Origin: a virus
DNA length: 64,000 bases
IMG/VR virus record: IMGVR_UViG_3300021960_000043
Span: 31,232-95,231 of that record
Strand: one strand, 5' to 3'
Shown here: positions 1 to 64,000 of the stretch, piece after piece
How the letters are laid out: each line of letters begins with the position of its first letter
How positions within the stretch are numbered: the first letter of the stretch is position 1
Notes under the pieces: model-generated
Database searches by the model: none
What the model was told of the DNA's origin: nothing
Seen by the model: only the letters and a program-made list of their open reading frames with translations
Position numbers and translations under genes: made by a program

Positions 1-1
1 T

Positions 2-55
2 GAACCTATAACAGTATTGGGTAATATATTTTTAGTGGTATATCAGAAAGAATGA
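2..55 (+). CDS. 3' end of an upstream structural gene (partial)
   Basis: The window opens inside a reading frame whose last residues are EPITVLGNIFLVVYQKE followed by TGA at 53-55. The hydrophobic beta-like ending before a charged tail resembles the end of a virion structural protein, and its place just before the neck genes would suit a capsid protein, but 17 residues cannot prove this. The frame is open from the first bases of the window. It ends 16 bases before the next start, as expected for tightly packed co-transcribed genes. Confidence 0.5.
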   Translation, partial: EPITVLGNIFLVVYQKE

Positions 56-71
56 ATGGGTGGGATAATGA

Positions 72-356
72 ATGAGTTTTGGCTTAAAGCACTTAGATGT
101 TGAAGATATAGAAAGACTTCAAAAACAAGGTGTGAGAGCAGAAGAGCATTACCATCCTAACATAGTTACTGATGAAAAAAATCCTTTGAAGGGTGTTATC
201 ACTAAACAAAGAGCCAACGCTCAAAAAGCATCTGATGTACTAAATATCAAATCCGGTACTAGATGTACTCATTGTGGTATGCTTCATTTCATGTGGAGGG
301 AAAATTGTGCTACTTGTAAGAAACCAATGAATTATAACTTAGGGGTGAAAGAATGA
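72..356 (+). CDS. Small zinc-ribbon protein, 94 aa
   Basis: Unrecognised protein with a C-terminal zinc-ribbon-like pair of Cys motifs: CTHCGMLH at about residues 65-72 and CATCKKP at about 79-85. The N-terminal half is charged and probably helical. A GGTGGG stretch lies just before the ATG and serves as ribosome binding site. The stop overlaps the next gene's start (ATGA), so the two are probably translationally coupled. Its position at the head of the neck/tail genes suggests a virion assembly or virion-associated role; that is inference. Confidence 0.75.
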   Translation: MSFGLKHLDVEDIERLQKQGVRAEEHYHPNIVTDEKNPLKGVITKQRANAQKASDVLNIKSGTRCTHCGMLHFMWRENCATCKKPMNYNLGVKE

Positions 357-1780
357 GTGATTTTTTTGAAGTTTTGAAAGCAAGACGTAAAAGAAAAGAT
401 TACTTATCTAGAAAGTACAAAAAAACATATGTCCACCATCCCGAAACAGGATTCAAAGGCACTGCGGGTCAATTTGCTAACAGACTAATGAATCAAAGGT
501 TTGCAGAATTAGGTATAAATCCTAAAGATTTAACTAAAGAACAAAGAGAAAATTATCGAAAAAAGATAGAAAATGATATTCTAAATATACCTGATATGAC
601 CGACCACACGTTCAATGATTTTGGTCTAAAACAAATTGATAAACCTTCTAAAGAAGAAGAACCAATCAAGTATGTTTCACATGCTGATGGCTTCAAAGGT
701 ACTATAGGTCAAAGAGCCTTTAGAATGATTCAAGATGGTATCAAAGGGGGTATGGACATCCCTGAACATCAAAAAGAAGCATTAAGACAAAACTTAGTCT
801 TAGACATGCAACAAAACCCTGAAAAGCATGGGCTTACTGAGATAGTTGGGGCGAAGCGGTCTGACTTTAGGAAGCCAAAATCCAAAAAAACACCCCAAGC
901 CGCTTCTACCCCACCAAAAATTGCACCAATTTTGCCAAAAGAACCTCAACAGTCTACTCCTGATGGTTTGAATATGCAAAAAGTTATGCAAGCGATGAAA
1001 TTATTACAGGATAATAATTTACCTGTAACCGCGGAAAGCATAGAGGCTCTCTTACCACATCTACCTGAACAAGACAGTTCACCTGTACAAAGTAGGTCAA
1101 ATCAAAGTGGTAATCCATATCCTACGGGCTTGACTCCTGAGGGTAAGTTCCAACCACAAAGATTGGGCCTTTCTTTTAGAGGTGATGAAGTAGAAACACC
1201 AGCACAAAAAGAAAAGATGTTGGAATACTTTAGAAATAATCCTGATAAAAGAGTTCAACATAGAAGAGAAGGAGATGAGTCAGAACAATTTTTGGCTTCA
1301 TTAATGAACAACATGAGTGCTGAAAGCGATGCAAAAACTGATTTTACTCAATACTTCCCTTCTAGATATGATGAAGAAGGTTTAGTAGGTGCTGACACTA
1401 GAAGTGCAACTGATGATATGGATAGACCTGAGATACCTGATTATTTAGACCCTGTGAAAAATAAAAAGCGAATAGAAAATATAGAACGTCAACAAAAAAT
1501 ATTCGATGCTAAAAGTGGTATGACTGAAGAACAATTGAACCAACAAAGAGTTAAGACGATGGCAGCACTTCAGGGTAAAAAAGTTGCTGATGATGCGGCT
1601 AGAGAAAAAGCGATGGCAGATGAAACTAAACCAGCCGAGCAAATGACAATGGCTGATTGGGAGAACCGATTAAAAATAAGTGCTGCGAATCCTACAGGCG
1701 CACCTCCACCAACATTGAATAGCAATTTTGATAATAATATGTTTGATGAAAACGGAAACTTGAAAGAAGAATACCAATGA
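353..1780 (+). CDS. Unknown virion-module protein with duplicated GFKGT module, 475 aa
   Basis: Not recognised. Two related helical modules occur near residues 28-80 and 108-165. Each contains the signature H-x(2,4)-GFKGT-x-GQ followed by an amphipathic helix and an acidic stretch, so an internal duplication is likely. The middle (about 170-260) is Pro/Gln/Ser-rich and looks disordered, and the C-terminal third is charged and helical. There is no signal peptide or membrane segment. It lies between a zinc-ribbon gene and head-tail connector candidates, so a scaffold, minor capsid or neck role is plausible. The start is fixed by the ATGA overlap with the upstream gene. Confidence 0.75.
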   Translation: MSDFFEVLKARRKRKDYLSRKYKKTYVHHPETGFKGTAGQFANRLMNQRFAELGINPKDLTKEQRENYRKKIENDILNIPDMTDHTFNDFGLKQIDKPSKEEEPIKYVSHADGFKGTIGQRAFRMIQDGIKGGMDIPEHQKEALRQNLVLDMQQNPEKHGLTEIVGAKRSDFRKPKSKKTPQAASTPPKIAPILPKEPQQSTPDGLNMQKVMQAMKLLQDNNLPVTAESIEALLPHLPEQDSSPVQSRSNQSGNPYPTGLTPEGKFQPQRLGLSFRGDEVETPAQKEKMLEYFRNNPDKRVQHRREGDESEQFLASLMNNMSAESDAKTDFTQYFPSRYDEEGLVGADTRSATDDMDRPEIPDYLDPVKNKKRIENIERQQKIFDAKSGMTEEQLNQQRVKTMAALQGKKVADDAAREKAMADETKPAEQMTMADWENRLKISAANPTGAPPPTLNSNFDNNMFDENGNLKEEYQ

Positions 1781-1789
1781 GGATGAAAT

Positions 1790-3358
1790 ATGCCACAAGT
1801 GTTTAGTCCGGGTGAGGGAGAAACAAGACCTCTTGACCCCGATGCTATAGTTTACACAACTGCTCAAAAAGTAGCAGATTTACTTGAGATTGGCCCACAG
1901 GAAGCAGTTGCTGTTGCTCATGATAGTGATGCTGATGGTGTATATGTCACAGGAAGTGATTATAGAAACTTAGGTTATACTGTAGGTGATACGTTACTCA
2001 TCTATTCAGATGCAGACCCATTAGGATTAGAACGTACAATCACTTCTATCACTACATCTATTAATGGTGTTAAACTCAACTTCACTAGTAACATAACTGC
2101 TGCTGACTACCAATCTGCTGATAACACATATGTGCAAAATCTAGCCTCGTTCACCAATGGTAGAACAAGAGGCGTGAAGAGAAGTAAAGTGGAAGATTTA
2201 ATCAAAAGGTGTCAGGATAGAATAGATAATATTACTCATAATTCGTGGAGGCCAAACTTAGTCTCAGCAGAATATATTAATTTTGACACTTACAAACCGT
2301 ATAGGAGAAGATATTACACAGATTATGTTGGTACAACCCCCCTATTATTCAGAAATGTTCAACAAATACTCCGTCTAGAATTATGGCAAGGGGATGACTA
2401 TAGAGAAATAGGCGCATCTGAGGCTCGTATTGCTTTACCTGATAGTGTTAGAGGTTTGAGTGGTTCTATAGTTGTATCACCCGGAAATGGAAGTGCTGGT
2501 GTTCTTACAATAGGAACAGGCACAGGTCAATGGAGAGCAGATTTTGATAAAATAACATCAGCACAAAACTTGGTTGATTTGATAAATAAAGAAGATAGAG
2601 TTAACAAAGCGGCTGTTGATTTCAGCCCTGCTTTTACTTTAGAAGGTAGTACCGATAATGTTGGTGTACATAATGAGTTCTACGCTACGGCTAATTCTGA
2701 TTATGGTGCGGGTAAAGTGAAGATAACTAGTATGCGGTCTACTCAAGCAGGTGAATCTTGCAGCATCGTATCAACTAACACTAACTTAGAAATTAGCCAA
2801 ACACAAAGCCATGTTGCTACTTTTAGTAGCCTTTCTTCAACTACAATTACTGTGAGTGATTCTACCGGAAGTTTTACCGATGCTGGTGTTGCGGTTGATG
2901 TTAATGGAAAGGTATTCAGTTATACAGGTAAAACAGACACCACTTTCACAGGTTGTGTAATTGTGGTTGGTTCTGCTTTGACTGAAATCACAGGAGTGCT
3001 AACTCAACATATTTTACAAGTTGATTTACACGGTGGTAGTGCTAGTGGTGACAGAGGAAGATTGAGAGATTGGTGGATAGACAATGAAATGGGTATTATC
3101 TACTTTAACAATTCATATCCTTTCTTTGAGTGGAATGCTGTTAAAGTTGCATACATCTATGGTGAAAGATATTTAGAAAAGGCAATAGAAGATGTCTGTA
3201 CAAAAATGGTAGCCATTGATATTTTAATGTCTGATGATAGAAGTGTACTAATCCCTGAAGGTACACAAAACATAGACTTAGCATCTAAGGTACAACTCTA
3301 CAAACAAGATATTGATAAGATATTACCACGTTACATAGAGGTGGTAACTTTTGAGTGA
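1790..3358 (+). CDS. Head-tail connector / neck protein candidate, 522 aa
   Basis: The N-terminal part has a TTAQKVADLLEI helix and, at about residues 135-155, a helix with VEDLIKRCQDRIDNIT followed by W-R-P, a pattern typical of head-tail adaptor helices. The C-terminal end (about 455-522) is again helical. Between them are beta-rich Gly/Thr/Ser modules (about 215-330 and 340-410) that resemble decorative Ig-like or fibre modules of marine phage structural proteins. The ribosome binding site GAGGATGA precedes the ATG. The connector role is inferred from helices and gene order; the insertions make the protein much longer than a usual adaptor (about 100-150 aa). Confidence 0.55.
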   Translation: MPQVFSPGEGETRPLDPDAIVYTTAQKVADLLEIGPQEAVAVAHDSDADGVYVTGSDYRNLGYTVGDTLLIYSDADPLGLERTITSITTSINGVKLNFTSNITAADYQSADNTYVQNLASFTNGRTRGVKRSKVEDLIKRCQDRIDNITHNSWRPNLVSAEYINFDTYKPYRRRYYTDYVGTTPLLFRNVQQILRLELWQGDDYREIGASEARIALPDSVRGLSGSIVVSPGNGSAGVLTIGTGTGQWRADFDKITSAQNLVDLINKEDRVNKAAVDFSPAFTLEGSTDNVGVHNEFYATANSDYGAGKVKITSMRSTQAGESCSIVSTNTNLEISQTQSHVATFSSLSSTTITVSDSTGSFTDAGVAVDVNGKVFSYTGKTDTTFTGCVIVVGSALTEITGVLTQHILQVDLHGGSASGDRGRLRDWWIDNEMGIIYFNNSYPFFEWNAVKVAYIYGERYLEKAIEDVCTKMVAIDILMSDDRSVLIPEGTQNIDLASKVQLYKQDIDKILPRYIEVVTFE

Positions 3359-3749
3359 TGCCTTCATAGAAAGACAATTAGATGATTATATTTGGGTCAT
3401 AAAAGAATCTTATAAATCAAGTGAAATGCAAGAGTTATTGCAGAACTACATAAAAGGCTCGCCTCCTGATTATAGGGAGAAAATTAAAAATCAAGAATTA
3501 TCAACGTATGGTATGAAAACACAAGATGGTGTTGTCATAAAAGGTAATGGGGAAGAAGCAAAACCCGAAGATTTGCAAAAAATTGAAGATAATGTTGACA
3601 AAAGAATGTTAACAGAATCCCCTGCACTTAGAGAACAGAATCTACAATTAGAAGGCACTTACTTGTTTCCTGATAAAAAAGAGTTGAAAAAGAAAGCATA
3701 TGAAGAATTGAAGAAAACTAAAAAACTAGCGAAGGATGGGATTAACTAA
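3351..3749 (+). CDS. Unknown small tail/neck protein, 132 aa (TTG start)
   Basis: Not recognised. Charged, mostly helical, with a Lys/Glu-rich C-terminus (about 105-132). The start is TTG at 3351, supported by a strong GAGGTG eight bases upstream and by overlap with the stop of the preceding gene; no ATG is near. It lies between the connector candidate and the tail terminator candidate. In other tailed viruses this slot holds a second adaptor, head-closure or tail-completion protein, which is the most that can be proposed here. Confidence 0.65.
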   Translation: MSDAFIERQLDDYIWVIKESYKSSEMQELLQNYIKGSPPDYREKIKNQELSTYGMKTQDGVVIKGNGEEAKPEDLQKIEDNVDKRMLTESPALREQNLQLEGTYLFPDKKELKKKAYEELKKTKKLAKDGIN

Positions 3750-4198
3750 TGGTGGCGACTTATAGTGAAGCATTAGATGTCATCATAGACCTTTTTTCAA
3801 GTAATTGGAATAGAGGAAATACTGATAATATCAAACCGATAGTTGTTGATATTGCTAGTACAGACCCTGAAAGGGGTAAAAGAATTGATATGAAGAAACA
3901 TGACTATGTATTATGTTTTGAAACAGCACACAATGAAGAAGTTCCTGAGATATTATATGACTTTGTAACCACTAGAATCAACATAACGGTTGATATTAGA
4001 ACCACAAGAAGTAGAGACAGATTGAAGAAAATGGAGAACGAAATTAGAAGATTAGTTCACTCAAAACGCAAAGGAGATGGGGTAAATTACGATAGGTTAG
4101 TATACAAAACACGAACAGACCTATCCGATAGGAGTAAGCAATTGTTCAGAATGACCTTCCAAATAGAAGTAATTGTGTTTGCAGAACTAATACCATGA
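3749..4198 (+). CDS. Tail terminator / tail completion protein candidate, 149 aa
   Basis: The fold pattern matches small tail terminator proteins: an N-terminal helix (EALDVIIDLF), a strand-rich centre with VLCFET and RINITVDIRT, a helix (LKKMENEIRRLV) and final strands (FRMTFQIEVIVF). In siphoviruses and myoviruses such a protein caps the tail tube and joins it to the neck, and its gene lies directly before the tail tube gene, as here. The start codon overlaps the upstream stop (TAATG). No single diagnostic motif is present, so the call rests on order, size and secondary-structure pattern. Confidence 0.5.
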   Translation: MVATYSEALDVIIDLFSSNWNRGNTDNIKPIVVDIASTDPERGKRIDMKKHDYVLCFETAHNEEVPEILYDFVTTRINITVDIRTTRSRDRLKKMENEIRRLVHSKRKGDGVNYDRLVYKTRTDLSDRSKQLFRMTFQIEVIVFAELIP

Positions 4199-4209
4199 GG
4201 TGAAAAAAA

Positions 4210-6168
4210 ATGCCATCAACAGTCTATAAGGGTGATTTAACAGAAATATCATTCGGCCACGAAGCCACAGTAAAACTACCAACTTATTTTGATGAATCGT
4301 TTGTCTTTTCAGTACAGGCTGAAGATGCTAGTGCAGACACTACCACAGTCAGGTTAACAGGTTCAGGAAGCGCCACAGCGCCTATTTATAACGGTCAATT
4401 ATCATTCCCTATAGGTATGCTTGTAGGTTCAGAATTAACATTTTCTGATTTGGGTACTAGTCAAAACTTCAATTTAGATGACAACTTTGCTACATCAGGT
4501 AGACGTTATACTATTGTTAAGAATGAAATAGGCTCTAATTATACAGACATAACAATTACACCAAAGATGCTTAGTGGTACATCTGCTGCTACTACAGCCC
4601 TTGGAAATGGTACATTACACATTCATGCTTTCAAAACACCCGCTATGGAAGTGGATATGGAATATTCTGTTAATGCTAATGCATCATCTGAAAGTGTTGC
4701 TACAGACCAATTTATGGGTCTTATTAACACAATATCTCTTCCTGAAACAAAAGTGGATTTGAAGCGTTATCACGTTATAGGTCTAGGCCGAGATGTGGCT
4801 GTTCAAGTGCCGGGTAGATTCACTAATGTTGGTGGTAGTTTTGAAACCACAATGCACAATGCTAGGTGGTTGTATTATGGTTTAGGAGAAGAAACTGTTT
4901 CTTTCACACCTGATGGAAGTGCGCCTACTTTCTCAACAGCATCTGCTACATCTATTGGTGAGACTTTGATGACAACATCTACTGATTTAACATCGCCTTT
5001 AGGGAAATATGTTTACATTCAAGATGAAACGACTGTGCCTATACATTTGTATAAAGAGGTAGGAACACAGGAAACTTACGGTGATTCAGGTGTTGGGCCT
5101 GAAGATTTAGTTACAGACACTCAAAGTAAAGAAATGAGAAGAATTGTTGCTTACTATGAAAATGACACTACTAACACTAACTACATATGGTTAGATGAAG
5201 GTCTAAATTATGTACACGCATCAGGTAAAACTGTAAAAATGGTAGATTATTCAGCCGCCGCCGCTGCTAACAGTACACCTGTTTTGGACAATTCGACAAA
5301 AACAATTACTAATCCTGTTAACAGAATGTTATATTCTAAGAGTACAGTTCCATCTTTTGCTATGGAAGTTAGCATTAGAAGGTTAGACAATCAAGAAGAA
5401 GATGATACAGCAAATGAAGTTGTAGATGGTGGTGCTAGTGATTCTCAACAATTAACTAGAGTTTTCAAAGGTTGTAAAGTCAAAGAGTTCTCTATGGTGG
5501 CCGATACAGATGCTGCTGTGAGATTGAATGTTGGATTCGATGCTGCACTTTGTTACACTGATACAGGTAGACTTGAGGCTAGTAATAAAGGTGATAGATT
5601 TGATGTACATAGAATCTTTGAAGATACTGCTGATACAGTAGCAAAAAGAAGAGAAGCGGGTATTGGAAAAGGTACACAAAAACCATTCATGTTTTACAAC
5701 GGTCAAATACAATTAGGTGGTGTAACACTTGGACAAGTTATCTCCTTTGATTTGAAGGGTAAAACAGGGGTTGAACAATACTACACTATTTCAGGTAACA
5801 GAATGGCTGACGCAGCAACAGACCAAGTTCCTTTTGCTGGTGCTAGAAACGCTAGTCTTGCTGTAGAAGGTAAGACTGAATATGAATTAGATATGGAAAT
5901 CATAGTGGATAATCCTACTTTATTCCATCAAATGAGAAGAGCAGTTAGAAACTTCGACAATGCTAACAAGATGGTTAGATTGTCTTTCGTTAAACAAGGT
6001 ACAGCAGCAGCATCAGGTAGAGAAAGTATGGACATTGTAATAGATGATTATTTCATTACAGAAGCCTCTTTACCACTTCCTGACGACCAAGCCCCAATAA
6101 AATCCACCTTGAAGATTCTACCTAAGTCCATTAGAGTGTTTGCACAAGATACAGTTTTCCATTATTGA
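4210..6168 (+). CDS. Major tail tube protein candidate, 652 aa
   Basis: A large beta-rich protein after the tail terminator candidate and before the tail chaperone pair, the usual place of the major tail protein. The N-terminus (KGDLTEISFGHEA) and C-terminus (KSTLKILPKSIRVFAQDT) look like tube-forming strands. The segment at about 545-620 (EYELDMEIIVDNPTLFHQM, followed by RRAVRN) also suits a tail tube protein. The length, well above the usual 150-300 aa, suggests extra surface Ig-like domains, for example at about 25-130. The ribosome binding site is GAGGTGA. A sheath protein is an alternative given the size, but no second tube gene is seen. Confidence 0.55.
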   Translation: MPSTVYKGDLTEISFGHEATVKLPTYFDESFVFSVQAEDASADTTTVRLTGSGSATAPIYNGQLSFPIGMLVGSELTFSDLGTSQNFNLDDNFATSGRRYTIVKNEIGSNYTDITITPKMLSGTSAATTALGNGTLHIHAFKTPAMEVDMEYSVNANASSESVATDQFMGLINTISLPETKVDLKRYHVIGLGRDVAVQVPGRFTNVGGSFETTMHNARWLYYGLGEETVSFTPDGSAPTFSTASATSIGETLMTTSTDLTSPLGKYVYIQDETTVPIHLYKEVGTQETYGDSGVGPEDLVTDTQSKEMRRIVAYYENDTTNTNYIWLDEGLNYVHASGKTVKMVDYSAAAAANSTPVLDNSTKTITNPVNRMLYSKSTVPSFAMEVSIRRLDNQEEDDTANEVVDGGASDSQQLTRVFKGCKVKEFSMVADTDAAVRLNVGFDAALCYTDTGRLEASNKGDRFDVHRIFEDTADTVAKRREAGIGKGTQKPFMFYNGQIQLGGVTLGQVISFDLKGKTGVEQYYTISGNRMADAATDQVPFAGARNASLAVEGKTEYELDMEIIVDNPTLFHQMRRAVRNFDNANKMVRLSFVKQGTAAASGRESMDIVIDDYFITEASLPLPDDQAPIKSTLKILPKSIRVFAQDTVFHY

Positions 6169-6177
6169 GGTGAATAA

Positions 6178-6843
<666 letters not shown>

Positions 6844-7140
6844 ACAGAAATATGATATTAGTGTAGACCCTGATAATCCTGACCTAATTATGGAGGTTTG
6901 GATAAGGGATATTAATTTCTTTGATGTTCAGAATGCTGCTCAAAGCATGTTCATCATTAAACCAAATGGTGAAACAGAACTTAACCTAGAAGGGTATTGG
7001 ACATACGCTTTCACTAATTGGGTGGTTAAAACCAACCCATCTTTAACACCAACAGAAATGACACAACTACAAGCACATGTAGCGAATCAAATAGTAGCCC
7101 ACTTGCCTAAGCCTGATGAAATGGCGGAGATGATGCAAGG

Positions 7141-7147
7141 GGGTTTT
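7141..7147 (+). other. Programmed -1 frameshift site GGGTTTT
   Basis: Read in the chaperone frame, the bases are G GGT TTT, a canonical X XXY YYZ slippery heptamer. After a -1 slip the new frame is open from 7120 to 7446, running through the downstream 88-residue frame without a stop. The zero frame stops at 7163-7165, 16 bases after the heptamer. This matches the lambda G/GT arrangement (G GGA AAG) in gene order, direction of slip and place near the end of the first frame. It is a prediction from sequence only. Confidence 0.8.
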
Positions 7148-7179
7148 ACGAAGGCGAGCAACTGAGGATTAAGGGTTTT

Positions 7180-7446
7180 TTGAAGCATCGGAGAGTAAGA
7201 AACTCAGATGATTACAAAACCCAAAGTCAGTTGTTCGCCTACTTCGTATCGAAGCATTATAACATATCAATATGGGAGACACTAAACATGCCGTTAGATA
7301 TTTTTTATCAATCTTTAAATTGGGCTATTGTTATGGAAGAACGGGAACAACAAGAAAGAAGTAAAGAACGTCTTGGAAACGAGACATCAAACGAAACCAT
7401 TACACTTGACTACTCTTTCCTGAACTCGGAGGATGAGGAATGGTAG
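7180..7446 (+). CDS. Frameshift extension of the tail assembly chaperone (gpT-like)
   Basis: An 88-residue frame beginning at a TTG codon, rich in charged and aromatic residues (SQLFAYFVSKHYNISIWETL) with an acidic end. No convincing ribosome binding site precedes TTG 7180. The frame is open 60 bases further upstream to 7120, across the slippery heptamer of the preceding gene. It is therefore best read as the C-terminal extension of the chaperone (T-like part of a G-GT pair), with about 99 residues added after the slip at 7147. Independent initiation at TTG cannot be excluded. Its end overlaps the tape measure start. Confidence 0.7.
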   Translation: MKHRRVRNSDDYKTQSQLFAYFVSKHYNISIWETLNMPLDIFYQSLNWAIVMEEREQQERSKERLGNETSNETITLDYSFLNSEDEEW

Positions 7447-8339
7447 CACCACTTGTAGCATTAGGTCTAGCGTTGTCTAGAACTCAAACTGTCACAAAAG
7501 CCGCAATTGGTGGTGTTGCTATACTATCTACTGCTGTTTCAGGAATAGGCACAGCATTCAAAAAAGTCTTTGATATGGGAATTAAGTTTGCTAGTAAAGC
7601 GTTTACTTTCATGAAAGATTTTTGGACTGAACACATACGCCCTTTGTTTGAACCTATAATTGGTGTTTTTGAAACTATATTTTCTACAGTCGGAACTTTG
7701 TATGAGGGTTTTGTTAATCTATTGGTAGACCGTTGGGAGGCTTTCAAAAAAATAGTCTCAAGTCTTAAAGATACACTTGATAGTGCATTTGAGTTAATCA
7801 CAAACCCATCTTTCGATGCATTAAAAACTCATTTTGGAAATGTACTAGTTTTCTTTGAAACTGTTTGGGATGAAACATTTGGTAGGATGTTTGCGTTTAT
7901 ATCTGACATTAATGTGTTTGACGGGATTAAAACCGCATTCACCACTATGTCAAATGGTATATCTTCCATATATGATATGACTCTAGCACCTGTGTTTTCT
8001 ATGATGCAAAGTGCTGTTGATACTGTGGTAAACGGTCTTACAACAGTTGCTAACAAAATAGCAGATGTTTTAGGTTCTGTTGCTGGCACTATATTAGATA
8101 TAGGAGGTAAAGGTGTTGATTTTGTCGCTGGTATAATACCCGGCGGTGGTGGCGGCGGCGGTGGTAGTACCGATACTGTTGCAGGTGGTGGTGGTGGACA
8201 CACATTCAACATCACAGTCAACGCTGGTGGTATTACAGATAGAACGGATAAATTAGCATTGGCTAGAGAAATAGCATCATTATTACAAACAGAAGTTGCT
8301 AAAAATATTGGTGCTACAACAAGTGCGATGAAGTATTGA
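7440..8339 (+). CDS. Short tape measure protein, 299 aa
   Basis: Tape measure protein that fills the tail tube and sets its length. Long hydrophobic/amphipathic helical stretches run through residues 1-215 (ALGLALSRTQTVTKAAI; VFETIFSTVGTLYEGFVNLL). A poly-Gly linker near 232-256 is followed by a C-terminal module (HTFNITVNAGGITDRTDKLA) of a type often seen at the end of phage tape measures. At roughly 1.5 angstrom per residue it would fit only a tail of about 45 nm. It starts inside the end of the chaperone extension, after GAGGATGAGG. Confidence 0.75.
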   Translation: MVAPLVALGLALSRTQTVTKAAIGGVAILSTAVSGIGTAFKKVFDMGIKFASKAFTFMKDFWTEHIRPLFEPIIGVFETIFSTVGTLYEGFVNLLVDRWEAFKKIVSSLKDTLDSAFELITNPSFDALKTHFGNVLVFFETVWDETFGRMFAFISDINVFDGIKTAFTTMSNGISSIYDMTLAPVFSMMQSAVDTVVNGLTTVANKIADVLGSVAGTILDIGGKGVDFVAGIIPGGGGGGGGSTDTVAGGGGGHTFNITVNAGGITDRTDKLALAREIASLLQTEVAKNIGATTSAMKY

Positions 8340-8348
8340 GGTATTAAG

Positions 8349-9464
8349 ATGGCTGCTAGTGGAACACCTATTCGCCTTGTAAGAGAGGATGGCGAACTCA
8401 TTGAGTTAAATGCCACTAAAATAGTTATGAGTACAGATAGAAGGTTTGGGCCAAAATCAGTACCCTTCTCAGGAAGCAATAGAGTTTCTCTAGATTTGAA
8501 CTTGAATAAGGCTGTTATCTTAATTCAAGGTTTTTTCTCAGACGATGAGATAGCAGTTGGTGGAAAAAAAGCAGTTGCTACTATAGATTTTAATACATCA
8601 ACTAGGGCTGGTTATTTTCCAAAAAATCCTTTTGCTACAGAAAGCAATATAAGAAAAGTTTTTGCCTCAGACCAAAATACTAAATTAACTCTCAAAGACT
8701 CTAATGGTACAGATAGAGTTTTGAATATGGTGTTGGGTGGTAGTAATGCATATAATAGTGGTACAAAAACTGTTACAGTTACTGCTACAGCCACACCTGC
8801 TCAAATAGCAACACAGGTAAAATTAGGCTTAGATACTTCTTATTCTAGTTATTTTACAACTAGTATAGTTAATGGTACTACGGCGGTTGATGGAAATATT
8901 CTTAATTCCAAACTTATAATTACTCAAACTAGTGATGGTGCTGGTGGAAATAGTAGTTCTCCTTTTTTCACTTTAGATAATAAGTTGATAGGTATGCGTA
9001 TTCCAACTACAGAAGATTTTGCTGGTGGAAAAACTGCTAGTAGAAAGTCTGCTGGTGATAAAGCACAAGATATGTACAGTATAATGAACAATAGTAGTAG
9101 AAAAACTTTGAGAGCAGCAGGTCGAAGATTAGGTACTATATTTAACTCAACTAAACATGGAAATCCGTCTAATTCACTCTTAGGTAGCACAGGAAGCGAT
9201 TACATTGTTGGTATTCTCATACCTTTTAATTCTATATTAACTGATGGTGATTATACACCTAGAAACTTTTTCATGCCAACAGGGTTTTTTGACAAAGGTG
9301 AAAAAACTTCTAAAAATGCAAAAGCAGCAGGTACTCAGTTTAACGAAGTGGATAATTTCACAGGCATAAGCGGGGGTATGAAAAGTATGGAAATAATGTA
9401 CGATGCTGGTGAAGCAATATATACTTTCGATATGCAATTCTTACCTTCGGATGTGATGTTATAA
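8349..9464 (+). CDS. Distal tail / baseplate protein candidate, 371 aa
   Basis: Unrecognised beta-rich protein placed directly after the tape measure gene, the slot for a distal tail protein or a LysM/adaptor-type baseplate protein. The N-terminus (PIRLVREDGELIEL; VSLDLNLNKAVILIQGFF) and C-terminus (MEIMYDAGEAIYTFDMQF) would form a compact beta domain. The middle (about 75-215) is a Thr/Ser/Gly-rich insertion with TKTVTVTATATPAQIATQV, like fibre-type modules. Ribosome binding site: GAGGTAT. The function is inferred from gene order. Confidence 0.5.
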   Translation: MAASGTPIRLVREDGELIELNATKIVMSTDRRFGPKSVPFSGSNRVSLDLNLNKAVILIQGFFSDDEIAVGGKKAVATIDFNTSTRAGYFPKNPFATESNIRKVFASDQNTKLTLKDSNGTDRVLNMVLGGSNAYNSGTKTVTVTATATPAQIATQVKLGLDTSYSSYFTTSIVNGTTAVDGNILNSKLIITQTSDGAGGNSSSPFFTLDNKLIGMRIPTTEDFAGGKTASRKSAGDKAQDMYSIMNNSSRKTLRAAGRRLGTIFNSTKHGNPSNSLLGSTGSDYIVGILIPFNSILTDGDYTPRNFFMPTGFFDKGEKTSKNAKAAGTQFNEVDNFTGISGGMKSMEIMYDAGEAIYTFDMQFLPSDVML

Positions 9465-9523
9465 CACTCATTGGCACTAGTAATCACGCTTTCTTTTTCG
9501 ATGGAATAAGCGATAGTATTGTT

Positions 9524-12500
9524 GTGCCACAAGGTTACTTTTCTTCTATAGGTAATAAGAACATAGATTCTGAACACGATATTAGAAGTCTTTTGAATGC
9601 AAAAGCAAAAGGTGGAATTGAGTCTGTTACATCAGGTCTTTACAGTAGACACATAGCAATTGAAAGTTGGTTGATGCCTGATTTTGGTGGTGTAGTTGTT
9701 GAGAAAAGAAATCAGTTTTCTCTCAAAGTTGGTGAAGTGCATGAAGCAGCACCTATCGTATTTACAGTTAGTTTGCTAAATAAAGGTAGAGTAGAAGAAC
9801 ATACTATAGAAACAGGTTATCATGATGGTAGTCGCTATGTTGGTGCTATATATCCTAAAACAGAAAGTAGTGGTATATTCAACACTCAACCATCTGATTT
9901 GAATAGAAATCACAGAGAGTTAATCCACGTTGTTGCAACATTTTATGGTAATAAAATAGAGATATATGTCAACGGTATTTTGATGGCACACAAAACGCTA
10001 AACAATCCTGATTACATTTTGAATGTTAGTGAAGAGAATATTTTCATTGGTGGTAAAGGCGGTGAGTTTAGAGGTGTAATCGAAAGTTTACATTTGGCTG
10101 CAAACTTTAGACCGCAGATGATTAATCCTTCAGTTCCGCTTAAAGGTGAAGATACTTTACTTCTTTACCGTTTTGAAGAGCCAATAACCGTTTTTGATGA
10201 TGTTTTCAAACTAACGAGTAGTGCATCTTCAGGTGCTACAACAATAAACATCGGAACAACCGCTGCTGCTAAACTAGCCACGCTTCTCAAAGGTGTGAGT
10301 GTTACAAGCGGCACTATTGACTTCACTCAATCCCCGTTTAGTAGTGGAAATTACAAAGTTATACAAAGCACTTCCTCAGGGATTACAAAACACGATGTCG
10401 CCCATGTACCTTACAATTTACTTCTAAGACCGGGTGGCTACGACTATACAACGAAGAAACCAAATGGTAGTCCACCTGAAAGAGTTAGACTAAAAAGCAT
10501 CAATGTTGATACAGGTGTTTTAACTATAGCGAGTATACATTTAGACTTCAACACAGCCAATAATGGTGCTAGAGGACTTCTTCACGTTCACACCACAGAT
10601 AGCAGATTGGTTGTTGTGGGTGCTGATTTACTGATAGATTCGGGTACAGGTAAACCGTATCAACCACCACATTATTCTTCTAGAGCAATAGATAGAACAG
10701 GTCAAATGGTGATAGATGAAAGCACATACGAACAACATGGGTTTGTGTATTCTTCTAGAATGGCTCTTTCAACAACAGATACAGACAATCCATATGCAGC
10801 AACTTGGCCTACTACTATTTCTACAGACTTTAGCATAGGTCATTCAGGTAGACACATCAATAATCATGTTGAAGGTCATCATTATCTTAGAAAGTTTCCT
10901 AAGGCCAATGAAGAGATATTAGATTCTCAAAGTGACGGTAGTGCTGATTTAATAAGTGCAATTTACGATGTGCCTTTAGATGGTATGAAAGAGCAACTGA
11001 GCATTAATAGCAAAGTAGACTTATACAAAGAAATAGGTGATTACACTGTTATTGATTTTGTAAACTCATCTACTGTCAGTAGTATATACAGCAACTATGA
11101 ACTTACTAGTAGCCCCGGCTCAGGAGTACAAGAAATAATTGCTATAGGTGGTAGCGGGTTTAATTACACACCTTTCCTTCTCAAATCTCCTGTTATATCT
11201 CCAACTGCGACACCAAATGAAAACACTAGGTCGCATCATCTAAGACCTAGTAAAGAAAGCAGAGTAGCGTTGTTACATGTTCCGGTATTAGCATCTACTT
11301 ACAATTTAGCACCTTATGTGCAAATACATTACAATGCTATAGATTTGACAGGTGCTTCAATGAATAGTAGCAATAGTAGTGTACCTTTATTGATGGTTGA
11401 AAAAATGATACCTTCAGGCACTACTGTAATTGCTGAAGGTGTTTTTCTTTTTGAGACTATAAAAACAGCATTGAACTCAGGTGATTTGACTCTATACGCA
11501 CCGGGTGGTTGTATATTATTAGACAGCGGAGAAAACGCCAATGCAAGAGATTTACTAGAAGTTCATGCACTATCATCAGACAGTAGTGAAGGATATGATG
11601 CCGACACACTTCTTGATGAATCCAACACACCACCTAATCTAACTCCTTATGTCGGTGATACTCTTGTTAACACACCGCCTTCTATTATTACAGATTCAAC
11701 AAGTAAAACAACACAACATGATTCTTCATTCCATAGAATGATGTTTGAAACTGTTAAATCTACAAAAAGTCTAGGAGATTATTCAGATTACAAAACTATG
11801 GATGTGGTTGCTACAAACAGTTCCGCAGAACCTGACACCATAGTTACATCATCCTCATCCCCTGTGTTTGAGTCTTTTGATATTATAGATAACGTAAGTA
11901 TTGCTGACACACACGCAGACACAATGCTAATTGTGCAACCTTCACAACGCTCTAGGTTTTATCAATTAAAGAATGTAAAAAGCCAAAGAAACACCCTTGA
12001 CAACCCAAATATAATTAGTTTGCATTATCTTCTAAGTAGAGGTAGGTTGAGAAGTGTAGATGAAACAAAAGAAGATGAAGGTGCATCTTATACAACAATA
12101 CAAGCAATAGGATTACAAAACTCACTTTCGGGCAGAAATGTATCTTTCACAGGTTCAGGTAGTAACGATTCACACATTGTCAAAGAAATAGAACCTAACG
12201 CGCCTGTTGTTAGTGTAACTTTAGGTGGTGTGGGGCAAGGTGCTGTTGATACTAAACCGACATTCTTAGAGAGTGAGTTCAGTCGAGAACCATATTCAAC
12301 AAGAAGAGATTATGTTGTTACAGCAATAAAGTATGATGCAACCAACAAGAGAATATACGTTAACCCGATAAACAACAATTCTGCAAATATGAAAAGTTGG
12401 GGTACGTTTGGATTCCCAAAAGCAGGTAAGATATATTTTGAAGATGGTTCTCATGCCAAGTATGATTTTAAAGCGTCAACTTATTTTGAGTTTTCAACTG

Positions 12501-15500
12501 CTACAGCAGGTAGTAGTGACTTTGTTAGCGGTGGTAGAGAGTACACTGAAATCTATCAATTGTTACAAAGTAGAAATCTACTTTCAGGTGTAACGTCATC
12601 AACAACAGGAGATTTGAGCATTACCGCTGTTATATCTAGTGAGCCTGATTTTGGTGTTGAATCTCAAATAGAAGATGGAACAACTGTGAATGATAGAATG
12701 TTCCACAGTTTAAACGATGTATCACAAGATTACCAACTAGGTACTCAATATGCTTCTACTAGGGCTTTGGTGGAGATACCATTCTTCGCTAATCAATTCT
12801 TTGATAATGAGAGCGTAGGCACTTTAGTAGATGGTGATAACTCTTTCAAAATACATCTTGATGCTACTAACACAGCACACACGTATAATCCAAGTCCTGT
12901 AGGTAGAAGGCCAAAAAGTGTAGAACAAACAGATAGAGAGGCACTATCGGCTTATGCACACGCTATAGAGAACAACACTTACATTTCTTCTGCTAAGGTT
13001 CTTTCATACGATGGTACAATAACCATCACTGTTGATGATGCTAATATATTCCCTGATGCTAACTCTTCTGATATTGGTACTGATTTTAGAAATATAGGTG
13101 GTAACGGACAAGTTCTAAGGAATAGAAGGGCTTTTACTAAAACAGGAGAGTGGGTAGTTTATACCGATGTTGATTACAGTGCTAACACCCTTACTGTTAC
13201 AGACGGTGATTATTTCTCTTCTGTTAATTTCTTCAATGAGTTAGAAAACAATGAAGGCGATTTACGCCTTTATGTTGGACAAACATTACCAACAGAATTG
13301 ATAGAACCAATAGGTTCTGATAAGAGTACACCTTCGGCAGACTTTGAGAGCCGTTCTGAATATTATCACGACCAAGCAAGTATGATGACTCAGGGTGGAA
13401 ATGTTGATTATGGTTTGAGGCAATATGTCAGCGCAATCGAAATCAAAGCAGGGCCGGAAAGTAACCCACACGCAGAAAAAGTTACAACAAAAAGGGCTAA
13501 AGGGGATATTCAATCAATTCGTTCTTTTGGTGCGTCAGACGTTAATACGGTTGTTGTCTCACTTTCTCCTGATGATTTACTTCTTTTTCCTAGTTTGGGA
13601 AATCGTTCAATAGATGATTTTACTCTTGGTACAGGAGAATTGTTTTACGAAGCCACAATAGATTACAACGGTACTGATTACAAGTTTCATTACTACGGCC
13701 ATCTTGAAGAAATAAACAACTATGATAACACAGGTGCTGCTGCTGTGTCATCTGATATAGCAAAAAATAGCATAGTGTTGGTATACTATACTTCGGGTAC
13801 ATATCCTACGGCTACTCCAACGGCAACAAGTGGTCTTGATTGGGTTGATTTTATCGGTAGTGAAGTTAAATTAACAGGTAGGAAAAGAAGAGTATTCTTT
13901 GATGAATATGTGAATAATGCAACAGGAAGTGTGTTACAATTTGAAAATGAAAAGAATCCGTTGTATTCTGAATTAATAGCGAATACTAAGTTTAGTTCAG
14001 GGCTTGTGTGGGCTAGTACAAGTTCAAAAACAATAACCGTAACTAATACTACTACTTCAAAATCTTTGAATGATTATTTTGACATGAACTTCAAAGAAGG
14101 AGATTTATTGTTTTTCAAATATTCAGGTAGTATTAGTAGCGTAAACAAAGATGAAATTGGTTATTTAGGTGTTGTGGATTATGTTACAGGTGGTACAAGT
14201 ATAACTCTCAAAGCAAATGTACCTGCTTGGATGAGAGAAGAAACGACAGCACAAATAGGCGTTGCTGTAAATGATTTCAATGATTTTGATGCTGTTCTTA
14301 ATTCTAGTTGGTTGCACCCTTATTGTAATGGTGGACTACGACAAGGAGATACTGTATGGGCTAATATGTCATATAGCAATCCTCATGCTATGGAAGGTTT
14401 GTTTTCAAAGAGTAGAGGTATACATAATGAAGGTCTTGTATGGAAAGGTTTCAATGGTGGTGAGGGTAGTTTAGATGCTACAAACCCAAGAGACAGTATA
14501 CCGATGGAGAACTTCTTGATTGGTGATACATGTATAGAAACAGCAAGAAACCTAGCACAACACATCAATAAGACTGTTGAAGAGAATTACAAATCTTTAG
14601 GGTTAAATGATGTAATAACAGCAGATTCATTTATCGTAGGGAAAAAATACAAAATAGTTTCTACAGGTGATACAACATTTACATCTATAGGGGCTATAGA
14701 TAATGAAGTGAATACTACATTCACAGCAACAGGTGTTGGTAGCGGGACAGGTACAGCAACACAACTTGATGCACCAACAGTAGCATTCGTAGACCCGTAT
14801 CTAGCAGGTGAGAATCATGCTAGAGTTCTGTTATACGATGCTGAACACGATAGAGAATACATCGCTTTCCAAGACATACACATGCAAGTGCAATCATCTG
14901 CTGAGACAACTAAGATTGGTTGGGATAGAAATGTGGTTGAAGGTACAAACACATCATCTACTGATTTAGTAAAAAGACTACCTGAGATAAACGGTGCTGC
15001 TGCACATGGTTATACAACACAAATAGACGTTGCTAACGGCTATCCATCACAAAACAAGTTCATTCGCTCAACTCAACAATCTAAGTTTATTGAGAGTGCA
15101 TATGCACACGACTTAGCCAATAAGCAAACTGATGATTTAATTTACAGCACTTTGTATGATGACACAGTTAGACAAAATAACTTTTCAAGGTTATATGGTA
15201 AAGCACACGGACACCATGTACATGTCGGTTTGAGTATAACAGGTAATGCAGACGGGTATGCTTATTCATTCAGTACACCACTTCGTAACAATGAATCTGT
15301 AGCATCATGGAAAATAGCAAACTCTTACCATGTGCTAAATAGAAAATTGACAAATGGTTTCATAGATGGTTTGTCTAAAAACATTTCAGATTCATTAAGA
15401 GATAGAGGCACATTCTTTGATACCCCTGATGGTACAAGAGTCATTCCAGCATTTTTGTGTTTGAAGGGCATAAGAGCAGAATCTCTTGATTTAAGTGATG

Positions 15501-18500
15501 CTAGGATGAAACTCTTACCTCAATGGACACAGATGGACTTTGTAAGAAGATTAACAATATCTACAGGAGAGGTTGCTGAAAGTGAAAGTGTAGTTGATGT
15601 TGAAAGTGCTGTCAATGAAATTGTTAGAAAAATAAACCAATACGGTGCATTACAGGCTAGATTGTCTAATGGTGCGTCTGCACACGACCCTTCTCCGTTT
15701 TGGGATTCAGATAAGGCATTTGCTAATCAAGATAGAGGTTCTCACATGGGCTATCTTAGAGCGCATATTGGTAGAAGCGTAGAGGATAGACAAGGAAATC
15801 AAGGACATACTATAGTAATACACAGTACAGTACCGGGCGCTACGGGTAGAAACTTTTGCGTTTGGTTAGATAACAGTACGTCACAGACATCTTACAACCC
15901 TCAATTCTTAGTAGGACATGGAGGTAGATGGCGTAACTTTTGGGCTTTACCTGAAGAGAAGCAAGGTGAAAATATGCACCCTGCCCCTATGCCTCTTGAC
16001 AAAAATGGTAGACCGTTTGCACCGATTACCACATTAAGACAATACATACAATCAGATGAAAGTGGTGAAGATGTATTATCAGTTGCTGATTTTGGTGCTT
16101 CCAAAAATACAGACCTTTTGGCTCTCAGCGATGTGTTAAGTGGAAAAAATCACAATTCTGTAAACCCTGACTCTTTTGATTTAGAAGCATCTGCTACCAT
16201 TGTTGAAGGGTTGAAAACAGGAACAGCAGCAATTGGTAGAGTAAACTTTGGTGGTCTTGTTGCAACAGGTGTACCGGGTTTTTCACCTAAAGCCGGACTT
16301 TACGGATTTGGGAAAAGAGGCGATACAACATTTGCTAATAGATATGGTGTGAGTGATATTGCGGATAATGATTACACTTCACACATATCAACATCCTCAT
16401 TAGATGAAGAAAATATAGGCTCACAAAACATATATGGTTTACAATTAAAAGACCATAAAAACAATACATACGGTGTTAGATATATCTATAGTAAATTAGG
16501 TAGAAGTTTTTCAAATGAAAATACTATTTTACCTGATACTTTCCGAGATGAAGTACAAGTGTATTTTGATGATTCAAGTAATGAAGAAGGTGGGTTTACC
16601 ATTGGAAAACATATGCGTGGCACAGGAGATGCAACAGGTAGGTTGTCTAGTTCTCTTACAGCATCTGATTGGAGAGGGAATAGATGGAATGCTGTGCCTT
16701 CTCCAAATCTAGGTGTTAAACTAAGTTTTGTTGTTTCGGGAAATAATGTAACAGTAGACGATGGTAACGGTTCGGGTACAGGGTATATAACACCATACAC
16801 AAGTTCAGATTTCACACATCCTGATAAATTAGGTTACTTAGGATTTCCAAAAGAAAACGGTGTCTTTCAAACAACTAAAGTGGCATCAGGTTCAACAGAA
16901 GGTGATGTTACTAGTTACGAATATAGAATTGGTGATACTTTTTACAATTGCACTAATGCACCAGCAACAGGTGATTATATTGTATCTCCGACTATGAATT
17001 GGACTACATTAGTTACAGATGAATTATTGGCTGCTGTCACAGCATTTGCAATTAACTCATCGTTTAATTCTAATAATGATGTTATAGATTATATTCCGTT
17101 TGATTGCACATCAATGTATGCTGCTGATGGTAGAACATTTGGTGAACACGGTGTTAGGCGTGATGCCATTCGTATAAAATCATCAAAACAAATATCCAAG
17201 ATGTTTTCAGCATCTACACACAAAGACTTCGGTATACAAGCAGCACATCTAGAGTTTGGTGAAGTAAGAAAAGCAGAAGTAGACACAGATGGTAATTGGA
17301 CTTTTGGCACATCTAGAGCGCCTAGTAATACACAAGTGGACACAGGTAGAAGTGTTGATTGTGGTTATATTCCAAGTACAATTCTAAGAGTTAAAACTAA
17401 GTTTTGTGGGCCTAATTCCAACACTGTTACACCGATTATAGTTGGTAGTGATAACAAACCAATAAACACATCTCGGTGGAAAAAGAATCTATCAGGTGAA
17501 GATTATGTTGATGTATCAGGTGATAAGATATTACCAAAAATAGACAATCCTATAGTTAGAACTGATGTTTCACAAAGTAGTCATTGGAATCACCAACACG
17601 TAATTTTAACTAATGACATGTATCATTTCCTCAAACCTGCTACCGATTACACATCAAGCGATAGTAGTGCTAGTCATATACAACCATTTGGTGAAAGAAA
17701 GAATATATACATAAACAAAGATACCTATGTTACAGCAGAGGCTTTTGTAGGGGATAATACCACACATACACTAAACAACACAATACGATGGACAGCAAAT
17801 AGTGAAATCAATTGGCCTTCTTCTGTTGTAGACGCATTCTTACATTTACACCTATCTCAAGAGTTTGATGGTATACGCTCACTTGGTAGTGTGCTATCTG
17901 AACCTATAGTACATTTCAAAGGTGGAAAATCAAGCCCCGACCATAGCGTACCGTTATTCTTCGGTGGTGGTTTTAGTGGGGTTGTGTTGGATGTTAACGA
18001 TGGTTCAATGAATGACTATTCAGACTTCTATACACATCCTTACTCAAATGGGCCAACAGGAACTGCGGGTATACAGAATGCAAATGAAATATCTACAAGT
18101 TTTGCCATGTTAGATTGTAATGCTATCTTCTCTTTCTTCCCCGGTGCTGCGTTATGTAACCAACATCGAGGTAGTCCGTTACCACCTGTGTTCAACAAAC
18201 AAAACGTGTTGTCAACAGATTTGGATAGAGGCGGTACTCTATGTGATACTAATGGTGTTGTAAAAGCCAAACCTGTACCGTTGGTCTTGAGATTCCCACA
18301 CCCAACAGCCCGTTATGAGGATTACAAAAACGATGTAGATAACAAAACAACATACTTGGTGTTTGGGCCGGGTCAAGCATTCCCTTTCCATAATGAAAGA
18401 ACTACATCTAATGGTGAGACTACTAACCCTACAGAACCACATCCGGGTAGAGTTGTAACAACAGGTAATGGTTGGAACAAAGTACCATACTATGATGACC

Positions 18501-21500
18501 GATTTCACAATCAAATAAACAACAAAGATACAGGTAATTCTTGGAAAGCATATAGACCGAGATTGAAATCAAATTATCTTGCAGAAGCGATGTATCATTG
18601 GCGTTGTGTTATCAATTGGGAATCACCTGCTGGTTACTCTCTAGGTAGAACCCATAGACAATACCCCTCACATGGAAGAAACTACGGACAGATGATTGAT
18701 GTAGACACCACTTATGATAACCGCACACAACCACTAGGCTACACACCTTTCATTGGTTACGGTATAGCAACAGCCGCAGATACTGTGTTTCACATGGATG
18801 GTGGTTTCCATCCCGGCGGTCATTGGATGGATGAGATAATTACCTTCAACCCACCAAAACAAACAACAGAAAAAATCAGCGTTTCAGGATATAGTGAGAT
18901 TAACCCAACAGCATTCAGAGTAGGTGCTGCTATGGTGACTGCTTACATAGATTGGACACAAACAACAAACCTAGCAACAACCGATGTAGATACTGAATAC
19001 ATTGTTGTGGATGGAACAAGATGTCAGAACGGTGAAGAGTTAGCATCCGTTATCAGTTCGGCAATCAATTCATTCCCCGGCAAAGGTGCGTTGAAATCTA
19101 TAGGTGGCACACACCATCCTTCAATGGGTACGTCAAACAGACAAGACCGTTACGGTTGGGTTGATGTTGCTAATCCCAACTTTACAGATTCTACTTGTGA
19201 TACTACTAGTGGAGATGCTACTGTAACTATGGATAGCACTGCTGAATTATTTGTTAGTATGTCTGTGTCCGGCACAGGTATTCCTAGTGGTGCGACAATA
19301 TCTAGTATAACTAACTCTACCACTTTTGAATTAAGTGCAAACGCTACTGCTTCTAACACCAACACTACTTTAGTATTCGGTACAGTAAACTCATCAATTA
19401 CAACAATGGGAGATATGTGGATTGAGAGTGCAGAAACAACAGACCAAGACATGTTGAATAATTTACCTGCATCGGGTTGGTTAAGAGCAAGTACCACAAC
19501 AAGTCCAGCATACGCTTGTTATTACATGAAGCAAGTAATACCCGGTAGTGGTAGTAACTTCAAGGCTAGATTCTACTTTGCCCCAAATCAATTTAGAGGC
19601 TCGGTAAGTTCAACAGCAGATAAGAAAACATTGAGAGGCTTCTTCCATGATAACGGTGCGGTAACACCTGCTACTGATGATAAATTATGGGTGTGGTCTA
19701 AGACAGGTGTTATTCGTTTCAACAATGAGAATGCAAGCACACGCGACCACATGACACAGGTTCATTTCTCAGGTATAGTAGATGCTATTGATAGAACCAA
19801 ACCAATAGGTGCTGTTGGTTGGCATGGTGAAAGATATTCATATCTCAACAGTTTGAAAGTAGGTACAGAAGGTTATGCTGCTGGTTTAGGTGCATACCAT
19901 CCATTCCTCAATTTTACACCATATGGTACTGCTTCAACTGTAATGAACGTGTATGGTTCTTTACCACTAATAGCACCACTTACTGATTCTCCTGAAAGCG
20001 GTGCGATTATCAATGACGGTGAAACTACAGTCGCCACAAGAAAGTCTTACATTAGCACACCTTACACAAGTAACACGTTTACAACTGCTGCTGCTAGTTT
20101 AAGAAATTACGATTATACAGACCCAAAAAACACAACACAAAGGTCGGTAAAACCACCAAACTATGTGTTTAGTTACGCTAATACAGATACTAATAGTGTG
20201 ATGGAAGATTCGTTACATCACCCACAAGGGGTATACTCATCTGCATTTTTAGTGGTGTCATATGAAAGCGAATTGTCAATGGTAGCAAAACACGATAGAG
20301 ATGGTGTGGATGCTTTTGGTGATTGGTTGTACGCAAAACATGGCACTAGTGCAGACATATCAGATGGTGGCACTACCAAGTGGGATGAGAGATTTCACGG
20401 ACAAGACCGTTTCATAGCACCTGCAAATGCAGGGCCAAACGTAGAGGCTTTGATAGTAGATGGAACACAAGTACCACAAGGTACAGTAGGTTCTAATTGG
20501 ATTGATTCATTATTCCCACCTGCTAGTGGTGATTTCGTACATCTACATTCTGCTGTTTCTAATGACCTTTCGTTACACAATGCAGTACCCGGATTCAAAG
20601 CAACAGGAGATTTGTTGTATGACTTAGACCACTCTGTGGGGTCTTTCAATTTACAAGCAAGTGGTGTTGAAAGAAATGTATCAGAAGATTATCATTCTTC
20701 AACTTACACTTCATTGTTACATGGAGATGCAAATAAGTTTTGGATGTCTGATATAAACGGTTATCAAACTTACAAAAATAGTCCTGTTAAAAACTTCACA
20801 GTAGAGAATGTTGTGTGGAAGAGAATGGATGGTGGCAACCTCTCATTACCCGCAATCAACGCTAGAGGTATGGGTGCTGTACCTTTCGTTACAAGAGTCA
20901 AAAATAACACAGCATATCTAACAGGTGAAAAGATATATGGTAACGTGAGGTTTAGTTTTGAAACAACCAATTCTGTTATGATGCCTACAATAGAAGCACA
21001 GGAACTAAAACAACCCGGTTTACCAAATTACAAAGTAAACAACGTGCTACAGATACCAAATGAAGAAATACAATTCCAAGAGATAACAGTAGTTGATGAT
21101 AGTGGTAAGGAACACACCATAGAAGGCGGTAGTCCGTTTGGTACTGTGATTAGATGCTTTGATGTCAAGAGAGGTAAACCATCTCTTGCTAACAGCGGTG
21201 AAGCGCCCAACCTAGCAGTTAGACTACCTAATCCTGATAGCATACCCGGTAACATTGTTGTGCGTTCAGGATTTGACCCTATACAAGCCTATCAGAATGA
21301 GACACTCGGTGCAGGTGGTATGCAACATCCCGGCAAAGGCTCAACACGCTTAGGAGAGTTATTTGAGAGGACAACGCAACATAACCCAGTAAATCACCCA
21401 TTGTATGAAGAATACGGTTGGGAACACTTTGATGAAGAATCAGGTGAGAGTAAGATTGGTGGTTTCAACACCAACAGTTTAGATTCTGCTTACGAACTAC

Positions 21501-24500
21501 ATGACAGGATGCTTTTATTCCATGTGTGTAAAGTCGGTGTTGGACACACTCATCGTTACCCAACTGCTTATGCACACGCTGTTACAAATACTGTGGGTGG
21601 TGGTGTTGTTAATCAGGCTCTAACTGTATCTTCTTTCTCTAGCGGTACGTTAACAGCGAGTGCTACAATAGATACAACAATTTTTGCTGCTGACTTCGGC
21701 ACTAAAGAAGAAGATGATAACAGGCGTTACATTAGAGTATACAACGCTAGTGGTGAAAGCGGTCTAGCATCCTACACAGGTGTTAGTGGAACTACGTTTA
21801 CAACAGTCAAAGGGGATGCAAACTTCGTATCACTTGTAGCGAAAACCGACACACTAACGATAGTGCCATCCTATCCTATTCCAGCGGGCTCTGCTAGATT
21901 CTATGCAGCAAACAGATTACGCGACCACGCAGAAGTGAGTGGTAACTCTCCTGATATGGCACACACAAAATACGTTGACGGTAGTGAAACGCCATATCAA
22001 AGATACTCAAAACCAATAATGACACCTATGGCTTATCCTAGAATGGGGCATCACTATGTCAATGCAACACAACCTATGCTACCCGGTCATTGGGCGCACC
22101 CTGCATATCAATCACTTTACAAGAAACACAGGTTTGAACAATCGGTAAACATTGGAAGAAAAGACAGTAAGACAATGAAAGACGCTGTTGTTGCATCATC
22201 TGAAGAAGTACCTGTAAAGGCTGATTTATCAATAGGAGACAGCCTTAACCCTGTGGAAGCAGAAGTTGTGTTTGGCTCTCTAAACGCTGCACCGAGTCCA
22301 CCATCCGATTTACATGGCGGTGCGTTCACACTAATGTTTGAAACATCTGTGAAGTGGGATGGTTACGGTGTGTTAGCAAGTTTGGGTAATGCTGGTGTTA
22401 TCAATAAAGCAGGTGGACATAGGATTGTGTTGGCCGCCGCTGCTAACTATACACTAGCAAATCATTTCCCTGACCCATCGGAAGTCGGTGCTTACCAAAT
22501 AGTCATACAACCAAACATGTTTAGGGGGCAATTCGGCGGCGTTATAGAAAGTGAGAGTTATGCATTTACAGGTCAACAAGTAAACACAGTAATTGGTATT
22601 AAAAAATACGATAGTGAGTTTGGTGGTTTAGTGTTAATACTAGCAAAAGCGACACAATTTGATTGTAGAGGTTGTGAAGTATTCGTAAATGAGTTGATGT
22701 TAGACGTATCTCCTGATTTTGGTAGTCAATTTACAAAAATACCACCTCTATTACTTTACAATTCATATGGTGTTAACTTAAATGAAACCCCATCGTTCAC
22801 TAGAAGGAACTTCCCATACTCCCCAATGATGGTGAAGTCAACACCTTCACACACACTTAACGTGCCGTGGTGGTCTATATTGTTTGGAAAGATAGATAGT
22901 AGCACAGAATTAATTACAGATAATTCAAATTACATGGGATTGTCTCAATATGCACCTCATAATTATGAAGTGTTTGCAAAAAGTACCTATGGAAGTGTCG
23001 GACATATATTAGGAATGCAAGGGCATAATACAAAATACCCAAATATATATTCAAGTATATTAGAAAATACATCTCCAATTGCAAAAAGTATAGTAGCAAC
23101 TAAGACAAGTAATGGTGAGTTTACTGTAAATGATGGTAGTGGATTTCCCGCTAATCCTCAATTTGGACAAGAAATATACTATACAGCAGCAAATGGTAGG
23201 GTTTATTCTACTACATATACCCGCACAGGGTATGCAACAGACGGTATTAATTTAAGAAATACCTTTAATGTAACTAATAGTAGTCAATTTTATTCTAATT
23301 TAACTACAGGTGTTACAATATATCTAAGTACAAATTATAATTCATATACTTCTAAGCAATATAGTAATGATAAAACTATATCTAATTATGCAAAAACAAT
23401 TAGTACATTATCTTCAGGTAGTAGAGATACAAATACATTACACCCGCCTGATGCATTCTTATGTTTATGGAGTCATAATTTAGGTAGACCTATGACATAT
23501 TTCTCAGATACTAGAAGTGCTTGGGATAGTCAACCATCAGTTCAAGCAAGATACAACGCTGTGCCTGAGCATTATGAAACAATACATTATCATTCTGCTA
23601 ATTATCAAATGAGTTTTGGCCCATTTAGTTTTATGATGAAAGCACAAAAAGCATCTAATGGTGATGGAACGGTCAATACCATAGATAACGACCTTAATAC
23701 TTATGATATATCATCAGGTATTTATGGCGCTACTCTATATGGTGGTTATTGGCCTTGTGGTAGTAGAGGTGGCCCACAAGTTAGTTGTTTGGATAGTTAT
23801 ACACAAAGCAGCGTTTCTTGGGCGTTACCGGGTTTTGCATCTAATGTGACAATGAATTGGGAAGATGAAGGTTGGAATAGTCTTAACAACATATACACAA
23901 GAACAACAGGTCTTACCACAAGAATTAGTAATGATACAGTTAGAAGAAACTTCGGCTATAGAGTTGGATTAAAACAAGCATACAACCGCCCTGCTTGGGG
24001 CATTATACCTGCTCGCGGCGCTTTAGAAAAAACCGCCACAGGTTCTGCATACAACACTACTAGTTACGATTCAGGGCCGATAGTGCAAATAGAAACACAT
24101 GGTAATCTTTCATCCAAATATAATGGGATTTTAGGCCGTTTAAGCAACTTTACAGGTATGTTAAACTCAGATGTGCAAGGTGAACAAGTGCGTTACGCAC
24201 AAGGCACAAGGATGACTAGACCGTTTGGTGTGCCTGTAAGAACACTATCTAACAAGAGTACAGTTGAAAGAGATTGGTGGGGTGATGTAGAAGGTTTGGA
24301 AATCACAGATTTGGCGTTAGCATCCAAACATTACCTAGTAGATTGGTGGGGTAACGATAGGGGTGAAGATGTGAGAAAATCACCTGTGCGTGGATTCGGT
24401 ATTAGACCTGCTTGGGATTGCGGTAACGCATACAAAGAAGGCACTAACACACCGTTTGATAGAGTGTGGAATAGTGGCTCTCCGTTATTCAATGTGAAGA

Positions 24501-25867
24501 ACATACTCAACAGCAGCGGTCAAGTTAGCATCACTAACAGTAAAACAATACCGCGTTTTGGCGGTGTTGTAAATGATGCAAATAACGATAGTAGTAGCAC
24601 CTTAGTGGATGTGTTTGCACCATTCCATTCTTTGAGAGTGGGTGATATGGGTAACGGTAGAGGTGTTAGATACCCGACTTTCTTCAACCAATGTGTGTAT
24701 ACCGATGTTAGTCAGGCTGTGGTTAACACAGGTTTGGTTCTAAGCAAGCACACATCTGAACCGTTGTTTGGTGAGGGTTTGTTACGCCCCCGTAACGCTG
24801 TACTGCAAGCCGATGAAGTCAAGAGAGGTATAAGCAATTCACTCAATTTATCAGATGATGGTTTGTTGAAACCCGAAGCAACGGTCAGTAGTAGAACAGA
24901 AACAATAAGCGGAAGTTCACAACACGTTGATGCAATCAGTAGAACAAGCCCAAGAATCGGTATTGATGCACCGTTGTTTGACACAACCGAAGAAAACTTT
25001 GTTGCTCTAAACAGCGAAGCACATAGTCTACATACAGATAGAAACGTAGGTCAAAGAGTTGTGTTGCAAAACGCATTCAAGAGAAACAGTAACAGCACAA
25101 CTAACGATTTCATCACACCTACGTCTTTCACTAGACAACCGGGTGGCTCTCCACAATCAGCAATATTGAGATTTAGCCACACTAACGTATTCCGTAGTTA
25201 TGGCGGTTCTTACATCTTAGAAGCAAAGAATTATTCGACTATAGTTGATGATAGTGGTTGGGGTAGAGACAACATAGCATCACCTAGTAAATCAAGTAAT
25301 CCTTATCAAAACTCAGTTAAGAAAAACAACAATCGAGCAAACAATGAAACTGATAAGTCAGTAAGATTCTTACTAAGACCGATTAGAGTGTTGGATAATA
25401 AACACGTTGAATTGTATAGAATGAACGACCAATTACATTCTGATAGTCCTCAAGAAGTTGACACGGAGAAATCTTACTACGCTGTCACATCAGGTAACAA
25501 ATATGGGTTGTTTAACTATGAAGTAGATACACCTTCCACATCATCATTCTATGTGGGTGGTACAGCAGGTGCAAATGCAAACGGGCCGTATTATCCTGTG
25601 GTGTTGTTTGATGATGCTTCTTTCACAAATACTCGTTCAACAGGTCCAACAATACCAACTAGTGAATCTTCAAACTTCACCACAAATGTCAAACAAACTG
25701 TTGCTAGACTTATTGTAACAGAAAACACATTACAACATCACCGTTCTGATTCTGTAAGAAAAGGTGATTTCACAGTCCAACCAAGATTCTCTCAAACGCT
25801 GCATCCTAAAGGACACAAAGGAGATGTAAGTTTCAACACAGACGACCACACAGGTGATGCAACATGA
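9524..25867 (+). CDS. Giant tail / host-recognition protein, 5447 aa
   Basis: A single frame of 16.3 kb. The N-terminal 210 residues look like a LamG/concanavalin-like jellyroll (HVVATFYGNKIEIYVNG; ENIFIGGKGGEFRGVIESL), and a second such region lies near 4270-4400 (GGAFTLMFETSVKW). Compact modules typical of marine phage fibres occur near residues 1700-1746 and 3222-3286. The rest is rich in Gly, Asn, Thr, Ser, His and aromatic residues and lacks signal peptide or membrane segments. Tail position and carbohydrate-binding-like folds suggest an adsorption protein or giant baseplate/fibre. The first usual start is GTG 9524, but the jellyroll pattern continues upstream in frame (AFFFDGISDSIVV), so translation probably begins further up, at a non-canonical codon near 9461-9470. 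Confidence 0.8.
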   Translation: MPQGYFSSIGNKNIDSEHDIRSLLNAKAKGGIESVTSGLYSRHIAIESWLMPDFGGVVVEKRNQFSLKVGEVHEAAPIVFTVSLLNKGRVEEHTIETGYHDGSRYVGAIYPKTESSGIFNTQPSDLNRNHRELIHVVATFYGNKIEIYVNGILMAHKTLNNPDYILNVSEENIFIGGKGGEFRGVIESLHLAANFRPQMINPSVPLKGEDTLLLYRFEEPITVFDDVFKLTSSASSGATTINIGTTAAAKLATLLKGVSVTSGTIDFTQSPFSSGNYKVIQSTSSGITKHDVAHVPYNLLLRPGGYDYTTKKPNGSPPERVRLKSINVDTGVLTIASIHLDFNTANNGARGLLHVHTTDSRLVVVGADLLIDSGTGKPYQPPHYSSRAIDRTGQMVIDESTYEQHGFVYSSRMALSTTDTDNPYAATWPTTISTDFSIGHSGRHINNHVEGHHYLRKFPKANEEILDSQSDGSADLISAIYDVPLDGMKEQLSINSKVDLYKEIGDYTVIDFVNSSTVSSIYSNYELTSSPGSGVQEIIAIGGSGFNYTPFLLKSPVISPTATPNENTRSHHLRPSKESRVALLHVPVLASTYNLAPYVQIHYNAIDLTGASMNSSNSSVPLLMVEKMIPSGTTVIAEGVFLFETIKTALNSGDLTLYAPGGCILLDSGENANARDLLEVHALSSDSSEGYDADTLLDESNTPPNLTPYVGDTLVNTPPSIITDSTSKTTQHDSSFHRMMFETVKSTKSLGDYSDYKTMDVVATNSSAEPDTIVTSSSSPVFESFDIIDNVSIADTHADTMLIVQPSQRSRFYQLKNVKSQRNTLDNPNIISLHYLLSRGRLRSVDETKEDEGASYTTIQAIGLQNSLSGRNVSFTGSGSNDSHIVKEIEPNAPVVSVTLGGVGQGAVDTKPTFLESEFSREPYSTRRDYVVTAIKYDATNKRIYVNPINNNSANMKSWGTFGFPKAGKIYFEDGSHAKYDFKASTYFEFSTATAGSSDFVSGGREYTEIYQLLQSRNLLSGVTSSTTGDLSITAVISSEPDFGVESQIEDGTTVNDRMFHSLNDVSQDYQLGTQYASTRALVEIPFFANQFFDNESVGTLVDGDNSFKIHLDATNTAHTYNPSPVGRRPKSVEQTDREALSAYAHAIENNTYISSAKVLSYDGTITITVDDANIFPDANSSDIGTDFRNIGGNGQVLRNRRAFTKTGEWVVYTDVDYSANTLTVTDGDYFSSVNFFNELENNEGDLRLYVGQTLPTELIEPIGSDKSTPSADFESRSEYYHDQASMMTQGGNVDYGLRQYVSAIEIKAGPESNPHAEKVTTKRAKGDIQSIRSFGASDVNTVVVSLSPDDLLLFPSLGNRSIDDFTLGTGELFYEATIDYNGTDYKFHYYGHLEEINNYDNTGAAAVSSDIAKNSIVLVYYTSGTYPTATPTATSGLDWVDFIGSEVKLTGRKRRVFFDEYVNNATGSVLQFENEKNPLYSELIANTKFSSGLVWASTSSKTITVTNTTTSKSLNDYFDMNFKEGDLLFFKYSGSISSVNKDEIGYLGVVDYVTGGTSITLKANVPAWMREETTAQIGVAVNDFNDFDAVLNSSWLHPYCNGGLRQGDTVWANMSYSNPHAMEGLFSKSRGIHNEGLVWKGFNGGEGSLDATNPRDSIPMENFLIGDTCIETARNLAQHINKTVEENYKSLGLNDVITADSFIVGKKYKIVSTGDTTFTSIGAIDNEVNTTFTATGVGSGTGTATQLDAPTVAFVDPYLAGENHARVLLYDAEHDREYIAFQDIHMQVQSSAETTKIGWDRNVVEGTNTSSTDLVKRLPEINGAAAHGYTTQIDVANGYPSQNKFIRSTQQSKFIESAYAHDLANKQTDDLIYSTLYDDTVRQNNFSRLYGKAHGHHVHVGLSITGNADGYAYSFSTPLRNNESVASWKIANSYHVLNRKLTNGFIDGLSKNISDSLRDRGTFFDTPDGTRVIPAFLCLKGIRAESLDLSDARMKLLPQWTQMDFVRRLTISTGEVAESESVVDVESAVNEIVRKINQYGALQARLSNGASAHDPSPFWDSDKAFANQDRGSHMGYLRAHIGRSVEDRQGNQGHTIVIHSTVPGATGRNFCVWLDNSTSQTSYNPQFLVGHGGRWRNFWALPEEKQGENMHPAPMPLDKNGRPFAPITTLRQYIQSDESGEDVLSVADFGASKNTDLLALSDVLSGKNHNSVNPDSFDLEASATIVEGLKTGTAAIGRVNFGGLVATGVPGFSPKAGLYGFGKRGDTTFANRYGVSDIADNDYTSHISTSSLDEENIGSQNIYGLQLKDHKNNTYGVRYIYSKLGRSFSNENTILPDTFRDEVQVYFDDSSNEEGGFTIGKHMRGTGDATGRLSSSLTASDWRGNRWNAVPSPNLGVKLSFVVSGNNVTVDDGNGSGTGYITPYTSSDFTHPDKLGYLGFPKENGVFQTTKVASGSTEGDVTSYEYRIGDTFYNCTNAPATGDYIVSPTMNWTTLVTDELLAAVTAFAINSSFNSNNDVIDYIPFDCTSMYAADGRTFGEHGVRRDAIRIKSSKQISKMFSASTHKDFGIQAAHLEFGEVRKAEVDTDGNWTFGTSRAPSNTQVDTGRSVDCGYIPSTILRVKTKFCGPNSNTVTPIIVGSDNKPINTSRWKKNLSGEDYVDVSGDKILPKIDNPIVRTDVSQSSHWNHQHVILTNDMYHFLKPATDYTSSDSSASHIQPFGERKNIYINKDTYVTAEAFVGDNTTHTLNNTIRWTANSEINWPSSVVDAFLHLHLSQEFDGIRSLGSVLSEPIVHFKGGKSSPDHSVPLFFGGGFSGVVLDVNDGSMNDYSDFYTHPYSNGPTGTAGIQNANEISTSFAMLDCNAIFSFFPGAALCNQHRGSPLPPVFNKQNVLSTDLDRGGTLCDTNGVVKAKPVPLVLRFPHPTARYEDYKNDVDNKTTYLVFGPGQAFPFHNERTTSNGETTNPTEPHPGRVVTTGNGWNKVPYYDDRFHNQINNKDTGNSWKAYRPRLKSNYLAEAMYHWRCVINWESPAGYSLGRTHRQYPSHGRNYGQMIDVDTTYDNRTQPLGYTPFIGYGIATAADTVFHMDGGFHPGGHWMDEIITFNPPKQTTEKISVSGYSEINPTAFRVGAAMVTAYIDWTQTTNLATTDVDTEYIVVDGTRCQNGEELASVISSAINSFPGKGALKSIGGTHHPSMGTSNRQDRYGWVDVANPNFTDSTCDTTSGDATVTMDSTAELFVSMSVSGTGIPSGATISSITNSTTFELSANATASNTNTTLVFGTVNSSITTMGDMWIESAETTDQDMLNNLPASGWLRASTTTSPAYACYYMKQVIPGSGSNFKARFYFAPNQFRGSVSSTADKKTLRGFFHDNGAVTPATDDKLWVWSKTGVIRFNNENASTRDHMTQVHFSGIVDAIDRTKPIGAVGWHGERYSYLNSLKVGTEGYAAGLGAYHPFLNFTPYGTASTVMNVYGSLPLIAPLTDSPESGAIINDGETTVATRKSYISTPYTSNTFTTAAASLRNYDYTDPKNTTQRSVKPPNYVFSYANTDTNSVMEDSLHHPQGVYSSAFLVVSYESELSMVAKHDRDGVDAFGDWLYAKHGTSADISDGGTTKWDERFHGQDRFIAPANAGPNVEALIVDGTQVPQGTVGSNWIDSLFPPASGDFVHLHSAVSNDLSLHNAVPGFKATGDLLYDLDHSVGSFNLQASGVERNVSEDYHSSTYTSLLHGDANKFWMSDINGYQTYKNSPVKNFTVENVVWKRMDGGNLSLPAINARGMGAVPFVTRVKNNTAYLTGEKIYGNVRFSFETTNSVMMPTIEAQELKQPGLPNYKVNNVLQIPNEEIQFQEITVVDDSGKEHTIEGGSPFGTVIRCFDVKRGKPSLANSGEAPNLAVRLPNPDSIPGNIVVRSGFDPIQAYQNETLGAGGMQHPGKGSTRLGELFERTTQHNPVNHPLYEEYGWEHFDEESGESKIGGFNTNSLDSAYELHDRMLLFHVCKVGVGHTHRYPTAYAHAVTNTVGGGVVNQALTVSSFSSGTLTASATIDTTIFAADFGTKEEDDNRRYIRVYNASGESGLASYTGVSGTTFTTVKGDANFVSLVAKTDTLTIVPSYPIPAGSARFYAANRLRDHAEVSGNSPDMAHTKYVDGSETPYQRYSKPIMTPMAYPRMGHHYVNATQPMLPGHWAHPAYQSLYKKHRFEQSVNIGRKDSKTMKDAVVASSEEVPVKADLSIGDSLNPVEAEVVFGSLNAAPSPPSDLHGGAFTLMFETSVKWDGYGVLASLGNAGVINKAGGHRIVLAAAANYTLANHFPDPSEVGAYQIVIQPNMFRGQFGGVIESESYAFTGQQVNTVIGIKKYDSEFGGLVLILAKATQFDCRGCEVFVNELMLDVSPDFGSQFTKIPPLLLYNSYGVNLNETPSFTRRNFPYSPMMVKSTPSHTLNVPWWSILFGKIDSSTELITDNSNYMGLSQYAPHNYEVFAKSTYGSVGHILGMQGHNTKYPNIYSSILENTSPIAKSIVATKTSNGEFTVNDGSGFPANPQFGQEIYYTAANGRVYSTTYTRTGYATDGINLRNTFNVTNSSQFYSNLTTGVTIYLSTNYNSYTSKQYSNDKTISNYAKTISTLSSGSRDTNTLHPPDAFLCLWSHNLGRPMTYFSDTRSAWDSQPSVQARYNAVPEHYETIHYHSANYQMSFGPFSFMMKAQKASNGDGTVNTIDNDLNTYDISSGIYGATLYGGYWPCGSRGGPQVSCLDSYTQSSVSWALPGFASNVTMNWEDEGWNSLNNIYTRTTGLTTRISNDTVRRNFGYRVGLKQAYNRPAWGIIPARGALEKTATGSAYNTTSYDSGPIVQIETHGNLSSKYNGILGRLSNFTGMLNSDVQGEQVRYAQGTRMTRPFGVPVRTLSNKSTVERDWWGDVEGLEITDLALASKHYLVDWWGNDRGEDVRKSPVRGFGIRPAWDCGNAYKEGTNTPFDRVWNSGSPLFNVKNILNSSGQVSITNSKTIPRFGGVVNDANNDSSSTLVDVFAPFHSLRVGDMGNGRGVRYPTFFNQCVYTDVSQAVVNTGLVLSKHTSEPLFGEGLLRPRNAVLQADEVKRGISNSLNLSDDGLLKPEATVSSRTETISGSSQHVDAISRTSPRIGIDAPLFDTTEENFVALNSEAHSLHTDRNVGQRVVLQNAFKRNSNSTTNDFITPTSFTRQPGGSPQSAILRFSHTNVFRSYGGSYILEAKNYSTIVDDSGWGRDNIASPSKSSNPYQNSVKKNNNRANNETDKSVRFLLRPIRVLDNKHVELYRMNDQLHSDSPQEVDTEKSYYAVTSGNKYGLFNYEVDTPSTSSFYVGGTAGANANGPYYPVVLFDDASFTNTRSTGPTIPTSESSNFTTNVKQTVARLIVTENTLQHHRSDSVRKGDFTVQPRFSQTLHPKGHKGDVSFNTDDHTGDAT
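14621..14760 (+). other. Embedded 'GK-Y-I-S-G-T-F' module in the giant protein
   Basis: Encodes SFIVGKKYKIVSTGDTTFTS followed by an IGA-type continuation ending in ATGVGSGTGTA. This about 45-residue beta module recurs in many marine phage structural proteins, so it looks like an exchangeable insert. It has no flanking repeats that I could see. Confidence 0.6.
19187..19380 (+). other. Embedded 'SGTGIPSGATI' module in the giant protein
   Basis: Encodes a Thr/Ser-rich module with VSGTGIPSGATISSITNSTT and a following FELSANATAS stretch. This small beta domain is widespread in phage fibre and baseplate proteins. Residues just before (PNFTDSTCDTTSGDATVT) form its start. It is most simply read as a horizontally shuffled domain. 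Confidence 0.6.
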
Positions 25868-27264
25868 CTTTGATAGAACCTGCTAACGGGGCTTTCACCG
25901 AATCTCCAAATGAGATTATGTATGATGTTAGAAAACCTGTGTTTGTAGACAACGCACTTCATTTAGGAAAATACGAATCACAAAAACTAGGTTTGCCAAA
26001 GGTAAGTTTTACCGCAACACCACACACATTGGCTACTGAAAAGAAATACAGCGTTGTTGAAGAGCAATCGTCAATGTTATTATCCCACAACAAAACAGCA
26101 GGGCATACATCTAAAGTTAGCGTTTATTCCCCTAGTGGTGTTAACACAACATCTAGATTGCTATATGACTCTAATGATGTAAGTAAAAGGCTCTATAGAG
26201 ATACTGTAGAAAATCTTCCTGAGCAAATTAGACTCAATTTATCCAACATGGAAAATCAAACATTTGCTGATTTAGGGTTGAGTAACACATTCCATCTAGG
26301 CCAACCCGTTGACGTTGGACTAAGAACTAGTGATTTAGCACTAGAGTTAGCATCTGAGGTTGATGGTGTACTATCTTCCGTATCAATAGGCACACCTTTG
26401 ACTGTAACAAACGCAGATTCACAAAGGAGAAAACACAGTAACACTTTCTCAGCCTTTAATTTCAATAACTTCAATCTGATGGTCGCTCTAAAGATTCTTT
26501 CAAGAAGAGACAATAGAGTTTTAGAGTTTGATAACTTTGGTAATCTATTGTTTGTACCATTTAACTTTTCTAAACAACATCACAGAGTATACAAAGATTT
26601 ACGATTTGGCCCTGAGAAGAATAACCCTATAGATGACACTTTGAATAGAGTAACTGTCAAAGGTAGCGTTATTGCTTTGAATGACAAGAATATTGTAACA
26701 CTTAACGATGGTGGTAGACAAAAAGGCCGCTTCAATAGTAACGTCATAGAAAATACAACCCCAATAGTGGATTTGTCTTTAATGGGTCATAATGAAGTAA
26801 GTAAAGCAGCAAGACAGATTTTGAAGGCTAATAATTTACTTAGCAAATCAATAGAGACAAAAGGCCATCCTGATTTGTGGTATCTAAGACCGGGAGATGT
26901 AATGATGTATGGTGAGAAAAGATATGTTATTATGGAAGCACAACATAGTTTAACAAATAGAATGAGTGATTTTAATTTGCTTTCATTACAAGCGGGTATA
27001 GAAAATATATTACAATCTATTGATGAGAGTGCTGTAAGTTCAATTGATGTGAAGAGTGAAAATCTGAAAGAGCAAATAATTAAAGAAAATCTCAATTTCT
27101 TTGATGAAATTAGAGTAACCACTAAAGTCAACATAATCACAAATATTGTGGAGGATGCTAAGTTAATTTTAGGTGGTAATTCCAATAGAGTTGGTTTAGG
27201 GGCAAGTGCTAAAACAATCGGAATGAATAAGAGTGTTCCCTTAGTGGATGTAGGTGATGAATAA
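25864..27264 (+). CDS. Baseplate hub-like / tail protein, 466 aa
   Basis: Starts inside the stop of the giant gene (ATGA) after GGTGATG, so both are made together. The N-terminal 130 residues are extended. The centre is mixed alpha/beta (LMVALKILSRRDNRVLEFDN). Near residues 335-375 it has DLWYLRPGDVMMYGEKRYVI followed by a MEAQHSLT stretch, a pattern reminiscent of baseplate hub or late-control-D-like proteins in which a loop carries R-P-G-D. The C-terminal region is helical and charged. A hub or tail-spike adaptor role is plausible from order and pattern, not established. Confidence 0.5.
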   Translation: MTLIEPANGAFTESPNEIMYDVRKPVFVDNALHLGKYESQKLGLPKVSFTATPHTLATEKKYSVVEEQSSMLLSHNKTAGHTSKVSVYSPSGVNTTSRLLYDSNDVSKRLYRDTVENLPEQIRLNLSNMENQTFADLGLSNTFHLGQPVDVGLRTSDLALELASEVDGVLSSVSIGTPLTVTNADSQRRKHSNTFSAFNFNNFNLMVALKILSRRDNRVLEFDNFGNLLFVPFNFSKQHHRVYKDLRFGPEKNNPIDDTLNRVTVKGSVIALNDKNIVTLNDGGRQKGRFNSNVIENTTPIVDLSLMGHNEVSKAARQILKANNLLSKSIETKGHPDLWYLRPGDVMMYGEKRYVIMEAQHSLTNRMSDFNLLSLQAGIENILQSIDESAVSSIDVKSENLKEQIIKENLNFFDEIRVTTKVNIITNIVEDAKLILGGNSNRVGLGASAKTIGMNKSVPLVDVGDE

Positions 27265-27608
27265 TGGCCGTTAATGATTATCTAAAACGACTCATAGTAG
27301 AAACGATAGCCAATAACATCAATGAAGTTATAATTGGATTTGACAACACACCCCCTACAAGTAGTGATGGGAGTGCTGGTAGACCTGCTATTACAGTAAC
27401 ACCAACTGTTAAGATTTTAGACAATTCATCTATACTAGTGGAAGCCGAAATACCTATCACAGAAAAGTTCGATGAAACGCTAAAAGAAGTATACATTCAA
27501 ATGAAAGACAGCACAGGCTTTACACCTGTGAGTCGCCACGTTTTCAGACCCGTTGTGAAAGATGACAACACAGAAATGAAAATACAGATTCTATATGAGG
27601 TGAGTTAA
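27264..27608 (+). CDS. Small baseplate-associated protein, 114 aa
   Basis: Unrecognised. An N-terminal helix (VNDYLKRLIVETIANNIN) is followed by a compact beta domain (AITVTPTVKILDNSSILVEA; KEVYIQMKDSTGFTPVSRHV). The pattern resembles small baseplate wedge or fibre-attachment proteins. It starts after GGTGATG, overlapping the upstream stop, and its own stop overlaps the next start (TAATG), placing it between the hub-like gene and the first fibre gene. Confidence 0.6.
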   Translation: MAVNDYLKRLIVETIANNINEVIIGFDNTPPTSSDGSAGRPAITVTPTVKILDNSSILVEAEIPITEKFDETLKEVYIQMKDSTGFTPVSRHVFRPVVKDDNTEMKIQILYEVS

Positions 27609-30019
27609 TGTCCAATCCGCTAAAAACACACACAGACAATTTACAAGATGGAGACTTTATTTTCTCATCCTCGCTAACTAACATGCTAGAAGGTGTTCAT
27701 GGTAATGGTATACTGTTGTTAGAGGACTACGCTGTAGGTGAATCTAGAAGAGTTACACCATCTGCTTTACCGGGTGCGATTGCTTATGCTAGTGCTAACA
27801 CTATAACAATCAAAGGTGGTCATGGTGTTCTTGATGGTACATTGATAGATTTTGCTGGTGGTTATAGTAGTAATACACCCAACACGTTAACTCTTGACTT
27901 AGATAATTCAAACTATGGTTCTGCTTTAACTTCAGGACAACAATGCCTATTCGTAATCTATGTTACAACTGATAACTCTTCAGGTGTTAATAGAATTGGT
28001 GTTGAAAGAAGTAGTGCGGGTGCAAGTTTTCCTAATACACCAACTGATTTCTTGGATGAAGGAGGCTCTCTAGATGTAGACCAAACCTTTGTTTTAGGTG
28101 TAGTGAAGGCTGTTCACGCTGCTAATTCGACAACCATGCAGATAGACATAGAAAGTGATTCTAACATTTATGACCTAAGAAGTTACGTTAGACCATCACC
28201 TTTGTATTTAGGGAGAATGTCAACAGGTACTGTTGGTGCTACTGCTAGTGATGCTAATAGAATCAACAGCCATACTGACCTTGACGGTGTACATGGTGGT
28301 GGAACAGAAAATGGTACTTTTTCAGCATCTAAGTTAGGTGGCCTATGGATGGGTGCTGATGAGAGTGACAATGATGTGTTATTCTTCTCAGGTTATCAAG
28401 ATTCAACAAGAAGAACACATAGACTTGGGCCTAACTTGGTTTTAGTTCAGGCTAATTCAGACGACATAACATTTCAATTTGATGATTACAATTACTTCAT
28501 ATTAACGCCATCAGGAGACATTAATCTCACGGCTGATACAAACGATTCCGCTTTTCCGCCCGGTCATACTATCTTTGTGTCTAACAAACATGCTAGTAAT
28601 GCAGTAACATTTGTAACTTCAACTACCCCTAGTAGTTACTCTATTGGAGGTAACACTAGTGCTGTATTTGTTTTTGATGGTGCTAATTGGCAACAAACCA
28701 TGCTTTCCTCAACAGCAACCACGACATCTAGTGGTACATCAGGGCTAGTGCAATTATCTGATGGTGCAAGTGGCTTCACTAGCGACTCTACATTTAGTTT
28801 CAACACCACATCGAATAAATTAACAGTTACAGGTGATGTTAGTATTACAAATCTGTTAAGCGACCCTAAAGCGATAGAGTTTACACCACATAGTAGTAAC
28901 TTAGGAGGAACAGCAAATCAAACACTATGGATGGATAGCGGTGATTCAAATAAACTAAAATTGGGTAATGATATTATTCTTCATAGTGGTAATACAACTA
29001 GTGCTAGTTACAGTTTTGCGGGTCTATCAGATACACCTGCTAACTTCGACAGTGCTTCTAATAAGTTCCTTCAAGTCAATAATGGTGATGGGACTGATGG
29101 AACTGCTGTAGAGTTTGGTACTATAGTTGAGGGCGATTTACCCACCACACTACCTAGTGTAACTTCTATTGGTTCTAATGGAATTACTCTCACAGCAGCA
29201 GGTAATGTATTGATTAATGGTACGTTGGAAGTGTCAGGTGGTACAACAACTATCAGTTCAACAACCATTACAGTTGATGACAAGAATATTGAATTAGGTT
29301 CTGTGGATTCACCTGACGATAGCACCGCAAACGGTGGTGGTATAACACTCAGGGGTGCTGGTGATAAAACAATTTCATGGAGTAGCACCACAGGTGCTTG
29401 GGAGTTTAACAAGGGTGTATTTCCAAGTGGAAACAACACGTTAGATTTAGGTAGCAGTTCAGTAAAATGGGCTAACGGTTATTTCACCACAGTACACGGT
29501 GCTGGTAATTTCACTACAATAGCGGCTTCAGGTGATGTGGCTATCAATACTAATGACTTCGTGGTAGATACTGATGGGTCTAATCCCGCTAAAATCGGTA
29601 TCAACCAAGCAACACCACTAGCCCCCTTACAAATAGCAAATGTCGGTTATGGTGAAGCCACAGGTTCTATTACTTATACTAATAACAACGGTGATGGTAG
29701 TTCAGACGACCATATGGACATTATTCTTTACCCTATTGCTAACTTCAGGTCAGGTAAACTCTTGATAGAGTTTGATGGTGAAGATACAATTAATGGTGGT
29801 GGTAATAGAGTCTTTGAAACAGCCGAGGCTGTTGTAACCCATGATGGTGCAAATGCATCCATCACAGTATACGGTTTAGTCCAATCCAACTCCGACGAAA
29901 CTTTACAAGGTATCTACGATACCAAGATAGAAGGCGGTAATTTGATATTGGTGGTTACACCGCAGGTTACAGGAATAGACTGCGATGTTAGAGTAAGTTG
30001 GCAAGCGATGGTGGCATAA
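27608..30019 (+). CDS. Tail fibre protein 1, 803 aa
   Basis: Large fibre protein with alternating Gly/Ser/Thr/Asn-rich beta segments. Near residues 545-595 it carries the fibre signature TTTISSTTITVDDKNIELGS, then GGGITLRGAGDKTISW, common in marine phage tail fibres. The following segment contains FPSGNNTLDLGSSSVKWANG, another repeating fibre motif. The last 100 residues form a distinct C-terminal domain (DIILYPIANFRSGKLLIEFD), perhaps for folding or receptor contact. The next fibre gene starts inside its stop codon. Confidence 0.8.
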   Translation: MSNPLKTHTDNLQDGDFIFSSSLTNMLEGVHGNGILLLEDYAVGESRRVTPSALPGAIAYASANTITIKGGHGVLDGTLIDFAGGYSSNTPNTLTLDLDNSNYGSALTSGQQCLFVIYVTTDNSSGVNRIGVERSSAGASFPNTPTDFLDEGGSLDVDQTFVLGVVKAVHAANSTTMQIDIESDSNIYDLRSYVRPSPLYLGRMSTGTVGATASDANRINSHTDLDGVHGGGTENGTFSASKLGGLWMGADESDNDVLFFSGYQDSTRRTHRLGPNLVLVQANSDDITFQFDDYNYFILTPSGDINLTADTNDSAFPPGHTIFVSNKHASNAVTFVTSTTPSSYSIGGNTSAVFVFDGANWQQTMLSSTATTTSSGTSGLVQLSDGASGFTSDSTFSFNTTSNKLTVTGDVSITNLLSDPKAIEFTPHSSNLGGTANQTLWMDSGDSNKLKLGNDIILHSGNTTSASYSFAGLSDTPANFDSASNKFLQVNNGDGTDGTAVEFGTIVEGDLPTTLPSVTSIGSNGITLTAAGNVLINGTLEVSGGTTTISSTTITVDDKNIELGSVDSPDDSTANGGGITLRGAGDKTISWSSTTGAWEFNKGVFPSGNNTLDLGSSSVKWANGYFTTVHGAGNFTTIAASGDVAINTNDFVVDTDGSNPAKIGINQATPLAPLQIANVGYGEATGSITYTNNNGDGSSDDHMDIILYPIANFRSGKLLIEFDGEDTINGGGNRVFETAEAVVTHDGANASITVYGLVQSNSDETLQGIYDTKIEGGNLILVVTPQVTGIDCDVRVSWQAMVA

Positions 30020-32577
30020 TGACGACAAATAACGCAGATTTCAAAGTGAAAAAAGGATTAGTAGTGGCTGATGGTGATGTAACAGTTGCCAGCGACCATT
30101 CAGTAAAAGCAGGTACATTCGATACCAATGTTGCAGCACAGGGTGTAACACTCACAGGTGTGACACTTTCAGCAGATGGTACTGATACAAACATACCAAT
30201 CAATATCACACCAAAAGGTAATAGTTCAGTAGTTATTTCTAAGGCTGACATAAATGCTGGTACGATAGATGCTACTACTGTAGGTGTTAGTTCACAGGCT
30301 TCAGGTGCTTTTACTACTTTACTTGCTACAAATACTGCTAAGATTACGGCAACAGGTCAATCACTAACAACAAAAGGTAAAGTTTCAGTTGTAAATGCTG
30401 ACGAAGATAATCCCGCAATAGAAACTAACACTCAATTTCAAGTAAATGGCCCTCCTTTATCAGGTAGTGATGCAGCATCAAGCAAGAATTATGCGGAAGC
30501 CCGTATTCATACTGATATTGGCAACGATGATGTTGCAGGTACTACATACAACGGAATGGGTAATGCTTTAGTTTTAGACCAAGCAGAAAACATACATACT
30601 GGACAAGGTATTGCTATCTCAAAAGGTCGAAGTTCTACGGGAGACTCATGGGCTTTAGGTAGAGAAGCAAACCGTGGAAATACTGGTAATACAGACCAAT
30701 TTACTATCGGTTATATCAATAAACCGTGGGATGATGCTGTGAGTCTCACAAACAACCCATTACTTGCAGCACAATCTGTTCTTTCTATAAGCACATCAGG
30801 TAATATTCTTGTGGCAAAATCAGGTGCTACTCTTGGTTTTGTTAGCAACAGTCAAACTACAAAAATTAAGGGTAGTGCTTCCGCTTCATCATCTGAAACT
30901 TACACATTACCACCTACTGATGGAAGTAATGGTCATGTTTTACAAACTAATGGTAGCGGTGTCCTTAGTTGGACTCCATCTTCATCAGGCGCAGACGGAA
31001 TGGGTGCAGGTTTCCAATTAGAAGATGATGATGGCACAGAATTAACAATCACCACAAGTAAAGAAATAAAGTTTATTGGTGCGGGAATTACTACCAATTG
31101 GACAGACACAGATAATGGTACAGATGCTGACCCATACGATATGACTTTCACTTTAGATGTTGATGACCTCGGTACATCAGCCAACTTTGCAGCGGGAGAT
31201 TTAATCGCCTTTGGTGATTCAAGCACAGCAGGTAATGATACTGTAAAAGGTACAGTTAACACTTTAGCAACATTATTTGCTGGTGCGGGTCTTACTGCAA
31301 CTAGTGCTGTAATCGCTGTAGATGCAGACCAAAGCGGCCAAATTACAGCAGTTGGAACTCTTACAGGTCTTACTGTAAGTGGTGCAGCAGATTTGAATAA
31401 TAATCTAACAGTTGATGGTGCAACAATTTCACTAGACGCTACTACTTCTTTGAATATAGACAACTCAAATACCACTAACGGTATCACTATAGGAACAGCA
31501 ACAAGTGGTGTCCCGGTTTCTATTGGACACACAACTTCTGAAGTTACAATTAATGATAATTTAACTGTTACAGGTGATTTAACTGTAAATGGTACACAAA
31601 CCTTCATTAATTCAACAACCATAGAACTTGATGACAAGAACATAGAACTCGCTAAGGGTCTAGGTAATGATGTTGCTGTAGACGGTGGTGGGGTAACACT
31701 AAAATCAACTGAAGGCGATAAGACATTTAACTATGTAAACACAAATACCGCTTGGACTAGTTCTGAAAACTTTGACATAGTATCAGGTAAAAAATACAAA
31801 CTTGGTGGTGCTGATATATTCACCAATGCTACAACATTAGCATCCGGTGTAGTAACATCAAGTCTAACTCAAGTTGGTGATTTGGCTAATGGTTCGATAG
31901 TGTCCGGTTTTGGTACAATCACCACAACAGCCGCCATTACAGGTGGCTCTCTCATAGCAGATAACATCACTATTGATGGTAACTCAATAACAAGCACCAA
32001 CATCAATGGTGACATCACACTTTCACCAAACGGAACAGGAGAAGTAAATATCGCTGCTGGTAATCTAAACTATGCAGGTACGGCTGTTACAGCCACAGGT
32101 GCGGAACTCAATGTCCTCGATGGTGTAACAGCAGGTACTGTTTCTGCAAGCCTAGCATTAGTGGTAGATGCTAACAAAGATTTAGCGACAATTAGAAATC
32201 TAACTTCAAACGGCACAGTACAAGCCGCTGCTGTTAGTGTAGACGCAGTTGCTGTATTAGACACATCAAGAGGCTCAGGTACAGATGTTTCAGGGGCTAC
32301 TGTTCTTGCTAGTTACGCTGCTGCCACTTACAAAACCGCCAAATACATCTATCAAATCAAGAAAGATACTGCGGATGACACAGACGTTGGTGAGATACTC
32401 GTTACATACGAAGGTACATCCAATGATGTATATATTCTTGAATATGGCATGATTAGCACAGGTGCTTCGATTGGTGCTTGGTCGGTGAATTACAACTTAG
32501 GTACTGTGGAATTGAAGTACACACCTGCTAATGACGGCGACCATACTTACACAATACTCAATACTCTACTAATATGA
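30019..32577 (+). CDS. Tail fibre protein 2, 852 aa
   Basis: Start set at ATG 30019, overlapping the previous stop. An upstream in-frame TTG at 29998 exists, but the protein from 30019 begins TTNNADFKVKKGL, matching the start of the next fibre (ATNNADFKVKRGL). The centre carries another copy of the fibre signature (NSTTIELDDKNIELAKG and GGGVTLKSTEGDKTF). A segment near 670-720 has GDITLSPNGTGEVNIAAG, then VTATGAELNVLDGVTAGT, which is another widespread phage fibre motif. The C-terminus is a separate globular region. Confidence 0.8.
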   Translation: MTTNNADFKVKKGLVVADGDVTVASDHSVKAGTFDTNVAAQGVTLTGVTLSADGTDTNIPINITPKGNSSVVISKADINAGTIDATTVGVSSQASGAFTTLLATNTAKITATGQSLTTKGKVSVVNADEDNPAIETNTQFQVNGPPLSGSDAASSKNYAEARIHTDIGNDDVAGTTYNGMGNALVLDQAENIHTGQGIAISKGRSSTGDSWALGREANRGNTGNTDQFTIGYINKPWDDAVSLTNNPLLAAQSVLSISTSGNILVAKSGATLGFVSNSQTTKIKGSASASSSETYTLPPTDGSNGHVLQTNGSGVLSWTPSSSGADGMGAGFQLEDDDGTELTITTSKEIKFIGAGITTNWTDTDNGTDADPYDMTFTLDVDDLGTSANFAAGDLIAFGDSSTAGNDTVKGTVNTLATLFAGAGLTATSAVIAVDADQSGQITAVGTLTGLTVSGAADLNNNLTVDGATISLDATTSLNIDNSNTTNGITIGTATSGVPVSIGHTTSEVTINDNLTVTGDLTVNGTQTFINSTTIELDDKNIELAKGLGNDVAVDGGGVTLKSTEGDKTFNYVNTNTAWTSSENFDIVSGKKYKLGGADIFTNATTLASGVVTSSLTQVGDLANGSIVSGFGTITTTAAITGGSLIADNITIDGNSITSTNINGDITLSPNGTGEVNIAAGNLNYAGTAVTATGAELNVLDGVTAGTVSASLALVVDANKDLATIRNLTSNGTVQAAAVSVDAVAVLDTSRGSGTDVSGATVLASYAAATYKTAKYIYQIKKDTADDTDVGEILVTYEGTSNDVYILEYGMISTGASIGAWSVNYNLGTVELKYTPANDGDHTYTILNTLLI

Positions 32578-32602
32578 TGGAAAGTGAAATCATGGTGATA
32601 CA

Positions 32603-34852
32603 ATGGCAACAAATAATGCGGATTTTAAGGTAAAAAGAGGCTTAATAGTAACAGAGGGCATAACCCTCGGTGGGCATACTTTCGACGACATAGACATAGG
32701 AACTGAGTTTGTTGATACTGATGACCACATTATGTCATCCGGTGCGATTAGAGAAAAGATTGAGTCTTACAGTTATGGTACAGGTGATGCTACCTTAGCA
32801 GGTACTCAAACATTTAGTGGTGCTAAAACATTTAGTAGTGCAATCGAATTAAATGATGATTTACACATTAACGATTCACATGGAAGGATTGAGTTCAAAA
32901 GAAACGCAAGTAATACTGCTACCAATGCGGCTATAACATTTAATGATAATGCAGATGCACTAAAAGCAAGAATCCTGTATCAGTATTCAACCAATCAAAT
33001 GCAATTTTATGTTAATAGTGAAAATCAATTATTACTTAATGATGGTGTATTGAGTCCGGCAACTGATAACAATGTAGATTTAGGAACATCCTCTCTAAAG
33101 TTCAAAGATTCATTCTTTGGATTAGTAGATGCTGAAAACTTCAAAATAAATGGCGGTCAAGGTTCTGACGGTCAAGTTCTAACTTCGACAGGTTCAGGTG
33201 TTGCTTGGGAAGATGCGGGCGGTGGTGGTGCTTCTGCTATCGGTGATTTATCGGATGTATTAATGGATGCCACTAATTTTACTGATGGATTTTTACTTCA
33301 ACCAAATAGTGATGGTTTAGCCCCAACAACAGGAATATTATCTTCTGCTATTGAAAATATAGGTCTAGGAAAGAATGCCTTAAGTTCATTAACTTCAGGA
33401 GACTATAATATAGCAATAGGTTCAGATGCTCTTAGTTCACAAACAACTGCTTCACGTTCAGTAGCAATAGGTCTAGGGGCATTAAATGATGCAAATGCAT
33501 CTAACGCAGTCGCAATAGGTCAGTATGCTTTACGATATGCAACTAAAAATAGTAATGTTGCTGTTGGTTATGCGGCAGGTCAGGGTGTTTCTTCGGGAGA
33601 TGCAAACTCAACAAACTTTGAAAGAGCAACATTTCTTGGATATCAGGCTGGACAAAAAGGGGCTAAAACAGGTCAAACATGGGTTACTGCATTAGGATAT
33701 AATGCAGGTTCGGGTGATGTAATAGGTGCTTATTCAACTTATGTTGGTGGAAGAGCAGGTTATCTATCAGGTGAAGGGCAAAGTAATACAGCAATTGGTT
33801 TTTATGCAATGCATGGTAATTCTGCTACTACAACCGGATTTCAAAACAATACAGCAATAGGTGCTAATTCTATGTATTGCACTTCTGCTAGTACCGCATC
33901 AAATAACGTAACAGTAGGCTCATTAACGGGATATGCACTTACAACAGGGGATGCTAACACACTAATCGGTTATTCAGCAGGTTGGAGAATGACCTCAGGA
34001 ACTCAGAATGTAGCAGTTGGTTTTGATGCTTTAGGAGATGTAACAACCGGAGTAAGAAATATAGGGATTGGTTATAATGCTGCTAATAATTTTGATACCG
34101 AATCAGATAACATAGCAATTGGTTATGATGCTTTAGGTAGTAATTCTCTCGCAGGTGCAGAACAAAATGTATCAATCGGTAATTATAGTGGAGATGCAAT
34201 TTCTGAAGGAGATGGAAATACAATAATCGGACATCTTTCAGGTGGTGCAGTTACAAGTGGAAGTAGAAATATTACGCTTGGTTGGATGTCGGGCGATAAT
34301 ATAACCACAGGCTCAAACAATGTTGTTATTGGTGCAGCAGACGTTCCAAGTGCAACAGCAGATAGTCAATTATCAATATCAGATGGTGTTGGTGGAACTA
34401 CATGGATTCAAGGTAATGCAGATGGAATTGTATTAGGTGCATTAACACCACTATTCTTTGAAAGGTCAGCATTAGATACAACTGCTGTTGACTTTAGAGT
34501 TCCAACAGTACAAAGTTCTACTGCTAATCCTAACGGTTATCCAATGCCATTTGCAGGTACAGTAAGGGCGGCATCTTTCCTCTTTGCGGGTTCTGCTATA
34601 AGTACTAGTGGTAATACTAATACAATACGAATAAGAAAGAATGGTGGTTCTAGTGGTAGTGATATTAAAGATTTTACTTTTACGGAAAGTGATTTAGTTA
34701 ATACTAATGGAAATCAATATTCTCTTGTTAAATCGGGTAGTGATGTATTGTTTACATTTGCAGCAGGTGATGTTTTACAAGTAAAGAGACAAAGTGGTTC
34801 AACTGACCTTAATAATTCACAGGCTATGTTATGGGTGAGTTATAACTTCTGA
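32603..34852 (+). CDS. Tail fibre protein 3 with YadA-head-like repeats, 749 aa
   Basis: The N-terminus repeats the ATNNADFKVKRGL element of the previous fibre, probably the attachment part. A helical segment with DDHIMSSGAIREKIESY follows. Residues about 240-600 contain many short repeats of the type N-x-A-I-G-x-x-A-L, for example YNIAIGSDALSS and SVAIGLGALND, which is the left-handed roll repeat of trimeric autotransporter heads. The C-terminal 130 residues form a distinct beta domain (PMPFAGTVRAASFLFAG) that could be the receptor-binding tip. Ribosome binding site: GGTGATAC. Confidence 0.8.
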   Translation: MATNNADFKVKRGLIVTEGITLGGHTFDDIDIGTEFVDTDDHIMSSGAIREKIESYSYGTGDATLAGTQTFSGAKTFSSAIELNDDLHINDSHGRIEFKRNASNTATNAAITFNDNADALKARILYQYSTNQMQFYVNSENQLLLNDGVLSPATDNNVDLGTSSLKFKDSFFGLVDAENFKINGGQGSDGQVLTSTGSGVAWEDAGGGGASAIGDLSDVLMDATNFTDGFLLQPNSDGLAPTTGILSSAIENIGLGKNALSSLTSGDYNIAIGSDALSSQTTASRSVAIGLGALNDANASNAVAIGQYALRYATKNSNVAVGYAAGQGVSSGDANSTNFERATFLGYQAGQKGAKTGQTWVTALGYNAGSGDVIGAYSTYVGGRAGYLSGEGQSNTAIGFYAMHGNSATTTGFQNNTAIGANSMYCTSASTASNNVTVGSLTGYALTTGDANTLIGYSAGWRMTSGTQNVAVGFDALGDVTTGVRNIGIGYNAANNFDTESDNIAIGYDALGSNSLAGAEQNVSIGNYSGDAISEGDGNTIIGHLSGGAVTSGSRNITLGWMSGDNITTGSNNVVIGAADVPSATADSQLSISDGVGGTTWIQGNADGIVLGALTPLFFERSALDTTAVDFRVPTVQSSTANPNGYPMPFAGTVRAASFLFAGSAISTSGNTNTIRIRKNGGSSGSDIKDFTFTESDLVNTNGNQYSLVKSGSDVLFTFAAGDVLQVKRQSGSTDLNNSQAMLWVSYNF

Positions 34853-34861
34853 GGTGATTAA

Positions 34862-35071
34862 ATGGAATGGGATGAATTAAGAGGAATAAGACAAGGACTA
34901 TTAAAAGAAATGGATATTTACCAATTGGTAATTCCGTATAATAATCTAACAGATACACAAAAAACAGAATTAGAACAATACAGACAAGATTTATTAACAC
35001 TACCACAGGACTACACAACACCGGAATTAGCATATGCTAACATACCGACCAAACCAACATGGATGAATTAA
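34862..35071 (+). CDS. Fibre-associated chaperone-like protein, 69 aa
   Basis: Short protein with the pattern R-x(3)-LL-x(2)-D-x(n)-YRQDLLTLP-x(n)-PTKPTW, which matches the phage tail assembly chaperone-like family often found next to tail fibre genes. In such phages it is thought to help fibre folding or attachment. The gene begins after a strong GAGGTGATTAA site, just after fibre 3. Confidence 0.7.
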   Translation: MEWDELRGIRQGLLKEMDIYQLVIPYNNLTDTQKTELEQYRQDLLTLPQDYTTPELAYANIPTKPTWMN

Positions 35072-35072
35072 G

Positions 35073-35378
35073 ATGGCTTTAAAGATTGATTATAATACAA
35101 ACTTTGGAATATTATGCAGGGATGCAATATGTGTAATAGTTTCCACTAGATGTTACAAAGAAAAAGATAGTGAAGGAAATAAAATATTTCCTGTTGAATA
35201 TAATGGAAAAATATACGCAAATGCAGAAGCGTATGCTGATAATGCATCTCCTGTTGGTGGTTTTAATAATAATTTTTTAATGAGTGAGTCTGCTGCTAAA
35301 ACTCAATACAACATAATTAAACAATGTTATGAAGATTTAAAGACAAAAGATGGCTTTACAGATGGTATAGATTGTTAA
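35073..35378 (+). CDS. Small protein closing the fibre operon, 101 aa
   Basis: Not recognised. Mixed alpha/beta with several Cys (C15, C20, C27, C88, C101) not arranged as a zinc ribbon. It starts right after the stop of the chaperone-like gene. It is the last plus-strand gene of the virion module, and its stop overlaps the end of a minus-strand small gene by a few bases. Confidence 0.65.
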   Translation: MALKIDYNTNFGILCRDAICVIVSTRCYKEKDSEGNKIFPVEYNGKIYANAEAYADNASPVGGFNNNFLMSESAAKTQYNIIKQCYEDLKTKDGFTDGIDC

Positions 35379-35503
35379 TCTAAACCTAAAGAAAACACTT
35401 CGTCTAACAACTTACGTTGAGTTTCTAAGTAGTCTCTCCAAATAGGTTTCTTGAATTGATTTTCAAAACCTTCTAGTTGTGCTTCCCAATAATCTTCATC
35501 CAT
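35375..35503 (-). CDS. Very small protein, 42 aa
   Basis: Minus-strand frame beginning MDEDYWEAQLEGFENQFKKP and ending DEVFSLGLD: charged, helical, aromatic-rich. It follows the next small frame by a one-base gap, as in coupled genes. No clear ribosome binding site. It is the last frame of the leftward unit and overlaps the stop of the convergent plus-strand gene. Confidence 0.4.
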   Translation of the reverse strand: MDEDYWEAQLEGFENQFKKPIWRDYLETQRKLLDEVFSLGLD

Positions 35504-35504
35504 T

Positions 35505-35627
35505 TTATTCAACTTCTATATCTTTTAATGACTCCATAAAATCTGTCATCCACTTACATTTACCATTATGATGTATTCTTTCGTCTATTCTAAAACCCCC
35601 TTCTAGTAATCCAATACCAAAAACCAT
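35505..35627 (-). CDS. Very small protein, 40 aa
   Basis: Minus-strand frame beginning MVFGIGLLEGGFRIDERIHH, with NGKCKWMTDFMESLKDIEVE after it; an amphipathic C-terminal helix. It sits in a chain of tiny frames with almost no spacing. An alternative overlapping frame (35590-35664, 24 residues, Trp-rich, beginning MSKIDKIFWN) has an ATGA overlap with the upstream gene. Which of the two is used cannot be decided from sequence alone. Confidence 0.35.
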   Translation of the reverse strand: MVFGIGLLEGGFRIDERIHHNGKCKWMTDFMESLKDIEVE

Positions 35628-35656
35628 TTGATATATTCCAAAATATTTTATCTATT

Positions 35657-35806
35657 TTACTCATATTTAATCTCATTCCTTAAAGTGTGAATAAGATGGG
35701 TTATTTGTAAGGCTACAGTCATAAAGAATAGTTTGATTTGTAATATAGCGGTTTCTATGTAAAGTGGTTGAGATATTACCCTGTCTAAAACCACTGCGTC
35801 TAACAT
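35657..35806 (-). CDS. Small hydrophobic protein, 49 aa, probably leaderless
   Basis: Minus-strand frame starting MLDAVVLDRVISQPLYIETA, followed by a hydrophobic helix (ILQIKLFFMTVALQITHLI) long enough for one membrane pass, and a charged tail. There is no ribosome binding site, but a TATA-like element lies about 25 bases upstream, so the transcript could start at the ATG. Possible small membrane protein; function unknown. Confidence 0.5.
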   Translation of the reverse strand: MLDAVVLDRVISQPLYIETAILQIKLFFMTVALQITHLIHTLRNEIKYE

Positions 35807-36012
35807 AGTGTAAAAAGTAAACTACTAGTATATTGTTTTTCTCTGTCCATGCATCATGAAATATATAATTTAGGGGGAAAACAGAATAGGGGAAAAGAAT
35901 AAACCCCGTAGCGGTGCATATTGTTGAGAAAAAGAGACATTATCTGATGAACTGTCGAATCTGTTTTTATCTCGCAAACCCCCATGTGGTGATATGATGA
36001 TATGTGTTATAA
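35807..36012. other. About 200 bp without a convincing gene
   Basis: Lies between two minus-strand genes and behind the plus-strand virion operon. It holds the TATA-like element above and a purine-rich plus-strand stretch with runs of five and four G (pyrimidine-rich on the minus strand, a possible terminator), plus a short GGGG/CCCC pairing. A 43-residue minus frame across it lacks a ribosome binding site and has an odd composition, so it is not called. Confidence 0.5.
35828..35835 (-). promoter_or_regulatory. TATA-like element for the 49-residue gene
   Basis: CAATATAC on the minus strand, centred about 25 bases before the ATG at 35806. Spacing fits an archaeal promoter giving a leaderless transcript. 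Confidence 0.4.
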
Positions 36013-36171
36013 TTATTTCTTCTTAAAAGCACTATCTACCCATATATGACTACATTCTTTACATTCCCAAAGGTGTACTCTTTTTCTGAGTCCGTCATGA
36101 TAACGAGCAGTTAATCTTCTAGGAACATGTTCATGGTTGCACTGTCTACAACTAACTTTTAACTTATCCAT
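36013..36171 (-). CDS. Small zinc-ribbon protein, 52 aa
   Basis: Minus-strand frame beginning MDKLKVSCRQCNHEHVPRRL with a second Cys pair in WECKECSHIW. The C-x2-C ... C-x2-C spacing is a classical zinc ribbon, often used for nucleic acid or protein contacts in archaeal and viral transcription proteins. It begins 14 bases after the chaperonin stop, so it is the distal gene of that operon. Basic overall (ends KKK). Confidence 0.75.
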   Translation of the reverse strand: MDKLKVSCRQCNHEHVPRRLTARYHDGLRKRVHLWECKECSHIWVDSAFKKK

Positions 36172-36185
36172 GAATCTACCCAAGA

Positions 36186-37688
36186 TTATTCCCCTCTCTT
36201 TACCACGATGTCATCTATTTTCAAAATGGCTGTAGTTACCTCAGTTGCACTAAGAATGGCTTGCTTTATCAATTGTGTTGGTTCTACAACACCTAATTCT
36301 TTCATATCAACTATCTCATTGATGTTTTCAACATCAGGGCCATATGTTAGATTTCCCTCCACTATAGCGTTACGCAAAGCAAATACACACTTCAGAGGTG
36401 TGTGTCCGGCTACTTCTCCTATGGTTGCAGGTATTATTTCTAAAGTGTCAGCAAATGAATTAATTGCCATTTGTTCCATACCTTTGACTTTAGGTGCTTC
36501 GGTTCTTAGATGGCTTGCTATGGCTGCGTAAGCAGACCCGCCACCTGCAACTATGTTACCCCCGTTTAATACAAGTGATACTACACCTAATGCGTCATCA
36601 AACCCTCGCTCTACTTCTTCTAAGGTGGTATGACTTGCACCTCTTACTACCAAAGTGGATTGGGATGAGTTTGCTTCACCTTCAACAAATAGATAGTACA
36701 CATCATTATGTTTTTCTCTATTAATTGTGCAAGGTTTTGATGTTTCTAAATCATCCACACCATGAGAAACTCTTACACCTAAAGATGATGATAAACCTCT
36801 TAATGTGCTTTCTTGCATTCTTTTGACTACTGCTATGTTGTGTTTATTCAAAAACGCTATAACTGAATCTTCTACATTATCTCTACAGAAAAGAACGCCA
36901 CCATCAGGTAGTAATTCTTGTATTCTTTTTGCGTTGTCAGTTAGAATCATTGAGCCTCTTCCTATTATTTTCTCATAGTCATCTATGTTACTAATGTTAA
37001 CTTGTTGTGTTGGGGTGTTGTTTTTTTCATCTTTAGTTAAACCACTCATCAATAATACTGCTTGAGTTTTCTCAGGTATATCCATTTCTACAACGTAGTC
37101 TTTGTTAACAACCACACCTGTGAACATGTAAGAGTCTGTTAAAGAACCACCGGGGTATGTTATCACATTGACTTTTTCTGCGCTACCTGCTATTTTTACC
37201 GCTTCAACACATAAATCTGATACTATATCTTTGGCTGATGCTAGAGTTTTTCCTGAAATTGCTGTTTGTGCAACTTTTAGTAAATCTTCGTCTGTAGCAT
37301 CAAAAGATAATTCACTTTCTAAATAATCTACAGCAATTCTAGCCGCTTTATTATAACCATCGCAAACTAATGAAGGATGCACACCTTTACTGAATAGATT
37401 TTCAGAATCAGCAAGCATTTGACCTGCTAACACTACTGTACTTGTTGTGCCGTCATAACACAAACTTTCCTGTGTTTTACTGATGTCAATTATCATTTTG
37501 GCTGCTGGATGTGCAGCCTCAATTTCACGTAATATTGTTGCACCATCATTTGTTATTATGGTGTTACCTGCGGCATCAACCATCATCTTATCTCTACCTC
37601 TAGGGCCAAGTGTGGTTCTTACCGTGTTGACAATCGCTCTTGCTGCTCTTATGTTGTTATGTAATGGGTCTATTTTTTCATCATTCAT
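36186..37688 (-). CDS. Group II chaperonin (thermosome) subunit, 500 aa
   Basis: ATP-dependent double-ring chaperonin subunit. Diagnostic stretches are present: [13 protein letters not shown] (about 26-38), TNDGATIL (46-53), the nucleotide-loop region [15 protein letters not shown] (78-92) and [14 protein letters not shown] near the second hinge. The usual GDGTT motif reads YDGTT: the catalytic Asp79 stays but the preceding Gly is Tyr. The C-terminus is about 40 residues shorter than cellular thermosomes (about 540-550). It starts inside the stop of the 59-residue gene (ATGA). Virus-encoded thermosomes are known from marine euryarchaeal viruses; a role in folding capsid or fibre proteins is likely. 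Confidence 0.93.
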
Positions 37689-37864
37689 TCCTCTTCATCT
37701 CCTTTTTCCTTGATTACAGGGAATATTATATCGCTTATTCTAGCACTTTGCCTCATTATATCACCTAGAGAGTGGCCTTGATTTACGAAATCGGTAAAAC
37801 CGATTAACAACCCCTCTAAATAATTCACTCTTTGCATTAATTCTAATTCACTTTTCTTTACCAT
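37685..37864 (-). CDS. Small helical protein coupled to the chaperonin, 59 aa
   Basis: Minus-strand frame starting [20 protein letters not shown] and ending EEE. It looks like one long helix with a short hydrophobic face. The start lies within the end of the exonuclease gene and its stop overlaps the chaperonin ATG, with GGAGATGAAG as the chaperonin's ribosome binding site. Its fixed place just before the chaperonin raises the idea of a chaperonin cofactor, without direct evidence. Confidence 0.65.
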
Positions 37865-38469
37865 TCTAAAATCACCTCTTTTATATCTCCTGTGTCAATA
37901 CATCTTGATTTCAACATAGAGTTTTCTTTTCCTAACATATACAAATCATAGGTTAGTTGTGTATCTTTAAGACAGTATTCTATCACTTCTTGATATTTAC
38001 CATCTCTCCACGCTATAGGTGCATCTTCGCTTTTCATTAATTTGGTTGCTTCTAAATTATATTTTGCTAAGTCATTTAACGATGTTTGTAAATTACCGTA
38101 TGATAGTGATGACTTTGAAAATAATACTTTAGTATCAATGACTGAATCTTTTTTAGATAGTATATCACCAGCAGCCCAACAATCCATTGATTCTTTGATA
38201 ACAGGTAAATCAAAACTAATTATATTATGGCCTAATATCTGACCACCTTTTGCTATATGTTCAGATAGGAAATCACCAAGCACTTGTGGGTGTAAATCGT
38301 GTACCGTTACCCCTTCTATATCATCAATCTCGGCTTTGGTAAAGACGTTACCTTCTTGCCCATCCCATGTGGCTACAACTGTAGGCTCAAACAAGGATAG
38401 GTTGTTCCAACCACCTATTTCCCAAGAGAAGTTTGCTGTTTCAATATCTATTGATAGCACGTTACTCAT
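37858..38469 (-). CDS. DEDDy 3'-5' exonuclease, 203 aa
   Basis: RNase H-fold exonuclease. All three motifs can be read: Exo I SIDIET (D8, E10), Exo II GHNIISFDLPVI (N82, D87) and Exo III YCLKD (Y165, D169), which puts it in the DEDDy group like polymerase proofreading domains. It stands alone without a polymerase domain. The neighbouring operon holds an ATPase, primase, nucleases and PolB, so it likely trims DNA ends in replication or recombination. The start overlaps the upstream ATPase stop. Confidence 0.88.
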   Translation of the reverse strand: MSNVLSIDIETANFSWEIGGWNNLSLFEPTVVATWDGQEGNVFTKAEIDDIEGVTVHDLHPQVLGDFLSEHIAKGGQILGHNIISFDLPVIKESMDCWAAGDILSKKDSVIDTKVLFSKSSLSYGNLQTSLNDLAKYNLEATKLMKSEDAPIAWRDGKYQEVIEYCLKDTQLTYDLYMLGKENSMLKSRCIDTGDIKEVILEW

Positions 38470-39872
38470 TCTTTCACCTCTAAGCCTTCTTTCTTTCTCA
38501 CAAACACCACTCTACCATCTTTTGCTTCATCGAACAATTGTCTACCCCATTTATCATAATTATTGTAAGCACTACCCGGAGAGCAATCTGTTTGCGTTTC
38601 ATAAGATTTCATCATCTTAGTTTTCGCTCTCCAACCTTCTCCCCTGTTACTTAGTTCTATACCAGCGACAGCGTTGTATGCTTTGAGCCATTTGCTTCTG
38701 TTTACTGCTTTCTCCTGTAGTTTTGGCCCTACATCTACCTCATCTTCAAGCCATAAAATTAGATTCTTAAATATATCATAAAGAATATCTTTTGCATAAT
38801 CTACATGCCTACCTTCAACAATCCAACTTTCATCCATCATAGCAAAGTGTGTAGCCATAATCAATGTATTATTTTCCATAGCAGGTATGAAAGAGGACAC
38901 AACCTCTAGAATGCTAGGGTTTAGATTTTCTAATAGAGAATAGTAATCATCAATAGCATCGTATAAAGCGGGATAGAATGTATTCTCATCAGCGGAAAAC
39001 ATTTCTGTCATAACAGATTGAACCAAATCTTCTTGTTCCTTACGAGACATACCATCCCATTGTACAAACGGTGTTTCACTTAAAGAAAGAACCTTATCTC
39101 TCAGCCTTTTTTCTAATCCTGTAAAGTAGTCAACTATTTCACTATAATCTACATCCATAGAAGCAGTTCTTTTGAACGCTGAAGCGGCTCTACGTTCACT
39201 CACTTGTTGTCGTCTTTCCCTTGTCCACGTACTCCAATATAGCAATACTCTTTGAAAGATACCTTTAGTCAACACATATTCTTTTACACCATTAGGTGGG
39301 TATGTAGTAATCCACAATGACACTAAAGATTCTGTTTCTATTCTACCCATCTTTGTGTGTTTGACTAAGACGTTGTTATTGCTTCCTACAGGATTGCAAG
39401 CAGACTGTAAGTAAAGGACAGTTTCTTGGCTATGTTTGTTTGGGTTAAGTATGATAGAGCCTTCATCGAAGTTCAATGCCTTTTGACCTGTTAACATGCC
39501 TTCTTTGAGTGTGGTAATTTTATTCCCTTCACTATCCTCTTCCATTTCAAAACCCCCAATCAAACCAGCATCTGTACCTGTGGTGTATAAATCACTACTA
39601 ATTCCAGCATCTCTCAAAACATCTCCAATAAACTCCCACGCTATTGACTTACCCGTTCTACTAGATTGAATCCAAAAAGAATGAACTCTAGGGTCTAAGT
39701 GTGTACTACCCCACGGTATACGCACATAAGGTACTGCTATTTGCCCTTGAATGAAAAAGAATGATAACATTCCCGGTATTTCATTATCAATTGAAATTGA
39801 ATTAAAATGGTCTAGATACCCTTTGAATAAAGGGTAATTTTGTGTTGCTTGATAATCTTCTGCTCTTCTCAT
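38466..39872 (-). CDS. P-loop ATPase, possible replicative helicase, 468 aa
   Basis: Contains a degenerate Walker A (QSSRTGKS, about residues 68-75) and a Walker B candidate (ALNFDEGSIIL, about 131-141), then a probable sensor/arginine-finger region (RVLLYWSTWTRERRQQ). The arrangement recalls primase-associated helicase-like ATPases of phages and archaeal plasmids (DUF3987/SF3-like), and a primase is encoded nearby. No other replicative helicase is visible in this window, so this is the best candidate. It starts a transcription unit: no ribosome binding site, a TATA box about 26 bases upstream and a palindrome between them. Confidence 0.6.
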   Translation of the reverse strand: MRRAEDYQATQNYPLFKGYLDHFNSISIDNEIPGMLSFFFIQGQIAVPYVRIPWGSTHLDPRVHSFWIQSSRTGKSIAWEFIGDVLRDAGISSDLYTTGTDAGLIGGFEMEEDSEGNKITTLKEGMLTGQKALNFDEGSIILNPNKHSQETVLYLQSACNPVGSNNNVLVKHTKMGRIETESLVSLWITTYPPNGVKEYVLTKGIFQRVLLYWSTWTRERRQQVSERRAASAFKRTASMDVDYSEIVDYFTGLEKRLRDKVLSLSETPFVQWDGMSRKEQEDLVQSVMTEMFSADENTFYPALYDAIDDYYSLLENLNPSILEVVSSFIPAMENNTLIMATHFAMMDESWIVEGRHVDYAKDILYDIFKNLILWLEDEVDVGPKLQEKAVNRSKWLKAYNAVAGIELSNRGEGWRAKTKMMKSYETQTDCSPGSAYNNYDKWGRQLFDEAKDGRVVFVRKKEGLEVKE

Positions 39873-39874
39873 AT

Positions 39875-39892
39875 TGACCCCTATAGAGGTCA
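39875..39892. promoter_or_regulatory. 18-bp palindrome, operator candidate
   Basis: TGACCCCTATAGAGGTCA has 7-bp arms with one mismatch around TATA. It lies exactly between the TATA box and the ATG at 39872 of the ATPase gene, over the expected transcription start. A dimeric regulator bound here would block initiation. Confidence 0.5.
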
Positions 39893-39893
39893 G

Positions 39894-39903
39894 TATATAT
39901 ATT
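39894..39903 (-). promoter_or_regulatory. TATA box for the ATPase gene
   Basis: AATATATATA on the minus strand in a 64-base AT-rich gap, centred about 26 bases upstream of ATG 39872. No GGTG-type site precedes the ATG, so a leaderless transcript is likely. Confidence 0.5.
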
Positions 39904-39936
39904 ATTCTAATAATTCTAATATTATTTATACAAAAA

Positions 39937-40635
39937 TTAACTTTTCTTCTTACGTTGAATTATCACAGGTTCTTCACTTGTTATCACTTCAACAATTCTC
40001 CCTCTAAGAACTTCTCCTAAACCTTTTATTGTTTTTAGTGATTCAGAAAATGCCATCTCTTCTATAGAGCCACAGTTTTCTAATAATTTCTCTCCCATCT
40101 CTCTACCTATACCCGGTATACTCAATAACATATCTAAACGAACATCATTTGTGCTTACTCTCTTGATTGCTTTAGCACCATGCCTTGATGCTGGCTTGTG
40201 TAATTTATCATGTAGTTTAACAATAAACATGGCTGCTTCTGATGTATTTTCTGTAAAGAAAACTTGACAATCAAAATCAGACATCACTCTTGCTATTGTG
40301 CCTAATAATTCGTTTTGTACTCTTGAATAACTAACTTTCTTACCATTATTCTTTGCCATACTGATGTACTTCGCTATTGAACCATGAACCAAAAGAAAAA
40401 ATCTTTCATAGTTCATATCCATGTTTTCCAATTGCCTCCATAGATGACCGCTGTGACTAGAAAGAAACAAATCGTTTATGCTCTTTGCTTCTATACAAGC
40501 CGCCCCTGAAAGATAGTCACCAACCACTAATTGTTTTCTAAGCACAACCAAACCTTCTCTTTGTGCTCTTCTAATTACAGATTCACATAGACTACCTCTT
40601 TCGTTACTATCTATTATTAAGTCAGGTTTAGGCAT
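39937..40635 (-). CDS. XPF/ERCC4-family structure-specific endonuclease, 232 aa
   Basis: The N-terminal nuclease domain has IDSNERGS (8-15) and GDYLSGAACIEAKSIND (39-55), the family's GD-x(n)-ERK-x3-D signature with E49, A50, K51 and D55. The usual Arg is Ala here, while acidic residues and Lys are kept. The C-terminal part carries paired helix-hairpin-helix motifs (LSIPGIGREMGEKLL; LKTIKGLGEVLRGRIVEV) that bind branched DNA. No helicase domain is attached, as in short archaeal XPF. Likely role: cutting forks, flaps or recombination intermediates during viral replication. The start overlaps the upstream zinc-finger stop. Confidence 0.9.
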   Translation of the reverse strand: MPKPDLIIDSNERGSLCESVIRRAQREGLVVLRKQLVVGDYLSGAACIEAKSINDLFLSSHSGHLWRQLENMDMNYERFFLLVHGSIAKYISMAKNNGKKVSYSRVQNELLGTIARVMSDFDCQVFFTENTSEAAMFIVKLHDKLHKPASRHGAKAIKRVSTNDVRLDMLLSIPGIGREMGEKLLENCGSIEEMAFSESLKTIKGLGEVLRGRIVEVITSEEPVIIQRKKKS

Positions 40636-40853
40636 TATTTTTCCCTCAAGTGTTGGTGTACTTTACAGTAGTTGGTGTCTCTATATTTTCTTATTTTACA
40701 TCTTTCATTTCTACTTGTAGTGGCTAGACATCTTTCTCCTAAAGGTGGGTTTCTCATACAATCAAAACAAAGATTGGTTGTAGAATGTTTTCTTGCTGTG
40801 TGGTTTCTTCTACCAAGTTTATTACCACAAACTCTACACTTATTTACAAGCAT
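40635..40853 (-). CDS. Small Cys/His-rich protein, 72 aa
   Basis: Two Cys clusters: KCRVCGNKLG with LCFDC (a zinc ribbon), then RCLATTSRNERCKIRKYRDT with YCKVH (a second knuckle). ATG 40853 is chosen because AGGGGG lies before it, although the frame is open further upstream. Basic overall and placed between primase and XPF genes, so a nucleic-acid-binding role is likely. Confidence 0.7.
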   Translation of the reverse strand: MLVNKCRVCGNKLGRRNHTARKHSTTNLCFDCMRNPPLGERCLATTSRNERCKIRKYRDTNYCKVHQHLREK

Positions 40854-40929
40854 CGCATTTCCCCCTTTTGTCATGCCCCCAATGTACTTTAGCACCACAC
40901 CATCTACATGATAATCTATTACGCATCAT
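40840..40929 (-). CDS. Zinc-finger microprotein, 29 aa
   Basis: MMRNRLSCRWCGAKVHWGHD followed by KRGKCDACK: two C-x2-C pairs 14 residues apart with His between, a minimal zinc ribbon. The start overlaps the primase stop (ATGA), and its end overlaps the next gene's start. Short, but the Cys spacing and coupling make it convincing. Confidence 0.6.
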   Translation of the reverse strand: MMRNRLSCRWCGAKVHWGHDKRGKCDACK

Positions 40930-42023
40930 ATCACATCCCCTGCTGTACCATCATAGTACATACAAATACCGCTACACAAACCTTCGTTAATTAAGGTCTT
41001 ACAACTACTTAGAGAATATTTTCCATTTACTATACTACTAACTTGTGTGTGAGTTATATTTTTATTAAAATCAACCCAACCTTGCGATTCGCATATTGAA
41101 ACTATTTTTTCTATGTGTTCATTTTTCTTCTCTTGTGTTACAGTATCAGGATGAAGAAACCATCTTAATCTTGAAGATAAATAATTAACTAAATGAAATC
41201 TTGCTTTATGAATAGGATTTCCTTCACCTAATGCTGATTGAACTAAACATGGAAGCACTAACATATTCCCAAAAGAAACATCCGGCATATCTCTTTTTTC
41301 CTCTTTTTTCTTAAATACAATAACTTTCTTTTTAGGTAATTCAAGATGCAAAGGCTTTCCATTACTAACTAAATCTGTGTAACCGACTCTAGGTGTTTGT
41401 GCATCATCTAAATAATCATAATACTCTAAATTAAGTATCTCATCAGATGTTAAGGGTATACTCCAACACTTTCTCTTAAAATTATATGAGTTAGGTATAC
41501 GAATCATACCTGCGAAATCAAAAGCAACTGTGGGGTCGCAACAAGATATGTTTAATTTTTTATCCCATTCAGATATTAATTTTTTACCAGCAGTTTTTAT
41601 CCTACTTACTTCTAAACCTGAGTTTGGTAATATAGTATCTTTAATTGGAATCCAAAAATGAAAACCACCTCCTGAAAACCACACATAGTGTTTGACTTCA
41701 TTTCTAAGTAAGTGTTTGTGTAGCCTTTTTACTTGTTCATGCATGAAAGAAAAATCAACATCTCTACCCTTATTCTTAAAATCTTTACAATCAAAATCTA
41801 AAACAAAATGTCTAACTATAGGTGTGTTATAGTCCACTCTATGATGTTTAGGTGGTGTAGTACCTCTATAACCATAGGCTGTAAAGTATACATTACCCAA
41901 TCCGTTTTTTCCTTTCCAATATCTTTCTAAGTCTTGTGCGTTGTGTACAATCCTTCTGAAACCCCTTTGACCGTTCATACCTATCTCTAGAACTTCTCTA
42001 GGATAATCTAATTCTACAAACAT
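40926..42023 (-). CDS. Single-chain PriS-PriL fusion primase, 365 aa
   Basis: The N-terminal archaeo-eukaryotic primase domain has FVLDFDCK (metal-binding D76, D78), WFSGGGFHFWIP (SGGGFH, 117-122) and AGMIRIPNSYNFKRKCW as the third motif. After a Lys-rich linker (231-244), residues 255-354 match the Fe-S domain of the large primase subunit: LPCLVQ (C259), GNPIHKARFHLVNYLSS, a helical middle, SLSSCKTL (C341) and EGLC (C350), with C354 nearby as the possible fourth ligand. Cellular archaea use two proteins for this. It would make primers for the PolB encoded nearby. Ribosome binding site: GTGATTGT. Confidence 0.88.
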   Translation of the reverse strand: MFVELDYPREVLEIGMNGQRGFRRIVHNAQDLERYWKGKNGLGNVYFTAYGYRGTTPPKHHRVDYNTPIVRHFVLDFDCKDFKNKGRDVDFSFMHEQVKRLHKHLLRNEVKHYVWFSGGGFHFWIPIKDTILPNSGLEVSRIKTAGKKLISEWDKKLNISCCDPTVAFDFAGMIRIPNSYNFKRKCWSIPLTSDEILNLEYYDYLDDAQTPRVGYTDLVSNGKPLHLELPKKKVIVFKKKEEKRDMPDVSFGNMLVLPCLVQSALGEGNPIHKARFHLVNYLSSRLRWFLHPDTVTQEKKNEHIEKIVSICESQGWVDFNKNITHTQVSSIVNGKYSLSSCKTLINEGLCSGICMYYDGTAGDVI

Positions 42024-42027
42024 ACAA

Positions 42028-42375
42028 TCACTTTAACATCTTTATGTATTTTTTTAAAGCCTTGTTAGCGATTACAGAAGGTGCGCTCATACCATAAAGT
42101 AAAAACTCTTTAGGATTAACTGCTACATCAAATGCATAGTAACCACCATCATACAAATCTTGTTGATAACCATTAGCAACTCTAATGTTTTCATTACCAT
42201 CCATATTTAGATAGACGTTTACTTTTGGTAATTCAGGAAAATCCTGTAGCAGACTATTGTTAGCCAACACTAATTTATCTAATTCCATTTTTGTTTTCTC
42301 TATCATTTCTTTTAACCATTTGTTATCTTGTTTATTTATTTCGCTGTTATTCAATACTATATCTTTCCATTTCAT
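42028..42375 (-). CDS. Unknown protein, 115 aa
   Basis: Not recognised. Helical N-terminal half (NKWLKEMIEKTKMELDKLVL) and beta-like C-terminal half with YYAFDVAVNPKEFLLYG. The start is taken at ATG 42375, which overlaps the upstream nuclease stop and has GGAGATGAC before it, rather than a further upstream ATG. It lies between the nuclease and primase genes, so it may be a replication accessory. Confidence 0.6.
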   Translation of the reverse strand: MKWKDIVLNNSEINKQDNKWLKEMIEKTKMELDKLVLANNSLLQDFPELPKVNVYLNMDGNENIRVANGYQQDLYDGGYYAFDVAVNPKEFLLYGMSAPSVIANKALKKYIKMLK

Positions 42376-43391
42376 AATGTCATCTCCTTTATCATATTCC
42401 AACCCGGACATATATCAATGTAATCACAATAACCACAAGGCATTGTTGTGTGACGGCAATACGTTTTACAATTCTCTGTATGTACCGGAGGAAAATCATT
42501 GTTCAAATGTGCTCTAATTACTTTTTCTTGCATGGTTTTTATTGACTTAGAAGCGTATCTTGATAGTCTCTTAGTATCTTCAATGACCCAAGTTGCACCA
42601 TCACCCCCGTTCACTTGTCCGTAAGGATATTCCCAAGCCCATTGTGTAACAGGTAGATATTCTGAATAATCGGATTTAACCAACATCATTCTATAAAACT
42701 CCATTTCAAATCTCATTCCTGAATATTTGTAGGGTTTTTCTTTCCATTTACCTGTTTTTAATTCCATTACTATGAAGCCACCATGTCCATCTGAAAACAC
42801 TCGGTCTACATAACCCTTGTAATGTACAGGTACTGTTACACCATCCACTTCTATATCTTCCATAGCGTGTACTTCTAACTCATTCCCAACAGGCTGCCAT
42901 AGATTCATTGTTTTGTCAGTATGACACACTAACAATCTTAACCAATTCCATTCAAACCATTGTTCTATGACCGTACCTTCTTCATAATGAAAACCATCTT
43001 CAGGTACAGGTAAGAAATCTTCTAATAACTTCTTAGCCGTTATTTGTTTATCTTCATCTAATAACTTCTTTACTACTTCTAAAACATCTTCATTAATTTG
43101 TTTCCAAAAGTATTCAACCACATTATGCACATTTGTACCCCTCACCATAGGTATAGTTTCACCCTGTGGTATTCTAAGTACATATTGATAGTAATATTGT
43201 CTAGGACACATCTTGAAGGTAGTTAGTGTGCTCTTAGTCATCCTCAACTTCATCACGTTGTTATCATCATCTACCATACCCGGATGCCAAGCATATGTGC
43301 TCATATTGTAAGACTCTTCTAACTCTTCATTGAGATATGTGGCTTCTTCTGTAAAGCCTTTATCATTAGGATTGAACTTGTGTAAACTCAT
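42372..43391 (-). CDS. Cas4/RecB-like PD-(D/E)XK nuclease with Fe-S cysteines, 339 aa
   Basis: Features of the Cas4/AddB-type family can be read in order: TLTTFKMCPRQYYYQYVLR (C62), VRGTNVHNVVEYF with the conserved His near 89, GYVDRVF for the catalytic Asp, IVMELKTGK for the E-x-K, FEMEFYRMMLV as the Q/Y helix region, and a C-terminal cluster CGYCDYIDICPGW with further Cys just before. The Cys set would bind a 4Fe-4S cluster. No CRISPR array or other cas gene is present, so this is a viral recombination/end-processing nuclease rather than an adaptation enzyme. Confidence 0.88.
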   Translation of the reverse strand: MSLHKFNPNDKGFTEEATYLNEELEESYNMSTYAWHPGMVDDDNNVMKLRMTKSTLTTFKMCPRQYYYQYVLRIPQGETIPMVRGTNVHNVVEYFWKQINEDVLEVVKKLLDEDKQITAKKLLEDFLPVPEDGFHYEEGTVIEQWFEWNWLRLLVCHTDKTMNLWQPVGNELEVHAMEDIEVDGVTVPVHYKGYVDRVFSDGHGGFIVMELKTGKWKEKPYKYSGMRFEMEFYRMMLVKSDYSEYLPVTQWAWEYPYGQVNGGDGATWVIEDTKRLSRYASKSIKTMQEKVIRAHLNNDFPPVHTENCKTYCRHTTMPCGYCDYIDICPGWNMIKEMTL

Positions 43392-43783
43392 ATTTTTACC
43401 TCTTTTTGTATGTTTATCATAAAACTCTTGTCTTGGTCTAAATATTTCTTCAAATCATAAACTAATATACAATCTACAAATGAAAGTAATATGAATACAG
43501 TAAATAAAGTCCCAAAACCAAGTAATTCAGAACGTGCTTCATCTTCTAAAAACATAACATAATTTTCTCCTACATAATATCCATCATCTGATTCTACACA
43601 TATTACTAATCTTTCATCAGGACATTCATCCAACATGGCTTGATTATATTCATCAATATAATCCATAGTGTCAGCCCATCTTAAAACCAAAAGGATGCAA
43701 ATTGAAGTAACTACTACAATTGTAAAACTTACAAGAGATAACGCAGATATTTTAGTGAAAAACAGTTTATCTCTATCAGTCAT
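43388..43783 (-). CDS. Two-pass membrane protein, 131 aa
   Basis: Two hydrophobic segments of membrane length: about residues 12-33 (SLVSFTIVVVTSICILLVL) and about 86-107 (GFGTLFTVFILLSFVDCILV). Between them is an acidic loop with two Cys (C53, C61) that could face outward. It is unrelated in sequence to the next membrane gene but forms a pair with it by overlap. It starts over the neighbouring stop. Possible role in membrane remodelling, exclusion or lysis; unknown. Confidence 0.7.
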   Translation of the reverse strand: MTDRDKLFFTKISALSLVSFTIVVVTSICILLVLRWADTMDYIDEYNQAMLDECPDERLVICVESDDGYYVGENYVMFLEDEARSELLGFGTLFTVFILLSFVDCILVYDLKKYLDQDKSFMINIQKEVKI

Positions 43784-44115
43784 TCTTCTCCCTCCTTTGT
43801 AATTTTATTATAAAACTCCTGTGCGCTAAGAGTGTCATCTTCTTTTTGTTTAACAGAGGTAATTTTCATCAATTCATACTCTTCCTTAGATGGTATGCGA
43901 TATACCCTTTTCTTTCTTTTTGAAACTAATATCTCAATAAAGAATGCTAGTGTGAAATAAATAATTACTAAAGTGGAAATAATGATACCGTTTTGATACA
44001 ATAATTCCAAGTTAGTATTTGATTCATATCTTATTTCTAATTTGTAGGAGTTAAACACCCCTAAACCGCCAATCATAATCATCACTAAATATCTAAATAA
44101 TCTTCTATAATTCAT
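43780..44115 (-). CDS. Two-pass membrane protein, 111 aa
   Basis: Hydrophobic segments at about residues 6-21 (LFRYLVMIMIGGLGVF) and 44-66 (GIIISTLVIIYFTLAFFIEILV), then a very basic stretch (SKRKKRVYR) and an acidic helical tail. The basic residues after the second segment predict a cytoplasmic C-terminus. Holin-like by shape, but no family is recognised. Preceded by GGAGAGGAA; its start overlaps a 19-residue bridging frame. Confidence 0.7.
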   Translation of the reverse strand: MNYRRLFRYLVMIMIGGLGVFNSYKLEIRYESNTNLELLYQNGIIISTLVIIYFTLAFFIEILVSKRKKRVYRIPSKEEYELMKITSVKQKEDDTLSAQEFYNKITKEGEE

Positions 44116-44171
44116 TTTTTATTCCTCTCCTTATATTCTTTCTTTCTTCTAAAGTATTTTTTCCACTTCAT
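44112..44171 (-). CDS. Basic microprotein or bridging frame, 19 aa
   Basis: MKWKKYFRRKKEYKERNKK fills the gap between two genes and has ATGA overlaps at both ends: its ATG overlaps the upstream stop and its TGA overlaps the downstream ATG. More than half of its residues are Lys or Arg. It could be a real microprotein or a frame that carries ribosomes across the gap. Confidence 0.35.
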   Translation of the reverse strand: MKWKKYFRRKKEYKERNKK

Positions 44172-44509
44172 TCTTCTTCCTCCTGTGAAATATACTCAAC
44201 TGATGCATTACAGGAAGAACAATGTAAGTGTGTCACTATACCTTCTTCACCCATCAAATCTTCTTTATCGTGGTCTGCTTGCCAAATTAATTGACCACCG
44301 CACCACCAACAAACATCTCTTCTAAGACTTCTTTGTTTCTCTATGAGTTTTTGTAAATATACAGATAAATCCATAGCCTCCTGTTGGGCGTGGTCTAACC
44401 ATTCTGATATAGATAAATCATCCCTTTCCATAGTAGTACCATATTTGTTTTTTCCAATTTCTGCTCTTTCCATTATTTTTTTACATACTTCATCTTCTAT
44501 TTTACTCAT
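44168..44509 (-). CDS. MazG-like helical domain plus zinc ribbon, 113 aa
   Basis: Residues about 1-60 contain KNKYGTTMERDDLSISEWLD followed by HAQQEAMDLSVYL, a pattern widespread in phages and similar to all-alpha NTP pyrophosphohydrolases (E-x3-E/D helices). The C-terminal part has CWWCGG and CSSCN, a zinc ribbon. ATG 44509 is chosen because GGTGATAAA lies directly upstream, inside the PolB stop region. A nucleotide-pool or DNA-modifying role is possible; the acidic motif is incomplete compared with active MazG. Confidence 0.6.
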   Translation of the reverse strand: MSKIEDEVCKKIMERAEIGKNKYGTTMERDDLSISEWLDHAQQEAMDLSVYLQKLIEKQRSLRRDVCWWCGGQLIWQADHDKEDLMGEEGIVTHLHCSSCNASVEYISQEEEE

Positions 44510-44513
44510 TTTA

Positions 44514-46898
44514 TCACCAATATTTTTTGGGAGTTTTATCGCCACAGGCGTAGGGTAAATCCCAACCTAATTCTTTGTAAATTGTGTCAATTTTACTTCT
44601 AATGAACTTTTCAACACAAATTGAATAATCTACTGTGAAGTCTTTTATTTCTTCACTATCTCTAAATGCAACAGACATACTGTGAGGCATACCCTCAGGA
44701 GTTTCACTCACATATATCCATTGACCTTTTTCGCCCACACGAAAAGTTTCTGTAGGCTCTAAGTTTTCATTGTAATATATCATACCTCTAGCAGCCATAG
44801 GTGGAACACCTTGATATTGTGCTTTACCTAATCTCCCATAAGGTGCAATTTCATCTAACTCGTATTCACCTTTTCTTAACTTTAGTGATATGTTTCTTAT
44901 TTTTTCAGATACAATATCTTCATCTTCATTGACTGATACTGACCTAAAAACAATATCTTGCACTTCTTTAGTGATGGGTGATGCACTAGCAGATTTGTGT
45001 TCATACCCTGTAACTTTCAACTGATTTCTCTTATGTTCAGGCCATGTATATAGACCGAAGTTTCTATTCTTTCCCTTACCCTGTCTACCTCTCCCTATGA
45101 AAAAGTAATCGAAGTAAGCCTCAAACTCTACTTCAAGAAGTCCTCTAGTATTCAAGTCCTCATTTATTTCTTGATTGAATATTTCAACAGCCTTCTCTAC
45201 ATCTTCAAATGGAATCTGCACATAACAAGAATCTGTATGACCTGCTACTACAAGATAATCTAAACCTTCGGCCTTCACTCTTAGTGTGTCCACAGCCTTG
45301 CGACCTGTGGCTGTAATAGCAGCACCCACATCAGGGTCTGTCCACATACCCCCTATCTTTGATTGAGCAATATAACCATAGCAAGCGTTAGCATTTACTT
45401 TAGCAGCCAATTGTAACATGTCATATTTGTTTTTATCTTTTTCATTTGTGGCTTCTTTCATCAGTTTTTTGTATTCTGTTCTAACAGATAACAAATCTTC
45501 TATAACTGATGGTAGTATACCTTTCTTTGATATGTCCCAAAAAGACCCATCAGGGGCTTGTATGATACCCTCACCAGCACCTCTTCGTTTAGTTGTCGGA
45601 CATAGGTTATATGCTAAAATTATGCTTGGGTATAGTGATTTGAAATCTAATAAAGAAATATGTTCTAATAAGCCATACTTCAAAGCGAACACATTGGCAG
45701 CCTTCAGGCTATCTCTTTCTGTGTAAGTTCTGCTAGGTGATTTCAAATCAGTTTCCCTAGCAAATAAACCTCTAATGTAATTAGTAACATTATGTGTACT
45801 GCTTATCTTTACACCACATATTTGCTGCATACCCAAGAAGTAAGGTACAAAATTAACAGCCTCGCAGACTTTTCTCAATAAGGTAGTATCAACTAAACAG
45901 TAATCAACAAACAAATCAAAATGTGTACGCCACCAAGTATGCACATCGAGTTTATTCCCCTCTTCATCTTCTTGTATTTTACCTTCAAACTCTAACTCTT
46001 CTGCTATGGTCTGTAGTTTTCTATTAGGAAGGCTTCTGCCCGACTTAGCGAATAGAGTTTCAATACCACTACCTGAACTTCCCATAGCAGCACTATCTAA
46101 TATCAGCCTACCTTTTATTGGCTGCGCGGTTTCTTTGTAAAATCCTGTTTTGATGTTAGGTCTTATCACTTCACCCACAGGGCTGAGTCTATCGGGGTCA
46201 TCTAATCGTCTGATTAAATGTGGTAAATCCGCCCAACAGATAGCATGTGCTATGAGTATATCAGGGTCACATATATCTAAGTGGTTAAGAAAACCATCGT
46301 GCATTTCTTTTTCAGAACCATACATTCTTCTTTCATAGCCGCCTTCTCTTTCTATGAAATCAACCTCAACACCTTCCATACCTTGACTATCATCACTCCA
46401 TGCGAACACCACAGGGTGTTCAGCGTGAGTGTCATCAATAGCCATAACCGTAGTAAAATCTTCTTTGGTGTCCCACTCTAAATCGAAATACCATATCCGA
46501 GGGTGAAACTCAGGAATACTACGCTTCTCAGGAAATCTTTGAAAGAGTATTTGGTCGCACCACGGATGTTCCGCTTCATATGTATCTGTGATGTTTATTA
46601 TATCCCAAAGAGAGCGAGGGTTGTCAAAACTAACTTTGTATAATCTAGTGCCATTTCTACCCATCGCTTCTTCTTCATGGTGGAATCTAACACCCTCTAC
46701 TGTAGCAGCGAGTCTAGATAACCTTCTAGGGCTTGTAGCAACAGGAATCCAACAGAACGGTCTTGTATATTCTTCATCTTCAGGGTTGATGGTTGTTGTA
46801 AACAACTCCCCATTTGCATTCCTAGTTCTCATATAGATAGAAGGTGTAGCGTAATAACCATGCCCTGTAGGATATATTTCATCTATTATCATGTTCAT
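44514..46898 (-). CDS. polB: Family B DNA polymerase, 794 aa
   Basis: Replicative polymerase with proofreading domain. Exo I is WYFDLEWD, Exo II IAHAICWADLPHL and Exo III YCLVD; the usual Asn and Phe of Exo II are replaced but Asp is kept. Polymerase motif A is DFKSLYPSI, motif B KVNANACYG, and motif C reads GHTDSCYV instead of the usual GDTDS. The first Asp of DTD is thus His, while the second, metal-binding Asp is kept. The C-terminal thumb is complete (TVDYSICVEKFIRSKIDTIY). The start is placed at the ATG overlapping the clamp gene stop; a second ATG six bases on is also possible. Clamp, clamp loader and primase are nearby. Confidence 0.95.
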   Translation of the reverse strand: MNMIIDEIYPTGHGYYATPSIYMRTRNANGELFTTTINPEDEEYTRPFCWIPVATSPRRLSRLAATVEGVRFHHEEEAMGRNGTRLYKVSFDNPRSLWDIINITDTYEAEHPWCDQILFQRFPEKRSIPEFHPRIWYFDLEWDTKEDFTTVMAIDDTHAEHPVVFAWSDDSQGMEGVEVDFIEREGGYERRMYGSEKEMHDGFLNHLDICDPDILIAHAICWADLPHLIRRLDDPDRLSPVGEVIRPNIKTGFYKETAQPIKGRLILDSAAMGSSGSGIETLFAKSGRSLPNRKLQTIAEELEFEGKIQEDEEGNKLDVHTWWRTHFDLFVDYCLVDTTLLRKVCEAVNFVPYFLGMQQICGVKISSTHNVTNYIRGLFARETDLKSPSRTYTERDSLKAANVFALKYGLLEHISLLDFKSLYPSIILAYNLCPTTKRRGAGEGIIQAPDGSFWDISKKGILPSVIEDLLSVRTEYKKLMKEATNEKDKNKYDMLQLAAKVNANACYGYIAQSKIGGMWTDPDVGAAITATGRKAVDTLRVKAEGLDYLVVAGHTDSCYVQIPFEDVEKAVEIFNQEINEDLNTRGLLEVEFEAYFDYFFIGRGRQGKGKNRNFGLYTWPEHKRNQLKVTGYEHKSASASPITKEVQDIVFRSVSVNEDEDIVSEKIRNISLKLRKGEYELDEIAPYGRLGKAQYQGVPPMAARGMIYYNENLEPTETFRVGEKGQWIYVSETPEGMPHSMSVAFRDSEEIKDFTVDYSICVEKFIRSKIDTIYKELGWDLPYACGDKTPKKYW

Positions 46899-47650
46899 CA
46901 CTCTTGGTCTATGATGAGAACAGTCTTTTCCCAATCTTCACCTTCTTGTATGATGATGAGTGGAGTACCGCTACCTAAATGGAATTGAGCCTCACCTTCA
47001 CTTAAGCATGATAAAGCGTCTAACAACCATTGTCCAAAAGAACTTGAAACAGTACCGTTACCACCTTCTGAGTTTGTGGTGTTAACATAACAGGTAAAGG
47101 ATATACCCCCTGTTTTCTTTACCTGTAATGCTAACTCATTTTCTTCTGCGTTAAACTTGATTAAGTAATCAGATTCTTTGTTCAAACCTTTGGCTACTGA
47201 AAGAGATGATACTAATTCAGTAAAATCTGCGTCAGCATGACAGTTTAACACTACCTTCCTACCAAACTTTTCCCAATTGTTTTCTTCTGACTCTACTAAT
47301 AACCTAGATAATGTTTGAGATAATTGACTACTTTTACATTCGTAAGATGGTATGCTTATGCTCTTCTTTTGATTTTGTATAACTATCTTATTACTCAACT
47401 GTGAAATTGTTACATCACCTTTAGACTTCTTCAAAAAGGCCATAGTGTTCTTCAAATCAGTAAAAGCAATTCTACCTGTATCTTTGATAGCATCACCATA
47501 TATCTTGTTATACCTCACAGCATGTGTAGAGTGTCCTACAAGGTAATCTAATTCATTTTCCGTAGCATTGATTTCTACATCTTCTATTAGACTACCAAAT
47601 GAGGAAAGAATAGAAATCCATTCCTTAGCGTCAAGCACCACTTTAACCAT
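46898..47650 (-). CDS. PCNA-type sliding clamp, 250 aa
   Basis: Two tandem beta/alpha half-domains of the right length for a PCNA monomer. The first has VVLDAKEWISILSSFGSLI and RIAFTDLKNTMAFLKK. The second has FTELVSSLSVA and closes with GEAQFHLGSGTPLIII, the typical PCNA C-terminal strand pair. Overall similarity is weak, as in many viral clamps, but the gene is directly joined to PolB. ATG 47650 follows GTGATTGC. An RFC subunit gene downstream of the next genes supports a clamp role. Confidence 0.78.
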   Translation of the reverse strand: MVKVVLDAKEWISILSSFGSLIEDVEINATENELDYLVGHSTHAVRYNKIYGDAIKDTGRIAFTDLKNTMAFLKKSKGDVTISQLSNKIVIQNQKKSISIPSYECKSSQLSQTLSRLLVESEENNWEKFGRKVVLNCHADADFTELVSSLSVAKGLNKESDYLIKFNAEENELALQVKKTGGISFTCYVNTTNSEGGNGTVSSSFGQWLLDALSCLSEGEAQFHLGSGTPLIIIQEGEDWEKTVLIIDQE

Positions 47651-47656
47651 ACGCAA

Positions 47657-48610
47657 TCACAGAGTACCGTCATTCAATTCTTGTAGACCGTACCACTTAG
47701 GGTTTCCACCCACTTCTGTAGTCAAAATGGTTCTTCTTTGACCTTGTAAATGAGCGTTAGTCTTACTTTTCTCGTATGTTGCTGTGAATGTCTGATTAGT
47801 TAAATTACCATCATCATCGTATGTGTCATGCCTTTCAAACAGAAGTATTTGGAATACAAGACCTGCTGTGGATTTCTCCCATGCTGGTCGCCATCCTCTA
47901 ATGCTGCTTCTGTCCTCATCATCTTGCTTCGCAAGGTGTGTTTCAAGGAATACCTTTACACCTTTCTTGACAAGTCCTCTACATAATGTAGTCATCTGAT
48001 GGAATCTAGTTCTACGAATCCCCCAATCCCATTGAAACTCTACTCTTCTAGAGTCTTTACCTGAACCTCGTATGTCAGCCGCAGAAATAGCATCCTTCGC
48101 CAATCCTAAATCCTGTATACGCATGTTGTTGATACAGACTGAATCAAAACCATCAACACCTGTTATAAGTACACCCCAAAGATTCTCATGGTTGTGTACG
48201 CAGTATTGTAATAGTTTCATGGTTCTATCGTGTGTAGCAGGGTAATCAATCGCTGTTCTCTCACCTTGTGTGTACACATAAGGGTCTAAACAAACCATAC
48301 TGTCTAATTCAGGATAAAAGGCACTCTTGTTTGCTTGAGCACCACCATCGTAATCTAAACACACTAATTGTTTTGGTGTTTGTTTTTCCTTCAACATCTT
48401 TTTTACATACATATTGTAGGCTGCTGTTACAGATGCTGATTTACCTGTATTCTCATGTCCGATAAGACCAACGAAAGTGTGTCCTATGTTGTCGTTAGCA
48501 GCCGCTATCTCAGCCGCTATAGCAGCGTAAGGATTTACTCTTTCATGTGATTCTTTTTGAGCGTCTTTAGCCTCATCTTCAACTTCTTTTAATTTTCCAA
48601 ACCCACTCAT
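47657..48610 (-). CDS. RecA/RadA-fold ATPase (Sak4-like), 317 aa
   Basis: Walker A GHENTGKS (51-58) and a Walker B candidate (GVLITGVDGFDS, about 145-156), with a RecA-type core between a helical N-terminal 40 residues and a short C-terminal region. Recombinase L2-like features include THLAKQDDED. The size and layout fit Sak4-type phage recombinases, single-domain RadA relatives that help single-strand annealing or exchange. It lies between an SSB/RPA-like gene and PCNA, in a replication-recombination context. RadA and KaiC-type ATPases are alternatives. Confidence 0.7.
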   Translation of the reverse strand: MSGFGKLKEVEDEAKDAQKESHERVNPYAAIAAEIAAANDNIGHTFVGLIGHENTGKSASVTAAYNMYVKKMLKEKQTPKQLVCLDYDGGAQANKSAFYPELDSMVCLDPYVYTQGERTAIDYPATHDRTMKLLQYCVHNHENLWGVLITGVDGFDSVCINNMRIQDLGLAKDAISAADIRGSGKDSRRVEFQWDWGIRRTRFHQMTTLCRGLVKKGVKVFLETHLAKQDDEDRSSIRGWRPAWEKSTAGLVFQILLFERHDTYDDDGNLTNQTFTATYEKSKTNAHLQGQRRTILTTEVGGNPKWYGLQELNDGTL

Positions 48611-48822
48611 TGTGTCTCACTACCCGTTGCGTTATTTAATGTCTCAAACTCTTGAACAAGTGAGCGACCAAGCCCCATAACTGAATTAGCGTATCTCTCT
48701 AACATTTGGAGTTGAAGCGTTTGCCTCGCATGTTCAGCCTTATAAGCCGCTACCATTTCTTTCAGTTGGGTGTTTTCTGCCGTCATTTCTTCTACTTTAA
48801 TTTCTAATTCTTTCTTATTCAT
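48607..48822 (-). CDS. Small coiled-coil protein, 71 aa
   Basis: Residues about 3-55 form one heptad-like helix (ELEIKVEEMTAENTQLKEMV, then AAYKAEHARQTLQLQML), predicted coiled coil. Unknown function. It is sandwiched between the RPA-like gene and the RecA-fold ATPase, with a stop/start overlap with the latter, so it may mediate their interaction. Confidence 0.65.
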   Translation of the reverse strand: MNKKELEIKVEEMTAENTQLKEMVAAYKAEHARQTLQLQMLERYANSVMGLGRSLVQEFETLNNATGSETQ

Positions 48823-48826
48823 ATAA

Positions 48827-50161
48827 TCACCTGAATTGTGCTACGTCTGTGTCTCCACCGTTCACCCTTTTACGGGCCAAACGTGGATTAGCATAAACCC
48901 CTAAAACTTTCAACTTTGGACTCTCTTCTCCACCGCTTTGCATCATACCTATTCTACCAAACAGATACAACACAGTACCTTCTGCATATTCTACTAACTC
49001 ACCATCTGCATCTCTAAAAGAGAACACGTTGGTTAAATCGTGTACAGCACTACCTATGTTGCAGTACACTTCGGAACTTCTACCTACACCTTCAGCACTT
49101 TGTAGTGCTTGTGTGGAAATACTAAACGAATAACTTCTTCCATCTTCATCATATTCACTCTCTCTAGATTCTGTACTCATACGAACAATTCTCCCTTTAG
49201 TGGTTACTAATGGCCCATATGCATTACCTTGTGCTGTAACTTCTTTCTTAGTTCTAAAAGCATCTGCAAAATCTTCTAAGGGTACGAAATAATCATGAAA
49301 TTGACTTTCAACCCAATACTTTGAAGGTTGTAATAGTTTCTTTTCATCACGGTCAACAAAATCATCTGTGTATACTATAGTATCAACAAACCCTTCTCTA
49401 GTGTTTAGAATTGACTTTCTAAACTCATTTGTTTCATCTTCACTAGGTGGTGTTACTTTTATCTTACAAGGCTCACCTACTCTAATTGCTCTTTGTGTAT
49501 CGTTGTCTTTTAGGTCAACTCTCCATAAAGCCATATCACCTGTTTCTTGGAATACATCTATGTTGTGTCCTAAGAACCATGTATAACGACCCATCTCATC
49601 TCGACTGTATGCATAGCCGTTTCTTGATACAAAACAAATGTAATCATTTCCACCCACATGAATACCCATAGAAGGTGGTGCGTTACTAGGTTCGTTGGTT
49701 TCTATGAGAGAGTCTTGTGTTTTAATAAACCCATTACCATCTTTCTGTTCATAGTGTCCATTACCTGTAGCAAAGAAATCATTTGGGCTTTCTCTAAATG
49801 TTCTAATAGCCCAATTAATTAATCCAACACCTCTATTACCTACTTTGTCATCCACTCCTAAGAAGTGTCCTACCCATACAGCGGTATTACTACCCTGTGT
49901 AGTTCCTTTTCTACTTTGCACAAATATAGATTCTGTCCAATCAATTAACAAATCTTCATCTTCACTTTGCCAATCATCACAACTGAATATTTCTTTGATA
50001 CTATTAAGATAATATTCTTTCACCACTTCAAAGGTTTCTCCTGTTCTTTCAGAGTGTTTTTGTATACGCACTCTAACCTCTTCGGGTAACTGTGGTTGTG
50101 CCACAGGCATCTGCTGTTCTTTTAATCCCATAAACGGGTTATTCACATTTTCTTCATTCAT
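48827..50161 (-). CDS. RPA-like single-strand DNA-binding protein candidate, 444 aa
   Basis: The N-terminal part has a helix pattern seen in archaeal RPA proteins (VRVRIQKHSERTGETFEVV). The C-terminal third looks like an OB fold: TTKGRIVRMSTESRESEYDE, SFSISTQ, EVYCNIG and GTVLYLFGRIGMMQSG, ending with LKVLGVYANP. The middle has HVGGNDYICFVSRNGYAYSR, possibly a second beta domain. Position next to clamp loader and recombinase fits an SSB. No zinc finger is seen. An alternative is an unrelated replication accessory with an OB domain. Confidence 0.5.
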   Translation of the reverse strand: MNEENVNNPFMGLKEQQMPVAQPQLPEEVRVRIQKHSERTGETFEVVKEYYLNSIKEIFSCDDWQSEDEDLLIDWTESIFVQSRKGTTQGSNTAVWVGHFLGVDDKVGNRGVGLINWAIRTFRESPNDFFATGNGHYEQKDGNGFIKTQDSLIETNEPSNAPPSMGIHVGGNDYICFVSRNGYAYSRDEMGRYTWFLGHNIDVFQETGDMALWRVDLKDNDTQRAIRVGEPCKIKVTPPSEDETNEFRKSILNTREGFVDTIVYTDDFVDRDEKKLLQPSKYWVESQFHDYFVPLEDFADAFRTKKEVTAQGNAYGPLVTTKGRIVRMSTESRESEYDEDGRSYSFSISTQALQSAEGVGRSSEVYCNIGSAVHDLTNVFSFRDADGELVEYAEGTVLYLFGRIGMMQSGGEESPKLKVLGVYANPRLARKRVNGGDTDVAQFR

Positions 50162-50176
50162 GTTTTTTCCTCTTTT

Positions 50177-51139
50177 TTATATTACTTCCTTTCTTATTGT
50201 CGCAACCATAAAGTCGCAGAATGCTTTGTCGGACATCGGCCATACATATATCTTGTCCATAATTTGGCCGTAAGCCGCCATAGCATCGAATAATTTGTCC
50301 TTGTCGGACTCGCTTCTTGAAAACTGTTTTTCTATATCATAATACAATTTCCTCATTACTGACCTCAAAGGCATTCCTTCATTCAGTTTCTTATGTAATG
50401 AGTTTCTAAGTTTCATGTATTTTCCATCTAAGATAAACTCAGCACCATCTTCAGATTCTAGATTAGATAAATGTTCCAATCTTTTACCTAGTGACTCTTT
50501 TTCAGGACTTACAGATTCTAAAAGATTCATACAACCTCTCATATCTCCCTGCATCATTTCCACAAGGGGTATTAGATGTGGTGTCCATGCTTCTAAAACT
50601 TCATCAGTTACACCTACTTCTCTCAATACTTCCCATAATCTACCAGCACCAATGCTAGGAACAACAGGTCTGAAATTGTAAACAGTACACCTAGACTGTA
50701 TAGCAGGTCTTAGTTTCTCTAACTCATTAGCAGTTAGGATGACTAAAGCATTGTGAGAATATGTTTCTATTATTTGTCTAGCAGCATCTTGGGCTGAAGG
50801 AGTAAGACCATCAGCCTCATCAATAACTACTATCTTTCTTTCTACATCTATAGGTTTAATTCTCATTAGATTTTTTAAGTCGTTTCTAATAAAATCAATG
50901 CCCCGTTCATCAGAGCCATTTGTTATTGTGAAATTATGCTCATTGAAAGAATCCCCTAACAACTCATAAGCAGCAACATAGGCTGCTGATGTTTTTCCTG
51001 TTCCTGATGGCCCTGCTAATATTATGGCTCTTGGTGCATCGGTAATGTTTTTCCATTTTCTTAAATCATCAGTAAATATATTTTGACCTACTAACTCATC
51101 AACATTTTTTGGTCGTATCTTCTCGGCCCACATTAGCAT
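50177..51139 (-). CDS. Clamp loader, RFC small-subunit type, 320 aa
   Basis: AAA+ ATPase that opens PCNA and loads it on primed DNA. Walker A AGPSGTGKT (42-50), Walker B KIVVIDEADGL, sensor 1 LVILTANELEKL and the SRC arginine-finger motif (IQSRCTVYNF) are all present, with a normal N-terminus (MWAEKIRPKNVDELVG) and a C-terminal helical collar. Only one RFC gene is seen, so it may form homo-oligomers or combine with host RFC. A TATA box lies 21-27 bases before the two possible start codons (51139, 51133), suggesting a leaderless transcript. Confidence 0.93.
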   Translation of the reverse strand: MLMWAEKIRPKNVDELVGQNIFTDDLRKWKNITDAPRAIILAGPSGTGKTSAAYVAAYELLGDSFNEHNFTITNGSDERGIDFIRNDLKNLMRIKPIDVERKIVVIDEADGLTPSAQDAARQIIETYSHNALVILTANELEKLRPAIQSRCTVYNFRPVVPSIGAGRLWEVLREVGVTDEVLEAWTPHLIPLVEMMQGDMRGCMNLLESVSPEKESLGKRLEHLSNLESEDGAEFILDGKYMKLRNSLHKKLNEGMPLRSVMRKLYYDIEKQFSRSESDKDKLFDAMAAYGQIMDKIYVWPMSDKAFCDFMVATIRKEVI

Positions 51140-51155
51140 GTTATAAACAAAGACC

Positions 51156-51164
51156 TTTATAAAA
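51156..51164 (-). promoter_or_regulatory. TATA box for the clamp loader gene
   Basis: TTTTATAAAG on the minus strand, followed by GT. The same TTTATAAAGGT string lies upstream of the gene starting at 53574. Spacing to ATG 51139 or 51133 fits a leaderless archaeal transcript, so the RFC operon has its own promoter. Confidence 0.6.
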
Positions 51165-51172
51165 GAAAGTTG

Positions 51173-51568
51173 TTAGTTTATAAAGTCAATTTCGTTAATT
51201 TGCTCTTCTACTTCCTCAACCCAAGCAACAAAAGCATCCCAATTTTCATAATTCGGTGGGTTATCTAAGCAATATTTAATCAACTTGTAGTTTGTTTTTT
51301 CCTTAACTTTAAGGTTCAAAGAATATGAATTATCTATCTTCTCAATGAATAAAATAATCTTCCTTAAATCGTTACGGGAAGTATATTCTTCTTTTTTGCT
51401 TCCTAATATTGTTGCCAAAGGGTTTCCTTGTACATCGTCATGAGGGTTTACAACTTTCATCTGTAAGTGATAACCTAGTTTTGAATTAGGTCGTCTTTTC
51501 AAAAAACAATGAAAGTTAAGTGTATGAAACATCCTACCTATATTTATCCAATAACTTTCATCAGCCAT
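51173..51568 (-). CDS. Unknown protein, 131 aa
   Basis: Not recognised. Residues 5-60 (INIGRMFHTLNFHCFLKRRP; KLGYHLQMKVVN) have a beta-hairpin pattern faintly like one half of a LAGLIDADG homing nuclease, but the motif helix with its acidic residues is absent. The C-terminus is helical and acidic. It starts three bases after the ligase-like gene's stop and ends within the RFC promoter region. Confidence 0.55.
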   Translation of the reverse strand: MADESYWINIGRMFHTLNFHCFLKRRPNSKLGYHLQMKVVNPHDDVQGNPLATILGSKKEEYTSRNDLRKIILFIEKIDNSYSLNLKVKEKTNYKLIKYCLDNPPNYENWDAFVAWVEEVEEQINEIDFIN

Positions 51569-51570
51569 GT

Positions 51571-52854
51571 TTACACCATCACATCTACTAGTTGCGATAT
51601 TTCACCTATGCCTTTTTCTGAATCGAAGGTTAAGAATGTGGGTTGTCTGAAGGTTCTTGTGGTAGTATCAAAACTAGGAGAAACAATATCCATTACTATA
51701 CACACATCATCTCCAAGTAAGACTCTCTCATTTCTTATTTGATTCTCTATGTTGTATTTAGATATGGTTCTGTAAAAATACCCCTTGTTATCCATATCTT
51801 GTATTTCTATTTCACCACATAACATAAAATCAGTACCATCAAGTATCTCCATACCTATCTTTAGACTAAACTCATCTGCGTAATAATGAGATATTCTAAC
51901 ACTTCTTATTAAATCATTTAATACTAATATGTAACCACCTAAAGTATGTGGTTCATATGCTTTCATATTAGGAAATCTAACAGTATTACCTTTAGCCCAC
52001 TCTTCAACTATCATCCATGAAGGGATAGGTTTTGGAAAACAAATAATATAATCTTCTAGTATATTTTTATTGTTTAATTTATCTAACCTATTTAGTAAAT
52101 CTAGTTCTTTATCATCAAAGAAATATACATCATATATCACTCCGTCTATTGTATGTTCAATAATAAAATCATCATACGTGGTTAGGACTCTATTGCCTTT
52201 TCCTTCTATTAATTGTGCATAACCATTGTTATATTCTGTTAATATAATTTTATCTGTCCATCTCTTTAACGGTCTACGTTTGTATATTATATGGTTATCT
52301 GTACTCATTAAATGTGGTGTATGAATCATAATATTAATTACTTTATTTAATTGAAAGTCATTACCTCTGTAATTATTCTCTATTATGTTTCCTTTAGTAA
52401 CACCATTTCTTAATGTATTCATAATGAATGTTTCTTTTGTTATTGGTTTTCTTGCACCTAATAGTGTAGACCAAAATAACTTCGCTTCTATTTGATTCAT
52501 TAGTTTAGCACAATCCATAAAACTTGTTTCACCTTGAGAAAATATTCGTAATGTGTTTGCTGCTTCTGTAAGTGAAAACTTTTTTCCATTACCTATACTC
52601 TCACTAGATAGATTTGAAATTAACTCTTTTTTAGTTGATGCTATATCACTAACTACTTCTGTAAACATACCCATCTCTTTTGCTATATGTGTTATCATTT
52701 TCTGATAACTCCACACGTTTACATCTTCTCCAAACAATAGTGTTGAAGCATGACGTAATTCATGGTCGGGTATATTTTTTAATTTATTAACTAAAGGGTC
52801 TTTCCTACCTAACCTATGTTCTTCACACACACTAGATAAAGAATTGAAGTTCAT
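51571..52854 (-). CDS. ATP-dependent DNA ligase-like protein, probably lacking the catalytic lysine, 427 aa
   Basis: Read by eye against archaeal ATP-dependent ligases. An N-terminal helical DNA-binding-like region (HELRHASTLLFGEDVN; FSLTEAANTLRIFSQGETSF) is followed by TDKIILTEYNNGYAQLIEG, which aligns with the EYKYDG-x-RAQ motif I, where the nucleotidyl Lys appears as Tyr or is missing. Then VIYDVYFFDDKELDLLNRLD resembles motif IIIa. The end, DIVSPSFDTTTRTFRQPTFL, resembles the ligase motif VI strand. About 70 residues with motifs III-IV seem absent. If this reading is right the protein is a non-catalytic ligase relative. ATG 52854 is chosen because GGTGTGATAAT precedes it. Confidence 0.5.
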   Translation of the reverse strand: MNFNSLSSVCEEHRLGRKDPLVNKLKNIPDHELRHASTLLFGEDVNVWSYQKMITHIAKEMGMFTEVVSDIASTKKELISNLSSESIGNGKKFSLTEAANTLRIFSQGETSFMDCAKLMNQIEAKLFWSTLLGARKPITKETFIMNTLRNGVTKGNIIENNYRGNDFQLNKVINIMIHTPHLMSTDNHIIYKRRPLKRWTDKIILTEYNNGYAQLIEGKGNRVLTTYDDFIIEHTIDGVIYDVYFFDDKELDLLNRLDKLNNKNILEDYIICFPKPIPSWMIVEEWAKGNTVRFPNMKAYEPHTLGGYILVLNDLIRSVRISHYYADEFSLKIGMEILDGTDFMLCGEIEIQDMDNKGYFYRTISKYNIENQIRNERVLLGDDVCIVMDIVSPSFDTTTRTFRQPTFLTFDSEKGIGEISQLVDVMV

Positions 52855-53140
52855 TATTATCACACCATTTACTAGGTCTTGCTTGTGTGCTGACACCAAA
52901 CTCTTTTTTAGTTACTTTCTTTAACGCTTCTATACTGATATGCTTTCCTTCTTTTTTACAATATAGATATACACAATCTACCAATAAACCTCTGTTAGAC
53001 CTTTGAGATACCCAAATATCGTGTTTCAATATCAAGTTATAGTTGTTTAATATTTTCCACATATCGCTATGTTTTAGACCTAATTCTAAACATAGTCTAG
53101 TGGCGTATTCATCTGCATGAAACAAGTAACCCATGTTCAC
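52832..53140 (-). CDS. TFB-like single cyclin-fold protein, 102 aa
   Basis: The sequence follows one cyclin repeat of archaeal TFB: YATRLCLELGLKHSDMWKIL, then SNRGLLVDCVYLYCKKEGKH, then ISIEALKKVTKKEFGVSTQA. This corresponds to helices H1-H5 with the GLxxDxxYLYC helix in the place of TFB's AAAxLYxA helix. TFB has two such repeats and a zinc ribbon; here only one is present and the zinc protein is the next gene upstream. A role in viral transcription control is plausible. The start overlaps the preceding stop. Confidence 0.5.
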   Translation of the reverse strand: MNMGYLFHADEYATRLCLELGLKHSDMWKILNNYNLILKHDIWVSQRSNRGLLVDCVYLYCKKEGKHISIEALKKVTKKEFGVSTQARPSKWCDNNELQFFI

Positions 53141-53574
53141 TCACCTGTTTTCATTCTATGAATTAATTTTTTTAGAGCCTTTATTTTATTTTCATTAACT
53201 GTGTTTTGTCTTTTTAGTTTTTCAACATCTTTCTCAAGTTTCTGATGTTCTGAATCTCTCTCTATCTGTGTCAATCTATTCGATAGTGATTCCACCATGT
53301 TTTTTAATCTAGTAATAGTTTTTTTATCATCTTCATGTGTAGCCATTAAATTAATTATGAAATCTCTTATCTTCTCATCGTTACCACCCTTAGCATATTT
53401 ATTCCTACTTCTTGTAAGACCTGCTCTTGACGTTAAGTTATTTTGAGAAAGTTTACATTCATCGCAATAGTTTTTACCAACGGTCTTTCTTTTTGAGTAA
53501 TAGGATTTACCACATCTATATCCATCTTCTTTTATTTTTGTACAGGTTCTTTCATAAATTATCCCTTTCGACAT
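53137..53574 (-). CDS. Zinc-finger and coiled-coil protein, 145 aa, first gene of the replication unit
   Basis: N-terminal Cys set: CTKIKEDGYRC at about 10-20 and YCDEC at about 36-40, likely a zinc ribbon. Residues about 75-145 form a long coiled coil (TITRLKNMVESLSNRLTQI; KLEKDVEKLKRQNTVNENKI). ATG 53574 has GCGTGAAA before it and a TATA box 40 bases upstream, so it is the first gene of the leftward operon. With the TFB-like gene it could form a transcription or DNA-organising complex. Confidence 0.65.
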   Translation of the reverse strand: MSKGIIYERTCTKIKEDGYRCGKSYYSKRKTVGKNYCDECKLSQNNLTSRAGLTRSRNKYAKGGNDEKIRDFIINLMATHEDDKKTITRLKNMVESLSNRLTQIERDSEHQKLEKDVEKLKRQNTVNENKIKALKKLIHRMKTGE

Positions 53575-53610
53575 TTTTTCACGCTCTATATTATGCTTGA
53601 ATCTAAAACC

Positions 53611-53618
53611 TTTATAAA
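53611..53618 (-). promoter_or_regulatory. TATA box for the leftward replication unit
   Basis: TTTTATAAAGG on the minus strand. It would start a transcript near 53589 with a leader of about 15 bases that contains GCGTGAAA as ribosome binding site for the gene starting at 53574. Confidence 0.65.
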
Positions 53619-53656
53619 ACAAACACGTATTTATTCTATTTATCATTAGAAATCTC

Positions 53657-53664
53657 TATTATAC
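53657..53664 (+). promoter_or_regulatory. TATA-like element for the kinase-like gene
   Basis: TATTATAC about 23 bases before ATG 53684 on the plus strand. That ATG has no GGTG-type site, which fits a leaderless transcript. With the leftward TATA box it makes a divergent promoter region flanked by two AACACGT copies (53622-53628, 53665-53671). Confidence 0.45.
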
Positions 53665-53683
53665 AACACGTTTACGACACACT

Positions 53684-54517
53684 ATGAGTGAAGCATTTGA
53701 GCAAGCGTGGTTGCTGCTCAAGTCTCAATTTCAACCAAGTCAAGGTCAAAGAATAGGAGAAGGTGCTAATCAGGTAGTTTACGGTATAGAAGGCGACCCT
53801 GATGTTACTAAACTAGGTCATGGTTACACACTAGATGATATGTATAGCAACAATATACTCTCACAAATGCCTGAAATGGCTAATTTAATTGTTGGGCAAA
53901 AACCATTTGCTTATGATGAAATGTTATCTGATGCTGATATGAAGTTTTTTGAAGGGCGTGGTAAAGGCACACCCGCTGTTATGTCCACTCAAATAAGAGG
54001 TGTGCCTATAGAAGAACAATATAATGATAAAGCAAGAGGATTGACTTTAGCAGGGTCACTCTATGAAGGACACAAATACGGCCAATTGCTAGAAGCGTTG
54101 GGTCTTGCTGATGTTGGCCCTCGTAATTGGATGACGACACCATCAAATAAAGGTATTTTTAATGTTAAGCAGATAACAGGCAATCCTAATGCGATAGAAG
54201 ATAGAGCGTTGATAAACGATGCGATGTTCTATGGGCCTTCAAATCCGGTAGATGGAGAGGCTCGGTTAGCATTTGAAAAAGAAAGGGGTACACCAAGAAA
54301 ATTGGGTACTGAATACACCTTACCTGAAGAACAATCAGAAGCATACCTTCAAACAATGGATAAAAACCCATTTGATGATTTTGTTGAGCCATACTTACAA
54401 TCAGTAGAAGAGTTTTATCCCAAACAACTAGACTCAGTAGCGGGTAAAGGTGGCTCACTAGACCAACAATTAAACACCATCATTCATCGCCTTCGATTGA
54501 TGGGTCTTGACGTTTGA
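53684..54517 (+). CDS. Protein-kinase-like protein, marine virus type, 277 aa
   Basis: The N-terminus (MSEAFEQAWLLLKSQF) is an element seen in many marine phage proteins. RIGEGANQVVYGIEG (23-37) resembles the kinase Gly-rich loop, VTKLGHG holds a possible ATP-binding Lys (K43), and DVGPRNWM (about 143-150) matches the catalytic-loop spacing D-x4-N. The magnesium-binding D of the following DFG-type segment is missing (IFNVKQI), so activity is uncertain. It is the only plus-strand gene in the right half, divergent from the replication unit and convergent with the next gene, and could modify host proteins early in infection. Confidence 0.55.
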   Translation: MSEAFEQAWLLLKSQFQPSQGQRIGEGANQVVYGIEGDPDVTKLGHGYTLDDMYSNNILSQMPEMANLIVGQKPFAYDEMLSDADMKFFEGRGKGTPAVMSTQIRGVPIEEQYNDKARGLTLAGSLYEGHKYGQLLEALGLADVGPRNWMTTPSNKGIFNVKQITGNPNAIEDRALINDAMFYGPSNPVDGEARLAFEKERGTPRKLGTEYTLPEEQSEAYLQTMDKNPFDDFVEPYLQSVEEFYPKQLDSVAGKGGSLDQQLNTIIHRLRLMGLDV

Positions 54518-54857
54518 GTCTACGTTGTTCTTCCCAATATCTAGTTTTTTGATTTACTCTAGGATAGGCTTCAGAAACAAGATGGCTAATACCCGGCTCA
54601 CCACTAAACTTCCAAACTGTGCCACATCTCTCACATTCATCTTCATGTCTTGGTGAAGAGGAAAAGTGGAGATTTGCTTGCACAACTTTCCACATAAACT
54701 CAGCAATTCTTTCCTTGAACTTTTCTTCATCACGACCTTCAATTCTGATAATTTGGTCTACCATACCCAACATTCCTCGTAGAGAGTGTGTCCAATACAA
54801 ATCATGTTGGTCTTGTATATCCCACACATTAATCGAATCAAATCTTTTCTCACTCAT
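54480..54857 (-). CDS. Unknown Cys-containing protein, 125 aa
   Basis: Not recognised. Helical N-terminal half (LRGMLGMVDQIIRIEGRDEE) and a Cys triad (C75, C78 in CERC, with surrounding His) suggesting metal binding. The C-terminus is charged. Last gene of the leftward small-gene array; it overlaps the kinase-like gene's end by 38 bases on the opposite strand. The start is coupled by ATGA to the upstream 50-residue zinc ribbon. Confidence 0.6.
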   Translation of the reverse strand: MSEKRFDSINVWDIQDQHDLYWTHSLRGMLGMVDQIIRIEGRDEEKFKERIAEFMWKVVQANLHFSSSPRHEDECERCGTVWKFSGEPGISHLVSEAYPRVNQKTRYWEEQRRLKRQDPSIEGDE

Positions 54858-55006
54858 TCAACCACCTCGCTGTATACTCTATTTAACCACGCAATTTCTT
54901 GTCTATACCATTTATCCCAACAGTATTGACACAATCCTTCTATTCTTGCTAATCCTTTTGATTTCATTTCAGAACCACATTTACCACAGTAGCAATAATC
55001 ACTCAT
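54854..55006 (-). CDS. Zinc-ribbon protein, 50 aa
   Basis: MSDYCYCGKCGSEMKSKGLA then LCQYCW: C-x2-C twice, a small zinc ribbon with a basic/aromatic tail (DKWYRQEIAWL). Ends EVVE, where GAGGTGGTTGA doubles as ribosome binding site for the next gene. ATGA overlap at both ends. Confidence 0.7.
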   Translation of the reverse strand: MSDYCYCGKCGSEMKSKGLARIEGLCQYCWDKWYRQEIAWLNRVYSEVVE

Positions 55007-55170
55007 TCAACCACCTCAACATATCCTTCTTCTTTGAAACTCGTAGCACCACACCCTTCATTATGATGTTTAACCCAACCTTTAATTTCTTTAAGATAAA
55101 ACCATGTGGGTGAACATTCATCACAAACAGGGCAAATCAAATACCTTGATTGATACCATTGAATCTTCAT
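55003..55170 (-). CDS. Cys/His-rich small protein, 55 aa
   Basis: LICPVCDECS has three Cys, and HHNEGC supplies further ligands, so zinc binding is likely. Ends VEVVE with the same embedded GAGGTGGTTGA site. Overlaps both neighbours by ATGA. Confidence 0.65.
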   Translation of the reverse strand: MKIQWYQSRYLICPVCDECSPTWFYLKEIKGWVKHHNEGCGATSFKEEGYVEVVE

Positions 55171-55727
55171 TCAACCACTTCCATTTCTAACATCTCTGCT
55201 GTCATCTTAGCCTCGTCAAGTTTCACGATGTCTACCTTGATTAAGGAGTCGCCTTTTCTTTCAACCCATGTCATCTCTTGTAGCCTCTCTATCATTTCAT
55301 TCACCTTTTTACTGTGCTTTGCATTCTGCTTCAACCAATCATCTGCTTGTTGTGCTTCCAACATAGCATCAACTATTCTCCTGTACGCTGCTTCTGCAAG
55401 TGGGCCAACTCTATCCTCACCTTTAGGAACAAGTTGTGCTACTAGCATATCTAATAACACCGACACTTGTAACTTAGGTGATACCTTGTTTGGCATTCTT
55501 TGTCTTACAGATTTACATTTCCTGTAACCTCGACCCTGAGTTTTTCCACCCTCATGTGTTTCAGGCGTAATCATCAACGCTGCGCCTGTGTTCAAATCTT
55601 GAACATACAATCGAGGGTCTGAAAAATAGTCATCGTCTTTTGTGTGTCTTTGGTTTTCTTCTTTCGTCAGCATACTAGCAACTTTTGAAAGTGCTTTACC
55701 TGAGCCATCTGTCCATTCTTTATTCAT
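55167..55727 (-). CDS. Unknown helical protein, 186 aa
   Basis: Not recognised. An N-terminal segment with KVASMLTKEENQRHTKDDDY and a beta part (LYVQDLNTGAALMI) is followed by a basic stretch (GRGYRKCKSVRQR) and a long helical C-terminal half (LLDMLVAQLVPKGEDRVGPL). The basic stretch could contact nucleic acid. The end MEVVE again contains the ribosome binding site of the next gene. Confidence 0.65.
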   Translation of the reverse strand: MNKEWTDGSGKALSKVASMLTKEENQRHTKDDDYFSDPRLYVQDLNTGAALMITPETHEGGKTQGRGYRKCKSVRQRMPNKVSPKLQVSVLLDMLVAQLVPKGEDRVGPLAEAAYRRIVDAMLEAQQADDWLKQNAKHSKKVNEMIERLQEMTWVERKGDSLIKVDIVKLDEAKMTAEMLEMEVVE

Positions 55728-55730
55728 TCT

Positions 55731-55994
55731 TCATTCATCTCCTTTTCTTTTATTTTTCTCTTCTTCTTCTTTCGCTTTATCAATAGCAACTGCAAGTTGC
55801 CCCAACAGGTTTTCTGCTTGACCTATCGTTAGCCTAAAGCCTCGGCTTGTGTGTGATGTTCCTTCTCTCTCCATATTGTGCATCCTCATATCAACCCACA
55901 CTCTTTGATAATAAGGCACTACGCTCAATACAACATGTCCTTTTCCGTCTTTCCATTTACCTTCTAAACTAGGTGTTCTCCATATCTCTTTCAT
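55731..55994 (-). CDS. Unknown small protein, 87 aa
   Basis: The beta-rich first half (GHVVLSVVPYYQRVWVDMRM) resembles small single-domain proteins; the C-terminal half is a Lys/Glu-rich helix (AVAIDKAKEEEEKNKRK). Unrecognised. Starts after a 12-base gap from the upstream microgene. Confidence 0.6.
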   Translation of the reverse strand: MKEIWRTPSLEGKWKDGKGHVVLSVVPYYQRVWVDMRMHNMEREGTSHTSRGFRLTIGQAENLLGQLAVAIDKAKEEEEKNKRKGDE

Positions 55995-56006
55995 TTCTTT
56001 CCTCTC

Positions 56007-56096
56007 CTATTCACCATACACATAACCACATGTACGGCATTTTCTTTCTCCTTTTACTCTTGGGTGTAATGTTTTACATTTGCTTTTCTTACTCAT
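56007..56096 (-). CDS. Zinc-finger microprotein, 29 aa
   Basis: MSKKSKCKTLHPRVKGERKC followed by RTCGYVYGE. Cys pattern C-x12-C-x2-C with a His between gives four possible zinc ligands. Very basic. Its start overlaps the stop of the upstream 55-residue gene. Confidence 0.5.
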   Translation of the reverse strand: MSKKSKCKTLHPRVKGERKCRTCGYVYGE

Positions 56097-56256
56097 ACAT
56101 TTCTTTCTCCTTTTTCTCCACAGGCGGGCAACAATTGTTTAACAACATACTCCACGCACTCCCTTCTTCACCCTTCCATAAACCATCTTCCCAATCACCA
56201 ACATAGTAATTTTCAACTCGACATAGATTATTTGTGCATATCATTTCACTCTTCAT
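56089..56256 (-). CDS. Small acidic Cys-containing protein, 55 aa
   Basis: Begins MKSEMICTNNLCRVENYYVG with Cys at 7 and 12 and again NNCCPP near 41-44, another possible metal site; acidic tail. ATGA overlap with the upstream gene. Confidence 0.55.
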   Translation of the reverse strand: MKSEMICTNNLCRVENYYVGDWEDGLWKGEEGSAWSMLLNNCCPPVEKKEKEMYE

Positions 56257-56534
56257 ATTGTCGCCCTCATTATCTTTCTTACTTCTTTAATGTCCATCCC
56301 ATACTCAGGATGTTCTTCAGGTAAATACTTACTTCTTTTCTCCATCATGTTAGAAATCACCTTAACGATGTTGCTGGCTGCTTTGTTGAATCTTTGTTCA
56401 GCCACCTTATCATTAGAAGGCACACCAATCATTCTAATCCCATCAATGGTTTCATGGAAAGTTCCCTCTACCCTTGTAACCATTATTGCTTTCAGTATCT
56501 CATACTCAGCATGTTTTACACTCTTGAATCTCAT
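56253..56534 (-). CDS. Unknown helical protein, 93 aa
   Basis: Mostly helical and basic (FNKAASNIVKVISNMMEKRS; KEVRKIMRATI) with a short beta hairpin near GTFHETIDGIRMIG. Start at ATG 56534 because it overlaps the upstream TGA; a GTG nine bases earlier is less likely. Not recognised. Confidence 0.6.
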   Translation of the reverse strand: MRFKSVKHAEYEILKAIMVTRVEGTFHETIDGIRMIGVPSNDKVAEQRFNKAASNIVKVISNMMEKRSKYLPEEHPEYGMDIKEVRKIMRATI

Positions 56535-56743
56535 TCTTCCCACTCCAAGTTTAACATATCTATCATTACTTCTATAGAAATATTTTGTTTTTGAACATCA
56601 CCACATCTCGTACACCAAACCTCTACGGTGATAAAATCTTCTGCTGTTCCCGCTAGTGTAACAGTATAGTCATTCAAAAGCACATCTTCATGTAAGCATA
56701 TATTCTCGTCGAGGTATTCTTGACCTCTTCCATCTTCTTTCAT
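56531..56743 (-). CDS. Small zinc-knuckle protein, 70 aa
   Basis: Has WCTRCGDV (C-x2-C) after a beta segment (DFITVEVW) and an earlier Cys/His (ICLHED), so one zinc site is possible. Acidic C-terminus. Coupled to both neighbours by overlapping stop/start codons. Confidence 0.6.
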   Translation of the reverse strand: MKEDGRGQEYLDENICLHEDVLLNDYTVTLAGTAEDFITVEVWCTRCGDVQKQNISIEVMIDMLNLEWEE

Positions 56744-56889
56744 GCTGTCACCTCTATTCCTTTGTGGTACACACGGTATCGTGTACCGTTAATTGTCCAA
56801 TGTGGAATCGCTACTATTTCTGTTTCATCACAGACATATACCTCTTGGCCTTCTCTCATTTCCATTCTCCATCCTTTGTAATTTTTCAT
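56740..56889 (-). CDS. Unknown small beta-rich protein, 49 aa
   Basis: MKNYKGWRMEMREGQEVYVC, then HWTINGTRYRVYHKGIEVTA. Looks like a small all-beta fold. The final codons carry GAGGTGACAGC, the ribosome binding site for the next start. ATGA overlaps at both ends. Confidence 0.6.
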   Translation of the reverse strand: MKNYKGWRMEMREGQEVYVCDETEIVAIPHWTINGTRYRVYHKGIEVTA

Positions 56890-57398
56890 GCTGTCACCTT
56901 CTCAATAGCACTATCTATTTCTTTTAGTCTATCTTGTATATCACCATAAGCGTCATAGTAACCATCACCATGAGTATACTCCCCATAACGATAACTTTTA
57001 CACTCATCTTCATAATCCAAATGTGCTTTTGTAAGTAAGGTTCTTGCTCTTAAATCAAGCAACACACGATGTATGAAACTACTACCTTTGATATTCACCA
57101 CATACTTCGATTCTTCTTCACTTTCAGCATATGGGTTTTCACCTATGCAAACATCAACACCGTCAATAATATCTTGTTCCGTATGGTGACAATCGTAATG
57201 ATATGGCAACCAATCCATCAATCTTCGTTTTTCTATCTCATGCTCTTTTTCTATTTTTTCTATGAGTTTCTTTTCATCTTTTCTTTCTGCATCCATCGTT
57301 ACTCCTATCAATACATCCATATCTTCTTTCAGACCTTCAACATGTGCGTATTTATTTTGAAACTTAATTAAACCCATTAAACTTGTATATGATAACAT
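56886..57398 (-). CDS. Unknown protein with charged helix, 170 aa
   Basis: Residues about 38-60 are a charged coiled-coil-like helix (KDEKKLIEKIEKEHEIEKRR). The rest includes a His/Cys stretch (YHYDCHHTEQD), a hydrophobic helix (SSFIHRVLLDLRARTLLTKA) and an acidic end. No family is recognised. Starts directly after the upstream TGA (TGAATG), with GGAGGAAGAG before it. Confidence 0.65.
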   Translation of the reverse strand: MLSYTSLMGLIKFQNKYAHVEGLKEDMDVLIGVTMDAERKDEKKLIEKIEKEHEIEKRRLMDWLPYHYDCHHTEQDIIDGVDVCIGENPYAESEEESKYVVNIKGSSFIHRVLLDLRARTLLTKAHLDYEDECKSYRYGEYTHGDGYYDAYGDIQDRLKEIDSAIEKVTA

Positions 57399-57797
57399 TC
57401 ACTCTTCCTCCTGTTCACAGTAAGCAATCATAGCACTACAAGCCCAATTTGGAATGCTTGTGTTCATACCTTCTAACCATAAAGAATTAGTTTTTACAGT
57501 CGGCCCACTATTGTATGTAATTGTATTGTTGAAGTTCCTCAATACATCTATGTTGTGAGCATCATCACTCTCCATGTGTTTATCTATCAACTCTTCGTTA
57601 AACGGACTAGCCCAATAAACAAAGAAACGGTCAATTGCTTCTTCGTTTGATAGTTTGTCTGTTGATACACCACAAACATCCACACGCATTCTTTCATTCG
57701 TTTTCATTCGTTTAGTAGGTATATATGCCTTATATTCATCTCTTATCGCTATTTTTCTTTCATTCCATTTCAATTTTTCTTTTATCTCTTCATTCAT
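57399..57797 (-). CDS. Unknown protein, 132 aa
   Basis: Not recognised. Basic N-terminus (EKLKWNERKIAIRDEYKAYI) followed by a mixed domain with VDVCGVSTDKLSNEEAIDRF and FFVYWASPFNEELIDK. The start overlaps the upstream stop (ATGA). Part of the small-gene array. Confidence 0.65.
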   Translation of the reverse strand: MNEEIKEKLKWNERKIAIRDEYKAYIPTKRMKTNERMRVDVCGVSTDKLSNEEAIDRFFVYWASPFNEELIDKHMESDDAHNIDVLRNFNNTITYNSGPTVKTNSLWLEGMNTSIPNWACSAMIAYCEQEEE

Positions 57798-58516
57798 TCT
57801 TCCTCACCTCTATCATTCACTATCATCTCACAATGTTGTCCTATCATCCACTCAGGTATTTTCTCACCATCGAGTGTGAAACCCAACGTCTTGTAGTTGG
57901 AAGCATCATACTCACCCAACTCAATTAACTCAGCCAACTTCCCTCTTGTGTGTGCTTGATATATCACTCCCTCATGTAAGACTCTATGCAAAGCCTCTGC
58001 ACCATACAATAGTGAGTAATCCTGTGGATTGACTATTACTTCTTCATCTGTCTCAGGACATCTCAAAGGCACAGCCCAATGATATAACTCAGTTATATCT
58101 CCATCCTCACTCAACACTTCTTGTGTGTGTACAATCTTTGGGAAGTATTTCAAACCATCAATCTCAGATAGTGGGAAACCACTAGAGGTTCTCCATGAAG
58201 CCACAATTGTGTTATTGTAATCTTCATTCATCTTATCCATATCTTCTTCATTCAATGGTAAATCATCCCACTGTGCATCTTCATCTGTGAAACTGTACCC
58301 TAAGTCAAAAAGCAACATCTTCAATCCTGTTACGTTTTTCATAGGTATGCTGTAGTTTACACATCTAACAAGGCTGACCTTTTTATCTTCAACCTTCTTG
58401 ACAATGAAACCACCACCTTCAGGAAACCACACCGAGTCTATTCTCATACCCTCAAATGTATCTTTCACATGCTGCATCATACTTTTATTCATCCAATTTA
58501 TTTCTCCTTCAATCAT
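57794..58516 (-). CDS. Unknown protein, 240 aa
   Basis: Largest protein of the small-gene array. Mixed alpha/beta with a first module (DSVWFPEGGGFIVKKVEDKK) and a second near 165-190 (YHWAVPLRCPETDEEVIVNP; DYSLLYGAEALHRVL). Two isolated Cys only. Acidic overall. GGAAGTG lies before the start. No family recognised; a single-copy accessory protein. Confidence 0.65.
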   Translation of the reverse strand: MIEGEINWMNKSMMQHVKDTFEGMRIDSVWFPEGGGFIVKKVEDKKVSLVRCVNYSIPMKNVTGLKMLLFDLGYSFTDEDAQWDDLPLNEEDMDKMNEDYNNTIVASWRTSSGFPLSEIDGLKYFPKIVHTQEVLSEDGDITELYHWAVPLRCPETDEEVIVNPQDYSLLYGAEALHRVLHEGVIYQAHTRGKLAELIELGEYDASNYKTLGFTLDGEKIPEWMIGQHCEMIVNDRGEEE

Positions 58517-58519
58517 TTT

Positions 58520-58783
58520 TTACACTTCCGTTATATTCAATTTTAATGTGTTGCATTTTTTACACACAACTAATTCTTTTACTCCATCTTCATCGTTTTC
58601 ACATGGTAAGTTGATGGTATTCTCACCACATGTATTACAGCCGTTAATTTCAACCACACAATCAAGTGGTGTGAAAGGATAACCCTCAATCATAAAAGTC
58701 ATAGTATGAGTATGCACATTGTATGTGTCTTTTTCCATAGTAATATTTCCATGTTGGTCTACGCTATCCGGTGTTAGTATCAT
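58520..58783 (-). CDS. Zinc-ribbon protein, 87 aa
   Basis: Contains CNTCGENTINLPC and VVCKKCNTLKLNI, a four-Cys zinc ribbon, after a beta-like N-terminal half (YNVHTHTMTFMIEGYPF). Starts directly behind the upstream TGA, with GAGGTGATTGA as ribosome binding site. Confidence 0.7.
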   Translation of the reverse strand: MILTPDSVDQHGNITMEKDTYNVHTHTMTFMIEGYPFTPLDCVVEINGCNTCGENTINLPCENDEDGVKELVVCKKCNTLKLNITEV

Positions 58784-59002
58784 TCAATCACCTCTACTGT
58801 ATTCCAATAACATATCACCATCATCACCAGCATACTCCATGAGTATCTTGTATGCACAATCTAATTTGTGATATGCTTCTATCGCTTCGTTAGCATTTTC
58901 ATACTTCACAAACTCATCAAACTCACCTAATGGTGGTTCTGTTTTATCATACCAAATGTGTATTTCATACACAGGTTTTGTTTCGCTTAAGTCTATACTC
59001 AT
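58784..59002 (-). CDS. Unknown small acidic protein, 72 aa
   Basis: Contains VYEIHIWYDKTEPPLGEFDE and a helical tail (ANEAIEAYHKLDCAYKILME). Probably a compact alpha/beta fold. Unrecognised. The ATG overlaps the upstream stop after GGAGTTGATTGA. Confidence 0.6.
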   Translation of the reverse strand: MSIDLSETKPVYEIHIWYDKTEPPLGEFDEFVKYENANEAIEAYHKLDCAYKILMEYAGDDGDMLLEYSRGD

Positions 59003-59166
59003 TCAATCAACTCCTTTTCATTCCTCAACCTGACTGTTTCATAGATAGCAACTTCTGCCTTTATTGCATCGAAGGCCGCTACTAAATCACCGATATTTGA
59101 GGCTTCCTTTTTGTCAAATCTCTTGATGATATTTCTAATTCTTCGCATTCTATAATCCACACTCAT
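58999..59166 (-). CDS. Small helical protein, 55 aa
   Basis: MSVDYRMRRIRNIIKRFDKK then EASNIGDLVAAFDAIKAEVA: a basic first helix and an amphipathic second helix, a helix-turn-helix-like pair. It ends ELIE; its last codons form the ribosome binding site of the next gene. Confidence 0.6.
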   Translation of the reverse strand: MSVDYRMRRIRNIIKRFDKKEASNIGDLVAAFDAIKAEVAIYETVRLRNEKELIE

Positions 59167-59486
59167 TCTTCTTCACCCCATTCATCTGCACTAATCCACG
59201 GTAGCCTTACACCTTCCCATTCCATGTATGCAACTTCTTTTTCCCATACATAACCCGCTAATTCTTCATCACCAAGAATCCAATCTAACCTTTCTTGTAG
59301 TCGCTTGACTTCTGCTAGGAGAAGTGGTGCGTCTGCTAACAACGCAACATCTTGTCGCATAACATTCATCGCAACTTCACCTTCACTTGACATAACAGTA
59401 TCAGTTTCACCATATTCTTCCATATTACCGAGTTCAATTGTCCACGGCGCAGGTGTATGTCCTTCGTATTTGTCTGTATCAATCAT
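59163..59486 (-). CDS. Phage Ea-type accessory protein, 107 aa
   Basis: Pattern TPAPWTIELGN near the N-terminus, then VALLADAPLLLAEVKRLQER in the middle, matches small phage accessory proteins of the Ead/Ea22-like group found in early regions. Function unknown in that group. Starts with MIDTDKYE, the same as the next gene upstream. Confidence 0.6.
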   Translation of the reverse strand: MIDTDKYEGHTPAPWTIELGNMEEYGETDTVMSSEGEVAMNVMRQDVALLADAPLLLAEVKRLQERLDWILGDEELAGYVWEKEVAYMEWEGVRLPWISADEWGEEE

Positions 59487-59488
59487 TC
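59463..59488. repeat. 26-bp direct repeat, copy 1
   Basis: Identical to 59678-59703. It covers the first codons (MIDTDKYE) of the 107-residue gene and the bases just before them. Confidence 0.95.
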
Positions 59489-59701
59489 AATCACCTCTAC
59501 ATCATCTCCATATACATGATATCTAAAAGCCGAGTTTAATTCCTCATCATAAAGTTGGTGTAACCATTCCTTAGTAAGTCTTAGTTCTTCACGCAACCGC
59601 TTGACTTCATTTGTCTTTTGGAAAGCAAGTTGTTCCCAATGGTTGATTATCTCAATCAAATCATGTTGGGTCATTGTTTCGTATTTGTCTGTATCAATCA
59701 T
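59483..59701 (-). CDS. Small coiled-coil protein, 72 aa
   Basis: After the shared start MIDTDKYE come two amphipathic helices (HDLIEIINHWEQLAFQKTNE; EVKRLREELRLTKEWLHQL) with heptad features. Ends VEVIE, where GAGGTGATTGA is the ribosome binding site for the next gene. The duplicated start suggests gene duplication followed by replacement of the rest, or fusion to a shared leader. Confidence 0.65.
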   Translation of the reverse strand: MIDTDKYETMTQHDLIEIINHWEQLAFQKTNEVKRLREELRLTKEWLHQLYDEELNSAFRYHVYGDDVEVIE

Positions 59702-59703
59702 TC
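59678..59703. repeat. 26-bp direct repeat, copy 2
   Basis: Second copy of the repeat at 59463-59488, at the start of the 72-residue gene. The spacing of 215 bp equals the length of one gene, as expected from tandem duplication of a start region. Confidence 0.95.
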
Positions 59704-59874
59704 TTCTTCCTCCGCAAAAATGCCTGTTGCTTTCTCATAAGCAGTATAGATGTCGTTGTCAGGATATAGATGTCGATGTGTCTCTTCTAACCATTCAATG
59801 TAAGTATGGTTATCGTCATCCTGTTGCTGAATCCTTTCAAGCATCGTTCTAGCCTGTTGTATAATAGTAGGCAT
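59698..59874 (-). CDS. Small acidic helical protein, 58 aa
   Basis: MPTIIQQARTMLERIQQQDD then DNHTYIEWLEETHRHLYPDN: helical, acidic at its end (EEEE), whose GGAGGAAGAA codons are the ribosome binding site of the next gene. ATGA overlap with that gene. Unrecognised. Confidence 0.6.
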   Translation of the reverse strand: MPTIIQQARTMLERIQQQDDDNHTYIEWLEETHRHLYPDNDIYTAYEKATGIFAEEEE

Positions 59875-60291
59875 TTATTCTTCATCCCCCATAGGTGTAA
59901 TAGGTAGACCTTGTTGTTCAACTAACATATCAACACTTCTTAGATACTTCACTAAATCAATAATGTCTTTCTTACTCATAGCAACTGAACACACCATACC
60001 TTGTGGATGGTTATGTTCAGAACCATGTATCAACAACTGCACACTAGGCTGTCCACCAATAGTATGTTCAGGATAAACTAAGGCTGACATACCCACATAG
60101 TTCTTACCTGTATTCGCTGCTGATTCAAACTCAGGGTCTTGTGAACGTAAGTATTGACTCACTTTATCTTCACAAGGTATTCTATCAGTATACCCGTACT
60201 TCCTATTACTTAACTCAGATTGAGTATCACACAAAACTTGTATGTGCATCATACCACTATCGTAGTTACATTTCACTTGCATTCTATTCAT
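59875..60291 (-). CDS. Unknown protein, 138 aa
   Basis: Beta-rich protein with MHIQVLCDTQSELS, AALVYPEH-like strands (MSALVYPEHTIGGQPSVQLL) and HGSEHNHPQGMVCSVAMSKK, then a helix (IIDLVKYLRSVDMLVE). The His cluster (HGSEHNH) could bind metal. Start at ATG 60291, overlapping the phosphatase gene's stop; a start 15 bases upstream would lie inside that gene. Not recognised. Confidence 0.6.
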   Translation of the reverse strand: MNRMQVKCNYDSGMMHIQVLCDTQSELSNRKYGYTDRIPCEDKVSQYLRSQDPEFESAANTGKNYVGMSALVYPEHTIGGQPSVQLLIHGSEHNHPQGMVCSVAMSKKDIIDLVKYLRSVDMLVEQQGLPITPMGDEE

Positions 60292-61502
60292 TTTATCATC
60301 TTCCATTCTTTTTCACTTCCTTTTTTTTTACCACTGTCTTTAAGGTACGGGCCTATCATTTCCCGTTGTTCCTTAAAGTAATCCGTATCACTAAGTGGTT
60401 TCATAGTGATACTTCCACCTTCTTCTATTACCTCTATGAAAGCGGCTGACTTCCCTAGAATCTTTTGTTTCTCATAATCTAATTTGATTCCCAAATCTTT
60501 TGCTATACAATACTTACATTCATTATGATGCATTTCTAATATCGTGTATTCTTCTCCACATGAAACACACAAACCTTCTTTCTTGTAATCATTGATGTCA
60601 TGTACAGGTGATAACATACCAAATATTTCTTCTAATGACTCAACATTATCATGGTACATCTTATTTTCAAACCATATGAATCTATTATATTCATCGTGTG
60701 CTTCTAACATATCACACAAGACATAACCTCTTTGAACGAAATCATCTTTTGGTTTACTCTGACTAACATAATCTCCTAAGTTAGATTGCTTACCACGTTT
60801 CTTAAACTCCACACCATCAATAGCCTTTCTCTCCCTCTTTCGACTCTTACCTTTCTTACCTTTCTTACCTTTCTTCTTATCTGTTTCAGCCAACTCATCG
60901 TAGATACTTTGCATAGAAACATCATCCCACGTAATTTTGTTGTTACTTTGAATAAACAAAGTATCTCCAACAGGTATGTCAATCATGTCTGCAATATATT
61001 GTTGTTGAGCAAAGTTCTCTACTGCATGTGTGCAATAACTATCTCTGATGTAATTAACCAACTCCGCTACATCCTTCCAAGTTTGGTCTTTTGTAGGTAT
61101 CATCAGGTGAGCAAGGATAGCCAACTGCACACCTGTTCTACCATGTCCGCCCATACATGATGTAGAGACAGTCTTTACATTCTTAGTTTTGAAATCATCA
61201 ACCAACGCTATCCAAAAGTCCTTACCTAAATTAGCAGGTATACTGAAATCAGGCCAATCGATACCTATGATGTGTGGTATTTTTCCTGTGTCAATCTTAT
61301 CAGTACAAGACCAACCATCAGGCAACACATCTCTCTTTATCTTCATAGGCATAACATCAACAGGCCCAATTGCTACATCAGGATAAGGGTTCATTCTTGT
61401 CCATGCACCTTGCCTAGATGTACCGCCAGCATACACTTTGATACCTTCTGCTTCAAACACAAGTGGGTTTCCTGTATGACAATTCATCTTACTAACCATC
61501 AT
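60288..61502 (-). CDS. Protein tyrosine / dual-specificity phosphatase-like protein, 404 aa
   Basis: The Cys-based phosphatase signature C-x5-R is present as STSCMGGHGRTG (C116, R122). A candidate general acid lies in IDWPDFSIP (D82 or D85) and a supporting helix follows (VQLAILAHLMI). After the catalytic domain (about 1-200) come a Lys/Gly-rich linker (KKGKKGKKGKSRKRERK), probably nucleic-acid or membrane-contacting, and a zinc-finger-like region (CVSCGEEY ... CKYCIAKDLG), ending in a basic tail. It starts inside the stop of the dikinase-like gene (ATGATGG after GGTGATGA), so the two are made together and may act on the same phosphate. Confidence 0.75.
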   Translation of the reverse strand: MMVSKMNCHTGNPLVFEAEGIKVYAGGTSRQGAWTRMNPYPDVAIGPVDVMPMKIKRDVLPDGWSCTDKIDTGKIPHIIGIDWPDFSIPANLGKDFWIALVDDFKTKNVKTVSTSCMGGHGRTGVQLAILAHLMIPTKDQTWKDVAELVNYIRDSYCTHAVENFAQQQYIADMIDIPVGDTLFIQSNNKITWDDVSMQSIYDELAETDKKKGKKGKKGKSRKRERKAIDGVEFKKRGKQSNLGDYVSQSKPKDDFVQRGYVLCDMLEAHDEYNRFIWFENKMYHDNVESLEEIFGMLSPVHDINDYKKEGLCVSCGEEYTILEMHHNECKYCIAKDLGIKLDYEKQKILGKSAAFIEVIEEGGSITMKPLSDTDYFKEQREMIGPYLKDSGKKKGSEKEWKMIK

Positions 61503-63880
61503 TCATCACCATCCTTGTTCAACTCATTAAAGTCTACCATCCATTCAGTATCTTTTCCTTTCACCGCTTGTATCTTCAACATCTTTTTCATCATAGCCAC
61601 CAACACATCAAACATTGGGTCGTTCTTTTCTATACCATTCCAAGCATTAACAAACATCTGAGCATCAACCTCATCGTACTTTTTATTCTGTATCAAACCA
61701 CACACATGATATGTCAACTGAGAAGATTTACCCTCAGGTAGTGGTAAGAATACAGATGGTGATACAGGATTAAAGAACATACTTGTGTAATCGAAACCAC
61801 CAATTGCATTAGCCAAGATAACTATATCCAACTCTTTACATATTGCACAATCTTCAGAACCACAAGGTATGAACGCAGGTGTTTTACCATTAGAATACTT
61901 ACTAGGTATGTGTCTAGCATCTTGTGGTAGTTTCTTCACCACATCTCTCAGATACTCAGGCACATCAAACGAACTACCCATGAAGTTGTTTCTCCAATAG
62001 GCAGGGTTCTTTCCCTTCAAGAAACCAAACAACTCTCCCCAATCACATGATGTGTCTTTCAATCCTTCATTGTCCTCGGTGAACATCTTTTCTGCTAGTT
62101 CCCATGTTCTCATCATAGAAGCCAATGCCCTCTTATCATGTGGGAAAGCACCTGTTCCATAGTCCAATGCTGTATGATGTAGGAACTTGTTGAACAAACT
62201 ACCATTGTTGTGTTGCCATGTTTCACAGGAATTAACCGCTAATGATACTGCCTTAAGATTCTCTTCACTCATATCATTCACAAAAGTATCTATGATACCT
62301 GCTACTTCAGCAGCCTTCAAAGCACACTCTTGCCAATTCTTTCCACCAAAACCATTCTTCCATTTTATGTTATCATTATTGAAATATTTAGCACACCATT
62401 CAAGTGCGGCCTTCATATCAGAATATGATGGATTCTGATTCTCTACACTAGCAAAGTAATGTTGCCTGTTCTTCAAACTGAATCCTTCAAAGTGGTCGCC
62501 ACACAACAGATGTAATACAGTGGGAACTTCGATGTAACCATTTTGTGCGATGGTAGGATTGATGTAAATATGCCTCATCTCTCCAAGACATACTGATAAG
62601 GCTGCTTTCACAACCCAACCTGCAAACGCACCTGCTAACACAGCACATTTAGTGCCGTTCCAATTCTGACCTTTCCATTGATGGAAGAAATGAGAGAACC
62701 AACCATGTTGTCTTTGATACCTAGTTTGAGATAAGGTTAGCCCAACATAGAATGCTTGTTGCATGTCACTATGGTAAGGGTTGTATGGTTGAGGGATGAT
62801 ATGTATTGCTGTATTAGCAACCCAACCTGCTGAACCTTCAATCCATGTCTCTCCAATCTCAGGACTCCCTACGATGTAAGGTATGCCATGTCCTCTTGCA
62901 TGAGCGCATATGTGAGATAACATAGAGCCTTCAGGGTGTGATATAACAAACCCCTCAGGGCATAGTTCTCTTGTGATGTTCTCTTCTAACCATGCTACTT
63001 CTTCCAATCCTTCAGCCACCCACACTTGATTAACCTCAACCTTTCCTTGTGGTATCATACCATTGATGACTGATAATACTTCATTACCCTCCACATCTAA
63101 ATATGTAAATGGTGGCATCAAAGGTGCATGTTCAGGCGCACCTCTCACTTGTGTTAGATAGATGTTTGAGTGCATGTAAGCCTCAGTCCATGTCAGCCAT
63201 TTCTCACCTCTATCAAACACAAACTCTAACTCGTAGTTATCCTTTTGCACTTGACCCAAACCTTCAAAGTATTCTGCCACATTAGCATCTTCATTTCTAG
63301 GCTTCAAAGCAAAATATAGTTGTCTACCATGTGAAGCAGTAACCCCATCATGCCCTTCACCAACAACAGCATACTGATTAGGTGCAAGCACCATACTTGA
63401 TGTAGCATCAATGAAAGGTTGTAGTAACATACATCCATTAGGGTCTTGCTCTTTCATTATTGTAGCAAGCCTTCTCCATTCACCCATGTATGTTTCTCTA
63501 GTTACTTTGATAGATTCAATCACACCATGTCTAGCAACTTCAGGACAAGCACGTATGAAAGCATACTCATTAACTAACTCATCTTCTATGTAAGTAAGTG
63601 CTGCTGCTGCAAGAGCATCGTCATCTTCCAACAACAATAACTCAATTGGTAAACTAGGATAAACACTACTCTTCTGTCTATCCTTAATCAAACTAGCCGC
63701 TTTCTGCGACATCACCTTAGCCAATCTATCAGGCGTTAGAGTGCCGTAATCGCTTTTGTTAGTCTTGATGGCTTCCACCACTTCTGCACTTTCATTAGCG
63801 ACATCATCCCATAACCCTTGCATTATATCATTCAACATATCATTCATCATATCATTTACATTTTCTTCTTCGTCTTGCAT
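61499..63880 (-). CDS. Dikinase-like protein with phosphohistidine swivel motif, 793 aa
   Basis: Two parts of the PEP synthase / pyruvate phosphate dikinase plan can be read. Residues about 150-250 resemble the end of an ATP-grasp lobe (CMLLQPFIDATSSMV; YELEFVFD; IYLTQVRGAP, like the Q-x-RP end). Residues about 307-355 match the mobile swivel domain (EGFVISHPEGSMLSHICAHA, then RGHGIPYIVG), with H323 at the phosphohistidine site. The C-terminal 430 residues do not resemble the PEP/pyruvate barrel and have Cys clusters (EDCAICKEL). The layout recalls antibiotic phosphotransferases of the rifampin type. ATG 63880 follows GGAGATGAAT. Acceptor unknown. Confidence 0.6.
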   Translation of the reverse strand: MQDEEENVNDMMNDMLNDIMQGLWDDVANESAEVVEAIKTNKSDYGTLTPDRLAKVMSQKAASLIKDRQKSSVYPSLPIELLLLEDDDALAAAALTYIEDELVNEYAFIRACPEVARHGVIESIKVTRETYMGEWRRLATIMKEQDPNGCMLLQPFIDATSSMVLAPNQYAVVGEGHDGVTASHGRQLYFALKPRNEDANVAEYFEGLGQVQKDNYELEFVFDRGEKWLTWTEAYMHSNIYLTQVRGAPEHAPLMPPFTYLDVEGNEVLSVINGMIPQGKVEVNQVWVAEGLEEVAWLEENITRELCPEGFVISHPEGSMLSHICAHARGHGIPYIVGSPEIGETWIEGSAGWVANTAIHIIPQPYNPYHSDMQQAFYVGLTLSQTRYQRQHGWFSHFFHQWKGQNWNGTKCAVLAGAFAGWVVKAALSVCLGEMRHIYINPTIAQNGYIEVPTVLHLLCGDHFEGFSLKNRQHYFASVENQNPSYSDMKAALEWCAKYFNNDNIKWKNGFGGKNWQECALKAAEVAGIIDTFVNDMSEENLKAVSLAVNSCETWQHNNGSLFNKFLHHTALDYGTGAFPHDKRALASMMRTWELAEKMFTEDNEGLKDTSCDWGELFGFLKGKNPAYWRNNFMGSSFDVPEYLRDVVKKLPQDARHIPSKYSNGKTPAFIPCGSEDCAICKELDIVILANAIGGFDYTSMFFNPVSPSVFLPLPEGKSSQLTYHVCGLIQNKKYDEVDAQMFVNAWNGIEKNDPMFDVLVAMMKKMLKIQAVKGKDTEWMVDFNELNKDGDE

Positions 63881-63881
63881 T

Positions 63882-64000
63882 TTATTCATCTCCTTGTAAC
63901 ATTTCATAGTCATCTCCTAACACCCATACACTAGGCCCACCAATTTCTAGGTCGAGTTCATCAAAGTGATGTGGTGGAATATCTACTTCATCTAGACCCA
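63882..64000 (-). CDS. 3' end of an upstream gene (partial)
   Basis: About 39 codons enter from the right edge and end at TAA 63882-63884: an acidic tail with VDIPPHHFDELDLEIGGP and SVWVLGDDYEMLQGDE. The last codons (GGAGATGAA) form the ribosome binding site for the dikinase-like gene. Too short to identify. Confidence 0.65.
   Translation of the reverse strand, partial: GLDEVDIPPHHFDELDLEIGGPSVWVLGDDYEMLQGDE

Follow-up and report, generated by a model that had tools for sequence, protein, structure and literature searches.

A predicted viral dikinase without a PEP barrel, its candidate acceptor domain and a linked Cys-phosphatase in archaeal and bacterial tailed viruses

The window (the whole stretch of 64,000 nucleotides analysed, taken from a 95-kb viral record) carries a gene for a protein composed of a predicted ATP-grasp domain, a predicted phosphohistidine swivel domain and approximately 430 further residues in place of the usual PEP/pyruvate-binding barrel. 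This architecture, proposed in the initial annotation, is supported by our analysis. The C-terminal part contains a conserved domain, here called M, and the gene (here dikinase-M) overlaps a second gene for a Cys-phosphatase. Both M and the phosphatase have homologues in bacteriophages, where they again adjoin a dikinase gene. We consider it probable, although far from assured, that a dikinase with its own acceptor domain and a co-translated Cys-phosphatase form a viral phosphate writer/eraser module. As far as we could find, the linked set of dikinase, M and phosphatase genes in many bacterial tailed phages has gone unnoticed in the literature. Recognizing one conserved cassette replaces the separate labels 'PPDK auxiliary metabolic gene', 'tyrosine phosphatase', 'thymidylate synthase' and 'hypothetical membrane protein'. 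The cassette spans viruses of two domains of life and predicts a new dikinase acceptor domain.

The 95-kb record encodes a chaperonin, PolB, an RFC-type AAA protein and ERCC4, and its strand layout fits magroviruses, which are characterized by genomes of 90-110 kb, PolB, a clamp loader, a chaperonin and opposite-strand head and replication modules (PMC12999244, PMC10768690). Judged by gene content and layout, the source virus classifies as a tailed magrovirus (order Magrovirales), and its hosts are presumably marine archaea.

Gene model and predicted dikinase core

The open reading frame, which runs along the minus strand, is genuine. Reading from 63913 gives 804 amino acids, but a start at 63880 (793 amino acids) is likely better placed because AAGGAG lies just upstream. 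Residues are counted here from 63913, such that H323 of the initial annotation becomes H334.

61499..63913, minus strand: dikinase-M fusion gene (open reading frame; 30 full-length viral homologues)
63119..63742, minus strand: predicted ATP-grasp domain, residues ~58-265 (AlphaFold2 and Foldseek PDB; residue order)
62789..63112, minus strand: predicted phosphohistidine swivel domain, residues ~268-375 (PF00391 match; hhalign against RPH, PpsA and phage swivels)
62912..62914, minus strand: codon for H334, the predicted phosphate-carrying histidine (invariant in 30/30)

The 30 full-length viral homologues, with pairwise identities of 25-97%, were retrieved with the core segment of the protein as query; with the full-length protein, tblastn and a first viral scan returned nothing. 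GTDB species genomes yielded no confirmed cellular homologue for the archaeal-virus protein, and PDB sequence searches gave nothing meaningful.

The sequence features described in the initial annotation are present. A swivel-type stretch (S-H-x5-R-x2-GIP-x2-VG) surrounds H334, which aligns with the catalytic histidine of PPDK, PEPS and rifampin phosphotransferase (RPH), and the ATP-grasp-like Q-V-R end upstream corresponds to Q255-V-R257. The anticipated Lys, Arg and Glu residues before the swivel are K71, R121 and E228-x-E230, and together with Q255-x-R257 they follow the same order (K / R / [DE]xE / QxR) as in PPDK, PEPS, RPH and phage enzymes. All of these positions (K71, R121, E228, E230, Q255, R257 and H334), as well as R340, are invariant in 30/30 viral homologues.

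PF00391 is the sole Pfam-A family with E<1 in the protein, matching residues 328-355 with E=0.0097 and 15.9 bits, which is below the curated cut-off of 23.1. Across the 95-kb record, its single match is the same frame (62843-62932, E=5.6e-5). In hhalign comparisons with phage, RPH and PpsA dikinases, scores exceeded those of 30/30 column-shuffled controls, and together with the PF00391 result this places the swivel motif above chance. In each comparison the match sits at the swivel histidine motif, to which the likeness is limited (E 0.002-0.02 per comparison), and the ATP-grasp part gave weak, swivel-centred matches. The profile search suggested in the initial annotation was thus borne out in part: the PF00391 match is weak but unique, whereas PF01326 (PPDK_N) has no match in the protein or the record. 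Assignment to the dikinases therefore relies on fold, residues and context.

The full-length AlphaFold2 model reaches a pLDDT of 73.8, indicating moderate confidence. Its N-terminal part falls among ATP-grasp structures, which is the fold that had been anticipated. The top Foldseek PDB matches are nearly all ATP-grasp proteins (prob 1.00, best E 1.7e-3), the best being ATP-grasp ligases and synapsin, not PPDK. The best viral structural match is gp139 of Bacillus phage G (E=1.4e-4), which is annotated as a pyruvate phosphate dikinase. Like dikinase-M, this 365-amino-acid ATP-grasp and swivel protein is barrel-less; the 35-kb stretch after gp139 contains no match to M or the phosphatase.

The absence of the PEP/pyruvate barrel was also correctly noted. 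PF02896 has no match in the 95-kb record, in six complete cassette phage genomes or in two related archaeal-virus contigs, whereas 14/14 control genomes were positive. The length and position of the approximately 430 residues replacing the barrel hold as well, but the part described as being of unknown fold contains the M domain, which has relatives in phages.

The M domain and the conserved cassette

62180..62620, minus strand: M domain core, residues 432-578 (hhalign to phrog_20946; residue map)
60288..61502, minus strand: Cys-phosphatase (PTP/DSP), 404 amino acids (PF00102, E=2.6e-5, above cut-off)
61137..61157, minus strand: phosphatase signature C116-M-G-G-H-G-R122 (C-x5-R; motif conservation)
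61248-61250, minus strand: codon for D85, the predicted general acid in the WPD loop, upstream of the signature (motif conservation)
59875..60306, minus strand: third cassette gene, 143 amino acids, without known family (kept beside the phosphatase gene)

The M domain carries the residues E445-x-R447-H448 ... W518 ... G523-G524-x2-W527 ... H568-N569-x-G571-x3-N575-K576, giving the signature ExRH...GGxxW...HNxGxxFNK. H568 is invariant and H448 is found in 25/30 homologues. Homology to the stand-alone phage proteins of phrog_20946 is evident from hhalign (E=1.4e-10 and 2e-11), and this family is the best PHROG for the entire protein (E=0.0029). In the reverse direction, a phage M profile searched against all open reading frames of at least 60 amino acids in the 95-kb record retrieved dikinase-M alone (1.3e-6). 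Foldseek analysis of the isolated C-terminal domain gave no fold or PDB match for M, so its role as an acceptor site is one that we infer. Alternatively, M could be an enzyme in its own right, or a substrate that receives the phosphate.

The initial annotation overlooked the Cys-phosphatase gene, which is conserved with dikinase-M and whose start overlaps the dikinase-M stop by 4 bp (ATGA). Its product matches phrog_17568 (E=1.8e-13) and the phage cassette phosphatases (hhalign 1.3e-20), and a phage phosphatase profile found this neighbouring gene alone among the open reading frames of the record (3.4e-16). Both C[MV]GGHGRTG and the PD[FY].[IV]P loop are intact in 26/26 archaeal-virus copies. 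The same phage profile revealed no second phosphatase after M in the 95-kb record, where the third gene is found instead, overlapping the phosphatase gene by 19 bp. The order dikinase, phosphatase, third gene is kept in 37/38 archaeal-virus loci, and the remaining locus ends at a contig edge. A relationship between the third gene and small phage open reading frames was considered but is not demonstrable (E=0.17). Some archaeal-virus copies of the cassette are located near ArdC-type antirestriction, SNF2 and pyrimidine-dimer glycosylase-like genes.

In phages, phrog_18609, phrog_17568 and phrog_20946 constitute the same three adjoining protein families as in the archaeal viruses. The phage set includes Vibrio J26/SIO-2/VHS1-type phages, Delepquintavirus, RcZahn and Rhizobium phages. 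The genes are arranged on the same strand as dikinase, phosphatase, M and phosphatase in 61/61 loci whose flanks are long enough (56 clusters when M is grouped at 90% identity), usually between the terminase and DNA polymerase genes. Among isolated phages, M is present in 33 Vibrio, 4 Stenotrophomonas, 2 Rhizobium and 1 Rhodobacter records, and the dikinase counts in these phages equal the M counts. An apparent loss of the dikinase or M in some contigs was an antisense-ORF artefact that disappeared once all open reading frames were searched.

Barrel-less dikinases are already present in bacteriophages, which the initial annotation did not mention: the phage 'pyruvate phosphate dikinase' (phrog_18609) combines ATP-grasp and swivel domains without a PEP barrel, in the same residue order as dikinase-M. 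The phages differ in having a clear dikinase with strong matches to PF01326 (1e-26 to 1e-40) and PF00391, a distinct tail of ~170 amino acids, a separate M gene and two phosphatases. The archaeal viruses, in contrast, have a far-diverged dikinase core, a fused M, one phosphatase and an unrelated third gene.

A candidate phosphate writer and eraser

We infer the catalysis, its direction and the acceptor site as follows. ATP would bind the ATP-grasp domain through K71, R121, E228/E230, Q255 and R257, and H334 of the swivel would accept the beta-phosphate with release of AMP and Pi or PPi. The swivel would then rotate to M, where E445, R447, H448, H568, N569 and K576 may hold the acceptor, and the phosphate would be transferred to an acceptor hydroxyl. 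The phosphatase encoded by the overlapping gene would strip the phosphate off again. In this scheme M would bind the acceptor, as a domain joined to the dikinase in archaeal viruses and as the product of its own gene in phages. By analogy with RPH, HpeHI and glucan water dikinases, the acceptor should be a hydroxyl and the product a phosphomonoester. Phosphomonoesters are the usual substrates of Cys-phosphatases.

Glucan water dikinases and SEX4/laforin-type dual-specificity phosphatases of plants and algae are, to our knowledge, the only other pair of dikinase writer and Cys-phosphatase eraser. They act on starch, carry carbohydrate-binding modules and lack M, and their likeness to the viral cassette is one of analogy. 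PPDK and PEP synthase share the logic of an N-terminal ATP-binding domain and a central swivel, but differ in possessing the PF02896 barrel and in matching PF01326. As predicted for dikinase-M, RPH and HpeHI-type dikinases combine an ATP-grasp domain and a phosphohistidine swivel without a PEP barrel, HpeHI being a two-component enzyme (PMC12167813). They use a dedicated acceptor domain and a hydroxyl acceptor, and M is proposed as the counterpart of this domain. In RPH, the RIF-binding acceptor domain, with an E/R pair used together with the swivel histidine, lies between the ATP-grasp and C-terminal swivel domains (PMC4844700), whereas the predicted order in dikinase-M is ATP-grasp, swivel, M. 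RPH also has no known phosphatase partner, unlike the viral enzyme.

Vibrio phage papers interpret the phage dikinases as glycolytic PPDK (PMC12038007, PMC9229204, PMC10141217), and published phage work lists the phosphatase separately. The strong PF01326 and PF00391 matches of the phage relatives agree with an auxiliary metabolic enzyme feeding host glycolysis, but we judge this highly improbable. The missing PEP barrel argues against it, the J26 enzyme has a C-terminal region, published as a TIM barrel, of only ~168 residues, and constant association with phosphatase and M genes is not expected for a glycolytic enzyme. A different ATP-grasp enzyme, such as an amide ligase with an accidental swivel likeness and an unphosphorylated H334, would suit the Foldseek preference for ligases and synapsin over PPDK and the undetected PPDK_N likeness. 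This too seems improbable, given that H334 and R340 never vary and line up with known swivels, that no other Pfam family is matched, that the best viral structural match is an annotated dikinase, and that the homologous position in the phage cassette is occupied by an unmistakable PPDK_N and PF00391 dikinase.

Within the writer/eraser reading, the broader proposal is advanced only tentatively: an unrecognised system common to archaeal and bacterial tailed viruses, in which a barrel-less dikinase with M phosphorylates a target in the virus or the host, DNA or its precursors being one possibility, under the control of dedicated Cys-phosphatases. If true, nucleic acids or macromolecules would be modified by a route that is new. 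In its more specific form, which is conceivable but doubtful, phosphate would go to viral DNA or one of its precursors, and the cassette would build or trim a base or sugar modification, phosphate-bearing or phosphate-activated, that shields the genome from host nucleases. The isolated cassette phages DLP5 and DLP3 have modified, restriction-resistant DNA, which is cut by only 4/36 (PMC5834331) and 0/15 (PMC7326821) enzymes, respectively. DLP5 also lacks genes of the thymidylate synthase (PF00303) and QueD/PTPS (PF01242) types, making the hydroxymethyl-dU and 7-deazaguanine routes less likely, and these observations together make a DNA or nucleotide target the most testable option. The position of most phage cassettes between terminase and DNA polymerase genes and the antirestriction-type neighbours of some archaeal-virus copies point the same way. 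However, the link is correlative and limited to one phage genus; digestion data were found for no Vibrio, Rhizobium, Rhodobacter or archaeal viruses. In addition, a hydroxylated-base pathway to supply the hydroxyl was not found, and Delepquintaviruses have other candidate genes (glycosyltransferase, methyltransferase, ParB and sugar enzymes). Alternatively, a host or viral protein might be phosphorylated on His, Ser or Tyr, making the cassette a host-reprogramming phosphorelay. The protein-tyrosine/dual-specificity class of the phosphatases and the M histidines H568 and H448, which could take phosphate, are consistent with this option, but it appears unlikely: conservation across archaeal viruses and proteobacterial phages argues against one specific host protein, and phosphorylation of proteins is not known to us for any dikinase lacking the barrel. 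PTS enzyme I is PEP-dependent and contains the barrel. A DNA target, if true, would constitute a new kind of genome modification, and a metabolite or protein target a new viral means of cell takeover. The cassette is directly testable in cultivable phages (DLP5/DLP3 and Vibrio siphophages).

The phage dikinase tail was also compared with M and with the archaeal-virus C-terminus and is unrelated to both. The archaeal-virus C-terminus carries a possible zinc site:

61838..61912, minus strand: H668 ... C684-G-x3-C689-x2-C692, candidate zinc site (nearly invariant in the 30 homologues)

A probable dikinase core without a PEP barrel

The initial annotation placed a dikinase-like protein with a swivel histidine and no PEP barrel at 61499-63880. 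The gene lies on the minus strand, as an open frame that ends at 61499. Its longest frame starts at 63913 and encodes 804 amino acids, which is the source of the residue numbering used here (the histidine first numbered H323 is H334), and the right start is probably 63880, with AAGGAG directly upstream. The only Pfam family with E<1 in this protein is PF00391 (PEP-utilising enzyme mobile domain; E=0.0097, under the family cut-off), and no other match to this family occurs across the 95,231-bp virus record. The PEP barrel (PF02896) was not found in the record and was detected in 14 of 14 control genomes, which bears out the proposed lack of this domain.

A search of viral sequences with residues 235-375 yielded 19 contigs, and alignment-based scans gave 25 and later 34 loci of the archaeal-virus dikinase; GTDB species genomes yielded no confirmed homologue. 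Among 30 aligned full-length proteins (pairwise identities 25-97%), the invariant residues are R63, K71, R121, R128, E228, E230, Q255, R257, H334 and R340 in the core, and E445, R447, W518, G523, G524, H568, N569 and K576 in the C-terminal region. The core order K ... R ... [DE]xE ... QxR ... H is that of PpsA, PPDK, RPH-like and phage enzymes. Against phage, RPH and PpsA profiles, the real profile scored higher than all 30 column-shuffled controls, and in all three matches the aligned stretch was the swivel motif. The most divergent protein (932 aa; L095:4107-6905, in one of the compared virus sequences) keeps every invariant residue of the core and the C-terminal domain.

An AlphaFold2 model of the window protein (17 sequences; pLDDT 73.8) matched mostly ATP-grasp enzymes in a Foldseek search of the PDB (probability 1.00, E slightly above 1e-3). 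Its best viral structural match was Bacillus phage G gp139 (E=1.4e-4), annotated as pyruvate phosphate dikinase. Modelled alone, the C-terminal domain is all-helical (pLDDT 83) and had no match in a structural search of the PDB. We consider it very probable that the window protein is a dikinase.

A conserved cassette in archaeal viruses and phages

A phosphatase-like gene follows the dikinase in 26 of 26 archaeal-virus loci, and a small third gene is present in 25 of these. A phosphatase-anchored search gave 38 loci, with the dikinase directly upstream in 37 and the third gene downstream in 37, the exceptions being contig ends. Coupled translation is suggested by the layout in the window, where ATGA is shared by the dikinase and phosphatase genes and the third gene overlaps the phosphatase by 19 bp. 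The window phosphatase matches PF00102 over the cut-off, and all 26 archaeal-virus phosphatases carry C-x5-R (C[MV]GGHGRTG) and a WPD-like loop.

Genes in or near the archaeal-virus cassette (L036 is a compared virus sequence)
61499-63880, minus strand: window dikinase
59875-60306: third cassette gene, ~140 aa (cluster 2, 25 loci), no known family
L036:4865-5827: ArdC-type antirestriction protein
L036:2115-4709: SNF2 helicase
L036:17085-17633: pyrimidine-dimer glycosylase-like protein
L036:13605-15155: cluster 4, conserved, ~520 aa
L036:12044-12667: cluster 5, conserved, ~200 aa

The ArdC-type, SNF2 and glycosylase-like genes lie near the cassette in viruses related to that of the window. Clusters 4 and 5, which had no match in a Pfam search, lie near it in about 20 archaeal-virus loci.

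A tblastn search with gp139 matched 74 phage records. Phage 'PPDK' genes among these matches came from Vibrio (33), Stenotrophomonas (4), Rhizobium (2) and Rhodobacter (1), and are surrounded by annotated tyrosine phosphatases and a hypothetical or 'membrane' protein of ~340 aa. The archaeal-virus dikinase profile matched this hypothetical protein rather than the phage dikinase. Profile-profile comparison aligned it with window residues ~432-578 (E=1.4e-10; 2e-11 with more sequences), a region that we term M, and the signature residues correspond one-to-one: E445/E110, R447/R112, H448/H113, G523-G524/G180-G181, W527/W184, H568-N569/H213-N214 and K576/K221. Independently, the best PHROG of the window dikinase is phrog_20946, the phage M family, and that of the window phosphatase is phrog_17568, the phage cassette phosphatase. 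Reverse searches of all ORFs of at least 60 aa in the record recovered only these two genes. The third gene had no detectable phage counterpart.

M was found in 80 viral contigs and seven bacterial-genome contigs, and in isolated phages in exactly the four genera listed for 'PPDK', with the same record counts (33, 4, 2 and 1). The order dikinase - phosphatase - M - phosphatase, with all genes on the same strand, holds in all 61 contigs with enough flanking DNA (56 clusters at 90% M identity, 40 at 50%); it is exact in 60, and the first phosphatase is split or doubled in one. M being a separate gene in phages and joined in the archaeal viruses, the archaeal-virus protein, judged from sequence, combines two proteins of the phage cassette in one chain. 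This argues that dikinase and M are functionally linked. Barrel absence, residue invariance, gene order, and the homology of M and the phosphatase are held with high confidence.

In the gp139 search, dikinase matches without M came from Listeria, Enterococcus, Acinetobacter and faecal 'phage' records, many of them short unannotated contigs, and these may be host chromosome fragments. For gp139, itself a barrel-less dikinase, the next 35 kb yielded neither M nor a phosphatase, and the protein may put the shared core to another use.

Proposed function and acceptor

Cys-phosphatases hydrolyse phosphomonoesters. Barrel-less dikinases with known function, among them those described in PMC4844700 and PMC12167813, make phosphomonoesters on hydroxyls. 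Because one enzyme class makes and the other hydrolyses such esters, an economical reading is that the dikinase would write a phosphate mark and the phosphatase erase it. The plant glucan water dikinase/SEX4 pair serves as an analogue of the viral pair, not as a proposed relative. In rifampin phosphotransferase, an ATP-grasp domain and swivel histidine work with a non-barrel acceptor domain, whose site has a Glu/Arg pair touching the catalytic His and phosphate (PMC4844700), and HpeHI is a two-component, split form of dikinase (PMC12167813). By analogy with both, M would be the acceptor-binding unit, with its E-x-R-H motif as candidate for the Glu/Arg pair. We regard the writer/eraser mechanism with M in this role as somewhat favoured.

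This differs from the published view of the phage dikinase as glycolytic PPDK, with the phosphatase counted as an auxiliary gene in its own right (PMC12038007, PMC9229204, PMC10272388, PMC10671443, PMC10141217). A PEP barrel is absent genome-wide from all six complete cassette phages tested, against the glycolytic reading, and from two archaeal-virus contigs. The published description of Vibrio phage J26 ORF98 (L053:2956-5031) is of a PPDK whose C-terminal ~168 residues form a TIM barrel; PF02896 was not found in the whole J26 genome. The 'thymidylate synthase' label on phrog_17568, DLP3 gp141 and Vibrio phage 29Fa.3 (L133:9590-10051) is a misnomer for cassette Cys-phosphatases, and PF00303 had no match in seven cassette phage records, including DLP5 and Summit.

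The most concrete lead to the acceptor is phage DNA that resists cleavage: 4 of 36 enzymes cut DLP5 DNA (PMC5834331) and 0 of 15 cut DLP3 DNA (PMC7326821). DLP5 lacks matches to PF00303 and PF01242, and 49 kb of its annotation contains no named hypermodification pathway. However, the correlation of cassette and resistance lies within one genus, in which other candidate genes are present, and a DNA-type acceptor seems rather unlikely.

Virus and host

The record encodes a chaperonin, family-B DNA polymerase, RFC-type AAA protein and ERCC4 nuclease, and its left and right halves are coded on opposite strands. These genes and this layout fit ICTV descriptions of magroviruses, which are viruses of Poseidoniales (PMC12999244, PMC10768690), and the nearest annotated PolB genes belong to haloarchaeal tailed viruses; from these features we infer a marine archaeon as host. 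Within the structural module, a 5447-aa open frame (9524-25867) may encode a tail or tape-measure protein of great length.
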